Shown: one piece after another, positions 1 through 64,000 of the stretch | How positions within the stretch are numbered: the stretch's first letter is position 1 | Layout: each line of letters begins with the position of its first letter | Assembly: GCA_963281255.1 (NCBI GenBank) | Contig: OY725506.1 | Span: forward strand, 62,001 to 126,000 | Source: Aphrocallistes beatrix | Taxonomy: Eukaryota > Porifera > Hexactinellida > Sceptrulophora > Aphrocallistidae | Direction of reading: 5' to 3' | Length of the DNA: 64,000 bases | Notes under the pieces: generated by a model | What the model saw: the letters and a program-made list of their open reading frames with translations, nothing else | Told to the model about the DNA's origin: nothing | The model's database searches: none | Program-made: the position numbers and the translations under genes

Positions 1-732
1 AACAAACTAATCTCGAGTTTGAGAAGCGTAGCTCTGACCAGACGGGGCGCCGGGTTCCTGGGGGTGGTGGGGCTGGGGCTAGGAACGCTGACCTACGGCG
101 TCTACAAGACCAGCAAGTTCTTCGCGCGCCTAACCCACTGGGACTCCGCCAAGATAGGCGTGTACCTGGGCGGGGTCGGAACAGCTGTTGGGTTCGGACT
201 GGCAGGGAGGGTCTACAAGAAGTTCACACTTCCTTCCGTGGATACCGTAGTGTCGGAAGTTATGCTGCTCCTCAGGTCTAACGGCGAGGTGAGGGAGCAG
301 GTGGGGGGACACCTCCGGGCGGGACAGTTCAAGGCCTACGCGTACGGAGGCGGCGCCCGCGTGAAGATGCCAGTCACGAGGAGCAGGTAGGAATGGACCA
401 GGGATGAGTTAAGATCTCAAAATGTTAAATTCATTTCAAATCAGGGAGTGGGTCTGAGAGAACTGTGGACTATGGATGCATTTGTCTGTAGATGGCGCCC
501 GGAGTGGCCGGTGGAGCGGAGTCCGCGGAACCTGCAGGTGATGTTCCAGCTGCTCGGGGAGCGGTCCGCCGGGATGGTGAGTCTGCGCGTGGACAAGAGC
601 CCGCTGTTCCGGGCGCAGGAGCGGACGGACAGGTACGCGTCCTTGGCGGTGGACTTCAAGAACGGCGAGCGGCTGGTTCTGGCGGGGGACCCCCAGGACG
701 TGGTGTTCCAGGGCTACACGCAGCTTAGATAA
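1..732 (+). CDS. COA1/TIM21-like mitochondrial inner-membrane protein, 5' end outside window
   Basis: Two exons are visible, 1-386 and 492-732. The first ends AG|GT and the second follows TGTAG; the join restores an AGA codon, so the frame is kept. The reading frame is open to the left edge, so the true start may lie outside. The N-terminal part is basic (LRSVALTRRG) like a mitochondrial presequence and is followed by two Gly-rich hydrophobic stretches (FLGVVGLGLGTLTYGV and AKIGVYLGGVGTAVGFGLAG). The rest has the pattern of the COA1/TIM21 fold: a helix with VVSEVMLLLRSNGEV, then strands with VMFQLLGERSAGMVSLRV. Family members act in the inner membrane in preprotein import or cytochrome oxidase assembly. 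Family assignment is from memory of the pattern and is only moderately secure. GC-rich coding sequence contrasts with the AT-rich flanks. Confidence 0.5.
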
Positions 733-892
733 TTCTGTAGTCGGAATGAATGAATGAATGAAATGATGCGCAAACTCTATACTTCATGGCACCGTCTTAA
801 TCTGTGCATATTGGGATCGAACTCTGATTCCATAAATTCCGTTTGTCACTCTATTTCCTTTCCAACCAATCGAGTGTTAGGTCTGGTTTAGA

Positions 893-2576
893 ATGGATCT
901 GGAGTCTGCGTCTCTCACTCGACACCTGAGACAGTTGGTGGCAGGTGGCACACCTGGGACACAACCCCCCGACACCTCTTACAGCTGGGAGAGACCTCCG
1001 GCCATCATGTTCTCCAAACCCATTGCTCGGACCACGGATGCAGAGAGAGTGCCTACCTCCACCAACTCTGTATTCCCAGGTACGTAGCAGTAAATCCCAG
1101 TAAGCGCCCTGCTTCCTCCTAAAGAGTTGTAGGATCAGAATACTGGAGAGGATCACTGTAACGTCTCATGCTGATTCAGGTGTGAACTCGCTGGCTCAAT
1201 ACAATAGATCTAGGACCACGTACGGTGTCTTAATAGAGGGTTTCCATTGGTAGTTGCTGCCCATTGGTCAAGTTGGAACACCTAACAACACAGTTCAATT
1301 TGGAACTAGAACTGCTCCGAGCTAGTCCTGAACCATGGATGAGTGTCAATCCTATCCAAAAGCAAAATCAAACAATATTAAGTGTTTGTAGCATAATTTT
1401 TTTTAGGATTTCCGAGCAAGAATGAAGTGAAAGAAAAAGCTCCTAAGAACCAGGAAATGCCACATGTTAATTTTCACACCTACGATAGAAATGCGGACAC
1501 AAAACCTGAACCGGAAATGAGGACCACCCATCACGCAACAGCTGGCTACATGAGACCCACGTTAGCGTTTATAATGCATTCCAAACATTCCAAGAGGGAT
1601 TACATAGCAACAGTTAAAGCTAGAAAGATGAACTTATAAACTCCCTTAAATTCTATATATAGATTTGTGAACAATACGAGTATTTAATCCCAATATTAGC
1701 TCCCTAGCAACTAGGCTGGTGCAGAGGAATGGAGCTGCCACATTACCACAGCCCGCAGGACTGGAGGCACTGCTCTCTGTGTCGCTCCGGGAGAGAGGCC
1801 AGGAGGACACTGGAGAGGACGCGGAGCAGAAAAGTGGACTGGACCGTGACACAAGCGCAAGAAGACCCCTTACAAGTGAGATTCTATAAATAGATTCTAA
1901 GAATAGATTCTGAATAAACGCACTCGTTCGCTCCTTTATTGCATACAAATTGAGTTCATCGCATTCACAGGGTCAGCTACTAAGTTCTAATTAACATTCT
2001 AATTACTCTGATTATCTATCTGTTAATGGCACAAGGTGGTACAGATTAAAAACTTGAAGAAAGCAATTCGAAGAGTTCTGTTTGTAGGATGACGTCACTC
2101 CTGTGACGCTGGAAGAAGCAGTGGCTAACATAGCCAAACTCATGGCAGCATCTTCCCAATACTGCGAGGTAACTCCTTATATGGAAGTGCTATTTATATA
2201 ACTTAGCATCTGAAAATAGATCGGAATAATTGTCTGGTCTATTCTGTCTGCAGAGATACCACAGAGGAACCTCTGTAGGATCTGCCCCCTGCTCTCCGGT
2301 CTCCGCCACCGACACTGACACCTCCCACTGCCTGAGGTACCACACCCCCCAGATACCCCACCCCGCTCCCCCACACGTGAGTACAGCTACACCTACTACA
2401 CAGTTGTGAACTGGACTATAAGATCCATGGTTCCTTGTCTGTAGAGAGAGGTTAGCCTGAGTCTGCCGGGAGGAAGCTACTGCGTGGAGGGAACAGCTGG
2501 TAAGAATGGAACCGGGAATAACCACCGCATCCACTTGACACCCGATCAGACAGTTCGAGTCTACTTCAATCACTAA
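893..2576 (+). CDS. unrecognised multi-exon protein
   Basis: A string of exons with matching phases: 893-1079 (ATG at 893, donor CCCAG|GTACGT), 1407-1560 (acceptor after a T tract), 1715-1875, 2088-2168, 2254-2376 and a last exon 2445-2576 ending in TAA. Phases join cleanly for the first three exons and for the last three. The join from 1875 to 2088 does not keep frame, so a small exon is missing from my model or one boundary is wrong. The protein is low in hydrophobic segments and rich in Ser, Thr and Pro, with a short helix (VANIAKLMAASSQ) and a final stretch GKNGTGNNHRIHLTPDQTVR. I do not recognise a family. The consistent phasing and third-position GC in the last exons argue that it is real. 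The next gene, RBM8A, is convergent. Confidence 0.5.
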
Positions 2577-2819
2577 TGAACTCAACTTCCTTATTAAACT
2601 TGTGCTGTACAGCAATAATTATACAACTTCTTATGCGAGGACGCAATATCTCATTTAATGCGCGCGAGTTGGAAATAACCCAGACTGCAGCAAAAAATCC
2701 GCTATTCTTACTCTGTAGTTGAACTAGAGTAGGACTTATAATCCCTGGACCATGGATGAGTAGACAATGACGTCACTCCATTGTACTAACTTAAACCCCT
2801 TCAATGACCTGGGGTTCAT

Positions 2820-2896
2820 TCTATTTATAGCTTGGACCCCACATTTCTATGACTTCCCCGCCCAAAATGACTTAACCGGGAATGAGTTAGCAAAAT
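2820..2896. repeat. short interspersed repeat, copy A
   Basis: About 75 bp beginning CTATTTATAG and carrying GACTTCCCCG, CAAAATGACTTAA and CCGGGAATGA. The same order of blocks appears at 25198-25272 and, more diverged, at 51250-51305. No coding sequence was found in it. Its ends and class (SINE or MITE) cannot be settled from three copies. Confidence 0.5.
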
Positions 2897-2998
2897 CCAT
2901 CGTCATTGAAGGGATTAAAGTACTGATTGTTTGTTTATTAATTAATTTGAATGATCATAAACAAAGTAACAAGAATGCAGCTCAGGAATGTACACAGC

Positions 2999-3529
2999 TC
3001 AATTGAACTCGTCCTCTTGCGCGTAGCGCCGGGACGACTTGATCACGTTCTTGATGGTGTCGGACCTGTGGGTGGCTTGGGGGGACTTCACGAAGGCCCA
3101 AGAGACCCGGATCTCCTTCCCGTGGAGCTCGCTGCGGTCCAGACTGTCGATGGCGCTCTGCGCCTCCTTGTAGGTCTCGTACTGCACCATCGCGTAGCCC
3201 TTCACGAACCCGGTCCTCCGGTCCATGTTGAGGTGCAGGTTCTTCACCACGCCCTGCTCCCCGAACACGTCGTACAGGTCCTCTTCGTGCGCCTCCTCGT
3301 GGATCCCAGTCACGAACACGATCCAGCCCTCGATGCTCCTCTCCGGCGCCTGTCCAGACCCGCTGGATCGTCTGTCGGTGTCCGCAATCCCCCCCGCGTG
3401 GCGGTGGGAGTCCCCTACGAACCCGCGCCCTTTCTTCCGCGTGGCGCTGGCCTTCAAGTGCTCGAGGTGCTCCTCGCCTTCCCTCCCCAGCCGCGAGCTC
3501 AGCTCCTCGCTCTCTTTCGCAGTCGCCAT
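2999..3529 (-). CDS. RBM8A: RNA-binding protein 8A / Y14, exon junction complex core
   Basis: A single exon of 176 codons, close to the usual length of about 174. Y14 pairs with MAGOH in the exon junction complex, which marks spliced mRNAs in the nucleus and guides export, localisation and nonsense-mediated decay. One RRM spans roughly residues 68-150: WIVFVTGIHEEAHEEDLYD holds the RNP2-type strand and GFVKGYAMVQYE the RNP1-type strand. The acidic, Arg-rich N-terminus and the RR-containing C-terminus (SSRRYAQEDEF) fit the family. The start is the ATG at 3529, with a possible splice acceptor (GTTAG) three bases upstream. The coding sequence is very GC-rich compared with its flanks. It is convergent with the unrecognised (+) gene ending at 2576. 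Confidence 0.93.
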   Translation of the reverse strand: MATAKESEELSSRLGREGEEHLEHLKASATRKKGRGFVGDSHRHAGGIADTDRRSSGSGQAPERSIEGWIVFVTGIHEEAHEEDLYDVFGEQGVVKNLHLNMDRRTGFVKGYAMVQYETYKEAQSAIDSLDRSELHGKEIRVSWAFVKSPQATHRSDTIKNVIKSSRRYAQEDEFN

Positions 3530-4426
3530 TAGCTAACCCGAATCTGTCAAGTTTAAGCACTGATAAGCATAACTCATTTCAGAAGTGTGCCTCATATTCT
3601 CACACTCGTTTGGAATTCTTGATTGTTCAGTCACACTACTGACAATTCGCTCTGCGTACCTCCGTAAGGAATAGACTCTGGTCTAGGCCAGATGCAGTCG
3701 TGTTTAAAAATTTCTGTTTACGAATTTTCCAGCCAGCTTAATAGCATTAAATCATTGTTCATAATGGATAGTAATATCGACTCAGACTGGTTACTCAGCA
3801 CCCTGGCACCCACTCGATGAAATCCAGTCAGCTCAATGTATAATTTGGGAAATGAAGTGTCTGCTGTCTCACGAAAAGTTGAATTTTACAGTTCAACTCA
3901 GATATAAAATGATCGCAAACTCGACACAGCAAAACTGATGGTTGGAATCAGTTCGGTTCTTATAATTCCAGGTTAGTATTACTCAAGTATTCCCGTATTA
4001 GTCACCTATGCGCCCCGCCCCCCACAGACCCAGGAGATAAGAGAGAGAGCATGGAATGGAGATTTATTGTTGTGTTCAGATTAACAGTTTCAAGATTTGT
4101 ACATCGTGAGTGGAATAGGGTCAGCATAGAATTCAACAATTAACAATAATGCCGCACCCCGCCTTAATAAATAACGATTAAAAATAATTAGTGGATATCA
4201 GAACAGATTTTTATACAGAATTTAAGGTAGATTTTTTACTTTTTATGCGAGTTTTCATTTTTTATATTTTTTCTGATAATTTTTCTCTTTTCTCGTGCAG
4301 TTGGACTGTCTGAGATAACTGATTGCCTACTACGGTGATTGGGTAAAAACTGTATTCAGCCGGTCGAGATTAAAAGAGCTAATAAGTGAGAGTTGCTGAG
4401 GGAGATGAGAGGGAGAGAGGGGAGGG
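3530..4426. other. intergenic, no gene seen
   Basis: AT-rich spacer between the 5' end of RBM8A and the 3' end of the GLD2-type polymerase. It should hold the RBM8A promoter and the polymerase 3' UTR. A TTTATT near 4061 (AATAAA on the minus strand) is a possible polyadenylation signal about 365 nt past the polymerase stop. No supported reading frame. Confidence 0.5.
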
Positions 4427-7400
4427 TTAGAGGTAGTAATTCTGCGAGAAGGAGGGAATGGTGGCAACGGGGCGGTTGCTGTAGAGAGCTTCTATCGAAG
4501 GGACCTCTGAATGGTGTAGCAAGTAGTAAGCCTAAGGAGTGCACAGAATTAACAAGCATCGGCAGAAAGGTGTGAGAAAGGAAAGTCTGCAAGACTCACG
4601 TTCTGGATGTGCGTCTTGATGGATGTGAAGCACCAGGGCTTGGACACGGAGTGGGCGACGTTCTCCCGCGTGTAGGGCTCCTCGATCCGGATGCACTGGT
4701 AGGACAGGTCGTAGGAGGGGGGCAGCACGGAGGCGGTGCGGACCGACATTGTGTTTTGGTAACTGAGAGAGGAGAGGTGTGAAAATATAGTTAACATGAA
4801 TATATAAGGACTCTGCTCTGCTACAGAGCTAGCAGAGAGGACTTACTTGAATTCGGTGTAGAACTTGAAGAATCCGTGCAGCAGTTCTGCTAGGCTCTGT
4901 TGGTTGGTGCTCCTAGCAACGGAATTACGATAAAAAATGTGAGTAAAGTGCTAGTCTAGGCAGACATGAATCGAACTTACTTCCATATGACGTCAGTGTG
5001 GTCAAGATCTGTGAACATGTCCCAGTATTCGTAATAGTGCTAAACAACAAACAAACAAACAATAAACCACTGCTCATTCTGAGTGGGAGGGGAAGGGGGT
5101 AGGAGAGTAGGGGGGTAGGGGTGTCCTACCTGATGCAGCTCCTCTAGGGAGGGAAGGACTGGCGTGTCGCAGCCGTTCTGCAGGTAGAAGATGACCATGA
5201 GCGTGATGGAGTAGCTGGAGAGAGTGCCCAGCCGTGCGTTGCAGACTTGCTGCTGCTTCGCCCACTGCTTGATAGTCACGATGAGCGGTCTGACTCTCTC
5301 GTCCACTAATTGGTTAGAGACAGTCAAGAAACTGATTAGTCTGTCAGTTCGCAGTGTTAATTAGCTTTGCAACACATCAATATTCTGCACCCATAACAGT
5401 ACGTCAATAGAGCTGAATTGCGGTGCACTATGCTATAATTTGTGAATAATAAAAACTTACTTTTTGAGTACTTGCGCAACATGTTCGTATTGCGGACTCC
5501 CTACACGATAAATGGAGTGGTAATAAGTGTGAAAAATGTGTACAAGGTGTTAAGACGAGGACACTCACGTGTTGGTTGTTGATTGAGATGTCGACCTCGA
5601 AGCCGCAGTCCGGGTCTGTGAACTTTATGATCGGCGTTTTTGCGTTGATGACTTGGTGCTGCTCGCCGATGCTCCTCTTCTTCAGGAGGAAGCTCACTTC
5701 CCAGAGCTTGTCCAGCGCCTCCTTGCGTGTGGGCGTCTGCGACAGAAATTCATAACATCAACGCAAATAAGATAATTCACACAATCGAATTGAAACAGAA
5801 ATCTATTATTAGACAGAAAGAGTTGTGTGGGAGGACTCACCGGGTGGTTTGGCGTCATCATACACAGATCCAGATCGCAGTCAGACGTGGAGAATCCATT
5901 CATGGAGGAGCCCACGATTGAGAATTGAACGCCTAGAAACAACACGCATTCAGACAGGCAGTCTGGCACTAAGCTAAGAGCTAAATTTAGCATTCAGAAT
6001 CTATAAATAGAACAGCCAGACGGAGCGTCTCAGTACCTTCGAATATCTCCTGCACGCAGGCAGTGAGCTTCTGGCAGTAGCTCTGCTTGGCCAGGAGCGT
6101 CTCTTCGCTCTGGCTGCAGTCCAAGCTGTTCACCTTCATCTGCAGGGAGAGCTGCATGTCGTAGGGCGTGTGGTGTCGGAGCAGCTGGGAGCTGTAGATC
6201 TCCTTGGAAGGCTCGGCGGGTCTGTAGTGGGGGTAGGAGGGGTGGGAGGTGTAGGCCCGCGAGTGAGCGTCCCCCCGCACCACCGTTCTCCTGCGGCCCT
6301 GTCCGTGTCCATGGTGTTTGTGTGCACCTAACAGAGACAACATCAACACTGCAGTACTATATCTCATCATACGTGTGCAGTGGCACTTACTGTTAGAATG
6401 GTGGGGCGTGTAGGCCGCCCTGTATTGATCGACGTAGTAGCTGTGGGCATCAGCGGGCGTGGCGGGAGTCTCCTTGAGGGAGCGGGACAGTGGCATGGAC
6501 TGCGGCGGGACTCCTGGCAGACAGACGTGAGAGGAACACGGCGTGGTGGCGGGGGAAGAGAGGTGGGGGGTCTTCGGGAGTTTCTTGTTGTCTATAAATA
6601 GCACATCTTCCAGGGGGTACTGGGGCTCTGGGGAGGAAGAGGAGGAGGAGGAGGAGGAGGAGGAAGAGAAGGTTTGTGTGTCAGTCCTGTAGCTCAGAGA
6701 CCTAACGAGGAACTATTATTAGCTACTGTTCAAGTGAACGGATGTATTGAGTATTACCTGTTGATGTCGTGGGAGCGAGTTGGGGCGTTGAGAGCCGAGT
6801 CTGAGTCGCTGGAGAGAGAAGGGGAGCAGCAAGAGGAAGATCTGTCCGACTCGCTGAGGTTGGAAGAGGGGCCTGAGAGCGAGAACGCGCCGAGGTCCCT
6901 CCCCACGTCCACGGGGGAGTGCAGGGCGGAGGCGGAGTTGGAGGAACCGCTCTCGTAGTCCGAGTCGTGGCTGGACAGGTCAGAGCTCCTGTACCCTCTC
7001 AGAGAAGACCTAGGCAGTTATGAGTGTGAGTCCGGGATTGCTACTCAACAGTGCACATTCCACAAACAAAATTGTCAATCTGAGTCTGAATAACAAATAA
7101 GCCAAACTCACTTGAACTCGTCCGAGCTTGAGGAGGGACTCCGGTGCATGGGGGGCTCTGGGGAGTGTGTTCCGTCCTGGAAATAAGGGATCAGAGACTT
7201 GGAGAGCCGCTTGATCGAGTTGTCGGCGTATGAGACGGCGCCGCTTGCGTCTATCAAGGTGGCATGCTGGTGTCCGGTCGAAGAGGGAGCAGAAGGTGTC
7301 TGGATGGCTAGGTGGTGAGGGATGGGAGACATGCAGAAGAGGGGGTAGGACATTGGACTGGGGGCGAGTAGTAATGGGGTCTGGAGCTTGGAAGGAACTG

Positions 7401-9117
7401 AGTTGGCAGTTGTCCCACTCGTGGCCACACAGGAGGAAGCTGAGGTAGCCTCACGCCTACAAACAGAAGTCGTTATCTCCATTGAAATGAGCCTAGTGCG
7501 AAGAGAGTGCTTTTATACCCTGAGGATAATCGCAGAGCCAATCAGATGCAGCTCTAGAACCAGCCGCTTCTCCAAGCGCGGCTGGTAAACACAAATAAAA
7601 TCCGACGAAAAACGGAAACTTTTAGGGTTCAGTAAATAATGGGGTCATCTTTACCTTGTTTTGAGACGGATGTAGCATACATTAGGGTAGTAAGAGTACA
7701 TAGCTGAGAAGTGTCCTAGTTAGCCCGAAGAACAAGACACATACCAGACAACAAGCAACAGTTATGGGCGGTTAAAATGCGACTAATTACAAACTAAAAT
7801 TGGAAAAACTAAGTGAAGAGGAGTGAGCGCGTATTAGTACAAGCCTGAAGCAGAGAGCAATGCTAGTGGTAGGATAAAATGGAAACTCGATCGTGCATCT
7901 AAGTCTGCATATTTGGGCTAGCTAGCATGGAATTTAATTAACTGAAATCTGAAACGGATCCGGTATCAAGTTTGCAAAATTATAAAATGATCTGTGTTCA
8001 ACATGGCCCATCGGAAGGTAATAATTGTGTGTGGTAGAAGTTTCAAATAGCTGCTAGTTCACAGCAATGAATATTAATCACATGCTAATCGATAACAGTA
8101 TGCAAGTCTATCAATCCTAAATTCGTGATGTGTTTTCACATTCTTATACCAACAAACAGCCCGTTTCAAGAAGTACCAGGTTGGCTCAAAGAGGATAACT
8201 AAATTTAAACTAATTAAAACCCTCAGACGTGCGTACCAGATCGTCTCTCAGATAAGAGAGCAAGTAAGTGCCGGAGATAAGAGCAGATTCGATTGCAATT
8301 CTAAGAATAGTTTCACTCTCACAAACAGCCAAATAAGCCTAACCGAATTTTCTGTGAAATGTGGTTGAGGAAAGTGTTCAGGAATATCTTTGAATAAATT
8401 CAGGCTATTCAGGTCTACCACTCACCAACAGTAGATGTGCTAAATTTAACTCGGGGGACAGAGCACTATAATGTAATCGGATAGTATCAAGTTTGCCAGT
8501 TAGTTTAGTCCGCTTTAAAGTGAATGGAAGCTACAATGGACAATGAATAGACGCTGTGATAGGTCAGTTCTGAACTAACAGGATGTAATTAAGCCCAGCC
8601 TAAACAATGAACAAACTGCAAATAAGCAGAATTTAGGTCGCATCAATGCTGTTGTGCAATAGAGGCAGAGCCACGAAGTGGAGAGTATCGAGTTCCACAT
8701 TATGCAACCACTGACCATCTCAACTATCTCAGAGCTTGTATGGATTAAGACGGGTGTTTGTGAATAAGATTTTGTAAGGTCAACTCACTTGATGGACAGG
8801 GCAGTGTCGTGCGTGTGGTGCAGAGGTGTGAACCGTACGGCATTGGCGGGTGAGGGGCTCCGGCTGCGTTCCAACTCAGCCGGATTCGGCGGGCCTGACA
8901 GCCGCAGGCCGGACGTGCTGTACATCCGGTGGAAGTCCAACTGCGGCGAGGGCAGCAAGCCGTCTTTCGGGCGGTTCTTGTTCGTGAAGTGATTGGGGTT
9001 GTAATAGAATGGACTGGTGCGGTTATTCGCGGACAAAGGGGTGTGTGAGAGTGTGCGGCGAATTTTATTGGGAGCAACTGTCCTCACGGCGGGAAATTCA
9101 GGTTTGAAATCACTCAT
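4427..9117 (-). CDS. TENT2: GLD2-type cytoplasmic poly(A) RNA polymerase (TENT2/PAPD4)
   Basis: Thirteen exons keep phase throughout: 9117-8789, 7456-7112, 7009-6758, 6686-6391, 6327-6037, 5932-5841, 5736-5569, 5500-5461, 5305-5130, 5039-4981, 4912-4847, 4762-4600 and 4504-4427. They total 2355 nt, or 784 residues. The enzyme adds A residues to mRNA 3' ends in the cytoplasm. The nucleotidyltransferase signature lies in exon 6: VGSSMNGFSTSDCDLDLCMM, with the G-S pair and the D-L-D metal ligands. The central domain follows (RVRPLIVTIKQWAKQQ, LGTLSSYSITLMVIFYLQ), then a PAP-associated segment (NQQSLAELLHGFFKFYTEF). The first third, about 350 residues, is Ser/Pro-rich and probably disordered, including a run of ten serines. 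Exon 4 contains CTATTTATAG as coding sequence (Leu-Phe-Ile-Asp), a string used elsewhere as a splice acceptor. Intron 1 (7457-8788) holds nothing else I can see. Confidence 0.92.
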
Positions 9118-9192
9118 TACTTAGAAAAAAGTCAGTTTCTGTAAAATTAGTGCAGAGTTAAGCGATAGGATGTTCACTAGCAGTTATTGATG

Positions 9193-9200
9193 TATTTATA
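9193..9200 (-). promoter_or_regulatory. TATA box of the GLD2-type gene
   Basis: TATAAATA on the minus strand about 76-83 nt upstream of the ATG at 9117. The position suits a core promoter with a short leader. Judged by sequence and distance only. Confidence 0.4.
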
Positions 9201-12200
9201 GCCGACTGAGTGAGTAGGCTCAGGGTTGTCTGTCTCCAGGCTGCTCTGTGCAGAGCAGTCTGGCCACTGGGATGCACATCGGTAGTACAGGAGAGAGCGG
9301 GTGCAATTCTGCAGGTAGAAATGAGGACTTTCCCGAAGGAACTGCTTTGTAATGTGCAGCAGCTGACCGTAGTGGACAGAAGGAGCGATGATTCAGTCTC
9401 TGTGATTAGGAATCTGCTCCTTCAGCTGCAAGAAAGCTACATCATTCAGAGCAGAAACCGAAGTTCTAAACAACCGTTGCAAATTTCAGATCGCCTCCTC
9501 CTTACAACCAAAGGGTGTGTTAGTGGATTCAAGAAAACCATAAAATACATTACAAGAAGCAAACCTGGACACTATCAGCTAGGTAGGGAGTGCGTGGGTT
9601 GAGTCTGCTAGCGAGTGCAACATTTCTTTCAGCTCTCCTGACATAACTACCAGCGAGCACCTCATAGATGTTCAAACTATGGACGGGATACGTAGCAGCT
9701 CCATGCGTTATCTCACCTCCGTGATGATTCGATTAATCCACTTTCAAACGTAACTAACCATATTTGTTAGTTACTTTTGAAAATGATTTTTTCTTGACAA
9801 AAAACTGAAAATAGAAAAGTTTTCAATTCAAAACTTAGTCTCCATTACACCACATAAAATTAAAAATTACCTCCTAGCGAAATAAAACTTTTTTCTTGTT
9901 TCTACATATTTCGGTGATCGCTGGTACCCTGAATATCTGACCTCTCGGTTGTTCAGATAATCGAGTCTCAGCTGTCTACACGGAAATAGTGAATTTCTTA
10001 ATCTTACAAAAGTACAATTGCTGTAGGGAAATTGCAGAAAAGTTAACTGACCAGGAATGAGAGAAAGTGGAAATGAAAATTCCTCACTGAGATCTGCTTA
10101 CAAACACAACTCATAAACTATTAGTGAAATGAATCCATTATTCTGTAGAAACACTGGTGTGAGCCAATCAGCATTTCGAATACGTTTGTGCCAAAGTAAA
10201 ATGTTATTTTAGTACAAACCTGAGTTGTAATCGAAATCCCAACGGACAAATCCGATTATTCATATTTCTATGCAGCAACGCCTGAAACAGGATTTTCACT
10301 ATTGGACAACATTATGCTAACACAAGTGAATGGAATATTCCACTGAATTACCACAATCATATCTTATGCAATCATCTTATGATACACTCAACTAAACTGT
10401 AAGAAATGAACTGAATAACTTTTCCCGTTTAAATAACGCTTGTAGTTAGGCTGGCGAGTTGCGCCAAGGTAAATCCAAGTATTACGCAAACCAACTTAAA
10501 CAAACTATAATTGTTTGTAAATATACTGAAAGAAATCTTTCAAAAAAACATCCCCACTGCTTCACAATATTTGCATAGTCTATGAATATAAGCTATTTGC
10601 AATCTTACACTGGCAACGATGAACTAACGAGGAATGCTGAGTGAATTATCTAAGATAAACGAGTTTAATGTTCTATTGGTAAACAATTATAATTAAAAGC
10701 AGTTTGTGTAAATACAAACTCTGAATTAACATTAGAGTTATTCTTGTATCAAACTATATTCTCGCTTTAAACAATAATAATTCTGTCTTGAACTCTGACA
10801 GATGTTAGTAAATAAATAGAATTGATTCGTTAGGGAAATGCCCCAAATAACTCGTCAGCATCTATCTCCCTTGTACAATCGTGGAATCCTGATTCATTAG
10901 ATGCTGGATGAGGTACAATCTTACGTAGCAATGCTTTCTGTCAGGAATATTATGATGATTTTGAAAGTTCGAAGCAAGTTGAACAACAACTCAACAATCA
11001 ACACTTGACTACAAACAAACAAATGTGCAAGCACTTGATGGCAAGTTCATAGATAATGGATCTACCTGGAAGTGGTGAGAATCCAGATGTAAATGTGTCG
11101 GATTATCTATTGGCAAGATATTACTGAATTATCCAATTGGTTCATTGATTAAAATACTGTTGAGTCTGCAACTGAATAATTCAGCTCCACCAGTAAGTCA
11201 CCTGATCCAAGCGCTAGCTAATCCGATTAGAGATAATTACCCAATTAAGAAGCGAATGAAATGCAGCATTTCCAAACATCAATTCTGCTCGCATTAGCCC
11301 ACTAATGGCACTTAACATTGCAAAATAGAAAGTAAGACTGAAGAGGTGTAAGCAAAATTAAATTTTGAGCGAAATATTGATAAATTTAGTGAAATTGACA
11401 TTGTCTGAGGAGCTCAGATATGAAGTAACTACCATTAAGATTAAGATTAGGGTTAAACGTAACAACACCAAGTTTACATAAATATGACACACGGGCATAA
11501 ATTCAGCTTTCAGACACATTTTGATACACTGATACTGATAAGATTGTTTACACTCGTTATTCACGTTATAGCTCATGTTTCACCGCACTAACCCGACAGA
11601 TGTAGGAAATAAATCAATAATCAACTGCATCATTGAATATATTATCTTCAATAACAAACAACAGAACAAAACCTCAACATTGGGTAGCAATTAGAGTCAC
11701 ATGGCAGAGAGATATCAGACCGATTTCGACCGCATACAACTCAGTAGCTAAGTGCTTTCCAAGCGATTGCCAAGGGTGCAGGAGTGCAATTGGTGGTTGA
11801 AAGGTTCAGGTAAACATCTCAATTTGCATTATTGGCACAAATTTGAATAAATGCATTGAAATTAACTTGATTACCTACCGCAGACAAAATACTGACAGAT
11901 CTTGAACTGCAATATTTGGTCGGCAACTATTATGCTGCTCCAGCAGAACTCCAGCTAGAGGTGTGAAAATATAGATTCCAATTAACTCTCACCCCAAACA
12001 GGATACTCAAGTTTCTCCGCACTTTGGACTGTTGGAGCATGGCAAGTCATTACTGCTAACAAAGCATTATCTTTCTAAGACATCAATTTAACCAGGAATT
12101 AGGACAAGATTGAACAATAACGCTACTCTTCTAGGCACGTCTTTATTCGTTACAAGTTTAAAGTCATAACTCACATCCATTCCTATATTCAATCGGATCC

Positions 12201-12502
12201 TAAACCTTAAAACAAGTACTATACTATGCCACGGATATTTTTAACTGCTAACTTGTGGATGGAATGGCTTGTATTCATTGGGCATATAAGTGGCACCAGC
12301 ACCAAGATGCAAGAATAAACAACTCTCCACAGTACATGTAAACTCTCAATACTAGAACAGAACTTCTAAATCCCACACACCTCCCAGCAAGTTAGAAATG
12401 GAACTCCTATAGAAAATATTCAGACATATAAGAATAGGCTACGGTGTTCCTTAGTAACTAAGTCTATATCTAGGAATGTTAGTAAGGTGTGAATGAAGGT
12501 TT
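9201..12502. other. 3.3 kb without a supported gene
   Basis: AT-rich DNA between the GLD2-type promoter and the 3' end of TNPO3. A weak plus-strand frame at 9321-9602 starts with ATG but shows no family pattern and no splice partners. Several short direct repeats are present, but nothing I can name. An AGGTGTGAAAAT string lies at 11959. Confidence 0.4.
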
Positions 12503-15500
12503 CTAGCTAGTGGAGTAGCTGCGGGCGAAGCTTCGGCAGATGTTGGCAAACGTGTCTCTGTCACTACAACTAAAAATAGAGATGATAAAGTGTCTATTTA
12601 TAGGAACTCGCAATGACGTCAGCCGCAGAACTACCTTTCTGATTCTGTGTAGAATCTCTGCTTCGTATCCGGCCTGACTGGGTGTCCAGTGGTGGAGTGG
12701 TCGGGAATCCTCTCCAGTCCAGACCTGATCCACTGGAGGGCTTCCTACGACACAGGTCACACGTAAACAACAAAAACAAACAACAAAAACAACGAATAGA
12801 GGGAACACATTGTGTCAGATTCAGGAGATATTCATTCAACGCAGGTATAATCTCTAACATGAGATGCTATGGGATGAACCAGGGATGACAAGTTTGTTCC
12901 AAATAGTTAAAGCTAGGTGGTTTAATTAATCGGATAAAATATACAATTATGCATCCATGTCCTAAATCAGGAATTCCACCAAGCAGTACGATTAGTGATT
13001 TAGTCCAATCAACTGCTGTGTTAATATTAGTTGACAGGACGGCAACTAACTTGTCTGCAAGCTTCCAAGTAGGACCACACGCAGTCCGACAGTTCCATGT
13101 AGAGTCCATAGGGAACCTCTCCCGCCAGTCCGAATACCATAACTACAAGATCGGGAGGAAGGAATGTCACACGACCCATGATGAATTCCCAGACTCAAGT
13201 ATGTGTATAAATACCGTCCATGATGGCTTGTCCTTGCGAGTTGAGGAGAGTGATGGCATCAGCTTGAGCGTCCAACATCTTAGCACCCTAAGCACTCCTG
13301 TCGTAAACGCTTCTACCTCTAAGTATTTCTCAAAAGATTCCCGTACTACGCTACTGTGGATGTTAATGTGGAAACTTAGAGCAATGAAAGTAATTAGCTG
13401 TGTCCCAGGTGTGCGAATATGGAACTAGAAGTGGAACTAACTGGGAAGGCCGACTTGACGAGATCTTTGTAGAACTTGAGCACGGAGAGAGTGGCCTCTC
13501 TGTGTCCAATCTTCGCCGCTGCCACTGACAGAGACATGATATTCTGCAGGTACTGCAGACTCAGGAACTGCTTCGGACATTTCTGTAGAAACCTAAAAGT
13601 TGGAATGGAATTCATGCTGAGGAGTTCGATTGGCCTATGAGGCGGTCAAGTGGTTCATTCCTGGCGCCACTAGTGGAAGCAAATTCCTTAATTCAAAAGT
13701 CAAGAGGAAAACTTATAATATCAAACTCATTCACAACATTCAAGTACATTAGGGGAGCTACATGCTACAACGTTTAAAAAAATAGTCTTTTACACATTTG
13801 AAATATTTCCATTGGAATAAATTTCTCCATTTTGGGTGGGCGAAGTGACAATTGTGTCGACACTCATCCTCCTTTCCATCTCAACTTTCAGATCTCCGAT
13901 CTGAGTAATGAGGTCGCTCTTATCTATCTGCAGAGACTCACAGCGGTTGCGTAGCAGGGACATGTCCTGCACTATCCGCGAGTTGGCCCCCGACACCTTG
14001 ACGCGCTCTTTGTTCAGATGGGGATCATAGAACCGGACGTATACCGGCGGGAGGCCCGTGATGGTGGTGGTGAGGAGGACGTTCAGCAGTGTCAGGAAGC
14101 CCAGCACGCCCAGCTTGGCGTTGTGGTCTGTGATGAGGAAGAAGCAGAGGATGAGGACCAGGGTGTAGGTGGCCATGTTGTACATGGTCCAGGTGATGGT
14201 GTTCCAGTACTTCAGGCTCTTCTTCTTCACGTTGCGGAGGTTGTACGCCATCGCCGTGCCGATCAGGACCAGCACTGACTTGTACGCGATGAAGATTCCC
14301 ACGAACACATTGCGCTCCAACTCTTTCTCGTTCCTGGACTGGCACTGGAGGACTCGGTAGAAAGGAGGGTCGGTGACTCCGGAGGAAATGACCTCCTTCT
14401 TCAGCACGAGGGGAGCGATGAAGGACCAAATGAGCACGAGGGCGAGGTCGAGGCTGGCCAGGACGTAGGGCCAGGCCGTCACCATGGTCTTGTTCAGCTT
14501 CTTCAAGGACTGGAAGTCCAGGCGGACCGCGCTGAGGTAGATGATGGACGCTTTCCCGATCATTCCTCCGAAGATGATGCTCGCCGCAGTCAGCAGCAGG
14601 GTAACCGGGAACATGCAAAGGAATGTGCAGAGCGGGGAGTCACACACCTCGGTGAACATGGCCTCGTGAGTGAGGTTGCTTCTGAACGAAATTAATTCGT
14701 TTCCTTCGGAGCCGGCGATGATGTAATCGTTGGAGACATAGAAAACTCCCGCCAGGAGCAGAAGGTAGTTCCCGCCCAGAATGCTGCAGGTGAGAGCTGC
14801 GCGGGAGTTGAGGATGGACTGCAGCTTCTGGGCCTTTCCTATCGCGATGACTGCGATGTAGAAGGTGATGTAGAGGACGATGAGGAGGGACAGAACGTCG
14901 ACGAGCCCCGGGATGATAGGGTTCACGAGGAAGTTGAAAATGCCGTCATCTGCGACACCATCGTTCCAGAACTCAAACCCCACCCTCTCCCCCTTAGTCT
15001 CGATCCCGGACAGATTCCTGTAGTTCTCGCGGTTGCGTGGAATGTTGAAAAATTCGTATCTAAATTCAAGTTTTCCATTTACGAACTCTAGCAGCTGAAC
15101 TCTACTGTCAAACCGTTCGTGGCCTTCATACTGAATCTCGCCGCTCCATCCGGAGAATGTGAAGTTCAGCATTCCCTCGTAGACGGCCTGGGAGAAGTTG
15201 CTAGTGGCGACGAAATAGCGCTCGTCCTGGAAAACGAGGCTGCGTGAAATTTCGGTCAAATTAAACCCTTGCTTTTCTGAGCGGTCCAACGCCAGAGCTA
15301 GCGACCACATGGAGTCGTACACGTACGCGTCGTGCACGTCTGAGGTTGAGTCGAACTGTGCCGGGTTCGAGATGTTGGCCAGGGTCAGGTCCCGGTACAT
15401 CTGGTAGAGCTGGTTCACGGTGTAGCCGTACTCCGTCTGGGTATCGCTGTCAGTGCCCATGAACCGGCTTTCACTGTGCGCCACTAAGAATCCCAGGGCG

Positions 15501-18500
15501 CCATTCGAGGCATCCGCGACCTCCTCGGCCGTGCAGCCCGCTTCCTCTAGCACTTCCGGTTTATTGTGCCAGTTGTCAGTGAACCAGCCCAGGAATATCC
15601 AGGTGGAGTGCGGGTGCAGGAGCAGTCTATATTTAGGTCTTTTTAGCAGACCACAGAAGAGCTTGATGGCGGCGTCCTCGTACATGTTAGCTATCATTAT
15701 CCGGTACCCGTTGTTGATGAGGTTATCTCCCAGCCTTTCCACGGAGGTCTCAAGCGGGAAATCCGCATCAGAAGCGAAGTCCTCCACTCTGTACTCAACG
15801 TTGAGCTCGCCAAGCACGATCTCCATGCTGTGCGAGCTGGACACGAAGATTGGGTTCTGCTGGTTGATGATGGCCACGCGTTTCCAACCGTTGTCCACGA
15901 TGAACTTAGCCCTGGGAGGAACGGCGTTCACGTCGGACGGGACCCCTCGGACGAACCTCGGGAACTTCTCCTTGTCCCCCAAGTTAGGCGCGGTGGAAGC
16001 GTACGCAATCTGAGCCAGTCCGTACTTGTGAGCCAAGGCCGCCACTTCGCTGGTCGCCACGGAGCAGCCCCCGCCGAACACAGCCACGTAGGACCTTCCG
16101 TTGGCCAGGGAGTCCACGAAGGTTTTGAGGCCGGACCCCCCGTCACACATCGTGTCCTGCCAGTCTATTTTTAGCTCGTAGCCCGGGAGGATGGTGCTGT
16201 TCTCGCGGATGTGGTTGAGCGCCAACTGCGCGCTGTATCTCGCGTACGGCTCTGTCCATCTGATTCCGGTCTCGGGGATGAGACCCAGAATGTAGAGCTC
16301 TTGCTCGCAGACAAGGTGGGTCACGAAACTGCATAGAAACAGTGCTGCTAGTATGGAATGCGCTTGCATTGTGTTTTAGTTGCTTTGTGTATAAAGCCAT
16401 TCTGGCTTCAGACGTATTTATACACTGCCCCACTCAGGATGTGAAGTGGTCACTCTATGATGAAGCTAAACTGAGATTCGCTAGCAGATATACGAAAGAA
16501 ACGATTCTACACTTGTTAAACCAAAATATGCAAGCATCATGGATTGGCCAATCAGAGGTCCAGGTTGCTGTATTTCTAATGAAGTGAAATCAGAATCATC
16601 GACAGAAAGAATTATAATTCTATTCACTGTTTGGTCACGTTTCATGATTAGTTTAAATCTATAATGTTGAAATTAATAATTATAATACCACGCAGGTGCA
16701 TGCCATAGAGTATCACAACACAATCTTCTGATTTCAGATCTATCTTACTAGAACCAATTTGTGCTATCAACTATAAAGTTAATTTCACACAGAAGTTATA
16801 TGTAAGAATATTCGCATCGGAGGCCGACATAACACCGGAGTGCTTTAGGTAAGAAGTGAATGTAAAGTATAAAAATGCCCTTATAAGGAATTACCTCCCA
16901 GAGAGACGGAAGAAATCGTCCACTGTGTCTGGATTGTTGATAAGTCCTCTCTCAACACTGAACACTTCGAAACATGGATGTACGAAAGTCTAAACAAACA
17001 AACAAACAAACAAAAACTCGTGTACGTTAATACTACAATAAATAATTCTTCTTAATGAGTTGCTAGGAATAGGTGGTTGTAATAAAGAGGAGTGCTTCTA
17101 GATTAGATTACAGTACACCCTCGCTAATCCGAACACTTTATTTTTACAATCTGAACACTCAAAATATTATTTTATTCGTCTCTATGCATTGAATCAACTA
17201 TTAAGAATTAGTGTTATTTCGCTAATCGGAAGAAATTCACTAATTCGAACGATTTTTTCGATCATCGGCACAGAGCTGTCGGATTAGCGAGGGTGTACTG
17301 TGTTGGCGTTACGTGCAATAGAAGTATGCACCGCACATGTCTGTCTATTTGATAATAAGCGCAACTGGAGACGAAACAATCATCTCAGGAGACACAGTAC
17401 AGTTCTCCTTAGACGCTAGGAATTTTAGGAGATAGACAGCTGATTACTAGCACCCTAATTATAGTATACTGCTGATAGGAGAGGGAAATGTTTACTAACT
17501 TCAAGTTGTTTACTTCTCTAACAAAATAAACAAACAACAAAATATTGACCGGAAGCTCACATTGAACATCTGAGTGAGGATGTCGAAGTACTGAGCTTCT
17601 TCCCCGTACTCGTCCACGATGATGGAGCCGAGGTAGAGGTAGCAGGAGTGCTTGTTCGTGGTAAACAAGTTCAGAAGCTAAACGTAAACACAAATAATAA
17701 ACACTCAATATTCTCACTAACACTCATTCTGATAGGACAAAGAGTCAGCTCAAAAGTTTCTTGAAATAACCGGTTCTATTCAACTGTCATTTCCTGACAA
17801 TTGATTGGTCGCTTTCTCGTGGATGTGACAATGTGACAAAACCTTTGGAACATCCACACTGTGTATATATAATTGAAATATCCCTTCCAAGTCCATTATA
17901 ATTATTATTCACTCTATTCACGACACAGTCTTATGGACAGTGCTGATTAAGGTCAGTTTATTGCTAGGAATGCCGGTACAGAATAAGCAATCTTACAATG
18001 GTGATGAGCGGAGGAAGTACTTCGGGAACAGAGGTCTGTACACATCTCAGCATGAACCTCAGAGTCCTACACCAACCAATCAATCAATTAAGTTAGAACA
18101 GAACAGAATTGCTCTATCAGTTGATTAGTCAGAATGCTGTTACTGACAAATCTTGTTGAAAGTACAGAATCACAATCAAAGACATTACCACAGCAATGTG
18201 GTCACCTATCAGTTTACAAATCAGAGAATTCAGATGAAAGCAATTAGAAAAAAAGCAAATTTGTAAAATAAACTTCTAAGAATCTCTATGAACTCTAACC
18301 TAAGTTCCTATTTGTAAGCTGAATTAATTATGAAAATAAACCATAACATGTGAGTTGGGAATATTTGCATTGCAAAATCCAAATTGTATTTCTTAGAATA
18401 TTCAGATTAAATATTCAGACTTTGTGACGAGCTTCAATTTAAATAATAAATAACTCCGAATAGGAAACCTTACTATTAATTTTCAAGATAAAATTATAGT

Positions 18501-21500
18501 TGACTTCCGGTCAGTAACAAACAAACAAACAAACAAATACGAACTTAACTACAAATATAATTGAGATAAAAATAGAATTGTCAAGCAATAACGCACGAGT
18601 CAATACCTACACGCCCTCTCCGTCGTCCGGGACTCCAGCTGGTACCTCTCCAAGACCTGTGCGAACAGCGGCCACAGCTAGAAACAGCCCTCCGTAACAA
18701 CCAATAGAATCGCAGGTCTTATTATAGAACAGACTGAGAGGAATGTTCTATTTATATCTATGTTCTAAATTCTATTCTAGAAGCTTCTGACAATTCTTTG
18801 AAAAATCCCGCTCAATTTGATCCCATCTACCAATTGCAACAATACATCATTAAACTTTCACACTAATTAAATACAAAAATAGCACAGTGTCTAAATATAG
18901 CACAGAGCTATAGCTTGTGCTTGGAGTCTGTCTCCGTGTCAGAGACTGCGTACACCAGCAGATCTTGACGACCGGGTGCTGGGTGAGGCATTCGAACCAT
19001 ACCAATTCCCGCGCCAGATTTCTGCGCGCGGAAATAGCACTCAGCGGCGAATCTGTTCTCACTTCGCGCGGCATCAGACATAGCAACGTACTCGGAGATT
19101 GGAATCCACTTACACTCGGCTATCTCATGCGGGTCAGCTGATACGTCAGTATTGAGTGCGCTGTACCAAATGACGTAGTACACGTCATCACAGCCGAACC
19201 TGTAGCTCATGGTGTGCCTGAAACAGAGCACAGCTCTGAACTCGCACTTCACACCTGTCTCCTCGAACACCTCGCGAATTCCCGCCTCCACGAACCCTTC
19301 CCCCGCCAGGGCGTGGCCCCCGGGGAACTTCCACATCGGTTTCACACCTTTCACGAGCTGGTACCGCTCCTTCACCGCCAGCAGCTCTTCCTGTCCATTC
19401 ACGACGAACCCGCCCACGCCCACATAGTGCGTGGCGTACCCTGGCAACAGGTTTGGCTCATTGGTAGGCAGCCATCTGTTCATCTGTACGTAGTCAGGCT
19501 GGGCGTGGTGGAATGTGAACTGATTGCGCGCTGCTATCGGGATCAGCTCGGATAGGCCAATCGGAATTATAATGTGGATTCCGCGCCTATTTTCAGAGCG
19601 CCATTTAGTGAGCGCCTGTGGGAGTAGATACTCGAACTGTTCGGCGCTCATTTCCTGCTTGGCCAGACTGAGTATGATTCCGTTGTAAACGTCTCCACGC
19701 GCCATCTCCAGGAGAGGGTTAGTCTCGCTAGCCATTCTATCCTCGCTACGAACTCTGCTGCAGGAATGTACTGGAGCTAGTGGGTTATTAATGGTGACAT
19801 TCCTATGTAACAGTTTGGTTGTTAGAATAGACCTGGATCTCACCAGGGCGTGGTGGAATAAATACCTCAGCATTTGCCATTTTAGGATGCGAGCAGTGGA
19901 CCTGTCGGAAAGTGACCACAACTTCTTGTGGGTATATATTAATGACACCTTTAACTAAGTGGCAGTTAAGGGACACCATGAAAATCTAAATCCATATAAA
20001 TCTATAGGACAGGATGCAATTTCTTGTCAGAACTAGACTAAGCGCTATGCTATGTGTAAACAGCGATGTTGCATAATGAAATGATTTCTTAGATTAGTTG
20101 CTTTATTCGAACTCAAAAAATAAATTTTTCGGTGCAATTTCTTGTCAGAACTAGACTAAGCGCTGTGTTGAGATGTGTAAACAGTGATGTTGCATAATGA
20201 AAAAGATTTCTTGGATTAGTTGCTTTTTTCGAACTCAAAACATAAATCTTTCTCTACCAGTTTTACACGAAGACAGTTTAGAATATTTCTCACGTAAACA
20301 AAAATAATTTGAAACAATATTAATGTACTCACAGATCTATTAAGTGTTCAAGGGGGTTTGTCAGTCTAGTTGAGGACAAACTACGGAGTTTCAGAGTGGA
20401 TCATTGAGTAGGTACTACTAGTATCAGAGCAAGGAAGATCGTATGCCACTTTACTTGGGATAACAACCTTGAAGCTTTTGACTCACTAAGTTCTTGCTCG
20501 AGCATATTCAGTTACACTGAGCATTAAAATGGAACTTGAAAGCAGTGAGAAAGCAATATTTCAACAGAGATTATGTCTCAGTTCCTGACAAGAACGCTCA
20601 AGACTAATGTGACAAAGATTAATAATTTGATCGTAGAAAGCTGATTTTCGGCAAACCAGAGTATTTTATGAGGGATTGAGACGAAAACGTTAACTCATTA
20701 CGGAATCGTGACGTAATCATCTAAATTTGAGATATACATCCATGGTTTAAATAATATAAGTAAGATTTTATAAAAACTGAGACTTCTAGATTTGAAAGGG
20801 CGGCAGCATGGGATCGTACTACAGTATCCCTGGTACACATAATACTATAGCTAGCGATGCAGGAACTCACGTCCTTGACAATGGAGGCTGCAGGGTGAAT
20901 CATCTTGAACGAAGCAGAGGAACTCCTAAAATAGATTCATCACCATAAATAGACGGATCCTCTTAAAAAGTGATGACGTTGCATTCATTTTAAAATTGAA
21001 GTTGTTTGAGCATATATGTGCATAGGACGCCCGTAGGACGCCTCATGAATGTCTCCGTTTACTGAGTAATTTAATGCGTAACAGAGCTAGCCTGAAAATA
21101 GAGGAGAGGCGATCCAACCAGACGCAGGGATCGGACTTAGTGCCGCTGGCAGCTGGAGGTGTTGGCTGGATGAGTAGAATCTATAAATAGAGACAAGGGA
21201 TTATTCCAGAACTGAATTTAAATTCAGTCATTATTGTGCGATGGAATATGTCCAGCATTTATGGCATAGGACATTCAGTGAGTTAGTAGGACTGGGAGGT
21301 GCTGGAAACGCGAAATTTGGCATGCAAGTGTTTTCACGGCGAAGTGTGACATTTCGCTTGAATATTTGAACTCAATTGTAAGTTTTCACGAGTAATGACC
21401 CTCGAAGTGACCATAATTGATTGTGCAATGATCCAAAATCGTCAAAATTGGCAAAAAGGTGCTGGGAATATTGATTCGATGGCAGTGGCAAAAAAAAGAA

Positions 21501-24500
21501 CCAAAACTACTTCGTAACAGCAGATAACAGCATAACTAGACATATTAGAATAAGAATAGTATCAGTGCTAATGCAATTAAGACGATATTCTATGGAGACA
21601 CAAGAGTTATGTCAATTTTTCCTTGAATTTAGAGCTAAGCTTGAAAACATTGGCAAGAAAACGGCAGAACTATCAACAACATTCGAAACACAGATTTCAG
21701 AGTCAGTGAATTGATTTATCGGACCTTGGAGACTCTGGTGTAGGGAGGGAGGGACTAAGCTATTAATGGTGGCACTTAAACTGTGAAGTAGGTTCATTAG
21801 AATATTATAACAACTACGAAGCACAATAAAAGAGACCAATCAAATCAGTCATAGGTAGTGAAGACCACCCCACACTTCTGAGCGAGTAGCTCCTTCATCC
21901 TGTGGACCACTCGGCTCTGTTCGTCCTGAAGTCTCCGCACGCGGTCCTTGTTCTCCTCAAATTTCTCCAAGAGCTCCGTGAACTCGTCCAGAATCAGGTG
22001 GTCCACCTCGGACAGAGGATCTGAGTCCGGCGAGGAGAACTCCGAGATCGTGGTGGAGTCCTCGTCGCTGGGGACGGTTGAGCTCTGAGGGGTGCTGAAG
22101 TAGCTGAAGGAGGCTTGGCGGGTCTGCAAAGTGTGTCGGATGTCCGTGTGGCTGTGCGAACTGATGTCTGTGCTGTTGACGCTCATCTGTGTTGAGTACT
22201 GTCTCTTCATCTGAAACTGTCGGTTCAAGGTTTCAAACTGAACTTTGTAGTTCCTCGTCTCTTCCTTCTTCTCGACCAGATTCAGCTTCAAATGCCGGAT
22301 ATCGTTAACTTCACGTTTGATCTGTTTCAGCAGAGTCGTACAAACCTCGCAACCAGGGTTTCCCGATGGAATGTCTACGTAATACTCCTCTTCAGACGGA
22401 GTGCGTGGGGTGAAACTCTTCTCCTCGCTGACGGGGGACAAAGGCTCCTCAATGGTCGGCTGGGGGACGAAGGTCTTGATGAATTTCTTGGGACGCACCA
22501 TGGGGGCGTGGGAGGTGATGGACGAGGAGGCGTGGGGGAGGAACGAAGGCTCGTCCAGAGTCTCCTCAAAGCTGCTCAGAAAGAAACTCTGGTCTTGGAA
22601 CTGCGAGAGCTTCGGACGCTCGGAAACCGGGGCGGAGATGGACATGAATTCTATCCTCAGATCGCCGACCTGGCCTTTCAGCCCGATTAGCTCGTCCTGA
22701 ATCAGTCCAATCTCGGAGTTGAGCTCCGATTTCTGAGAGCTGAACTCGGTTAGCTTCGCAGTTAACTTAATGCAAGTTCTACAATTCATTTGCGCTTGCT
22801 GTTGTCTTCGGAACATATTCATTTTACAATCTTATCAATATATTTACACCTCAACTCATCCTTTATATACTCAATCAACCTGAAATCGATACTGTTTAAT
22901 CAGACAAATCAATCAAGCCAGAGAGCTACTCAGTTTACAGAAACGGCACAGGGTTCAGAGTAGGAAATCTTATTGGATGATGTGACATAGAAGTAAGAGC
23001 TTGTTTGTTATGTAACAAACACTTCGTTGACGTTAGAGGATGGAGTTACTAAATTTAGCGATGCATAATTATCTCAGTTGAAACAACTTTCCTGGAAGAG
23101 AAGAATTCTAACTTTGACTTCAATGATGCATTGAAAAGTTGAAATAATTCAACTCAATTTAAGTCTTAGAATTGTATATACAGTCAGGGTCGTTTATTAT
23201 GAACTAACCTCCTGGTCCAATTTCCATTTTTTAGATAGGATTTGTATTGAAAAAGTTCGCTTAATGTGAAGTATCTCTATTATGAACAGATTTTTTGGTT
23301 CCCTGGTGGTTCACAATAAGGGACCCTGACTGTAATTATAACATCAAATATATGTGTCAATAATGTCAACAACAACAAAAACAAACACAGCCAACCTGGT
23401 GCAAGGGCTTGACCTGTAATGCAACCACATTGCTGAGACAACTCTCGTACTTCCCAGGTGGTTGGTGGCTGATAATGTGTCCGAGAGCCTTCAGCATTAC
23501 GATGACGGAGTCGTTTGTCAGACCCAGTTCTTCAGCGCTCTGCAACACCTGAACAGTAAACAGGTAAACGTACAGCACAGCATAGTACAACATAGCATAG
23601 CATAGCATAGCATAGTACAGTTGGTTACTAATTTATCTTCGAGACAGAGGGTAGAGGGTAGAAGGTATCTTAGAGTAGTGACTATACAAAGTGTACCAGC
23701 AATCTATAAATATTTTCTGTGGTAACCCGCTTAATTTCGCAATTGCTTTCGAGATAAAAAATTATTAAAAATGATTCGTTGTTTATTTGCGGTAGAACAA
23801 ATCAAATGTTCAACAAATCAGATAAAAGAAAATAAGAATTTTATAAATAATGGACACATCCATTAATAGTAGTCAAAATACATTTTGAGTTAAGCAAAAT
23901 CGCATTTAGATTATTTTGCTGTTTCTAGAAGGTTGTGAGTGTCACTAAGTGCTGAATAAACTGCTCAGGAATGCTTCAAATCTACAGCTGTGAACTATGT
24001 TCTGATATGAAACGCAGTTATTGGGTTTATCTCTATTATCTCGTGATGGAACAGCTTTGGAACAAATGAACTCAGATTGAAACATTCAAAATGGACTACT
24101 AAAATTCTAATGAAGCAACGATGACGCACGAATATTCTGTCCATCAGCAGTGGTATAACAAATCATCAGATTACATTGCGAAGTTGCTATTAATATCATT
24201 CTATAAATAGCACTGAAATTGCAAATGTCAGAATTTACATTTTCGTAATTAATAACTCATCAATTTACATTCATTCGTCGTAAGTTGCAAGCGCTAAAAT
24301 TATTAAAATATATATGTTGGAATTCCGCTTGGGTGTTAGGAAGTAGTATACGCCACGACAGACACAATTCCACCCAATCGGATTAATCACACCTCGATTG
24401 ACCATATCTATATTTAGCCTACCTGGAAGAGTCCCTCGAAGTGTGACAGGTGCACTTTCTTCTTGCAAGAGAGACAGATTGAATGAATGCCAGATGCCGC

Positions 24501-27500
24501 AGCTGATTTTATCCTATCATTGCGCAGGGAAGACACCATGAAGCGTAGCACTGGATCTGGAAAGTATAAATAGGAGAGTGTCAGGCACTTAGATCTAAAA
24601 CCAAATATTCCACGAATTCTGATTGGCTAACCAATCAACGTATTTTATTTCCATAAACGTCAACTTCGGCATTAAACAGAGAATTATATTCGCAAACATT
24701 CTCATTTCTGCAGAAATTATCGTTAATTCACAGTAATTTCCCGATGACGGGGATAATATTTGTAGAAATTTGCAAATATAATTGCTTAATTAATGCAAAG
24801 GTGATGGTGTAACATTATACATAAACATCCACCAATGATTAGGAAGCTAATTGTATTGTAAAATAATAATAATAATGGGAAGTCCAACTAATGCTATAAT
24901 TATCCTAGCATTTTAAGGAAGAACTCTAATCGTTGCATCATATCCAATTGCATAGGAAGTAGGGTTTCGACAACAAAATTAAGTGAGAAGTATTTGTATA
25001 CTAAAATTAGAATATAGTTAGGAAAAAATCTAATTATATTAAGCAATGTTTTTTAATCAATAAATTCAGAGAATAAACCATTAGAGCATTTGCGTAAAAT
25101 AAATAATTAACTAAAACTGAGTAATCATGCCTCTATCACGATGGCAGAGCACATGGCATTGAGTCAATACTACACTCGACTGGCTTGGTGATTTTTTCTA
25201 TTTATAGTAAGACCCAAACTTATATGGTTTCCCCGTTCAAAACGGCTTAAACCGGAAATGACGCAACAAAATATCTTACAAAGCTCGGGGTTTAACAAGT
25301 GGGATAGAACTCAGGGAGTTAAATGCGCATATAACGGAGATCCAAGCGAACTGACCAATGAGCTCTTCGTGTGCGTTGATCCAGTCGGAGAGGTGGTGCA
25401 GGACTCGGATGGCTGAGCGCTTCACGAGGGGGTGGCAGTTCTCCTGGAGGGAGAGCAGGCTCTGGATCAGCTGGCCAATCACCTCGGAGTTGTTACTATA
25501 AATAGAACAGACTAGCATAACAACAGAGGCCGTCAAGAATATGCATGTTAAACCCCTCTCAAACAAGAGCAGAGATAGATACCTCGGAATGACGTAATAT
25601 TAGTCTTAGCGATATAGTCCCAGCTTATTGTGTGCTAACTCACCCTCTCAGCTCATCAGCCACGATGTGCATGATGAAGAGTGCACTCTCTAGCTCGTTC
25701 CAGGTCACCTCCGTGTTCAGCAGGATCTGGAACATCTACACGCATATCCATGGTTAATCAGCTGATTGAGTAGGAACTGAAAGTATGTGCATTCCAATCG
25801 AGCACACTCACCTCCTTGAAAGTCTCCAGCTCCCCGAATATCCACATCACCGCATTCATTAGGTCGACAACTCCCAAATTCCTGAACCGAACAAAGTCGT
25901 CATTCTGATCTTCATTTAGAATGCTGTCCTATAAATAGAACACGGTGATGCGTATGAGACATTGGAATGTGGATAAGATGCCAGTATTGAACTCACCGCG
26001 TCAACGTCTTTATCGTATTGACACAGCTTCCACAGACCTAGCACCAACCGTCTGAAGATGATTTTGTACGGAGTCAGTGGCTCCACTGGTCTGCACTGCT
26101 CCAGCAGCTCAGCTAGGTTGTCCCAGATGTCGAACGTCATCTCCCCAATCTGTCAACAGCACAGAGAAATAACAACAAATCCCACACAGACAAGTATGAG
26201 TACCAACCTTAATATTCCCATGGTTGATGCAGTCTGCCAATAGTTCCAAGGATGAGATGTCTCCAAATCCCTAAACAACAACACTCTTGTAAACAAGAAC
26301 ACCTCGCTGTTTACTCCTCTCCACCGGAAATAGAGAACTAAAGTAAACAACAACAAGATTGAGAGAAGCTAACCGAGTCAGGATTGTTGAATATAAAATG
26401 GAGATAAGAATCCAAATAACTCATGAAGGTTTTAGCCAAACTCTTCGATCTAAAAAACAAACAAAAAAACACTTTCTAGGACAAAATTAAAATACAAATC
26501 CTGTCAATAACTGCCTCCAAGGATTGGGCAGAAATGGCCAATATAGAGGTCCACTGTCATAAAACACTACAGTCTCTGTAACACTGAAAAGATATTACTT
26601 TGTTCCAGAAATCTAACCAATTGAAAGATGGGAATTCCCAAATGAATGGCAGACATAGGATTACCTCTCAAAATCGTCGATCTCCTTGCAAGCTTGGAAG
26701 ACAGGTCTGAGCGCCAAAATATTCTTCGTCAGCTCCTGACTGAAAGCTTGGAACTCAGGAGTATACTATAAATAGAACAGACATAAACACAAACAAACAA
26801 TCAGAGAGAGAGAGAGTGCCTACCTCCACAGAATAGGCCTGTGAGCTGATGCAGTCACAAGCTGCATCGAAAACTTCCTCTGAAGTCGTGGCCTGAGTCT
26901 ATAAATAGAACAGATCAGCTGTGAAATCTAATCCTGAATCTCCGAGGAAGGTAGAAGTGTCGTTGATTGGGCAACAGAGGTGTGAACTCACCACCACTTG
27001 GAAGGGGAGGAGGAGGAGAGGAGATTTGGACAGCTGCTCCATTGGCAGCTGACCCAGTGTAAGCCAGCTGGCGACACACTCGAACACCTATAAATAGACA
27101 CGGACAAACGTGACTGCCACACATACACTTCTATAAATAACTCACCTTGATCAGAACGTCTTCTGCGTCAGGAAATTTCTCTAAACAAATAGACTAAATA
27201 ATAATAACAACACAACATTGTCCAATCCTGGCAACAGGACAGGTGTGAAGGAATGCGACTGACTAGCAAATGGAATATCTTGGAGATGTCGTCTGTGAGA
27301 AGTTTCTTGCAATCCTCCCACCTCGCCTGCTCCACCTTCAAATTCTCATTGAACATCAGCTAGAGAGCAGAGGTGTGAAAACTTAACTCTATACCTTACT
27401 CTGCTACTGGCAGCTGGATAAAACTCACATTTCTATAACACATTTAGGTAACTAGCGTAGCATTAGAGAGTATATAAATAGTTCAGAGTATGAGAGTTCT

Positions 27501-28425
27501 ATTAATAGCTCCTCACCTCTTCAGGAAGAATGGTGAGTAGAATGAGGAGAAAAGGAACGAAGGCTAAGTCCGTACTGAATCTAACAAGCAATAAACATAA
27601 ACATCTCCTATCAACCATTAGGAGATAATGGAATGCAGGACTATTCTAATTATAGAACTCACTTGTTGATAAAGTCGTCGACTATATTAGTCCATGACGT
27701 CATCATAATGGCCAGGTCTGCTAGAGCAAGAGCAAGCTACGGACAATGGCGCATAAGGGAGAGTTGAGAGGTGTGAAAATATGAATATACGCCTCACCTG
27801 AACTTTGATTGTTTTAGTAACGCCAGGCATGCTAACTATGTTATTAATGAGCGACTCTTTGAGCGCCTAAACACGGACAAACACAAATAAACAACAACAA
27901 AACTTGAATAAACACGAGTAGAGATGCACGTACATTGTGTGAATCTACTGGTATCTCACTGAAATGGTCCTTTATCTAAAAATAGAAAATAATCCTATAA
28001 GAATAGCACTTCTATAATAAATGCGAATAAAAGATTAATATCTTCATCCTATAAAGGTGTTAATGGCACAGAATCAAGTGCGACACAATTCCATCAGCTG
28101 AGTTGTGAGTGGAACTGACCTTAGTTTTCATCGTGTACGCTGCGAAGTAAGAGGAGTGCTCGTTCCTATTCAGCTTCAGCAAGACGTCTGCTATCTCCCA
28201 GCCATACACCTATAAACAAACAAACAAACAAACAAATAAACAAACAAATAAACAAATAAACAAATAAATAAACAAACAAATAAACAACATGGTGGTATAA
28301 TCACAGGTGGAACTCACAGAGTTCTGTATCTGCTCGAGACACTTGGATGCCTCTACGGATCCCTGAAGATACAGCGCATCCAACAGCTGATACACGTACT
28401 CCGTGGTTGGCTTCTCCTCGCTCAT
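12503..28425 (-). CDS. TNPO3: transportin-3, importin-beta family receptor for SR proteins
   Basis: Thirty exons, all in phase, give about 924 residues against 923 in the human protein. Exons run from 28425-28318 (MSEEKPTTEYVYQLLDALYL) through 28209-28120, 27975-27934, 27866-27798, 27736-27663, 27580-27517, 27359-27264, 27178-27146, 27087-26992, 26898-26824, 26765-26665, 26449-26374, 26270-26208, 26149-25997, 25928-25812, 25735-25644, 25495-25356, 24556-24423, 23548-23396, 21180-21083, 20925-20871, 18677-18607, 18066-17997, 17677-17561, 16989-16895, 13592-13442, 13287-13215, 13142-13051, 12744-12635 and 12569-12503. Segments such as WEIADVLLKLNRNEHSSYF, HSCYLYLGSIIVDEYG and NNPDTVDDFFRLSGR match TNPO3 closely. 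It carries Ser/Arg-rich splicing factors into the nucleus with Ran. Introns are mostly 58-320 nt. The three longest (3302, 2215 and 2193 nt) each contain another gene on the same strand. Exon 20 could instead end nine bases earlier at a GC donor; the GT site is preferred. Confidence 0.95.
13790..16369 (-). CDS. class C GPCR, GABA-B receptor-like, intronless, nested in TNPO3
   Basis: One uninterrupted frame of 859 residues with ATG at 16369. It starts with a signal peptide (ILAALFLCSFVTHLVC). A periplasmic-binding-protein type ligand domain follows to about residue 450 (YVAVFGGGCSVATSEVAAL, GWKRVAIINQQNPIF). Seven membrane segments lie from about 480 to 745, beginning GLVDVLSLLIVLYITFYIAV and ending near LLNVLLTTTITGLPPVYV. 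The C-terminal tail has a heptad-rich stretch (RIVQDMSLLRNRCESLQ, LITQIGDLKVEMERR) like the coiled-coil used by GABA-B receptors to pair. There is no Cys-rich linker, which also fits the GABA-B branch. It sits wholly inside TNPO3 intron 25 on the same strand and has its own TATA box. Lack of introns in a neighbourhood of intron-rich genes suggests a retrocopy or an ancestrally intronless lineage. The ligand cannot be told. Confidence 0.9.
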   Translation of the reverse strand: MQAHSILAALFLCSFVTHLVCEQELYILGLIPETGIRWTEPYARYSAQLALNHIRENSTILPGYELKIDWQDTMCDGGSGLKTFVDSLANGRSYVAVFGGGCSVATSEVAALAHKYGLAQIAYASTAPNLGDKEKFPRFVRGVPSDVNAVPPRAKFIVDNGWKRVAIINQQNPIFVSSSHSMEIVLGELNVEYRVEDFASDADFPLETSVERLGDNLINNGYRIMIANMYEDAAIKLFCGLLKRPKYRLLLHPHSTWIFLGWFTDNWHNKPEVLEEAGCTAEEVADASNGALGFLVAHSESRFMGTDSDTQTEYGYTVNQLYQMYRDLTLANISNPAQFDSTSDVHDAYVYDSMWSLALALDRSEKQGFNLTEISRSLVFQDERYFVATSNFSQAVYEGMLNFTFSGWSGEIQYEGHERFDSRVQLLEFVNGKLEFRYEFFNIPRNRENYRNLSGIETKGERVGFEFWNDGVADDGIFNFLVNPIIPGLVDVLSLLIVLYITFYIAVIAIGKAQKLQSILNSRAALTCSILGGNYLLLLAGVFYVSNDYIIAGSEGNELISFRSNLTHEAMFTEVCDSPLCTFLCMFPVTLLLTAASIIFGGMIGKASIIYLSAVRLDFQSLKKLNKTMVTAWPYVLASLDLALVLIWSFIAPLVLKKEVISSGVTDPPFYRVLQCQSRNEKELERNVFVGIFIAYKSVLVLIGTAMAYNLRNVKKKSLKYWNTITWTMYNMATYTLVLILCFFLITDHNAKLGVLGFLTLLNVLLTTTITGLPPVYVRFYDPHLNKERVKVSGANSRIVQDMSLLRNRCESLQIDKSDLITQIGDLKVEMERRMSVDTIVTSPTQNGEIYSNGNISNV
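16415..16422 (-). promoter_or_regulatory. TATA box of the nested GPCR gene
   Basis: TATAAATA on the minus strand about 46-53 nt upstream of the GPCR start codon at 16369, inside TNPO3 intron 25. It supports independent transcription of the nested gene. A second TATAAAG-like string lies closer, at about 16390, but reads on the plus strand. Confidence 0.45.
17111..17300. mobile_element. 190-bp MITE, pogo/Tigger-like ends
   Basis: Terminal inverted repeats of about 22 bp: left CAGTACACCCTCGCTAATCC, right its complement at 17279-17300. The left flank is TA; the right flank is TG, so the TA target duplication is imperfect. The inside repeats CTAATCCGAA-like strings and codes for nothing. It lies in TNPO3 intron 24. 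Confidence 0.75.
18908..19873 (-). CDS. NUDT6-like Nudix hydrolase, intronless, nested in TNPO3
   Basis: A single frame of 321 residues from the ATG at 19873. The frame is open to 19948, but that upstream part has no ATG. The first 28 residues are rich in Arg and hydrophobics (MLRYLFHHALVRSRSILTT), like a mitochondrial presequence; a second Met about 45 residues on (MASETNPLL) could give a cytosolic form. The Nudix box is complete at about residues 186-208: GHALAGEGF then REVFEETGV, with the metal-binding RE..EE. The region before it (RNQFTFHHAQPDYVQMNRWL) matches the pre-Nudix domain of NUDT6 and its plant relatives. Nudix enzymes cleave nucleoside diphosphates linked to another group; the substrate cannot be told here. 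The gene sits inside TNPO3 intron 21 on the same strand, and its upstream side carries a 118-bp tandem duplication. Confidence 0.88.
   Translation of the reverse strand: MLRYLFHHALVRSRSILTTKLLHRNVTINNPLAPVHSCSRVRSEDRMASETNPLLEMARGDVYNGIILSLAKQEMSAEQFEYLLPQALTKWRSENRRGIHIIIPIGLSELIPIAARNQFTFHHAQPDYVQMNRWLPTNEPNLLPGYATHYVGVGGFVVNGQEELLAVKERYQLVKGVKPMWKFPGGHALAGEGFVEAGIREVFEETGVKCEFRAVLCFRHTMSYRFGCDDVYYVIWYSALNTDVSADPHEIAECKWIPISEYVAMSDAARSENRFAAECYFRAQKSGAGIGMVRMPHPAPGRQDLLVYAVSDTETDSKHKL
20015..20250. repeat. 118-bp tandem duplication upstream of the Nudix gene
   Basis: Two adjacent copies, 20015-20132 and 20133-20250. Both carry TTCTTGTCAGAACTAGACTA, TGTAAACAG, GATGTTGCATAATGAAA and TTCGAACTCAAAA, with scattered differences. 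It lies 140-380 bp upstream of the nested Nudix start, a promoter-like place. Confidence 0.8.
21845..22822 (-). CDS. unrecognised coiled-coil protein, intronless, nested in TNPO3
   Basis: An uninterrupted frame of 325 residues with ATG at 22822. Three helical stretches with heptad character are seen: residues about 20-60 (SELNSEIGLIQDELIGLKG), about 160-210 (LKQIKREVNDIRHLKLNLVE) and about 275-315 (ELLEKFEENKDRVRRLQDE). Between them are Ser/Pro/Glu-rich linkers. Two short Cys pairs, CRTC near residue 14 and CEVC near 158, each stand before a helix and could bind a metal or form disulphides. I do not recognise the family and it is not similar to the coiled-coil cluster at 44-63 kb. It lies in TNPO3 intron 19 on the same strand, with its own TATA box. 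Confidence 0.7.
   Translation of the reverse strand: MNMFRRQQQAQMNCRTCIKLTAKLTEFSSQKSELNSEIGLIQDELIGLKGQVGDLRIEFMSISAPVSERPKLSQFQDQSFFLSSFEETLDEPSFLPHASSSITSHAPMVRPKKFIKTFVPQPTIEEPLSPVSEEKSFTPRTPSEEEYYVDIPSGNPGCEVCTTLLKQIKREVNDIRHLKLNLVEKKEETRNYKVQFETLNRQFQMKRQYSTQMSVNSTDISSHSHTDIRHTLQTRQASFSYFSTPQSSTVPSDEDSTTISEFSSPDSDPLSEVDHLILDEFTELLEKFEENKDRVRRLQDEQSRVVHRMKELLAQKCGVVFTTYD
22861..22869 (-). promoter_or_regulatory. TATA box of the nested coiled-coil gene
   Basis: TATATAAAG on the minus strand about 40-47 nt upstream of the ATG at 22822, nearly the same spacing as in the nested GPCR gene. Confidence 0.45.
23181..23332. mobile_element. 152-bp MITE with TA target duplication
   Basis: Ends are inverted repeats of about 24 bp (CAGTCAGGGTC and, a little inside, TTATTATGAAC on the left; the complement on the right). 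TA flanks both ends (23179-23180 and 23333-23334), as for Tc1/mariner/pogo elements. It holds no coding sequence. It lies in TNPO3 intron 19, upstream of the nested coiled-coil gene. Confidence 0.82.
23591..23616. repeat. CATAG microsatellite
   Basis: Five units of CATAG in TNPO3 intron 19. Confidence 0.8.
25198..25272. repeat. short interspersed repeat, copy B
   Basis: Related to 2820-2896: starts CTATTTATAG, then GGTTTCCCCGTTCAAAACGG and CCGGAAATGA. It lies in TNPO3 intron 17. Confidence 0.5.
28210..28290. repeat. AAAC/AAAT-type microsatellite at a splice acceptor
   Basis: On the minus strand this is a run of TTTG/TTTA units that ends in TTTGTTTATAG, the acceptor of TNPO3 exon 2. The array therefore supplies the pyrimidine tract of the intron. 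Confidence 0.8.
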
Positions 28426-29957
28426 TCTAACAGTTCTACTAACCTCGCAACGTTAGAGCAGTAAAGGAATGTGAAATGAATGCAGGCTCCTTTCAAATAA
28501 TGGGAGTGAGAGGAGCACATATACTGACAGTATGACACTCATACAGGACACATGGAGTGAGGACACACAGGAATTGAATTTATGAGATGCAGGTCCTAGT
28601 TACCGTACGGTTGTCCGTTTCTATCGGTATTTCCGAGGCTCTCAAATATCACGGTATGAGAACAAAATGTCACGAGATTGAAGTTAATTATTCCACAAAT
28701 AAATATTTATATAAATAAGAGAACAAATAATCGTCATTAAATTTTGCAGGTCACCATTAATTCCTCAAAATTAATTCTGTAGAATCACTACACACATTAG
28801 AGAATCTCTGAAGTTATTGAATAATCGCGTTCTTGTCTGCGCAGGAATTAAGGAGATTGCGCAACCAATCAGATTAGAGCTATTCTCACGATTTGAGACC
28901 TCACAGGTTGAGATGTATTCTATCAGAATTTGTCTCAACAAACCACTTCAAACTCAGTGGTAGTCCTTGTGAATCTTTATTAACTAAGTTCTCTGATCAA
29001 GAAAGGATGGTAGCAGGGTTTCATCTAGCCACCTCCTCAAGGGGGTTAATCCCTCCCCCTGAAAATATTTAGACCCCTTTACCCCTCTGAGGTTCAGAAG
29101 TATATCCATTCTAGCTAGCTACACAGTACATGTGGAGATGCTACGTAGTGATGTAAGATGATTTGTACGATTCAGAAGTCTCTGTTGATGATCTTCCATC
29201 AAAATATATTGGATTTAGTGATATATTGGTTAAAGTAGTAATTTAGATCAAAATTCCCTGCCATCACAACATCCAACATCTACTGTACTCAGAATTAGTC
29301 AGGAAATCAACCAACAAGTCAGCCTAGCATTACTTCGTGTCTGTACAGTCTAGTCTAGCATGGCACTCCACAGAGGAAATTAGTTCAAGTGCAGTCCTAA
29401 GAGGATATGTCCAATGGTATTAACCATGTCCCAAGCTGTCTCTATGTAAGTAAGCCATAATCACAATCTTGTACGATTCCCAGCAATTTCGCATTTTTAA
29501 GGTACGATGGTAGATAATATACATATGCACTATAGAAACCCCCGCCATTCTAAGATAAATATAGAACAAGTTTGATAATTCTATTTTTAGTTCAACATCT
29601 AATACAATACTACGAGAGTTCTAGTCTTGTTCTAATTATAGAACAGGGAGATATTAATAGAATGTTAGGGCTTTTATTGGGAGAGATGTGAATAGGAAGA
29701 GGTGTGATTGGAATTGTGTCGTGCTGGATTGTAGAATTGATTCCTAGGAAAGAGGTGAGAATAACTCAAATCAAATAGTAAACAACACAAAAATATTTAG
29801 AACTTCATTGGTCAGAACTGACCAGCTACGTCATAGATTTGTCCGAAATATATAATTTCAAACAAATATCGGCGGTTTGAAACAAAAATCTAAAATGGAC
29901 CAATAAAAACTAAGCAAATCGATTAATTACATAGAAACACTCACCATTCTGAGTTTA
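28426..29957. other. 1.5 kb without a gene
   Basis: The spacer between TNPO3 and the NACHT-LRR gene. It should contain the TNPO3 promoter near 28.5 kb and the NACHT gene 3' UTR. AT-rich, no supported reading frame. Confidence 0.5.
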
Positions 29958-32900
29958 CTAGAATCTAATCTTGACAGAACACTGTTCAGCTAACTGCTCG
30001 AGGAGTTGCAACTGTTCTGATTCAGGACTGGATAGCTCAGGTTCGGAAAGGTACAGTTGTCTCACACGTGGAAGTGTCTGTATTAGCCACATTAGCGCGA
30101 CACATGAAGCAGAGGTGAGATTGGAATTTTGTATACCTAACCACCTAATAGCTGGATGGCAGGATAGACTGCCACACAGTACCAGCATACCTGAGTCTTG
30201 GAACGGGGTATTGACTAGTGACAAGTGAACCAGTGAGTTTAGAGCTGACACAGTTCTGTACCAGCAACTCATATCCTCAGAACTGAATTGAGTATGACTC
30301 AGCTTTAAACTCATCAAGTTAGAGCATGACGTGATAACATTGAATAAACTATTCCAGCTGTGAAACCCGACTTCATGTAAAAAAGGTAAATTAATCTCTC
30401 TCAGCGATTTAGAGTTTGAATGGATGAGTTCAGTTAGTGAGTGTAGAAGGGATTCATTGGGAGATGGAGGAGTATCAGAGAATAGACTCAGTTGTGTGAG
30501 AGAGTTAATGCAGTGTAAGGAAGGAATGAGACTGTAGCTATCTTCTCCTTTAGTCTTCCAAACTAACTCTGTTAGGGAGGAGAGGCTTGATATGTCAGGT
30601 GTCACTGGGAGGTAACCTTGAAAATCTTGAATGCAGAGTCCATTAAGCTGATGGTTAGCTATTAACTGGGAGATAATGGACCAATCAGATTCACTCGAAA
30701 CAGGACTATAGAACAAATTCTGTAGAGTAGAAGAGAATTGATTGGCTAAAATAGAAGAGAATTGATTGGCTAACTCTACTAACATCTGTTGGTTCATTTC
30801 ACATTCGTATAACATCAAACTCCCAGTGAATTGATTGGTGCAGGAGAATAGCCGTGGAGAGGAATTGGTGGTTGTCAGGTCACAGGAATGCAAGTGGATA
30901 CTAACTCTAGTGTCAAGTGGCAGAGTGGCAAAGGTGAGGATACTCGTGTACGGATGGATTCCATCAAATTCCTTTTCATTGAAAAACAGTGCTACGTATC
31001 GGACACAACAAGTGGACAGCTGATCGAGGAGGGAGCGGAATTGTGCCGCGGTTACGTAATCAGATTGGAAGTGGATTATTTGGAATTGGCGGACATATTC
31101 CATCGCTCGCAGGAAGCAGTGCCATTCGTTCGGGGAGATGGTGTCGAGGAAATAGAGGTAGAGAGGGGAGGGAAACCTCTCTTTGAAATAGTTGAAGTGT
31201 TCAGGAATGGAATCAGAGTTGGTTTCCATGACGACAGTACAAAGGAGGAGGAATGATTGTGTGAATTCTCTACAATCTGACATGTCAACAAGATCTTTGT
31301 AATGACGTAACTGATCGCTCATGGGAACTTCACAGAGTGACATAGGCACTGGGAGTGCGTGGTGGCAGAGAACGGGAGTCATGAAACCTGCGTCCCGCTT
31401 CAAGATGCCACTAACAAACCGAATCACCATCTTGTACATGGACAGGTACTGGGTGGAAGTCGTGAAGTAGCGGATGATGTAGCACTGATTTCTCCAAGCA
31501 TTGTCGCATATGGAAACTGCCGCCATGAACTCTTGAATGGTCAGGTGTTGGAATGTCCACACCTTCACACGAACACCAAAACTCGTCACTTTAACATGAG
31601 CCTGCATCAGGCCGAGACGTTCACTGTTCAGGGATTCGCCTTCAAGTTTCAGTGGAATGTGTCTGTCAGAAGTTAGTTCTCTTTCGAAAATGCCTTGATT
31701 CGCTTCCAGACCGATTTCATGGATGCATTCTCTGATGGCCGGGTCGAAATTGGACAATTGGAGAACTTTGCTGTGTTCTTTCAGGCCCATTCTGGACAAT
31801 TGGCGCCTGATGATGTATACGATCAGCTGGAGGTACAGGTGGGACAGAGTCTCACTTAGGATGGAATCCGATTGGTTGAATAGAGAGCTGAACAGACTCG
31901 CGTTCACTGGCACGAGTGCGAGCTGTTTTATCTCGTCGTGACGAACGAACATCTCACGGACGGCATTCAACTTTTCAACACTCTCTATTCTTTTCGAGAA
32001 ATAAAGGTCTCGGTTTTGAGGAGAGAATCCGAGGACCTGGAAGTTGTCATCGATCTTGAGATCTTTGCCATAATCGAGATGGAGTTCAGTCCATTGGCTG
32101 GGACGACTTGTCACTAGGATGGTGGAGAGAGTGAGGAAGCGTCTCTCGAGAATTTTACAGAGTAAAGTGGAGTCGAACGGAATGCTCTTAATAAACTCAT
32201 CGGCACCGTCCATGATGATGAACAGTCCCTCTCCGTCTGATCTCAGCAAGTGCTGGGAGAGGGATCGACTCCATTTGGCGCCAAAAGACATGGAAAGGGT
32301 CAGCCATTTCAGAATAAATTCCTCGTCGATCTTATTTTGTTTCTCGTGCCTCGCCTCCTCGAGTTGATGCCACTCCGGATTGCGACACGGGATGGAAACG
32401 GTGTAGCGGAAATTGGTTAGCTGGTGACTGCCATACAGGAAGGCAAAGTGTGTGCAGAGGAAGCTCTTACCACTGCCGGGGTTCCCTATCAGGCACCATA
32501 CTTTACTTTCTGAAGAATCGCTAGTGGTGACAATGGACTCGAAATCTACCACTTCTACCTTTTCGAACTCGACCTTCTCATGGATGTGTCGCAAGAAATC
32601 AATTTCGTTAATGCCACTTTCCTCTTCCATCCTCTTTTCAGGAGTTTCAACCTTTATGACAGTGAGGGGTGTGAATACGGATTCTATGGGGACACTGGCC
32701 TCATCGAGAACAACACTAACATCCTTGTGGTGTGTTTTCAAATACTTTCGTAACCTTATCTGCCAATATGCATTTTCCTCCTCATCAACTTCATTTTCAA
32801 GGTTCAATTCCTGTTGGATTTGGTCACAGAAATCGTCGTTTGAAATATTTTGGAAAGTGGACTTGAAACCTCGGACCTTAATCGCTAAATCTTTTCGTTC

Positions 32901-33386
32901 CATTATCTCTAAGGAATCGCAGAGGTGCTCCAAATCGCCAGTGACTATTTCTTTCTCAACGCAGAGTTTCAACATTTCGTGCGACCCTTCATCTCCCTTA
33001 ACACTCACTTCCGCACTACAGCTGGTTAGTACGACCCATTGTTGTGAGGTTATTTCGGTCGTCAGCAAATCGACTAGAGTTTTGGCGGATTTCGATTGGT
33101 CGCTAGTTCTAGGTTTAAATTGAGGCGAGCTTAGCCATTCTAACTGCCTAGCTTGGTGGAGAATGCTGTGATGGCCAATGGACTGTAAAGCTAAGTCAAA
33201 CCTGCTAGGATCGAAATGTTTCCAATTCTTCAGCGAATTCAAAAACAGAATTGGATCCTTCCCTGTGTCCTGTTGAATCTTGGAGGGTAATTCGATAGCA
33301 TTCTGTAACTTTTGCAGAATTTCTGGTGTCAACAGTTTTCCGAGTTCTGTAAACGCTTTAATTTGTCGTTTTCTATCATCAGACAT
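29958..33386 (-). CDS. NACHT-LRR protein with two DED-like N-terminal domains
   Basis: A single exon of 1142 residues, ATG at 33386. NACHT proteins are STAND ATPases that act as switches, often in innate immunity or cell death. The P-loop is GNPGSGKS at residues 301-308 and the Walker B strand is FIIMDGADEF at about 389-398. Leucine-rich repeats of the ribonuclease-inhibitor type fill the C-terminal part from about residue 930 (LREINLPFLHEVGFHSW, LVHLSLVNTPFQDSGMLVL). Residues about 10-85 and 100-180 are two helical segments that look like death-fold domains of the DED type; this is by pattern only. A 21-nt in-frame duplication repeats NQFSSIL/NQFSSTL near 30.75 kb. The gene is intronless and stands alone. 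Whether it is an immune receptor is inference from family. Confidence 0.88.
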   Translation of the reverse strand: MSDDRKRQIKAFTELGKLLTPEILQKLQNAIELPSKIQQDTGKDPILFLNSLKNWKHFDPSRFDLALQSIGHHSILHQARQLEWLSSPQFKPRTSDQSKSAKTLVDLLTTEITSQQWVVLTSCSAEVSVKGDEGSHEMLKLCVEKEIVTGDLEHLCDSLEIMERKDLAIKVRGFKSTFQNISNDDFCDQIQQELNLENEVDEEENAYWQIRLRKYLKTHHKDVSVVLDEASVPIESVFTPLTVIKVETPEKRMEEESGINEIDFLRHIHEKVEFEKVEVVDFESIVTTSDSSESKVWCLIGNPGSGKSFLCTHFAFLYGSHQLTNFRYTVSIPCRNPEWHQLEEARHEKQNKIDEEFILKWLTLSMSFGAKWSRSLSQHLLRSDGEGLFIIMDGADEFIKSIPFDSTLLCKILERRFLTLSTILVTSRPSQWTELHLDYGKDLKIDDNFQVLGFSPQNRDLYFSKRIESVEKLNAVREMFVRHDEIKQLALVPVNASLFSSLFNQSDSILSETLSHLYLQLIVYIIRRQLSRMGLKEHSKVLQLSNFDPAIRECIHEIGLEANQGIFERELTSDRHIPLKLEGESLNSERLGLMQAHVKVTSFGVRVKVWTFQHLTIQEFMAAVSICDNAWRNQCYIIRYFTTSTQYLSMYKMVIRFVSGILKRDAGFMTPVLCHHALPVPMSLCEVPMSDQLRHYKDLVDMSDCREFTQSFLLLCTVVMETNSDSIPEHFNYFKERFPSPLYLYFLDTISPNEWHCFLRAMEYVRQFQIIHFQSDYVTAAQFRSLLDQLSTCCVRYVALFFNEKEFDGIHPYTSILTFATLPLDTRVSIHLHSCDLTTTNSSPRLFSCTNQFTGSLMLYECEMNQQMLVELANQFSSILANQFSSTLQNLFYSPVSSESDWSIISQLIANHQLNGLCIQDFQGYLPVTPDISSLSSLTELVWKTKGEDSYSLIPSLHCINSLTQLSLFSDTPPSPNESLLHSLTELIHSNSKSLREINLPFLHEVGFHSWNSLFNVITSCSNLMSLKLSHTQFSSEDMSCWYRTVSALNSLVHLSLVNTPFQDSGMLVLCGSLSCHPAIRWLGIQNSNLTSASCVALMWLIQTLPRVRQLYLSEPELSSPESEQLQLLEQLAEQCSVKIRF

Positions 33387-36079
33387 TTTAACCTAAAGGA
33401 AAGTGTCTCGAGTAAATTCCTAACTAAAATATTGCTAATGTTTAGTTGTATTCAGTGTTCCCGCCTAGCGGGTTTAGCGCACTATTCACCACGCTTAGCT
33501 TGTCGAATAACTTTCTTGGGTTAATGGGGCTATGAATATATTAAATTAGGCGTAATTGTATTCGTATTTGGTTTCTGCTAACGTATTTGTATTTGATCAA
33601 GAAAAGTGTATTGAACCCAACTCTGACATAAGACATCCAATACAGCCTACATTGTGATATACAGTGAAATCATTGCGAATGTTTAGACCATTTACACCAG
33701 TATACGAGTATCAACGAAAAAGACGATCGATTCGCCAACACCAGTTTCGCACTTTAGTAACAAAAAAATAATTTAAGACGAATTTAAAGACGAATTAAAA
33801 TAAGGCCATGCAAAATAAATTACTTGTTTATCTCCCTGTCCCTTAACCTCCGTACGGACAATATGTTACTTTATTCTAGAACTTTTATTTTTATTTGTTG
33901 TTGTTAAATAATGCAATTTACTCGAATAAACCGCACAAAAATTGCAAAATTAACGCTTTCCATTTATCCTGAGGGAAACACTGGTTGTACTATCACATAA
34001 ATTCTTATTGGTAGAAACTCTAGAAGCAAATTGTATCCCGCATACCCCAACATTTATAATAAGTGCATGCTCCCACTAGAAAACGAATATGAGAAATGTG
34101 AGCTTAACTCTATTCGGATAATAAGCTTGCATCCTCCAGTTAATTTGATACCACAGAATACCACTCCTCTTAACCATGAAAATCCTGTATGAAACACTTG
34201 GTTACGCAAAACTTGCTTGTTATTATCCATGGTTATTCAATAAATAAACAACAATGAAACTACCTCTTAACTTTATTCAATACTATCGATGGTTATTAGA
34301 CGATCAATTAACATGGAAATAAGGACTTTGCCATAATTCTACATTATCCATGGTTTACGATGAATAAACAATACTGAAATTAGCTCTTAGCTTGATTCTA
34401 CATATCCATGGTTCGTAAAGTGTATCTACAGGATAGTACAGACTCTAATGTAAGATTTACTCTTCCAACTTACTTCAGTTCACAAAGAGATGAATAATCT
34501 TTCAAGAAATGACGAATAACTGTAATATGGAACTAAAAATAGAAACAGATGATAAAATAAGATCTCACACAGTAAATATCCAACTTTACAACTCTGAGAA
34601 TATTCTAATTCAGGAAGTAAACAACAACAAATTATAGAAATTTCATTTATGTCTCCACTAGCCTTAGTTTTCTTAAAATCGATGAAATAGAAATAGCATT
34701 TTTTCCGATTTTTTCAATAAAAAATGCTTCAAAAATGATCGAAATCGAATTAATTCAAAATAAAATAGGACTCATATTCGTAACGACATATTTACAGCAT
34801 AGTTATGTCTCTACAGAATTGTTAATTCCACTGATTTATTCAAAAATTTCAACAAAAAAAACAATTAAAATACAGAACATAAACATTGGTCGAATAATGT
34901 TTGTTTGTTCTGAAATAAATAATTCAGTCATTTTGATTTTGTTGTTGATCTAGACTACAGATATAAAAGAGCTTATTTGTATGATTAAATTGTGAATAAA
35001 CAACTGAATTCAGTGGAATATAACTAAAATGGAAGCATTAACTTACTCGTATCAAATTCAAGTTTGTTTGTTTCTGTAGATTTGTGTGTTGATGCTCAAT
35101 GATTGAAATGTTTGTGTTATTATTAGTGTTTGGATTCGGTTGGAATCGTTTGAAATGTGTCGATTAGTCTTGAATAGTTGTTCAGTATAGCTGTTGCTAG
35201 CTTGAAGATAATGGTCTAGATACTATCTCTATTTAACTGTGCATACAAGTAACGAGATTGGGACAGAGAACTTTGCTACAGAGTCACTCATGAATTGATT
35301 AGTCCCTATCTTGTCTGGAACTGACCCTTAAGCACATTCCCTAGCTTAATCACTGATGTCTCGTGTTACAATAGCTACGTTTAAGCTAGGATGTTTCTAG
35401 AATGTTCTGAACTTATTCAAGTGGCTGTGGTTAGTGTCACAGGTGGTGCACTAGCTGTAAAACTATCAATGTGACCTTTTGGTATCCTAGATTTAAAAGT
35501 TGAAAATCAATTTATCTACTTTGTCCTGAGAAACATGGACAACTAAAGTTGAAGTTTTCATTAAACTTAAAGGTTGCACTCTAGCAACTGCTTTACTGAA
35601 CTTATTGAACACTCAGTATTTGACTTCACAAAAACTTAAATTTTCTTTGAATATATAAATTCCATAAAATTACAAAATCTCCTAACAACTTTTGCTGTAA
35701 AGTCACTGTTATTGGTTTATGGAATGCCAGATATCGGGTATATTGAGTAGGAGGTCCTAGATATTCATCTCTTCACTATCTCCTTCATCATTATTAATAA
35801 GAGTATTTAACTAGAGTAAATCTTCTTGTTTTTTATACGCATTGCTGTGTCTCTATTGACGTAAGTAATCTCAGAAAACATCTCCATTTTCTTATTATTC
35901 AAACACTGAAGATAATCCCAACTCCAAAAGTGACCATCTTATGGGTGGTTGTCCAACAAAAATATGATTTTTAATAAGTAATTATGGTTTGCAGACGCTT
36001 TAAGGGAAACTTTCCACTAAAAATATAATCAAGAATGTATGATATTAATTGCAATCGTTACTAAGAATAGAATCTAATG
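33387..36079. other. 2.7 kb without a gene
   Basis: Very AT-rich spacer upstream of the NACHT gene. It holds a degenerate tandem repeat at 34222-34420 and short open frames with no family pattern. No RNA gene was recognised. Confidence 0.45.
34222..34420. repeat. degenerate ~60-bp tandem repeat
   Basis: Three and a third units, each starting near ATCCATGGTT or ATCGATGGTT and containing AATAAACAA and TAGCTCTTA-like blocks. The units are well diverged, so the array is old. Confidence 0.55.
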
Positions 36080-36307
36080 TCAAGCTAGAACTGGCAGTAG
36101 CACCCTCCACAGAGTGACAGGCGGGATTTGAGGGTCAACTGGAGCTTCTGTGTTAGCGATGCCAAAGTAGATAAGGAATGGGACCCATCCCCATCTAAAA
36201 ATAGCCCCAGTGTAGCCGAGAAGAACTCCCACCCTGTACAGCCACCAATGAATGGAGCGCAAGGACCTGACAGGAGGTGGAGAGGGTTTGGAGAGAGATA
36301 GGCGCAT
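36080..36307 (-). CDS. TOMM7: Tom7, subunit of the mitochondrial outer-membrane translocase
   Basis: A 75-residue protein, longer at its N-terminus than the usual 55-60. Tom7 is a small tail-anchored subunit that tunes assembly of the TOM complex and stabilises PINK1 in animals. The diagnostic segment is present: GAIFRWGWVPFLIYFGIA, with the RWG..P..IY pattern in the single membrane helix, followed by a Pro-rich lumenal end (DPQIPPVTLW). The ATG is at 36307, with CAG|GA four bases upstream as a possible acceptor. The string CTATTTTTAG inside the gene looks like a local splice acceptor, but the reading through it gives the conserved motif, so it is coding. It lies 3' of CHEK2 on the same strand. 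Confidence 0.88.
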   Translation of the reverse strand: MRLSLSKPSPPPVRSLRSIHWWLYRVGVLLGYTGAIFRWGWVPFLIYFGIANTEAPVDPQIPPVTLWRVLLPVLA

Positions 36308-36722
36308 CTTCCTGAAATCTGATTGGTCGGTTGGTTGGACAGGTAAAGTATAAAATGGAGGGATGAAGTGAATGAATGCTAGGTGTGAGAAGAGTTAAGA
36401 AATAAAAAAGGTAGATAGATGTAAACAAAACAACAACAACATGTTACTGGACTGAGTACTCTATCTGAATTCTTGTGTAGAATCAGATCACTAAGCAACA
36501 CTATACTCCTAAGATTGTAGAGAATTGACATTCAAAATAAATTTATTTTGATAAAGAGGAGTTTGTTTATTCAGTGTATATATATTTACTTAATGGATCC
36601 GCCATTCCAATTTGTACTAGTAAACAAAATTGAAAGTAAACAAACGAAAATCAATAAAAAATTGCAAGTGTTCGAATTAACAATTGCTAATCTAAGTGAG
36701 ACAAGCTGCAAAACATTCCAAT

Positions 36723-39700
36723 CTAAATACGCGTATCCATGAAGGAGACATTCGACTGCTGAGATTCGGAGAAAGATCCTAAATTATTCGCACATTCCAA
36801 AGTCACTCTCTTGTTGCTATTATTTGGTTGGTCTTGAGAGTTCCGTTTTCTCTCAGGTCTCGACGAACTGAGCGCTTGTGTGATGATGTCCTTTCCAAAT
36901 TTAGATTTGATCTATAAATAGAATTAAACATAAACCTCACTAACTGACCAATCAACATGAGAGTTAAAGCACCAAAGAAAAATTAACATTTCAACAGTTA
37001 GTTCTATTTATAGGTTGAATGGGGGACAGAAGAGGAAACAGTTAAAAATAGAATTTAAGCACCATATTTGGGCGCCATAGGATAACATCAGGCAGACCGG
37101 ACCATGGATACTGGATATTACATTCCATCGCACAACTCCGTAACTAAGTCTAGCTACCTTCTGGATCAGGTCCTGGTCGTTGAACCATGGATGCTGGATT
37201 GCTTCCTGCACGCTGATTCGTTTGTCTGGGTCAACCTCTAGCAGGGATTTGATGAGGGAGATTGGAATGTCAGACACCTCCTTCCAGTACTCCTAAAATT
37301 AGAGTAGAAAAATACTCACATTTTCACACCTTTTAAAACGATAACTAACTTAATAAACACAAAATAGAGATATATTTAGACGAAATGCTATTTTAAATGA
37401 TCAGCTGATTTTTTGCGAATATTTTAAATATTTAATTTAACAGTCAATTACGCAATTATCACAGAATTTCGCAGACATAGATCTGACCAATCAGTGAAGA
37501 GCATCAGGAGTGGTTTCAGGCGGGTAAAGGGGTGGCCTACCTTCGGGAAGGAGTAGAGCCCCTGCGTAATCTGCTCCCGCAGAGAGTGGGTCTTGATTTC
37601 GTTGGAGAAGGGAGGGTACCCGGACAGCTGAATGAAGAGAATCACCCCTAAGCTCCAGCAGTCGCACTTCTGTCCGTAGCCGCGAGATTCCGCGTTGATC
37701 AGCACTTCGGGCGCCAGATAGGAGGGCGTGCCACAAAGTGTCTTCATGAGGGAGTTCTCTCCCACCACCCGCGACAACCCGAAGTCTGTCACCTTGATGG
37801 TGCATTCCTGATCCTGCGACATTAGCAACACGTTCTCGGGTTTCAAGTCCCTGTGAGTTATGTTCTGGCTGTGTAGATACCTGAGAGGGAGATTGGAATG
37901 TAGAGACATTACAATGACTGAAAGAAACTTTTCTAACACAGTCAATACACAGAAATTTCTAGATGTTCGTTCCATTTAGAATGGATATCTGAACATCTGT
38001 TTGTTCGTTTGAAACAGAGAGAATGACGTCACACACCTCACTGCGAGTAGAGCTTGGAAGAAGATAAATTTAGACAATTCCTCCTTCATCTTTCCTAGCG
38101 ACACAATCCAGTCGAACAATTCGCCTCCCTCCATCAGCTCCAGAACGATCAAGAAGAGAGTGTCTGTCTGGTAGGCCCCCTTGATCTCAATCACGCAGGG
38201 GTGGTGCAGCTTCCGGAGGATTTCAACCTAGTAAACAACCAGTAAACAACTAGTAAACAACTAGTAAACAACTAGTAAACAACTTGTATATAACTTGTAA
38301 ACAACTAGTAAACAACTAGTAAACAACTTGTATATAACTTGTAAACAACTAGTAAACAACTTGTATATAACTTGTAAACAACTAGTAAACAACTAGTAAA
38401 CAACTTGTATATAACTTGTAAACAACTTGTATATAACTTGTAAACAACTAGTAAACAACTAGTAAACAACTTGTATATAACTTGTAAACAACTAGTAAAC
38501 AACTTGTATATAACTTGTAAACAACTAGTAAACAACTAGTAAACAACTAGTATATAACTTGTAAACAACTAGTAAACAACTTGTATATAACTTGTAAACA
38601 ACTAGTAAACAACTAGTAAACAACTTGTATATAACTTGTAAACAACTAGTAAACAACTAGTAAACAACTTGTATATAACTTGTAAACAACTAGTAAACAA
38701 CTTGTATATAACTTGTAAACAACCAATAAACAACCAGTAAACAGCTAGTAAACAACTAGTAAACTAGTAAACAGCTAGTAAACAACTAGTAAACTAGTAA
38801 ACAAGCTAAGAAACAAGAGCTGACCTCTAGCATGGCAGACTTGTAAGTCTTCTCGTCTTTGTCGAACTTCTTCATTTCAATGAGTTTAACGGCGGACCTC
38901 TCTCCCGTCTCTTTGTCGAAGCAGAGCCTAACTTCCCCGCACGCGCCCTTTCCCAGCGTCTTCCCGATAGCATAGCGACACAAGAACTCCCTAGGAATGC
39001 CAGGGTAGTCACAAGGACGCTGCTTTTCTTTGTAGACCCAAGCCACATTCTTCTTCAAACTCAGAGAAATCTCTGCGTTATCCTTCAGATGATAGGTCTT
39101 GTTCTTCCCTACCTAGTAAACAAAAACAAGCTAGAAGTAAACACAAACAAGCTAGAAGTAAACACAAACAAGCTAGAAGTAAACACAAACAAGCTAGAAG
39201 TAAACACAAACAAGCTAGAAGTAAACAAAAACAAGCTAGAAGTAAACACAAACAAGCTAGAAGTAAACACAACAAACTAGAAGTAAACACAACAAACTAG
39301 AAGTAAACACAAACAAGCTAGAAGTAAACACAAACAAGCTAGAAGTAAACACAAACAAGCTAGAAGTAAACACAAACAAGCTAGAAGTAAACACAACAAA
39401 CTAGAAGTAAACACAACAAACTAGAAGTAAACACAAACAAGCTAGAAGTAAACACAAACAAGCTAGAAGTAAACACAAACAAGCTAGAAGTAAACAAAAA
39501 CAAGCTAGAAGTAAACACAAACAAGCTAGAAGTAAACAAAAACAAGCTAGAAGTAAACACAAACAAGCTAGAAGTAAACACAACAAACTAGAAGTAAACA
39601 CAACAAACTAGAAGTAAACACAAACAAGCTAGAAGTAAACACAAACAAGCTAGAAGTAAACACAAACAAGCTAGAAGTAAACACAAACAAGCTAGAAGTA

Positions 39701-41887
39701 AACACAACAAACTAGAAGTAAACACAACAAACTAGAAGTAAACACAAACAAGCTAGAAGTAAACACAAACAAGCTAGAAGTAAACACAAACAAGCTAGAA
39801 GTAAACAAAAACAAGCTAGAAGTAAACACAAACAAGCTAGAAGTAAACACAAACAAGCTAGAAGTAAACACAAACAAGCTAGAAGTAAACACAACAAACT
39901 AGAAGTAAACACAACAAACTAGAAGTAAACACAAACAAGCTAGAAGTAAACACAAACAAGCTAGAAGTAAACACAAACAAGCTAGAAGTAAACACAACAA
40001 ACTAGAAGTAAACACAAACAAGCTAGAAGTAAACACAAACAAGCTAGAAGTAAACACAAACAAGCTAGAAGTAAACACAACAAACTAGAAGTAAACACAA
40101 ACAAGCTAGAAGTAAACACAAACAAGCTAGAAGTAAACACAAACAAGCTAGAAGTAAACACAACAAACTAGAAGTAAACACAACAAACTAGAAGTAAACA
40201 CAAACAAGCTAGAAGTAAACACAAACAAGCTAGAAGTAAACACAAACAAGCTAGAAGTAAACACAAACAAGCTAGAAGTAAACACAACAAACTAGAAGTA
40301 AACACAACAAACTAGAAGTAAACACAAACAAGCTAGAAGTAAACACAAACAAGCTAGAAGTAAACACAAACAAGCTAGAAGTAAACAAAAACAAGCTAGA
40401 AGTAAACACAAACAAGCTAGAAGTAAACACAAACAAGCTAGAAGTAAACACAAACAAGCTAGAAGTAAACACAACAAACTAGAAGTAAACACAACAAACT
40501 AGAAGTAAACACAAACAAGCTAGAAGTAAACACAAACAAGCTAGAAGTAAACACAAACAAGCTAGAAGTAAACAAAAACAAGCTAGAAGTAAACACAAAC
40601 AAGCTAGAAGTAAATACAACAAACTAGAAGTAAACACAACAAACTAGAAGTAAACACAAACAAGCTAGAAGTAAACACAAACAAGCTAGAAGTAAACACA
40701 AACAAGCTAGAAGTAAACACAAACAAGCTAGAAGTAAACACAAACAAGCTAGAAGTAAACACAAACAAGCTAGAAGTAAACACAAACAAGCTAGAAGTAA
40801 ACACAAACAAGCTAGAAGTAAACACAACAAACTAGAAGTAAACACAAACAAGCTAGAAGTAAACAAAAACAAGCTAGAAGTAAACAAAAACAAGCTAGAA
40901 GTAAACAAAAACAAGCTAGAAGTAGACAATGTGTTTACATGGTGGAGAAATAGAAATGTCGAACAACAAAGTTCTAATATTAAATATTCTAAATATAGCT
41001 TCAAATATAAATATGAACTCTGCTCTTAATTGACGAAATTCCTGGTCGGATGCGTACAGTTAAACGGATCGGACATATAAACAACACAAATGCCACTGTG
41101 TCGTGTTCTAAATATAAATAACTCACACCTTCTCTCCATTGACAAAGGTGCCATTGCTGGATTTGTCGTAGAGGAACACTCCGTACTTCCTCTCGTCCCC
41201 TGGACACCCCTCAACCCGCTCAGACTTGGGCTGCTCTCGGAAGATCATGAAGTGGACCTTGGACAGCGCCTGCCAGTTCGGAACCTCGCAACCGTTCTGG
41301 TGCTCAGTTATGCATACTGAGCTGGTGTCTTCTCTCCCAAAAGTGTACTCATCCTCAATCAGGTCAACCTACAATCATGCAATGCTAAGTTCTGTACTGT
41401 GTTAATTAATTAACCTACACGTATCAGAAAATATACTCTATCCATGGTCCATATGGGTTATACTATAGTAATTGTGTCGCATACCCTCAAATTGTGTCAT
41501 GTGCCACAATTTGGTGGCGGTGGTTATCAAGTTATGATTGAACCACAAGGCCATTTGAGTATCCGAAACAAAATCTTATAATACTACGATATATCTCAAA
41601 ATACCACGGTATTAATTAATCCATGGTCCTAATATTAAGATCTCAAACACCACACAACAGAACAACCCTCTTTGAGTTTCTAAATTGATCGTCATCGAAG
41701 AAACACACAATAATAATCTATATTTAGTAACATCTGTCCACTGTTTGTGTGGTCTAACCTTGGAGTACGCGTTGTGGAGTGGGAAGAGTCGACCCCACAC
41801 GCTGGCCTCCAGATCATCCACCTGGGAGGGCTCTGACACCTGACTGGACTGTGCCACTATCTCACTCACGTCCAGTGTCTCCGCCAT
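36723..41887 (-). CDS. CHEK2: checkpoint kinase 2
   Basis: Seven exons in phase: 41887-41759, 41368-41129, 39112-38825, 38227-38037, 37880-37541, 37292-37158 and 36911-36723, for 503 residues. CHK2 is activated by ATM after DNA breaks and phosphorylates cell-cycle and apoptosis factors in the nucleus. The N-terminus has a small SQ cluster (SSQVSEPSQ). The FHA domain spans about 45-130 ([16 protein letters not shown]). The kinase domain has [12 protein letters not shown], the VAIK-type Lys in [26 protein letters not shown] and [11 protein letters not shown]. The C-terminus has a basic nuclear signal (RPERKRNSQ) and more SQ sites. Introns 2 and 3 consist almost entirely of tandem arrays; the acceptors of exons 3 and 4 are the last units of those arrays. 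The exon 7 acceptor is TTCTATTTATAG. Confidence 0.95.
38228..38815. repeat. 11-bp tandem array filling CHEK2 intron 3
   Basis: About 50 units. Read on the gene strand the unit is TTGTTTACTAG, with variants TTGTTTACAAG and TTATATACAAG. The array abuts exon 4, so the last unit is the real splice acceptor. It covers nearly all of the 597-nt intron. Confidence 0.93.
39113..40925. repeat. 20/21-bp minisatellite in CHEK2 intron 2
   Basis: More than 80 units, unit CTAGAAGTAAACACAAACAA with a 20-bp CACAACAAA variant and a CAAAAACAA variant. On the gene strand each unit holds GTGTTTACTTCTAG, which reads like a 3' splice site. Long stretches repeat with a period near 580 bp (39692-39912 recurs at 40272-40492), so there is higher-order structure. 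It takes up 1.8 kb of the 2.0-kb intron and ends one unit from exon 3. Confidence 0.95.
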
Positions 41888-42030
41888 CAGCCAATCAGAA
41901 TGCTAGCTTATACGACCATATACGATGGGATTATAAGAGGTGTGAAAATATGATTAACAAATGCAGAAAACACGGTTTAATATCAAGACAATCATAAATA
42001 GAAATTCATAATAAATTAATATCTGCAATA

Positions 42031-42110
42031 CAAACAAACAAACAAACAAACAAACAAACAAACAAACAAACAAACAAACAAACAAACAAACAAACAAACA
42101 ACAACAACAA
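42031..42110. repeat. (AAAC)n microsatellite in the AIF1 3' flank
   Basis: About 17 pure CAAA units followed by ACA units, starting five bases past the AIF1 stop codon. It would be transcribed as GUUU repeats in the 3' UTR. Confidence 0.92.
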
Positions 42111-42114
42111 AGTT

Positions 42115-43532
42115 CTAAGGAAGGTCTGTGAGGGATTTTCTGGGAGGAGGTCCTGTGGGTTTAGACTTTTCTCTTTTTTTCTCTTCAAACATTAGAATTA
42201 TTTTCAGAATACTGTTCCTCTTGCCTAGCATCATGGAGAGGAATTCATCGTAGTGGATCGTGCCTAGGTGTGAAGTTAACCACATGAACAATAACAACAA
42301 ACAAATAACAAATATGTACTAGTGCTTGGAATCTGGATATTTAGGATATTTTGGCTGCAATTGGTAATTATTCAAGAATTCAGAGAGTCACTATATCAAT
42401 CATTATATTATTTAACTTCAATGATTTCTATTTGTATCAAATTTCAGAGATATTCTAAAATATTCTAAAATCCATAATTTAAGTAAGATGCTTTTGTGGA
42501 AGCCTAACTGTGGATATTCAATAAGAATGAAATCAGCTATGATTCTTTGAAAATATGGCAAAGAGGATAAAAAGTCGGAAGTTTGGGATCATTTTGCTCG
42601 AGGAGAAGATAGAGCTGCAAGGCTTGTGCTACAGAAATTTACTGTCAAGGTAGTTGTACAAGTGCGATGCGAAACCAATGCCGTTCATAGCAAATATTTG
42701 CACCTAATTTGTAACTAAAATAAGAAGAACGCATTGGTTGTGTGATGATACATTAGATGGCTTGTGTTTTCTAAGAAGTCACTTTAGGAACCAAAGACTA
42801 ATGACTCTACCTTAGCTCTTTAGATATCCTCTACTATTCAGATCCTCGGCAAACATGTTTATTAAATGAATACATGCATAATTGAGTCAAATATGAAATT
42901 GGGCCAAATTCAAATAGAGAGGAAGTTAAATGGATATCTGGATACCCGGATAAAAAAATATCCGGTATCCCGATATTTGAGAATGGCGAATACTTGCAAA
43001 CACTAATATGAATGTTCATTCTTAAAAATGGCAAATGTTAGGAATACTTTTAGAGATAAAAGCTAGATCCTGATTGGACAACTGCTAACTGAGGTGTGAA
43101 GTGGACACAAAGCGACACAAAGACGTGTCACTCCACTCAATGAATTCCATTCAAATGTATTATATGTATGAAATCTATATACGTATATTCACATATTTTA
43201 ACACCTCTCTTCCTCTCCTATCTGATTGGTCAGTCTAATTCCATACCTGAGTTGTTAGTGTCTACTTCTGCAATCATCTTCTTCAGCTCCAGATGTGTCT
43301 TAGCTTGTCCCAGCTTCTCCATCATCCTCTTCAGCTCCATTATGTCGATGTCTCCAGAGTTGTCTTCATCGAACTCCACGAACTGTTTCTTGAAGGACTC
43401 AAGCTTCTCTTCCAACTCTTCCACGTCGTCCCAGTCCCCAGAGTGAAGATACTGCTTGTTTATATCGTCCAGCTGTTCGTTCTGTTTAGCCTTCAAGTTT
43501 CCGTAGGCCTTTCCTCCCTGGTGAGATGCCAT
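42115..43532 (-). CDS. AIF1: allograft inflammatory factor 1, EF-hand actin-bundling protein
   Basis: Two exons, 43532-43247 and 42263-42115, give 144 residues, as in animal AIF1 proteins (about 147). AIF1 binds actin and calcium at membrane ruffles in phagocytes and other motile cells. EF-hand 1 has the loop DEDNSGDIDIME, and EF-hand 2 begins EVDTNNSG at the exon end and continues TIHYDEFLSMML after the splice. The tail is basic and Pro-rich (KSKPTGPPPRKSL). The start is the ATG at 43532, in good context (GCCATGGC). The frame is open further upstream, but that part does not match the family. The intron of 983 nt contains an imperfect palindrome near 42932-42960. Confidence 0.93.
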
Positions 43533-44099
43533 GGCTAATAATGGAATGCTAGGGTAGATATAAATAGAACAGAACACGGTGGAACCTTGCAAGATTTGTT
43601 GTTGTTTATTAAAGTTATAAACTGATATACATATATATATATAAAGTTTGTAAATTTAAGTGCTATTGAACTCTATTTATAGAATAAGAAAACAAACACC
43701 AATGTTGAAAACAAATCTTATTCTCTGAACGAATCCATCAAACTCTATTTGGCCGATCCATTTATAGAGTTTGAATGGAGAAACCATCTTAGTAGTCAGT
43801 GTAGTTCACTGATCTGTACTGTATTGGAACTAACACCTATAACCACCAGTCAAATGATTCCTATTCGACCACAAACCAGAACTTGAATAGTAGATGACGT
43901 TACACAATTTGATGCATGCCCATATAAGGAATAAAATAGACTCAGTTAACGGACACTTTGCAGTGGCAGTTAAAATACAGAATTACGTATTAAAAATAAA
44001 GTGAAGGAATGACAGTGAATAATTGATTGGTGGAGAGGAGTCATCAGACCAATATTCTTCTGATGGAGAGTTGGGATCTTAATAAAGAACTTAGAAACT
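43533..44099. other. spacer with duplicated cluster sequence
   Basis: No gene. About 50 bp at 43909-43960 (GTTACACAATTTGA, GGAATAAAATA) recur at 46827-46880 inside the coiled-coil cluster, so the duplicated region reaches this far. Confidence 0.5.
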
Positions 44100-44180
44100 T
44101 AATAATGAGCTGAGTTTTGAGAAATTCTGAGTTAAATTCCCTCTCATTTCCTGAAAATTTTTCATTTTTTATATACCATT
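44100..44180 (-). pseudogene. N-terminal relic of the coiled-coil family (copy 0)
   Basis: On the minus strand the frame NFQEMRGNLTQNFSKLSSLL matches the family N-terminus and then runs into stops. The flank beyond it (CCATGATGTCAGTACTAAAT) is the same as that beyond copy 1. Confidence 0.7.
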
Positions 44181-44405
44181 CCACTAACCATGATGTCAGT
44201 ACTAAATATAGAACAAAAATATGTCACGGAATGGCACTATAATAACCAGTTAAGCGTAGAGGAGAGTGAGAGGAAGTAGAGGAGAGAGGAGAGGAAGTTT
44301 TCCTCAAGGGGAAAAACTAAAAGCAAAATTGAATTAATTAAGTTTTTAATAGCACGCACTATTAATAACAAAATATTGATAAGGGAACTAACTATTATGC
44401 AAAAC

Positions 44406-44406
<1 letters not shown>

Positions 44407-44442
<36 letters not shown>

Positions 44443-44443
44443 C
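44407..44443. repeat. (AAC)n microsatellite
   Basis: Twelve AAC units just past the 3' end of copy 1. Confidence 0.9.
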
Positions 44444-44491
44444 TGGAGAAATGCATTAGTAATAAAATGTTTATATAAAGAAATAAAAATT

Positions 44492-44755
44492 TCATTTGAA
44501 TCGTGCATGACTCTTTTTAAACAAAGAATCATATTTGGCTTTTTTAATCGTGGGTATTTCAAGTGAAGGTTGTCTAGGTAGAACGGGTTTCTTCTTAAAA
44601 AAGACAGTTGTTCTATTCTTAGATTTGGGCTCAGGGGATGGAGTAGAATAACTGTCACTGCTCTCGTCACTATCTCCACTGTCCGAACTCGGTTCATTCT
44701 TAGATTTGGATGCTGCCCCTCTCATTTCCTGAAAAATGTTATTTTTAGACACCAT
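44492..44755 (-). CDS. coiled-coil family copy 1, internal-deletion form
   Basis: Eighty-seven residues. The first dozen residues (KNNIFQEMRG) are the family N-terminus. The rest matches the tail of copy 2: SSDSYSTPSPEP, VLPRQPSLEIPT and a basic end KKAKYDSLFKKSHARFK. The whole conserved coil, about 110 residues, is missing, yet the frame stays open. It is therefore either a deletion pseudogene that happens to stay in frame or a tail-only peptide. It shares 3' flank with copy 2 (TAATAACAAAATATTGATAA). Confidence 0.6.
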   Translation of the reverse strand: MVSKNNIFQEMRGAASKSKNEPSSDSGDSDESSDSYSTPSPEPKSKNRTTVFFKKKPVLPRQPSLEIPTIKKAKYDSLFKKSHARFK

Positions 44756-45132
44756 TGCACTCCCATGATGTCAGTACTAAATATATAACAAAACTCAAGA
44801 AAAGGATTGGTTAGCTTAATTTAAAAATAGATTATCACCACAGCTACCTAGCCACTGTAATGAAACCTTGTAACGATAAACCAGCTAAGCCTAAGAGATG
44901 AGTGGTCAATTCCCAGCGAATTTAAAGGCAAAGTTGAATAAAATACGTTTTTTTAAAAGTACAAACAATTAATAACAAAATATTGATAAGGGAGCTAACT
45001 AATAGGCAAAACAGCACAACAGTACTAAGTATAAATGTATGAATTCAATTAAGTGGATGAATCTAGTGTGTGAGTGTTATTTAGGCTGGAGAAATACACT
45101 ACGATAAAAAGATCCATACAACGAAAAAAATA

Positions 45133-45819
45133 TTATTTGAATCGCTCATAGCGCTTTTTAGCACAAGGATCATATTTGGCTTTTTTACTCGTGGGTATTT
45201 CAGGTGAAGATTGTCTAGGCAAGACAGTTTTCTTCTTAGTAGGCAATGAACTAAAATACTCCTTATTAACTGTAAATGGGGAAGCTATTATATTCTCATA
45301 GTTAGGTTCAGGAGACGGAGTAGAATAACTTTCACTGCTCTCATAAAATCGCTCTTCACTCAGCAAACTCAGTTCACTCGCAGATTCGTATCCCGCCATA
45401 TCAGGTTCAAAAGAGATATCTAGTTCTACATCAATTCCACCGATTTCCTCTTTCAGAGCATCAAAGTCAAAATCTAGAGTTAGTTCCAGTTCCAATTGTT
45501 CATCAAGCTCAGCTGTCAGTTCTTGGATCTTGTCTGCAATATCTTCGTTGATATTTTCTTGAAGATTGAAGAGTGAATTCTGAGATAATTCTTGAGCATT
45601 ATGTTCTCTAAGCTTAATCAGAGTTTGTTTATCTTTCTCGATTTGTTTGTTTTTATTGTTGTATTCTATTTCTAAATCATCAATTTTTTTATCCAACTCA
45701 AGTTTCCGTTGATTCACCAGAGAAGTAAGTTCTGAGAATTTCTGGTCCAGATTCTCTCTCATTTCTTGGAATTTGTTCTTTTCAGCTGATACTTTTGCAG
45801 AACCCCTTTTGGTTGCCAT
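45133..45819 (-). CDS. coiled-coil family copy 2, TRIM-like coil without RING or B-box
   Basis: A single exon of 228 residues. The family core is complete: KNKFQEMRENLDQKFSELTS, LVNQRKLELDKKIDDLEIEY, NNKNKQIEKDKQTLIKLREH, then QNSLFNLQENI and a C-terminal helix ending DALKEEIGGIDVEL. The pattern resembles the coiled-coil after the B-box in TRIM-type E3 ligases, but no RING, B-box, NHL or SPRY part is present. The tail is acidic and Ser-rich, then strongly basic (KKAKYDPCAKKRYERFK), possibly a nuclear signal. A YAG lies five bases before the ATG. Function unknown; oligomerisation is a fair guess. Confidence 0.8.
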   Translation of the reverse strand: MATKRGSAKVSAEKNKFQEMRENLDQKFSELTSLVNQRKLELDKKIDDLEIEYNNKNKQIEKDKQTLIKLREHNAQELSQNSLFNLQENINEDIADKIQELTAELDEQLELELTLDFDFDALKEEIGGIDVELDISFEPDMAGYESASELSLLSEERFYESSESYSTPSPEPNYENIIASPFTVNKEYFSSLPTKKKTVLPRQSSPEIPTSKKAKYDPCAKKRYERFK

Positions 45820-45961
45820 TGTTTCTGGAATATGCTAAACTTAAAACAAGTAAATAAAAATGATGATAAAATTACATACTTTCATAGATAAAGTTTGCAT
45901 CTTAATCACGGGGTGTTTTTAAAACCAATGTGAAATCCCTGGGTTCCGATTGGCTAAGGTG

Positions 45962-46075
45962 TGAAGATTTACAAAACTTGCAGCCAGGCGCCCAATCTCA
46001 TAATAACAAATACCAAGGAATACCATGGATACATCCAAACCTGAGATTGATTACCAAGAATGCATACGTCATGAT
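45962..46075. repeat. duplicated segment, copy 1
   Basis: Starts GAAGATTTACAAAACTTGCA and matches 47529-47640 over about 110 bp (CGCCCAATCTCATAATA, CAAACCTGAGATTGATT). Non-coding. Confidence 0.75.
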
Positions 46076-46144
46076 TGCATCCATAATCAGCTTCAGGCCT
46101 GAGAGTGAATACATTAGTTTAACGTGGACTTAAGTAATAACCAA

Positions 46145-46497
46145 TCAAAAGTCACCAAATAGACCCACTTCTACTTCTCTGTGTGTTTCCAACTGAAAGT
46201 TCAGTTCAGAAGTTGGGTCTCCTCTCCTCTTGTGTAGTCCGTATTTCTGGAGACTTGTTTGTTTCTCCTTAGGTGTCATCTTCAAATCTAACTGACTAAT
46301 CACATCTTTCAAAGTATCGAAATTCCAAAACAGCTTGAGTGAATCAACGCAAACTTGAGATTCAACTCAAGTTTGCGTTGATTCACTAAAGAAATAAGTT
46401 CTGAGAAATTCTGAGTTATTTTCTCGCTCATTTCTTGGAAAATATCCTTTTGGAGTGGCGAAATATTTTCAGACCCCAAATTCCTATTGGTTGCCAT
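46145..46497 (-). pseudogene. coiled-coil family copy 3, rearranged
   Basis: The N-terminal part (MATNRNLGSENIS, then ISLVNQRKLELN) and the C-terminal part (FWNFDTLKDVISQLDLKMTP) are both recognisable. The middle of the coil is lost and replaced by a perfect 22-bp inverted repeat, so the two parts are no longer in one sensible frame. The tail ends HREVEVGLFGDF. Confidence 0.75.
46338..46387. repeat. perfect 22-bp inverted repeat with 6-nt loop
   Basis: Left arm AGTGAATCAACGCAAACTTG plus AG, right arm its exact complement. Both arms are the coding sequence for NQRKLEL of the family. It marks the deletion junction in copy 3. Confidence 0.92.
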
Positions 46498-46509
46498 AGT
46501 TTCTACAAG

Positions 46510-46727
46510 CTTACCAAAGAAAATAACAACAAACGAATAAATAAATTACCAGATTTGTTTGAGACTTAACAAATAAATTAAAATAATTGTAAACTTCATC
46601 AAATCTATTATTCGCATAGCTCAGAAAACCAATGGAACAATTCGAGTACAACGTATGTACGTACGTCTGCGTGACCCTAAAAATTGCACACAAATTTAGA
46701 CCAAATATTCCTTAAATGATCAAGATG
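46510..46727. repeat. 5' flank of copy 3, duplicated at 47013-47212
   Basis: The two stretches share CTTACCAAAGAAAA, TCGCATAGCTCAGAAA and AAATTGCACACAAATTT in the same order. At 47013 the coding part next to the flank is gone. Confidence 0.75.
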
Positions 46728-47012
46728 TAATCTGAAAAGTATCAAAACCTAAGTTGCAAATTTTATTTAATCCCAATTTGATCAATCCACCTAATAGATT
46801 ATCTAGGAACAACCTGTGGAACAAGTTACACAATTTGAATCATGACCATGTATGGAATAAAATAAGCTCAGACCCTGTGTAACTAACCATGTCATCCATT
46901 AATATATATATTATTATCGTAGTCAGAACAGTATGCATGTTTTCTTGTTTGAAGTAGCTATTATTAGTTTAAATGTGTTGCAGGTAGAAAATTGAGTGTA
47001 GTCTCTACAGAC

Positions 47013-47212
47013 TTACCAAAGAAAAACAATCAAAATAACAACAAATTGATAAATAAATGCGCACTACCAGATTTGATGAGACTTAACAAAGAACTCAAAA
47101 TAAAATCTATCATTCGCATAGCTCAGAAACCAATGGAACAATTAGAGTATAACGTCTGTGCTTAAAAATTGCACACAAATTTGGACAAATATTCCTGAGA
47201 TGATCAAGAACA
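47013..47212. repeat. orphan copy of the copy 3 upstream flank
   Basis: See 46510-46727. No family coding sequence remains at its left side. Confidence 0.7.
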
Positions 47213-47463
47213 AGTTTGACAGTGAAGTTCACAAATTCGAGATAAAATGTATTTATAAACAACAAAAAAAAAAAACGATTAAAAACAATATTTATAGAGT
47301 CCTGGTATGTAATTATAATTCAACAAACGCACGTAGCACTGAAAATGGAAGCTATACAGCTCTAAGAATTCAACGATTAATCTATTTAAAACATTTTTTT
47401 GTTTGGATTGAAGACTGTTATGTTTGGGTAGATGGTAGGAGGCGAGTCTGATGGGAATAAGAA

Positions 47464-47528
47464 GTTAGAATTGGCTAATTTTAGATCTATCTTATCAATC
47501 TCTTGTTTAATTTTAGTAAAGTTCCAAA
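47464..47528 (-). pseudogene. C-terminal relic of the coiled-coil family
   Basis: The minus strand reads WNFTKIKQEIDKIDLKLANS, matching the last helix of copies 4 and 6. Nothing else of the gene remains here. Confidence 0.7.
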
Positions 47529-47640
47529 GGAAGATTTACAAAACTTGCATCCAGACGCCCAATCTCATAATAGTAAATGCCATGGAATACCATGGATATG
47601 TCCAAACCTGAGATTGATTGCCGAGAATGCATATGTGTAT
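47529..47640. repeat. duplicated segment, copy 2
   Basis: Matches 45962-46075. Confidence 0.75.
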
Positions 47641-48004
47641 AGATGTGTAGTGCAGATTAAATAAAAAGATAGAGAGGGGAAATGGGACAGAAAGGAGGGA
47701 TGAGACATAAAGAGAAATGGAACAGAAAGAGCAAATGGGACATAAAGGGGAAACGGACATAAAAGGGAATGCCACAGTAAGCGGAAAGGAACAGAAAGGG
47801 AAATGAGACATTTTAAGTGGTGACCATGATGGAATATAATAGATTCAGGGGTTTGTGTTTTAAAAAATATTACCTAGTATATATATACAGTTCGAGATAT
47901 AACGGATTTATTAAGGCCTAGTATGTAATTCTAATTCAATAAATAGACGTACGTAGCACTGAAATATAAACGATAAAGATCTTAGGAATTCTATTAATAT
48001 ATTT

Positions 48005-48595
48005 TTATGGTAGTTTGGATTTCGGAGATGCTTTGGGGTAAGGTGAGTAGTTTGAAGATTTTAGTGTGACTTGTTTGATCGGACCTGAGTAGCTGGAAGA
48101 TTGGAATCGTGGGACTGACTTTTGAGAGAATTGTGGGACTGACTTTTGAGAGAATGAGAGCAGTGACGCAACTCGGGATTTTCTTTGAGCTAATATCACA
48201 CGTGCTTCATCGACTGGGTTGACTAATTTTATGTCTATCCTATCAATCTCTTGTTTAATAATATTAAAGTTCAATGTAAGTTTTAGCTGTGACTTTGATT
48301 CTACATCGAGTTTCTGAATTTTATCAGAAATCTCTTTAATAATATTGTTCTGTACATCCATCAGAGCGTTCTGTCCTAACTTCTGTTCTGTCATTTCGCG
48401 TAGCTCTCTCATAGTTTGTTTATCTTTCTCGATTTGTTTGTTTTTGTTGTTGTATTCTATTTCTAAATCATCAATTTTGCGATCCAAATCACATTTCCGT
48501 TGATTCACTTTTGAAGTGAGTTCTGTGAAACTTTGAGTTAATTTCTCTCTCATTTCTTCGAAAATGTTTTTTCTTGTCTGTACCACCCCAAACAT
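48005..48595 (-). CDS. coiled-coil family copy 4
   Basis: A single exon of 196 residues from the ATG at 48595 (MFGVVQTRKNIFEEMREKL). The frame is open 16 codons further, to another ATG, but that extension is hydrophobic and not shared by paralogues. The core is complete (SKVNQRKCDLDRKIDDLEIE; QNALMDVQNNIIKEISDKI; NIIKQEIDRIDIKL). The tail holds a short repeat, QKSVPQF/QKSVPRF, and ends in a Ser/Pro/Lys-rich stretch (SPYPKASPKSKLP). It is closest to copy 6 in the coil. Confidence 0.78.
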   Translation of the reverse strand: MFGVVQTRKNIFEEMREKLTQSFTELTSKVNQRKCDLDRKIDDLEIEYNNKNKQIEKDKQTMRELREMTEQKLGQNALMDVQNNIIKEISDKIQKLDVESKSQLKLTLNFNIIKQEIDRIDIKLVNPVDEARVILAQRKSRVASLLSFSQKSVPQFSQKSVPRFQSSSYSGPIKQVTLKSSNYSPYPKASPKSKLP

Positions 48596-48643
48596 AATGA
48601 TGCAATTGTAGGAAGTAACTAATGAGAAGAAACACAGAAGCAA

Positions 48644-50314
48644 ATCTAAATGTCCGTCAGAGAGACAGTTCCGTTAAGTTACTAGAGGGTGAGAAAAATA
48701 TTTTTGAGAAATATTTAGAGGTTTTTAAGATTGAAATTTGAAATCTACTCACTCTAGGTTTCCCGAAAATTAATAAGCGGGCACGGGGTGTTTATTCGGA
48801 CTTTTAGAGTAATGGAATAATCCATACTAATCGTTGAGATCTCTTTCTAGCGTAAAATATGAATAAACGTCAAAGGTGTGAAATATGAATATGAGTATTA
48901 GTGATACTGATTGTTTTGTTGTTTTTATTAAATTGCCACTCAGCGCATAAAAATACCCTCTCCTGTCATCTGGATTATATTCTAATCTTTGTCAGTTGTT
49001 CCAGACGTCTGGACAAATATACACAACATATAACCATTGAGTCTTAAGTATATAGATAATAATTAACTATAAAAAATGAAATTCAAATAGATTCAGGTTT
49101 CTACAAAAGTGATATTAGAAAGAAATCTAATAGTAATAATAATAATATTAACTATAAAGCATAGTTGAATATGTGTACGAAATAGATAACTACTGTATAG
49201 TGTATCTTAGTCCAAGAATCGTATCGGATTTGTACTCAACAAAATCCGATAGAAAATCAGGAACATGTCATTATAAACGATACTTTGATTTATACCTGCA
49301 GGGATATGTATCCCTTGAATTCACGGAAGAGAATTCTGTTTCTGGATCAAAAGATGGACAGTGGGCATTTGGGGGGGGGGGGGTGAAATGGAAGTAGGAA
49401 AACTGTATGCAAGATAGAGATACATATAAAAAGTTATGACGTCATCGTATGACGCCATAATCATAAATTATTGTTTTGAGTTTTAAAATTCAGTAACTAG
49501 AAGCAATAGAAGCATTTTCTTATGAATCACAAGCACATATTTAGCATACCTACATTCTAATAGTATCTTAATCGAAATATATTGACTCTTTTAGTTTTTG
49601 GTAAAATTTCTCATATATTTCAATTATTATCGATGATTTATTGCGTATAAATAGAATTTCTTGGTCGGGAGGTTCAGAAGAGTTGCTTTTCTTGTTAAGT
49701 TTCATTGATTTTCTATGGACTTTGAGGAGATCGTTATTACACATCAGTCGTAAAAATATATCTCTTGTATTGAGAGAAATGACACTTTTCTGGCAAGGCC
49801 TTCACGATAAAGTTACATACGTTCAAATGAAAGTTTGATACTTTTGGCACCCTCCGGCGGGTCTAAACTATTACTTTTTTGAAACTATTGTAATCTACAT
49901 TTAAAAACCATTGACAGTTTACGCAACGAGACGCCACAATAAGTTTCAGAACAAAATATGCTGTAGAGGCCGAAAAACTCGTATTTTGAAGTTGTCACAT
50001 CGATTTTATCTATTGTAGAATAAAAACCAAACAAAACAAATGGCACTAAAGATTTAAATTTGATACTTTATATATAAATGTTTCAGTATACATTAACTGA
50101 ATTCAGCTTAGAAGTTACAAGTGCTAAAAATAAAACAATGACACTTGATCAATTTTTATCATTCACACAACAGAAATTCCGAATTATCCAAAGTATGCTA
50201 ATATGCACTACCATAACAACCAATATACTTGTCTAATCAGAATGAAATTACGTATATCTAGGTTTGAAACGATGGCGAATTCAACGATAATAATGAAATA
50301 CAATTCTGAGAGGT
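48644..50314. other. 1.7 kb without a gene
   Basis: AT-rich. Contains a run of 13 G at 49371-49383, an AGGTGTGAAAT string at 48874 and no supported reading frame. Confidence 0.45.
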
Positions 50315-50911
50315 TTAAAATTTGCGTTTTAAAACCTTATTTCCAGTAAAAAGCCCACTGTGAGATGAAGCTACAATTTCAGATAGTGCCTCTAAATCAA
50401 ATTCAAATGTAGGTTCTATATCAGATACAGGTAAGATCTCTTCATCAGATCCAGGTAATATCTCTTCATCAGATCCAGGTATTACTTCTTCATCCGATGC
50501 ATCAGGAGGCGCTAGTTCTATATCAATCGCATCAATTTCATTATTTAGAGCATCAAAGTCAAAATATAGAGTCACTTTCAATTCGAACTGTTCTTCAAGC
50601 TCAGTTGTCAGTTCTCGAATCTTACCAGCAATCTCCCCGTTGATATTTTCTTGCAGATTGATGAGTGAATTCTGAGATAATTCTTGAGCATTATGCTCTC
50701 TTAGTCTAATCAGAGTTTGTTTGTCTTTCTCGATTTGTTTGTTTTTGTTGTTGTATTCTATTTCTAAATCATCAATTTTTCGATCCAACTCAAGTTTCCG
50801 TTGATTCACCAGAGAAGTAAGTTCTGAGAATGTCTGGTCCAGATCTTCTCTCATTTCTTGGAATTTATTCTTTTCAGCTGATACTTTTGCAGAAAGGAAA
50901 TTGGTTGCCAT
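50315..50911 (-). CDS. coiled-coil family copy 5, acidic repeat tail
   Basis: A single exon of 198 residues starting MATNFLSAKVSAEKNKFQEM, the same start as copies 2 and 6. The core is complete. The tail contains an eight-residue acidic repeat (GSDEEILP twice, plus diverged units) and ends LFTGNKVLKRKF, basic. A splice-like TTTATCCCAG lies five bases upstream of the ATG. Confidence 0.8.
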   Translation of the reverse strand: MATNFLSAKVSAEKNKFQEMREDLDQTFSELTSLVNQRKLELDRKIDDLEIEYNNKNKQIEKDKQTLIRLREHNAQELSQNSLINLQENINGEIAGKIRELTTELEEQFELKVTLYFDFDALNNEIDAIDIELAPPDASDEEVIPGSDEEILPGSDEEILPVSDIEPTFEFDLEALSEIVASSHSGLFTGNKVLKRKF

Positions 50912-51949
50912 TGTTTCTGGGATAAATAAAGAAAACAATTAATATAAACATATTTAATGATGAAGCTATGATATCAAAAGTCATAGTCAAAAAATTGAAA
51001 AGTTGAATCTTTGGATTCGAACTTTTGCAAAGATAAACATCTTTTTCAGACTTAATTCAGCAAGATTAAAAATAAAATTTAAATTTTGCAGAGGTTAATT
51101 TTATCCTAGTAATATTTCCGTTACTGAAATGATAATAACAATACGTATGACACAAACACTGTGTATAATTCATTCTTCAACCACAATAGCAACTAAATAT
51201 ATAAAAATTCATGTGATACATGCAAACACAATAACAACATTCATGGCCTTATTATATGACTTCCCAGTCCGAATGCTTATTAAAACGGAAATGATTAAAC
51301 AAAATTCCTTGCCAAACGCGGGTTTTTTAATTAAACAACAGATTCTGGTACTCTGGTGTAACGTATGTATTGTATACTTGTACTATTGTCTATCTTGCAC
51401 AGAGAACTTTAGTGTTTTAATTGCATTTTTTTTGGGGTGTGGAATATGATGCATAGGTTCGTGATATATTACCAATGTGTTCATCACTGATAATAAACTA
51501 ATTTCTACATAATTAAGGTTGTGTTATAAAACTTACTTGACGTGTCACAGATGTTTGTTCAGGTTTTTATTGAGAATTTAGGTCTAAATATAGAATATAA
51601 TATAAATATTTTTTTAAAAAATATAAACGAATTTACATGTAGACTACATATAATAAACTCACTTGTTTAAGAAATGAGTCTGATAATTCCTTTTTCAGAT
51701 TATTGTTTGAAATAATTTTGAAGTTCGTTTGATTATTGTGTTTCAATGTTTGGTTGTATAGTTTTGAATATAACTGAGTAAATGGGGTTACTCCTATATA
51801 TCAGTGCAGGATACACTGAAACCAGAGTAGACTGAACTCTGATGCTGAGGTGATGTAGAATAAATTAGAGTGTAAATCAGCAAATTCTTTAGGCCAGTAT
51901 GCCAGGTGGTTTCAAGTGATAATTATAATTGTCTTGGTTAATAAATAAT
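50912..51949. other. 1 kb without a gene
   Basis: Holds flank sequence shared with the upstream side of copy 7 (51129-51240 against 55840-55930: ATACGTATGACACA, CACAATAGCAA, CACAATAACAACATT) and diverged copy C of the short interspersed repeat at about 51250-51305. Confidence 0.5.
51250..51305. repeat. short interspersed repeat, copy C (diverged)
   Basis: Carries TATATGACTTCCCAGTCCGA and AAAACGGAAATGA in the same order as copies A and B. Confidence 0.35.
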
Positions 51950-52435
51950 TCAAAATAACTCTGGCATCAGGTCTCTCGAGCCGAACAGCATAGGGAAGCC
52001 CTCCACCTCAATCACGCACCAGTCCTTCTCCAAGGCGAGGAGGTGTGAAGGCAGACTCCCGGCCTTGGACAGAGCGGCCACTTCCTCCTCCGAGTACTTC
52101 CTCGCCGGGTAGGAGGCGGACACGCCCACCACGCTCGCGTGCACCGTCAGCTCGGACTCCGTGTCCGAGATGACCTCCAGGTCGGAGGCGCGGATGTGCG
52201 GGAGACGGTCCGAGTCGAAGAGCGAGAGGCACTCGTTGTGGATCTCAGAGATGGCAGACTCGGATATGGCGAGCTTCAAGACGCGTCCGTCCTTCCCGCG
52301 CAGGAGGTAGCTGCCCACGTCCACGTTGTTGGCGCCCTTGACGAGCTCCACTTCCTGGCCCTCGATGATGGGCAGCTCCTCTTCCGACTCGTCCCCCGAC
52401 CCGTCTCCGTCCACTTCTGAGTCGTCCTCATCTCC
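51950..52435 (-). CDS. GC-rich terminal exon, probably spliced to copy 6
   Basis: A 161-codon open exon ending in TGA, preceded by the acceptor GTCTAG. It has no ATG near its start, so it must have an upstream exon. It begins acidic (GDEDDSEVDGDGSGDESEEE) and continues with a compact-looking domain (LPIIEGQEVELVKGANNVDV; HLLALEKDWCVIEVEGFPML). I do not recognise the family. GC is far higher than in all coiled-coil copies around it. The nearest donor on this strand is GTTG|GTAAGTGC at the end of copy 6, 333 nt upstream, and both sides are phase 0. The joined product would be 323 residues. Confidence 0.6.
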   Translation of the reverse strand, partial: GDEDDSEVDGDGSGDESEEELPIIEGQEVELVKGANNVDVGSYLLRGKDGRVLKLAISESAISEIHNECLSLFDSDRLPHIRASDLEVISDTESELTVHASVVGVSASYPARKYSEEEVAALSKAGSLPSHLLALEKDWCVIEVEGFPMLFGSRDLMPELF

Positions 52436-52768
52436 CTAGACACAGATTAAGAACGTAGAGTGTTAGGGAGTTTTAATCATAATTATTAACCCTCATTTCT
52501 TATACTCGAATATTAGAGTAGGTTATGCCTCATTGAATAAAGAGCTAATACAAAAGGCTGTACTCATAACTTGATAGGACAGTCATTCACAAATAGCAGC
52601 GTAGCATACGACATGGTACGGAGAGATGTGAGTAAGGAAACAAAAACGCTTCGCGCATTTGCGTATCACGAATAGCGAACGATTCGTGGGCATCTGGGAA
52701 TATCCAAAGAATTCATGGGTATTATAAGGAAATGAGACAGTGCATGTGTGAACCATGGATGCACTTAC

Positions 52769-53254
52769 CAACTCCCATGAGTGTCTTGAGTGGCCGATAG
52801 GTCTCTGATAGCTGATGGAAGGATTGAATTTATTCTCAAAACCGGGTCGATTAGCTAATTTTAGATCTATCCTATCAATCTCTTGTTTAATATTATTAAA
52901 GTTCCAGTTAAGTGTCAAAGTAAGTTCTAGCTGTGACTTAGAGTCTACATCGAGTTTCTGAATTTTATCAGAAATATCTTTAATAAGATTGTTCTGCACA
53001 TCCATCAGAGTGTTCTGATCTATTTTCTGTTCTGTCATTTCGCGTAGCTCTTTCATAGTTTGTTTATCTTTCTCGATTTGTTTGTTTTTGTTGTTGTATT
53101 CTATTTCTAAATCATCAATTTTTTTATCCAAATCTAGTTTCCGTTGATTCACCAGAGAAGTGAGTTCTGAGAATTTCTGGTTCAGATCTTCTCTCATTTC
53201 TTGGAATTTATTCTTTTCAGCTGATACTTCTGCAGAAATCAAATTAGTCGCCAT
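52769..53254 (-). CDS. coiled-coil family copy 6, likely first exon of a chimeric gene
   Basis: 162 codons from ATG at 53254 to the donor GTTG|GTAAGTGC. The start (MATNLISAEVSAEKNKFQEM) and core match copies 2, 4 and 5. After NNIKQEIDRIDLKLANRPGF a short tail (HSRHSWEL) leads into the donor. If not spliced there, the frame runs on to 52583 with a tail that looks non-coding (many Cys, Phe and His). The other copies are single-exon, so this one appears to have gained a splice to the exon at 51950-52435. The acceptor-like TTTATCTAG lies just before AAACAATG. Confidence 0.72.
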
Positions 53255-53366
53255 TGTTTCTAGATAAATAAATAATCAGTTAAAATGTACGTACGTATAG
53301 TATCCTTAGGAAGCTATGATGATATCACAAGTCATATTAAAAACCAATTGAAAGTGTTAAATATGT

Positions 53367-54717
53367 ACAGGGTGTATCATAAGTGTTGTCGGGTAGTAGA
53401 ATTGTCAAAGAGTAGTCATACTATTGTATTATAACCACAAGTAGTCTTCTTTTATTAGTTCAGTATTGCTTAGTATCCCGTTGCACTTTGTAGAAAATTA
53501 CTTAATCTATTTCTAGCTAAACTGAAATTCCAGAATTTTTACTATCGTTGTCAACCTGTTATTTCCAGGAAAATGAATGTCCGAGATCATGGTTTAGAGC
53601 TCCGTACGCATGCCATTGGGATGTTGAATGCAGGAATGACTCAGAAGGATGTTGCATTAAAGCTCCGAGTTAGTTTGAGATCAATCGAACGTTGGTGGAA
53701 CAAAGAGAAACTTGGAGAATCTCAAAAGACCAAAAGTCGCCCCGGACGAAATTCAACTGTTAAAAAGGCCGCCAAAATTATGATTTCGAAATCTCTCGGT
53801 AAGAGAGGATAATCTACTAGGAAACTGGCAAGAATAGTGAGTAGTAGGGGATATCCTATATCCCATTCAACTGTTTACCGATATCTCAGGGATAGCTTAG
53901 GAGTGAGATCCTTTAAAAGGCCAAAAATCCCGCGATTGACTGCGAAAATGAAGGAAAACCGTCTAAAATTTGCTGAATTTCGCAAAGAATGGACTGTTGA
54001 GGATTGGAAACGCGTTTTGTGGTCTATCGAAGCACCCTTTCAATTGTTCAATACCCCAAATAGACAAAATGATCGTGTTTGGGCTCGGAATTCAGCTGAG
54101 GTTGAGCCTTGTGTTAAAGTCAAATTTCCTGGAAAAATTAACGTCTGGGGCATGATGTCACATCGTGCAGTATCTGAGTTGCATATTGTTCCGCAAAAAC
54201 AGACGATAAATGGTTGTTACTACCGAAACTATATTCTGGAAAAGACCTGTAAAGATGCCATTGAACGTAGGTCGGATTATGGTTCAATAATGGAGAAGTC
54301 AATGCTCTCAAACATGTCGAATTTCATTTTCATGCAGGATGGTGCCCCAGCACACACAGCAAATTTGACTCAAGTCTGGTGTGCAGAGCATTTCCCAGGG
54401 TTTTGGCGTAAAGGGGAGTGGCCAGGCAACTCACCCGATCTCAATCCTATCGAGAATCTATGGTCGATTTTGAAGGATAGTGTCAGTCAAATGGAGAATG
54501 TCACTAAAATCGAAGACCTGATTTTTCAAGTAAAAAAGGCCTGGGCAAGCATTGACCCGAATATCTTGGAAAATCTAGTCGCCAGTATGCCTGATCGTAT
54601 TAAATCAGTAATAGATAGTCGAGGAGATTACATAAATAAGTGAAAATATATACATGATATACATTCTGGGTTTTTACATTCAATTATATTACCCGACAAC
54701 ACTTATGATACACCCTG
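53367..54717 (+). mobile_element. Tc1/mariner-superfamily DNA transposon, DD37E type
   Basis: 1351 bp with perfect 28-bp terminal inverted repeats (CAGGGTGTATCATAAGTGTT then GTCGGGTA) and TA on both sides (53365-53366 and 54718-54719). It contains one transposase frame. The perfect ends suggest a fairly recent insertion. It sits in the spacer between copies 6 and 7 in the opposite orientation to the cluster genes. Confidence 0.95.
53573..54643 (+). pseudogene. transposase of the Tc1/mariner element, inactive
   Basis: ATG at 53573. An N-terminal helix-turn-helix is present (MTQKDVALKLRVSLRSIERW). One in-frame TAA at 53810 interrupts it in the stretch KSLGKRG*STRKLA, where relatives usually have Gln, so a CAA to TAA change is likely. 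The rest is open to 54643. In the catalytic core the first Asp is replaced: WSIEAPF stands where W(S/T)DE is usual. The second Asp is in MQDGAPAH and the Glu in SPDLNPIENLW, with 37 residues between them (DD37E). With two lesions it should not be active by itself. Confidence 0.92.
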
Positions 54718-54719
54718 TA

Positions 54720-55052
54720 GATTCGAACTTTTGGAACTAAAAATATTTTCTGAAGTAGAGCCTCCGGCGGACACAAAGTGTCCCCCAGCCGTGCAGCGCA
54801 AGCAAGCGAAGCGCGCTTGTGTATATAATTTCGAGGTTCAAAACATAATTTAAGTAGAAAAACAAAAAGTATACAAATACAAATAATAATAAGACCAACA
54901 ATCTTGTTATCAAATAGAAAATCAAACTTCAAAATCATCAGATTCTTCTCTGAGTGCAGGAGAAGAATAACATAGATTCGGTTCAGTTTCTGCTGTGGAA
55001 GTGGATGTTGTGTCTGGGATGGTCTGGAAATATGGCGTGATCTCTGAACCAA
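54720..55052. other. spacer without a gene
   Basis: AT-rich stretch between the transposon and copy 7; part may be the 3' flank of copy 7. Nothing further recognised. Confidence 0.4.
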
Positions 55053-55698
55053 TCACCGTACTTGGCCTAGCTCCATGAAACGCCTCTCTTCCCCCCTAGG
55101 TTCCATCATCACATCGATCGCATTAATCACATCCTCAGTAGATCCAAGTTCCAGTGCATTGTTATTTCTGGTTCTGGGATTGGAATGGAGTCTATTTCCC
55201 TAATCTTCTCCTGAATATTACTCACTATCTCCCTGTGAACGTCTGACAAGGTATTTGGAACCAATCTCTGTTCTGTAAATTCACGTAACTCTAGCATAGT
55301 TTGTTTATCATTGTGTTTTTGTTTGTTATTGTCATTGTATTCTATTTCTATAGCATCAATTTTGCCATCCAACTCAAGTTTACGCGTCGAAGCACCAAAG
55401 AATTAAGTTTTGAAAACTTGGTATATAATTCCTTCCTGCTATTATGAAAAGTATTCAGTGAGTCGGGTTGCCGAGGTTTCCAAAGTTTAGGAGGACTCCT
55501 AGGTCCCCTTGGTCCCTGATCTTCAAGAAATCTCATCATTCCATGATACGGAGGAGGTATCCAAGGTCCCTTATACTCCTGATGCTCAAGGGGTACTTCA
55601 GAGGCAGGTTTTGAGAAATTTTGAGATAAAGTTCCTCTGAATTTTTGGAGAATACTCTTTTCACGAAGAGAGTGAGGATGGTTTGGATTTTCTGCCAT
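55053..55698 (-). pseudogene. coiled-coil family copy 7, frameshifted, with insert
   Basis: Starts MAENPNHPHSLREKSILQKF. About 75 residues not found in the other copies are inserted after LSQNFSKPAS; they include a collagen-like GPRGPRSPP and end with a second version of the N-terminal helix (RKELYTKFSKLNSLVLRR). One extra base then shifts the frame at about 55372, just before KLELDGKIDAIEIEYND. A second shift falls near 55130, after MHWNLDL; the continuing frame reads EDVINAIDVMMEPR. Most likely a pseudogene. Confidence 0.75.
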
Positions 55699-55963
55699 TC
55701 AAATCAGAAAAAAATACTTAAAAAGAAAGGAATACAAAATTAAATTATTAATAGAAGAAATTACATACAGATGTACGGGCGTGCATACCAGTAGAGCTTT
55801 TCCATTACTAGGGGCTGAACTATAATATCCATACGTATGACACACAACATTGTGTATAATTGATTTCTGAATCACAATAGCAAACTAAATATACAAAAAT
55901 TCATATATACATACAAGCACAATAACAACATTATGTAAACAAGAGCAGTAACCAACAAAGAAA

Positions 55964-56533
55964 CTAGTCATCCAACTTTATTTTCTTAGTTTCCATTGGT
56001 TGATTATGAGAGTTCAAACTTGAGGTGCGAAAAAAATCCGTTATAATCTTATCTCGACCACTTGGACACAATTGTCTCGGCCTTCCTGCTGTACTTTCTT
56101 TAGGCTTAAACTCCACGTCAATCCGACCAATCAGCTCACTCAGAGCATCAAAGTCCCAACTCAGAGTCAGAGAGAAATCCAGCTGTAGCTGAGACTGCTT
56201 TTTGAGTTTTTCAATGTTCTCGTCGATGTCATGGACAATCCTGCTTTGAACGTCGAAGAGGGAATTTCGATCCAATTCCTTCCTAGTTTCATCTCGTAAC
56301 TGACGCAGTTCTTGTTTATCTTTCTCGATTTGTTTGTTTTTGTTGTTGTATTCTATTTCCCAATTATCAATTTTATGTTCCAATTCAAGTTTACGCTGAT
56401 TCACTAAAGAGATAACATTTGAAGCATTCTGGGATATTTCGTCTCTCATTTTTTGGAATATATTCTCTCTCTTTGATAAAAAGTTTTCCTGATACGAACT
56501 ACCAGCATATTCAAAATATGAAGCTATACTCAT
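55964..56533 (-). CDS. coiled-coil family copy 8
   Basis: A single exon of 189 residues, ATG at 56533 directly after ATTTTTAG. Core: RENIFQKMRDEISQNASNVI, SLVNQRKLELEHKIDNWEIE, then RNSLFDVQSRIVHDIDENI and FDALSELIGRIDVEFKPKES. The tail is short and basic at its end (METKKIKLDD). It keeps every core block, though it is more diverged than copies 2, 5 and 6. Confidence 0.8.
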   Translation of the reverse strand: MSIASYFEYAGSSYQENFLSKRENIFQKMRDEISQNASNVISLVNQRKLELEHKIDNWEIEYNNKNKQIEKDKQELRQLRDETRKELDRNSLFDVQSRIVHDIDENIEKLKKQSQLQLDFSLTLSWDFDALSELIGRIDVEFKPKESTAGRPRQLCPSGRDKIITDFFRTSSLNSHNQPMETKKIKLDD

Positions 56534-57030
56534 CTAAAAATAATGAATATTTGATTGGCTGTTCTACTGTGCAATATCACAACTAAATCAATCAAAGACA
56601 GCCAATGAGGAAGTATGCCAAACCACAAGACACACTACTGAATCAAGTTATGCTGGTTTCAAGACCTTTAATTGCCATTACTTATTTGCAACTAAGCTAA
56701 CTCCGCTTAATCGGGACAAGTCTCCAGGAACGGAATGGTTCCCATACATAGAAGCTAATATTACATTTCATCGGTTAATTGGGAACTCCGCTTAATCGGG
56801 ACAAAATATCCGGGATCAAAGTGTCCCGATTAAGCGGAGCCATCTGCACGTAATTCTAAAATTAGAATATTATTATTCATAAAATAAAAATGGAAGTATT
56901 TGATAGACAACAATTTAAAATATCTCAAGATAAGTGAAAGGGAATCCTATTCGTTGAGAATATTATGTTTGTCATTATGTGTTTGTAAATAAGATAAAAG
57001 CGATTTAGAAATAAATAATTGCAGTTAAGT
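56534..57030. other. spacer with a MITE-like repeat
   Basis: No gene; see 56701-56839. Confidence 0.5.
56701..56839. mobile_element. MITE-like element with CTCCGCTTAATCGGGACA ends
   Basis: CTCCGCTTAATCGGGACAA occurs at 56701 and again at 56786, and its inverted complement at 56822-56839. The end sequence resembles pogo/Tigger-type ends. No clear TA duplication is seen, so the borders are approximate. Confidence 0.55.
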
Positions 57031-57621
57031 TCAAACGTGAGATTGTGCAAAAGTGGAATTCGTTTTCGGGGATAAAGTGGCAGTCGAAGTGGCAGTGGGT
57101 TGTGAGTGCAGTGGAGTGGTTGGAAGTGAGAATTCTCGATCTTCGATCGGCTCCTTAGTTCTCAGTTCCAAATCTATTTGATTAATTGCATCCCTCAAAG
57201 CTTCAAAGTTCCAGTTTAGAATTGGAGTTAGTTCCAAATGGAACCTCAATTCCGTTTCGAGTTTTATAATTTTATTGTCGATATTTGAAACTAGTTCGCT
57301 CTGTACGTCCAACAAAGAATTCTGTCCTAACTTCTGCTCTGTCATCTCGCGTAGCTCTGTCATTGTTTGTTTGTCTTTCTCGATTTGTTTATTTTTGTTT
57401 GTGTATTCTAACTCCAGAAAATCAATCTTACGTTCCAACTCCAGTTTACGCTGATTCACGAACGAAGTGAGTTCTGAGAAATTCTGAGAAAGTGTCCTCC
57501 TCATTGTGTCGAAGATGTGTCCCTCAGACACGCCACTCACATTTAAGTTGTCCAGAAGAGACTCATGGGTCTGCCAAGCCTTCAGAGAAGATGACACACT
57601 GTTATCGCTAATCCCATCCAT
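57031..57621 (-). CDS. coiled-coil family copy 9
   Basis: A single exon of 196 residues, ATG at 57621. It has a longer, acidic leader (MDGISDNSVSSSLKAWQTHE) before the core FDTMRRTLSQNFSELTSFVN, QRKLELERKIDFLELEY, QNSLLDVQSELVSNIDNKI and FEALRDAINQIDLELRTKEP. The tail is Ser/Thr/Pro-rich and ends TFAQSHV. The 31-bp CACGTG array starts about 115 bp upstream of its start codon, so it occupies this gene's promoter side. Confidence 0.8.
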   Translation of the reverse strand: MDGISDNSVSSSLKAWQTHESLLDNLNVSGVSEGHIFDTMRRTLSQNFSELTSFVNQRKLELERKIDFLELEYTNKNKQIEKDKQTMTELREMTEQKLGQNSLLDVQSELVSNIDNKIIKLETELRFHLELTPILNWNFEALRDAINQIDLELRTKEPIEDREFSLPTTPLHSQPTATSTATLSPKTNSTFAQSHV

Positions 57622-57734
57622 CGCAATCCGTTGCTAAGTAAAGAAAAAAATCACAATTGTGGTTTGCACCAAAACATCAATAAAATCGTTGATATTGCAA
57701 CACTTGTTATTATTTATGTTTATTTATATATACA

Positions 57735-58378
57735 GTGTACACACGTGCCAATATACTATACTTATATATACACACGTGCCAATATACTATACTTATATAT
57801 ACACACGTGCCAATATACTATACTTATATATACACACGTGACAATATACTATACTTATATATACACACGTGCCAATATACTATACTTATATATACACACG
57901 TGACAATATACTATACTTATATATACACACGTGCCAATATACTATACTTATATATACACACGTGACAATATACTATACTTATATATACACACGTGCCAAT
58001 ATACTATACTTATATATACACACGTGACAATATACTATACTTATATATACACACGTGCCAATATACTATACTTATATATACACACGTGACAATATACTAT
58101 ACTTATATATACACACGTGCCAATATACTATACTTATATATACACACGTGACAATATACTATACTTATATATACACACGTGACAATATACTATACTTATA
58201 TATACACACGTGACAATATACTATACTTATATATACACACGTGACAATATACTATACTTATATATACACACGTGACAATATACTATACTTATATATACAC
58301 ACGTGACAATATACTATACTTATATATACACACGTGACAATATACTATACTTATATATACACACGTGACAATATACTG
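57735..58378. repeat. 31-bp tandem array, 21 CACGTG boxes at exact 31-bp steps
   Basis: The unit reads CAATATACTATACTTATATA then TACACACGTG and one variable base. CACGTG boxes run from 57742 to 58362 without a slip. The base after CACGTG alternates C and A in the left two thirds (a 62-bp dimer), then is always A. Plus-strand reading frames through the array are an effect of the repeat. Confidence 0.95.
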
Positions 58379-58663
58379 TCTGCTTGATAAATATTAATTT
58401 ACTAATTCAATCTTGAAAATATTCCACTTAATAAAAATGGGGAGGGTTATAACAAACACTTCAATCATTTATTCGTAAATAAGTTATAGTACATAATATA
58501 GTATACTAACCATTCTATAACAATTAAAATGTAAGACACTAATCAAATCCCAAAATATACAAACTTAAAAAATAGTGGAACGAGAGTCTCTATTCGTAGT
58601 AAAATATTCAACTCAATTATCTATGAAGAAGATTGGTACCAAATACCTTCAACAGAAGTTTAA

Positions 58664-59269
58664 TTACGGAAGTTTAGGGAACCTACTTTGTCCAAGATTA
58701 GTTTGTCCAGGGATTTTTTTGCTCCCTGATGTATTTTGATGTCTGATAGGTCTAAAGCAGGGGTTAGTTGGGAAATTTCTGGAAGGAATGTGGTAGGGAT
58801 TTGTATCTGGAGCAGAAGCTACCGCTACATTCTCAAGAAACTCAGCACTTTCCTTAGGTGTCAGTTTCACATCCATCTTATCAATCAGCTGTTTCAAATC
58901 CCCAGAATTCCAAGCTAGTGTCAACCTAGGTTCTAGCTTGGATTCTGCTTCTAGCTTTTCAATCTTAGTATCGATATCTCGGATTATATCATTCTGAACA
59001 TCCAACAGAGTATTCTGTCCCAATTTCTGTTCTGTTATTTCACGCAACTCAGCCATTGTTTGTTTATCTTTTTCTATTTGTTTTATTTTGTTGTTGTATT
59101 CCATCTCCAATTCATCAATTTTAAGATCTAACGCGCGTTTTCGTTGATTAATTAAAGCGATAAGGTTTGAGCATTTTTGGTTTAGGTTCTCTTTCATTTC
59201 TTTAAAAATAGTTTTTTTAGGAGTTGGAACAAGAACAGAACAAACGACATCATCATCCCAATCTGACAT
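58664..59269 (-). CDS. coiled-coil family copy 10
   Basis: A single exon of 201 residues, ATG at 59269. Core: KTIFKEMKENLNQKCSNLIA, LINQRKRALDLKIDELEMEY, QNTLLDVQNDIIRDIDTKI and SGDLKQLIDKMDVKLTPKES. The tail is Asn/Pro/Ser-rich and basic (HQNTSGSKKIPGQTNLGQSR). It is a close sister of copy 11 in the N-terminal half. CCTATTTATAG lies 21 nt upstream of the ATG, followed by a shared TCAGCTGATTGAAATG. Confidence 0.8.
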   Translation of the reverse strand: MSDWDDDVVCSVLVPTPKKTIFKEMKENLNQKCSNLIALINQRKRALDLKIDELEMEYNNKIKQIEKDKQTMAELREITEQKLGQNTLLDVQNDIIRDIDTKIEKLEAESKLEPRLTLAWNSGDLKQLIDKMDVKLTPKESAEFLENVAVASAPDTNPYHIPSRNFPTNPCFRPIRHQNTSGSKKIPGQTNLGQSRFPKLP

Positions 59270-59290
59270 TTCAATCAGCTGATAAAATCA

Positions 59291-59300
59291 CTATAAATAG
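59291..59300 (-). promoter_or_regulatory. acceptor-like CTATTTATAG upstream of copy 10
   Basis: On the minus strand AATTCCTATTTATAG ends 21 nt before the start codon. The same string with the same spacing stands before copy 11, and nearly the same before copy 14 and at the exon 7 acceptor of CHEK2. Confidence 0.45.
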
Positions 59301-59601
59301 GAATTAAATATAAGAACCAACATAGCTCATCATTATTGCTTAATTAAGGTTCAATTTATTAAAAGTGTGGTTGATTGTTAACTTACAAAATATTTCCTCA
59401 TAATTTCCAGATAATGATAATCCACCACGACACTTAAATTTAAATTCATATTAACACAACAAGAAAATACACGACAATATTTAATAAAACTACAAGATAG
59501 AATAACATGAGGGATAATTCTATAATTAGCAAACACCTCAATGTGTCTGTAATATATTTTTTAAGTTAAGTGATTTTCTTCAGATGAAGCTTTCATTACC
59601 C

Positions 59602-60219
59602 TTAATAAATCGTTCTATTCGTTTTAGAAATATGTTTTTGCTTTTTCTTAAATATGGAACGCGTGTGGTCAGTTTGAGGGCCTGGATATTGGGGTGCGGT
59701 ATATAACTTCGAGATAGAACTGGAGGATGGGGGGGAAGAATTACATGTGACTATAGCGATTTTGGAGCGAGAGCGTTTCTTCGTATTTCCAGTAGATAGA
59801 AACCTGTTCTTAGGTGTTAGTTGCAAATCCATCTGACCAATGAGTAGCTTTAAACCATCAAAGTCCCAGTTTAGTGTTAAAACAAGATCTAAATGGAGTT
59901 CATACTCTTTTTCCAGATTTTTAATTTTCTTATTTATGTCACTAACTAGATCGGTTTGAACATCCAACAGAGAATTCCGCCCCAATCTCTGTTCAGTTAT
60001 TTCGCGCAAGTCCACCATTGTTTGTTTATCTTTCTCTATTTGTTTCCTTTCGTTGCTGTATTCCATCTCCAATTCATCAATTTTAAGATCTAACGCGAGT
60101 TTTCGTTGATTAATTAAAGCGATAAGGTTTGAGCATTTCTGGTTTAGGTTCTCTTTCATTTCTTTAAAAATATTTTGAGTTAATGGAATGGTCTTAACAT
60201 CGTAAAACTCTTTCGCCAT
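59602..60219 (-). CDS. coiled-coil family copy 11
   Basis: A single exon of 205 residues, ATG at 60219. Core: QNIFKEMKENLNQKCSNLIA, LINQRKLALDLKIDELEMEY, RNSLLDVQTDLVSDINKKI and FDGLKLLIGQMDLQLTPKNR. The tail is Ser/Lys/Arg-rich (KKRSRSKIAI; FKKKQKHISKTNR). The 3' and 5' flanks match those of copies 10, 12 and 13, which shows tandem duplication of whole units of about 1 kb. Confidence 0.8.
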   Translation of the reverse strand: MAKEFYDVKTIPLTQNIFKEMKENLNQKCSNLIALINQRKLALDLKIDELEMEYSNERKQIEKDKQTMVDLREITEQRLGRNSLLDVQTDLVSDINKKIKNLEKEYELHLDLVLTLNWDFDGLKLLIGQMDLQLTPKNRFLSTGNTKKRSRSKIAIVTCNSSPPSSSSISKLYTAPQYPGPQTDHTRSIFKKKQKHISKTNRTIY

Positions 60220-60240
60220 TTCAATCAGCTGATAAAGTCA

Positions 60241-60250
60241 CTATAAATAG
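60241..60250 (-). promoter_or_regulatory. acceptor-like CTATTTATAG upstream of copy 11
   Basis: Same string and 21-nt spacing to the ATG as in copy 10. Confidence 0.45.
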
Positions 60251-60515
60251 GAATTAAATGTACAAATTAACTTAGCAAACTCAGCAATATGGTTTGATGG
60301 TTGAAATTATTCTAGAAGTGTGCTTGCTGATTGTTAACTAAAATATTTCCTCATAATTGCCAGATAATGATAATCCATCACAACATTTAAATTTAAATTC
60401 AAAATTATACAACAAGAAAATACATCATTATGTTAAATAAAAAAAAATAGAACAACGTGGGGGGTAATTCTATAATTAGTCAACACCTCAATGTGTCTGT
60501 ATCAACATTGGATAA

Positions 60516-61228
60516 TTACGTGGTATCAGTGGTTGTCTTCAAACGAAGCTGGTTTTCATTACTCTTAATAATAGTCCGTACATTTCGTGTGCTTTTTTTT
60601 AATTCTTTTGTAAAACTGACTGGAGCTGTAAGTTTGGGAGCCTGGAGAGTGAAGGGTACTGTATTTCCGGAGAGAGAAGCGAAGGATGAGGAGGAGGGTC
60701 TAGTGCGTTGTGTTGTCAGGGTGGGTGCGGTATTCCTGGGGAGAGGAGAAATGGAGACGGGTTTAGAGAGTTTGGGGAAAGAACTTTTCGTCTCGTCTCC
60801 AGTAGATTGAAACTTGCTCTTGGGTGCTAGTTCCAAATCTATCAGACTAATCAGAAATTTTAAACTGTTGAAGCCCCAGTTCAATGTTAGAACAAGATCT
60901 AGATCAAGTTTAGACTCTTTTTCCAGATTTTCAATATTCTTATTTATGCCACTAACTATATCGGTTTGAACATCAAACAGAGAATTCTGTCCTAACTTCT
61001 GCTCCGTGTGTTCACGTAATCTATCAGTGTTTGTTTATCTTTTTGGAATTGTTTTATTTTGTTGTTGTATTCTATTTCCAAATCAGTTATTTTCTGAAAC
61101 AAAGCAATTTTACGTTGATTAAGTAGGGAAGTCAATTCAGAGAATTTTTGGTCCAAATTCCCTCTCATTTCTTGGAAGATATTTCTTCTAAAAGTTGGAA
61201 CATCAACATTCATCTCTACATCAGCCAT
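60516..61228 (-). pseudogene. coiled-coil family copy 12, frameshifted
   Basis: The start MADVEMNVDVPTFRRNIFQE and the first half of the coil are intact. A one-base deletion near 61018 (GATTACGTG where copy 13 has GAATTGCGTG) ends the frame soon after KDKQTLID. The remaining coil and a long tail (SISPLPRNTAPTLTTQRTRP) are open in another frame down to 60516. It is the nearest relative of copy 13, so the loss is recent. Confidence 0.8.
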
Positions 61229-61754
61229 TCAAGCAACTACAATGACAAACATATTGTGTTAAAACACGGTAAATACTGCAAGTAAATAATAACAATTTAT
61301 ATGACACTTATGTGGTTAAGTATTCAGTGGTTTATGAAGAATTTTTTAAGAGAAAATTCGTCAAATAAATAATGACATTTTATTATTATGTGACAGTTCT
61401 GTGGTTATCAAAAAAAAGTAATCAGTGGTGTGGAGGGGCCCTCTGTCGCCGGTCCTGTATAAAAGCACCGATACACTACATCTGTATGAATTGACTGAAG
61501 ATACACAAAGCGCAATGATCGCAATAATTAATCAATATTTTATCAGAGATGAGTTGGAGATCTGTGAAAAATAATAATTTACTAATTAAATCTTGAAAAT
61601 ATTATAATTGAAAATAGGAGGGGTTTCAGATAACAAATACTTAAGTCATTATATAAATACAAACATTAGCCAGTAAATCAATGTGTGTTTAACATTGGGG
61701 AATTATATCAGTGGTTTGCTTCCAATGAAGCTTTTCATTACTCTTAATAATCGT
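61229..61754. other. spacer, duplicated flank
   Basis: No gene. Stretches such as AATTTACTAATT and AATCTTGAAAATATT also occur at 58390-58440, past the 3' end of copy 10. Confidence 0.5.
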
Positions 61755-62387
61755 CTATAATTTTTCTGTAACTTTTCTGGTATTTTGTCGTACTTTATCT
61801 CTTGGTCTTTCTCTGGTTCTCCGTTTGAGTTCGAATGCATTTCGAGTCATTTCGAGGATCTGGAGATGTGCTGCATCCCTTGAAAGAGAAGTGTGTCCTG
61901 GGGGGAAGGTTGTAGGGTCATTGAAGAGAGAACTTAAAATTCCCTCATCTTCAAGTCCAGTAGATAGAGACCAGTTCTTAGGTGTTAGTTTCAAATCCAT
62001 CTGACTAATCAGCAGTTTTAAACCATCGAAGTCCCAGTTTAGTGTTAGAACAAGATCTAGATGGAGTTTAGTCTCTTTTTCCAGATTTTTAATATTCTTA
62101 TTTATGCCACTAACTATATCGGTTTGAACATAAAACAGAGAATTCTGTCCTAACTTCTGCTCTGTGTGTTCACGCAATTCTATCAGTGTTTGTTTATCTT
62201 TTTCGAACTGATTTATTTTGTTGTTGTATTCTAGTTCCAAATCATCAATTTTCTGAAACAAATCAATTTTACGTTGATTTACTAAGAAAGTCAATCCAGA
62301 GAATTTTTGGTCCAAATTCCCTCTCATTTCTTGGAAGATATTTCTTCTAAAAGTTGGAACATCAACATTCATCTCTACCTCTGCCAT
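61755..62387 (-). CDS. coiled-coil family copy 13
   Basis: A single exon of 210 residues, ATG at 62387. Start MAEVEMNVDVPTFRRNIFQE. Core: FLVNQRKIDLFQKIDDLELE, QNSLFYVQTDIVSGINKNI and FDGLKLLISQMDLKLTPKNW. The tail ends in an Arg/Lys-rich segment (FELKRRTRERPRDKVRQNTR). A TGTAG lies about 10 nt upstream of the ATG. Confidence 0.8.
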   Translation of the reverse strand: MAEVEMNVDVPTFRRNIFQEMRGNLDQKFSGLTFLVNQRKIDLFQKIDDLELEYNNKINQFEKDKQTLIELREHTEQKLGQNSLFYVQTDIVSGINKNIKNLEKETKLHLDLVLTLNWDFDGLKLLISQMDLKLTPKNWSLSTGLEDEGILSSLFNDPTTFPPGHTSLSRDAAHLQILEMTRNAFELKRRTRERPRDKVRQNTRKVTEKL

Positions 62388-62692
62388 TCAAGCAACTACA
62401 ATGACAAATATTTTGTGTTAAAACGGTAAATACTGCATTGTCAAGTAAATAATAACATGTTTATTTATATGTGTGACACTTGTGTGGTTTAAGCCATCTT
62501 GGTGTAAATTTGTTTTATGAAGAAAGAGAGCGTTAACACAAAATAAAATAAATAAACAAACAAACAAACAGTAAAATGATTGGTTAATTCTCGTATGAAT
62601 ATTAATTGAGACAAATACAATTAAGCTAAACATAAGTGTCATTAGTAAGGTATTCAGAGGGAATATTTGGGGATACTTTTGGTTGTCATGTG

Positions 62693-63253
62693 TTAGTCCT
62701 TCTTTTTCGTGGATGGTATTTTCGTACTTGTTTTCTTGCAGGTTTTGTAGGTTCTGGGTGAGGAGAGGGGTAGAGATGGATCATAGAGTTGTCCAGGAGA
62801 AAAGGACGCATTAGTCAAGGTGTAAAGTGGTCCCCCAAAGACAGGAAGTGGCACACTGTTCCTACTCAGTGTCACGTCTGTCTGGTGGATCAGCTGCTTC
62901 AAAGCCTCAAGGTCAAGTGTCAAGTGGAGTTCTAATTTCATCTCTTCTTCCAGCTGTTTTATTTTCTTCGCTAGAGTGCCAAATATTTCGATTTGGACCT
63001 CTAACAGAGAATTGTGGTTTAATTGTTGTTGTGTGTATTTACGTAATTGAAGCATTTGTTGTTTATCTTTCTGTATTTGTTTGTTTCTGTTGTTGAATTC
63101 GATCTCCAACTCATCGATCTTATTATCCAACATGCGCTTACGGGCATTCACCACAGAACCAAGCTCTGAGAATTTCTGGCACAAAGTCTCTCTCATTTCT
63201 TGAAAAATATTATTTTTAGAAGTTGGACTGGCCACAACAGACTTTTCTGCCAT
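62693..63253 (-). CDS. coiled-coil family copy 14
   Basis: A single exon of 186 residues, ATG at 63253. It is the most diverged intact copy: NNIFQEMRETLCQKFSELGS, VVNARKRMLDNKIDELEIEF, HNSLLEVQIEIFGTLAKKI and LEALKQLIHQTDVTLSRNSV. The tail is Pro/Ser-rich and ends KKTSTKIPSTKKKD. It lies at the edge of the cluster, next to the START gene. Confidence 0.8.
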   Translation of the reverse strand: MAEKSVVASPTSKNNIFQEMRETLCQKFSELGSVVNARKRMLDNKIDELEIEFNNRNKQIQKDKQQMLQLRKYTQQQLNHNSLLEVQIEIFGTLAKKIKQLEEEMKLELHLTLDLEALKQLIHQTDVTLSRNSVPLPVFGGPLYTLTNASFSPGQLYDPSLPLSSPRTYKTCKKTSTKIPSTKKKD

Positions 63254-63277
63254 TTAATCAGCTGTTAAGACACTATT

Positions 63278-63287
63278 CTATAAATAG
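63278..63287 (-). promoter_or_regulatory. acceptor-like CTATTTATAG upstream of copy 14
   Basis: On the minus strand TTTAATTCTATTTATAG ends 24 nt before the start codon. The 20-nt context is the same as at the exon 7 acceptor of CHEK2 (36912-36931). Confidence 0.45.
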
Positions 63288-63509
63288 AATTAAACATTCG
63301 TTGACGAATATTATTGATACAAAACTTGAACGAAGATGTTTACTGTTTATTCAATCTTGATAGATAAAGCAAATATATATATTGATAAACAACAACAAAT
63401 AAAAATGAAAAAAATGAACACATCTCTGAAATTATTCTAAAAATAGCAACACAAACCAATATCAACACCGCACTCTTCACTCCAAACGAACCACAAACAA
63501 AACAGCCAA

Positions 63510-64000
63510 TCAGAGTTTAGGAACCTTGTCCTCCTCCTTGAAGAAGTATTTCCCCGGGTTTTCGGGGCTGTGTGTCTGCAGGATATCCCTCAGGTTGGCC
63601 ATGAGGTAAGGGCGCCTGTTTACAATCGTGTTTATGAGGTAAGAAGGCAGATACCCTTTCATGTCCGCCGCACTCACACTCGTGACAACGCAGGAATTCG
63701 GGTCTGCTCCAGCTGATTTAATGAGGACACCCCCGAACGAGTAGCCCCTTACGAACCCCGGGTTTTCCGGGATCATTTCGTCCGGTAGCGACACGAATAA
63801 AGTGACGCGTGTGTCGGGGTCCAGAAAGTAACACTTGTAGACGATGATGAACTCCCGGTTGGACACGGGCCAGGGGAGGGAGTATACGATGCGGTGCACC
63901 GACACATCGGGCGCTAGTTCCTGCAGGCACTCTGTGGAGGAGCAGAAGCCGTCCATCACCACGTTGTTGCGCGGGTCCATGCAGAACCGCCAGATCTTGT
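63510..64000 (-). CDS. START-domain lipid-transfer protein, 5' part outside window
   Basis: An open frame from the window edge to a stop at 63510, about 163 residues of C-terminal sequence. START domains bind a lipid or sterol in a deep pocket and move it between membranes. Seen here are the strands and C-terminal helix of the fold: VHRIVYSLPWPVSNREFIIV, DPDTRVTLFVSLPDEM, VRGYSFGGVLIKSAG, and MKGYLPSYLINTIVNRRPYL. The pattern VSNREF and the KGYLPSYLIN helix are typical of the PCTP/STARD group. The frame continues upstream past the Met at 63980 (KIWRFC before it), so that Met is not taken as the start. GC-rich, unlike the cluster beside it. Confidence 0.85.
   Translation of the reverse strand, partial: KIWRFCMDPRNNVVMDGFCSSTECLQELAPDVSVHRIVYSLPWPVSNREFIIVYKCYFLDPDTRVTLFVSLPDEMIPENPGFVRGYSFGGVLIKSAGADPNSCVVTSVSAADMKGYLPSYLINTIVNRRPYLMANLRDILQTHSPENPGKYFFKEEDKVPKL

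What the first reader, a model, noticed from the sequence alone, without database searches (positions are those of the whole stretch)
38228..40925. CHEK2 introns 2 and 3 built from tandem copies of 3'-splice-site-like units
On the gene strand the 11-bp unit of intron 3 is TTGTTTACTAG and the 21-bp unit of intron 2 contains GTGTTTACTTCTAG. Both are pyrimidine-rich and end in TAG. The last unit of each array abuts exon 4 or exon 3 and is the acceptor itself. So each intron appears to have grown by amplifying its own acceptor, leaving dozens of decoy sites. Use of an upstream unit would put an in-frame TAG just before exons 3 and 4, cutting the protein after the FHA domain. TNPO3 intron 1 shows an early form of the same pattern with TTTG units.
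Basis: partly seen in the sequence, partly recalled or inferred. Interest (0 to 1): 0.8.

Follow-up and report, generated by a model that had tools for sequence, protein, structure and literature searches.

The report
Intron arrays made of splice-acceptor-like repeats
Two introns of an animal's CHEK2 gene are filled with tandem copies of a short sequence that looks like the signal ending an intron, and nearly the same short repeat sits right before coding sequence in other genes, which suggests that introns can lengthen by copying their own end signal.

Summary
CHEK2 intron 2 (39113-41128) is 90% an 88-unit array of ~21 bp; intron 3 (38228-38824) is almost wholly an 11-bp array. In both, the last unit is the acceptor; homology to human Chk2 fixes the junctions. 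In intron 2 that unit is a variant lacking TTC. A whole-genome search (100.5 Mb) for three spaced exact copies of TTTACTAG found three loci (reversed control zero): CHEK2 intron 3, and arrays whose last exact copy ends 1 and 15 nt before the start codons of a Tim17/NDUFA11-like and a PSMG3-like gene. A general acceptor bias is not supported: 8 of 15 other intronic arrays lie nearer the acceptor, and two other acceptor-like motifs give fewer hits than reversed controls. All 145 upstream AGs examined give a premature stop, but each scores below the true acceptor. Truncation from intron 2 would fall inside the FHA domain, not after it. Best reading: near-neutral local amplification of acceptor-proximal sequence, close to 'sequence stuttering' of chicken introns. 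Without RNA or relatives, decoy use and function are untested.

The parts
39113..41128 (-). CHEK2 intron 2 (2016 nt), phase 0
   Evidence: Gene model, sequence, Chk2 alignment across the junction
39113..40930 (-). 88-unit ~21-bp acceptor-like array filling the 3' 90% of intron 2; 311-bp higher-order repeat
   Evidence: TRF 39115-40928; unit parse; exact unit patterns hit this array alone in the genome
39113..39130 (-). Last unit CTTGTTTTTGTTTACTAG = acceptor of exon 3 (variant lacking TTC)
38825..39112 (-). CHEK2 exon 3 (end of FHA domain, start of kinase domain)
   Evidence: Pfam FHA and Pkinase, PDB 3i6u
38228..38824 (-). CHEK2 intron 3 (597 nt), phase 0
38228..38794 (-). 11-bp array (TTGTTTACTAG / TTGTTTACAAG / TTATATACAAG), 77-bp higher-order repeat, last unit = acceptor of exon 4
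   Evidence: TRF; unit parse
38037..38227 (-). CHEK2 exon 4 (kinase domain, N-terminal part)
   Evidence: the exon's far end is taken from the gene finder and not checked further
28214..28287 (-). TNPO3 intron 1 TTTG/TTTA microsatellite, 4 nt from the acceptor
   Evidence: gene name from recall of the protein (no Pfam hit)
42030..42101 (-). (TTTG)18 then TATTGCAG, in the same-strand gap of about 227 nt between the AIF1 stop and the CHEK2 ATG
   Evidence: AIF-1 Pfam match

Best explanation
These are intron-resident minisatellites that arose locally from T-rich sequence that included the 3' splice site, and then grew mostly by duplication of internal blocks (slippage or unequal exchange), bounded by the exon, which cannot be repeated without harm. 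SHOWN: the unit is acceptor-like, lies on the sense strand, the terminal unit in CHEK2 is the acceptor, and the three loci with TTTACTAG triplets end at, or within 15 nt of, an exon start or start codon. SHOWN in CHEK2: higher-order repeats inside the arrays, and a terminal acceptor that outscores every internal AG tested. INFERRED: the splice machinery uses the last unit because only there a G and a coding exon follow the AG; internal units are mostly ignored and their rare use gives a premature stop and probably decay of the RNA; the arrays are close to neutral passengers that lengthen the intron. Two sister arrays sit directly before start codons in tight same-strand gene pairs, where the TAG may serve as acceptor of a 5'-UTR intron or of a trans-spliced leader (inferred, not tested).
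For: Arrays and unit structure. Whole-genome pattern, three TTTACTAG with 2-20 nt between: 17 hits at 3 loci, reversed control 0. The C18 array ends ...TTTACTAGT|ATG of a Tim17/NDUFA11-like gene (ATG 320 nt after a sulfatase stop). The C17 array ends ...TTTACAAGTAG|ATG of a PSMG3-like gene (PAC3 1.3e-13; PDB PAC3 aligned from residue 7), with the ATG about 210 nt after a Lon stop. Chance that a point lies within 40 nt upstream of a predicted exon start on its strand: 0.034; P(3 of 3) 4e-5 (the 40-nt limit was set after seeing the data; loci taken as independent). TTTACTAG pairs lie at 6 loci; of the three extra ones, C3 is a degenerate run near the end of an intron; if it is counted, P(at least 4 of 6) is 2e-5. 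True acceptors score above all 96 and all 49 upstream AGs tested. Among 17 arrays in well-supported introns, those with an A/T skew of 0.3 or more are T-rich on the sense strand in 9 and A-rich in 1 (CHEK2 intron 2 is one of the 9).
Against: General acceptor anchoring fails: 8 of 15 other intronic arrays nearer the acceptor; 3 other T-rich CAG-ending arrays fetched, 0 of 3 end at a well-supported sense-strand exon; TTTNCAG and GTTTAG triplets give fewer hits than reversed controls (overlapping hits, several from the same arrays). Pairs of TTTACTAG as such are no more frequent than the reversed control (31 hits, 28 of them in the three arrays, vs 27). TTGTTTACTAGR is not a common word (34 vs 38 control), so independent birth of the same unit at several genes needs an explanation. 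TTGTTT is not enriched near acceptors (5 of 52 vs 8 of 52 mid-intron). At C3 I read the acceptor by eye, 36 nt past the last TTTACTAG; the gene finder starts the exon 49 nt past it, which would fall outside the 40-nt limit. The C4 pair lies after a stop codon and the C1 pair has no predicted gene. At L045 a TTTG array has its predicted exon on the opposite strand.
Confidence: 0.55

Rival explanations
1. Incidental: ordinary intronic minisatellites that happen to fill the intron; the exon edge simply stops the array, and the T-rich strand is kept because an acceptor needs a pyrimidine tract.
For: Intron 3's array also reaches within 30 nt of the donor; a 22-bp array in a G-alpha intron starts 7 nt from the donor and leaves 26 nt to the acceptor; no general acceptor bias.
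Against: Intron 2 keeps about 200 nt of unique sequence on the donor side and none on the acceptor side; all three loci with TTTACTAG triplets end at an exon start or start codon.
Confidence: 0.25
2. Dispersal: one TTGTTTACTAG array seeded the others by template switching, gene conversion or a small mobile repeat, rather than separate births at each acceptor.
For: The same 11-12-bp core at C17, C18 and C20, and in degenerate form at C3, although the word is not common in the genome; introns 2 and 3 end in the same TTGTTTACTAG.
Against: The 21-bp unit was found only in intron 2; periods and variants differ by locus (12 at C17, 11 and 10 at C18, 11 at CHEK2); no shared flanks were seen by eye in the fetched loci (no alignment was run).
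Confidence: 0.13
3. Chromosome-end instability (not exclusive of the others): the arrays grow because they lie in recombining, GC-rich chromosome ends, whatever their sequence.
For: The three arrays lie about 33, 100 and 109 kb from a contig start (P 2.5e-4, tested after seeing it); GC falls from 0.495 to 0.35 across the window; human VNTRs are enriched in subtelomeres (PMC7608644, passages including part of the abstract).
Against: Repeat coverage near contig ends without the CHEK2 arrays is 3.5% (83 kb from two contigs), interior 3.5% (190 kb); contig ends may not be chromosome ends; GC at CHEK2 itself is already 0.37.
Confidence: 0.12
4. Regulatory decoys: the array is kept by selection so that internal acceptors yield poisoned CHEK2 mRNA under some conditions.
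For: All 145 upstream AGs examined give a premature stop; neighbouring units together offer a branch-like TTTAC and an AG at a workable distance (inference from the sequence and recalled splicing rules).
Against: All tested internal AGs score below the true acceptor; nearly the same unit occurs at unrelated genes; higher-order repeats look like unconstrained growth (inference).
Confidence: 0.05

Closest known systems
'Sequence stuttering' of introns on chicken dot chromosomes (PMC12954441; section 7 part 1 and passages, including parts of the abstract and discussion, seen)
   Same: Local expansion of short sequence inside introns in gene-rich regions, bounded by intact exons, imperfect tandem copies; in a subset of genes the repeated block carries the exon edge with its splice donor or acceptor through the intron.
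   Different: Here units are 11-21 bp and AT-rich, carry only the acceptor and no exon bases, and one unit family recurs at several genes. The species is not identified, but a 100.5-Mb genome is far too small for a bird (inference). The paper also mentions the pattern in GC-rich gerbil genes (data not shown). Length polymorphism, shown in chicken, is untested here.
Repeat tract at the 3' splice site of CFTR exon 9 (PMC12171016 and others; search listing only; details partly recalled)
   Same: A tandem tract directly before an acceptor that can change use of the next exon.
   Different: TG and T tract without AG units; no decoy acceptors.
Canine LHX3 intron 5, six 7-bp repeats (PMC3223203, passages)
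   Same: Tandem repeats inside a short intron whose copy number matters to splicing.
   Different: GC-rich units (GCGCCCC) without AG; the effect is ascribed to donor-to-branch distance.
Human subtelomeric VNTRs, some intronic (PMC7608644, passages)
   Same: Intronic minisatellites near chromosome ends.
   Different: The enriched class is GC-rich; acceptor-derived units are not mentioned in the passages I saw.

Membership tests
Sequence stuttering (PMC12954441) | Locally expanded imperfect tandem copies confined to an intron between intact exons | tested here: met
Sequence stuttering (PMC12954441) | Repeated blocks of tens to hundreds of bases, less regular than common microsatellites | tested here: inconclusive
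   Units are 11 and ~21 bp, with higher-order blocks of 77 and 311 bp
Sequence stuttering (PMC12954441) | In a subset, the block includes an exon edge with its splice site | tested here: inconclusive
   The acceptor is included, but no exon bases are copied (array units go on with C or T, the exons begin with G). Intron-only stuttering also counts in the paper.
Sequence stuttering (PMC12954441) | Located in GC-rich, highly recombining, gene-rich chromosomes | tested here: inconclusive
   GC gradient 0.495 to 0.35 from the contig start, but 0.37 around CHEK2; recombination not testable
Sequence stuttering (PMC12954441) | Intron length varies between individuals | not testable with these tools
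   One assembly, no reads
Dispersed intron-creating elements (introners; recalled) | Many copies of one element forming introns across the genome | tested here: not met
   The 21-bp unit is at one locus; TTTACTAG triplets at three loci; exact patterns only, so diverged copies would be missed
Interspersed repeat with an internal (TTTG)n seen on contig C1 | Flanks ...TATTAAAA.C.CTAGGATT(TTTG)n and TCCGAATTGATTGAAG... | tested here: not met
   No such flanks at the CHEK2 arrays by eye; 18 of 20 fetched C1 loci show them or a close variant, by eye

The most novel reading that the evidence does not exclude
In this animal a specific acceptor core (TTGTTTACTAG) repeatedly becomes the seed of a minisatellite at 3' splice sites, in cis introns and at start-codon-adjacent acceptors of tightly packed genes (perhaps trans-splice sites), so that acceptor duplication is a recurrent, sequence-dependent route of intron and intergenic growth, with the true site kept by the following exon.
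Probability: 0.25. Interest if true: 0.72.

Novelty: new variant of a known kind. Interest (0 to 1): 0.5.

Why it matters
If right, it shows in a small animal genome how an intron lengthens about tenfold (roughly 200 unique bases to 2016) by copying its own end signal while presumably still being spliced at the last copy. With 96 upstream AGs that all score below the true site, CHEK2 intron 2 is a natural test of how the spliceosome picks one AG among many near-equals. It would also carry intron 'stuttering', described in birds in 2026 (with a mention of gerbil genes), to a distant animal and to an AT-rich unit.

Tried and rejected
Acceptor-like arrays as a genome-wide class: rejected on hit counts. 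(TTTG)n as a general acceptor-anchored array: 18 of the 20 C1 arrays fetched (of about 26 in the capped listing) lie, by eye, in an interspersed repeat; of the other two, L041 is intronic on the sense strand and L045 has its predicted exon on the opposite strand. (TTTG)3 followed by TAGG within 12 nt has 27 hits against 121 for the permuted TGAG, but many listed TGAG rows belong to that repeat, so this control is weak. TTGTTTACTAG as an unusually common acceptor: rejected. Chromosome-end repeat density as the whole cause: not supported. Three other T-rich CAG-ending arrays (C16, C15, C7) do not end at a well-supported sense-strand exon. Placing the species: sponge genome papers were listed, but nothing identified it. 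Spliced-leader trans-splicing is reported in a glass sponge (PMC10282587, passages); that says nothing sure about this animal. Literature searches for acceptor-derived intron repeats or their setting: of a library that lacks most subscription journals; the chicken paper (listed) was the only close match seen.

Limits of method: gene models come from a home-made gene finder trained on 273 kb, with an acceptor term that mildly favours Y before AG and G after it, so the matrix leans the same way and includes the two CHEK2 acceptors among its 71. Only introns flanked by two exons scoring 12 or more were counted (71); four of the 15 other arrays lie in one L015 intron. In some searches intron 3 was cut two bases too long at its donor end; AGs in the first 30 nt were skipped in both introns, so AGs there are not in the 96 and 49. 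Genome patterns were exact.
Full report
What is there. The window lies in an unnamed 100.5-Mb genome, contig C20, 62-126 kb from its start. On the minus strand a CHEK2 gene has intron 2 at 39113-41128 and intron 3 at 38228-38824. The piece from exons 2-4 matches human Chk2 (3i6u, 5.2e-43) over both junctions without an insert, and carries an FHA and a kinase domain. Intron 2 holds an array of 88 units, mostly 20-21 bp, and intron 3 an array of mostly 11-bp units. The last unit of each is the acceptor of the next exon. In intron 2 the acceptor unit is a variant without TTC; the units at the donor side resemble it (TTTTTG type), while the bulk is a higher-order repeat of 311 bp, about 15 units. 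So growth was internal, and the acceptor unit looks old rather than the latest template (inference).

Is it more than chance. Exact patterns of the 21-bp unit hit only CHEK2 intron 2 (44 hits; 85 hits; reversed controls 0). Three spaced copies of TTTACTAG occur at three loci, reversed control zero. The two other loci were found by sequence alone, not by position: at C18 the array ends one base before the ATG of a Tim17/NDUFA11-like gene (Tim17 0.00042, below Pfam's cut-off, so the name is tentative), and at C17 it ends, after one degenerate unit, at TAG|ATG of a PSMG3-like gene. Pairs of TTTACTAG add three loci: a degenerate run near the end of an intron at C3 (36 nt before the acceptor that I read by eye, 49 nt before the gene finder's exon), one after a stop codon at C4, one without a predicted gene at C1. 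Outside the three arrays, pairs are not in excess (31 hits in all, 28 in the arrays; reversed control 27). With 469 predicted exons in 273 kb the chance for 3 of 3 loci to end within 40 nt upstream of an exon start is 4e-5 (limit chosen afterwards; loci taken as independent).

Is it general. No. In 71 well-supported introns there are 17 arrays; without CHEK2's two, 8 of 15 lie nearer the acceptor. Acceptor-like triplets give fewer hits than reversed controls for TTTNCAG (109 vs 469) and GTTTAG (26 vs 225). Three such arrays fetched with other units do not end at a well-supported sense exon. What may be general is strand: of the 17, those with an A/T skew of at least 0.3 are T-rich on the sense strand in 9 and A-rich in 1; outside that set, the TTTG array of L045 has its predicted exon on the opposite strand.

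How it may work. A matrix from 71 acceptors gives the true acceptor of intron 2 a score of 8.2 (median of all its AGs 6.4), with none of 96 upstream AGs equal or higher; intron 3: 8.0, median 4.5, none of 49. From the matrix, the gap comes largely from the base after AG (G at the exon, C or T in the array). At the C18 start codon the last TAG scores 6.0, no better than several others in the array. The nearest upstream AG lies 16 and 20 nt from the acceptor AG, ordinary for the sample (median 20, 69 introns); the penultimate unit of intron 3 has lost its AG. Proximity of an AG to the branch point is known to matter (PMC10655562, passages). Use of any upstream AG examined would give a premature stop: 94 of 96 and 47 of 49 inside the insert, the rest after a frameshift. 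From intron 2 this would end the protein inside the FHA domain, from intron 3 in the N-terminal part of the kinase domain. Whether any is used is unknown.

Setting. The three TTTACTAG arrays lie within 109 kb of a contig start (P 2.5e-4) and the window's GC falls from 0.495 to 0.35. Yet repeat coverage near the contig ends without CHEK2 equals that of the interior (3.5% each). Both start-codon arrays and the (TTTG)18 run before CHEK2 lie in short gaps between genes on the same strand (stop to ATG about 210 nt at C17, 320 at C18, 227 at CHEK2), as in operon-like pairs. A trans-spliced leader is reported in a glass sponge (PMC10282587, passages); here it is only a guess.

Relation to known things. 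The nearest is 'sequence stuttering' in chicken dot-chromosome introns, where blocks at times including the splice site are copied through the intron (PMC12954441). Locality and form agree; GC, unit size, exon content and organism differ; length polymorphism was not testable. I file this as a variant of intronic tandem expansion with an acceptor-bearing unit.

Noticed in passing
L013:530-857 (C18): 22-bp pyrimidine-rich array (CCCCTGTTCCTCTCATACCTCT, 14.8 copies) fills a G-alpha intron (gene named by eye) and starts 7 nt from the donor; two further introns of the gene are filled by TTTG runs.
   Followed up: partly
window 42030-42101: (TTTG)18 followed by TATTGCAG in the ~227-nt gap between AIF1 and CHEK2 on the same strand; a candidate outron or 5'-UTR intron acceptor.
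   Followed up: partly
L035-L054 (C1): 18 of 20 fetched (TTTG)n on contig C1 belong, by eye, to an interspersed repeat with flanks like TCTTATATATTAAAA..CTAGGATT and TCCGAATTGATTGAAGAATTGGCAAG.
   Followed up: partly
window 45133-63253: Tandem family of eleven similar coiled-coil-like ORFs (QEMRE..LVNQRKLELD..EYNNKNKQIEKDKQ) on the minus strand (counted by eye).
   Followed up: no
window 53474-54643: Two adjoining transposase-like ORFs on the plus strand inside that gene cluster (by eye).
   Followed up: no
window 57738-58377: 31-bp array, 20.6 copies, 98% matches, between two members of the cluster.
   Followed up: no
window 29958-33392: 1144-aa single ORF that looks like a NACHT/NLR receptor (named by eye).
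   Followed up: no
G000:C5: A contig of 33,681 bases among megabase contigs, perhaps mitochondrial; not read.
   Followed up: no
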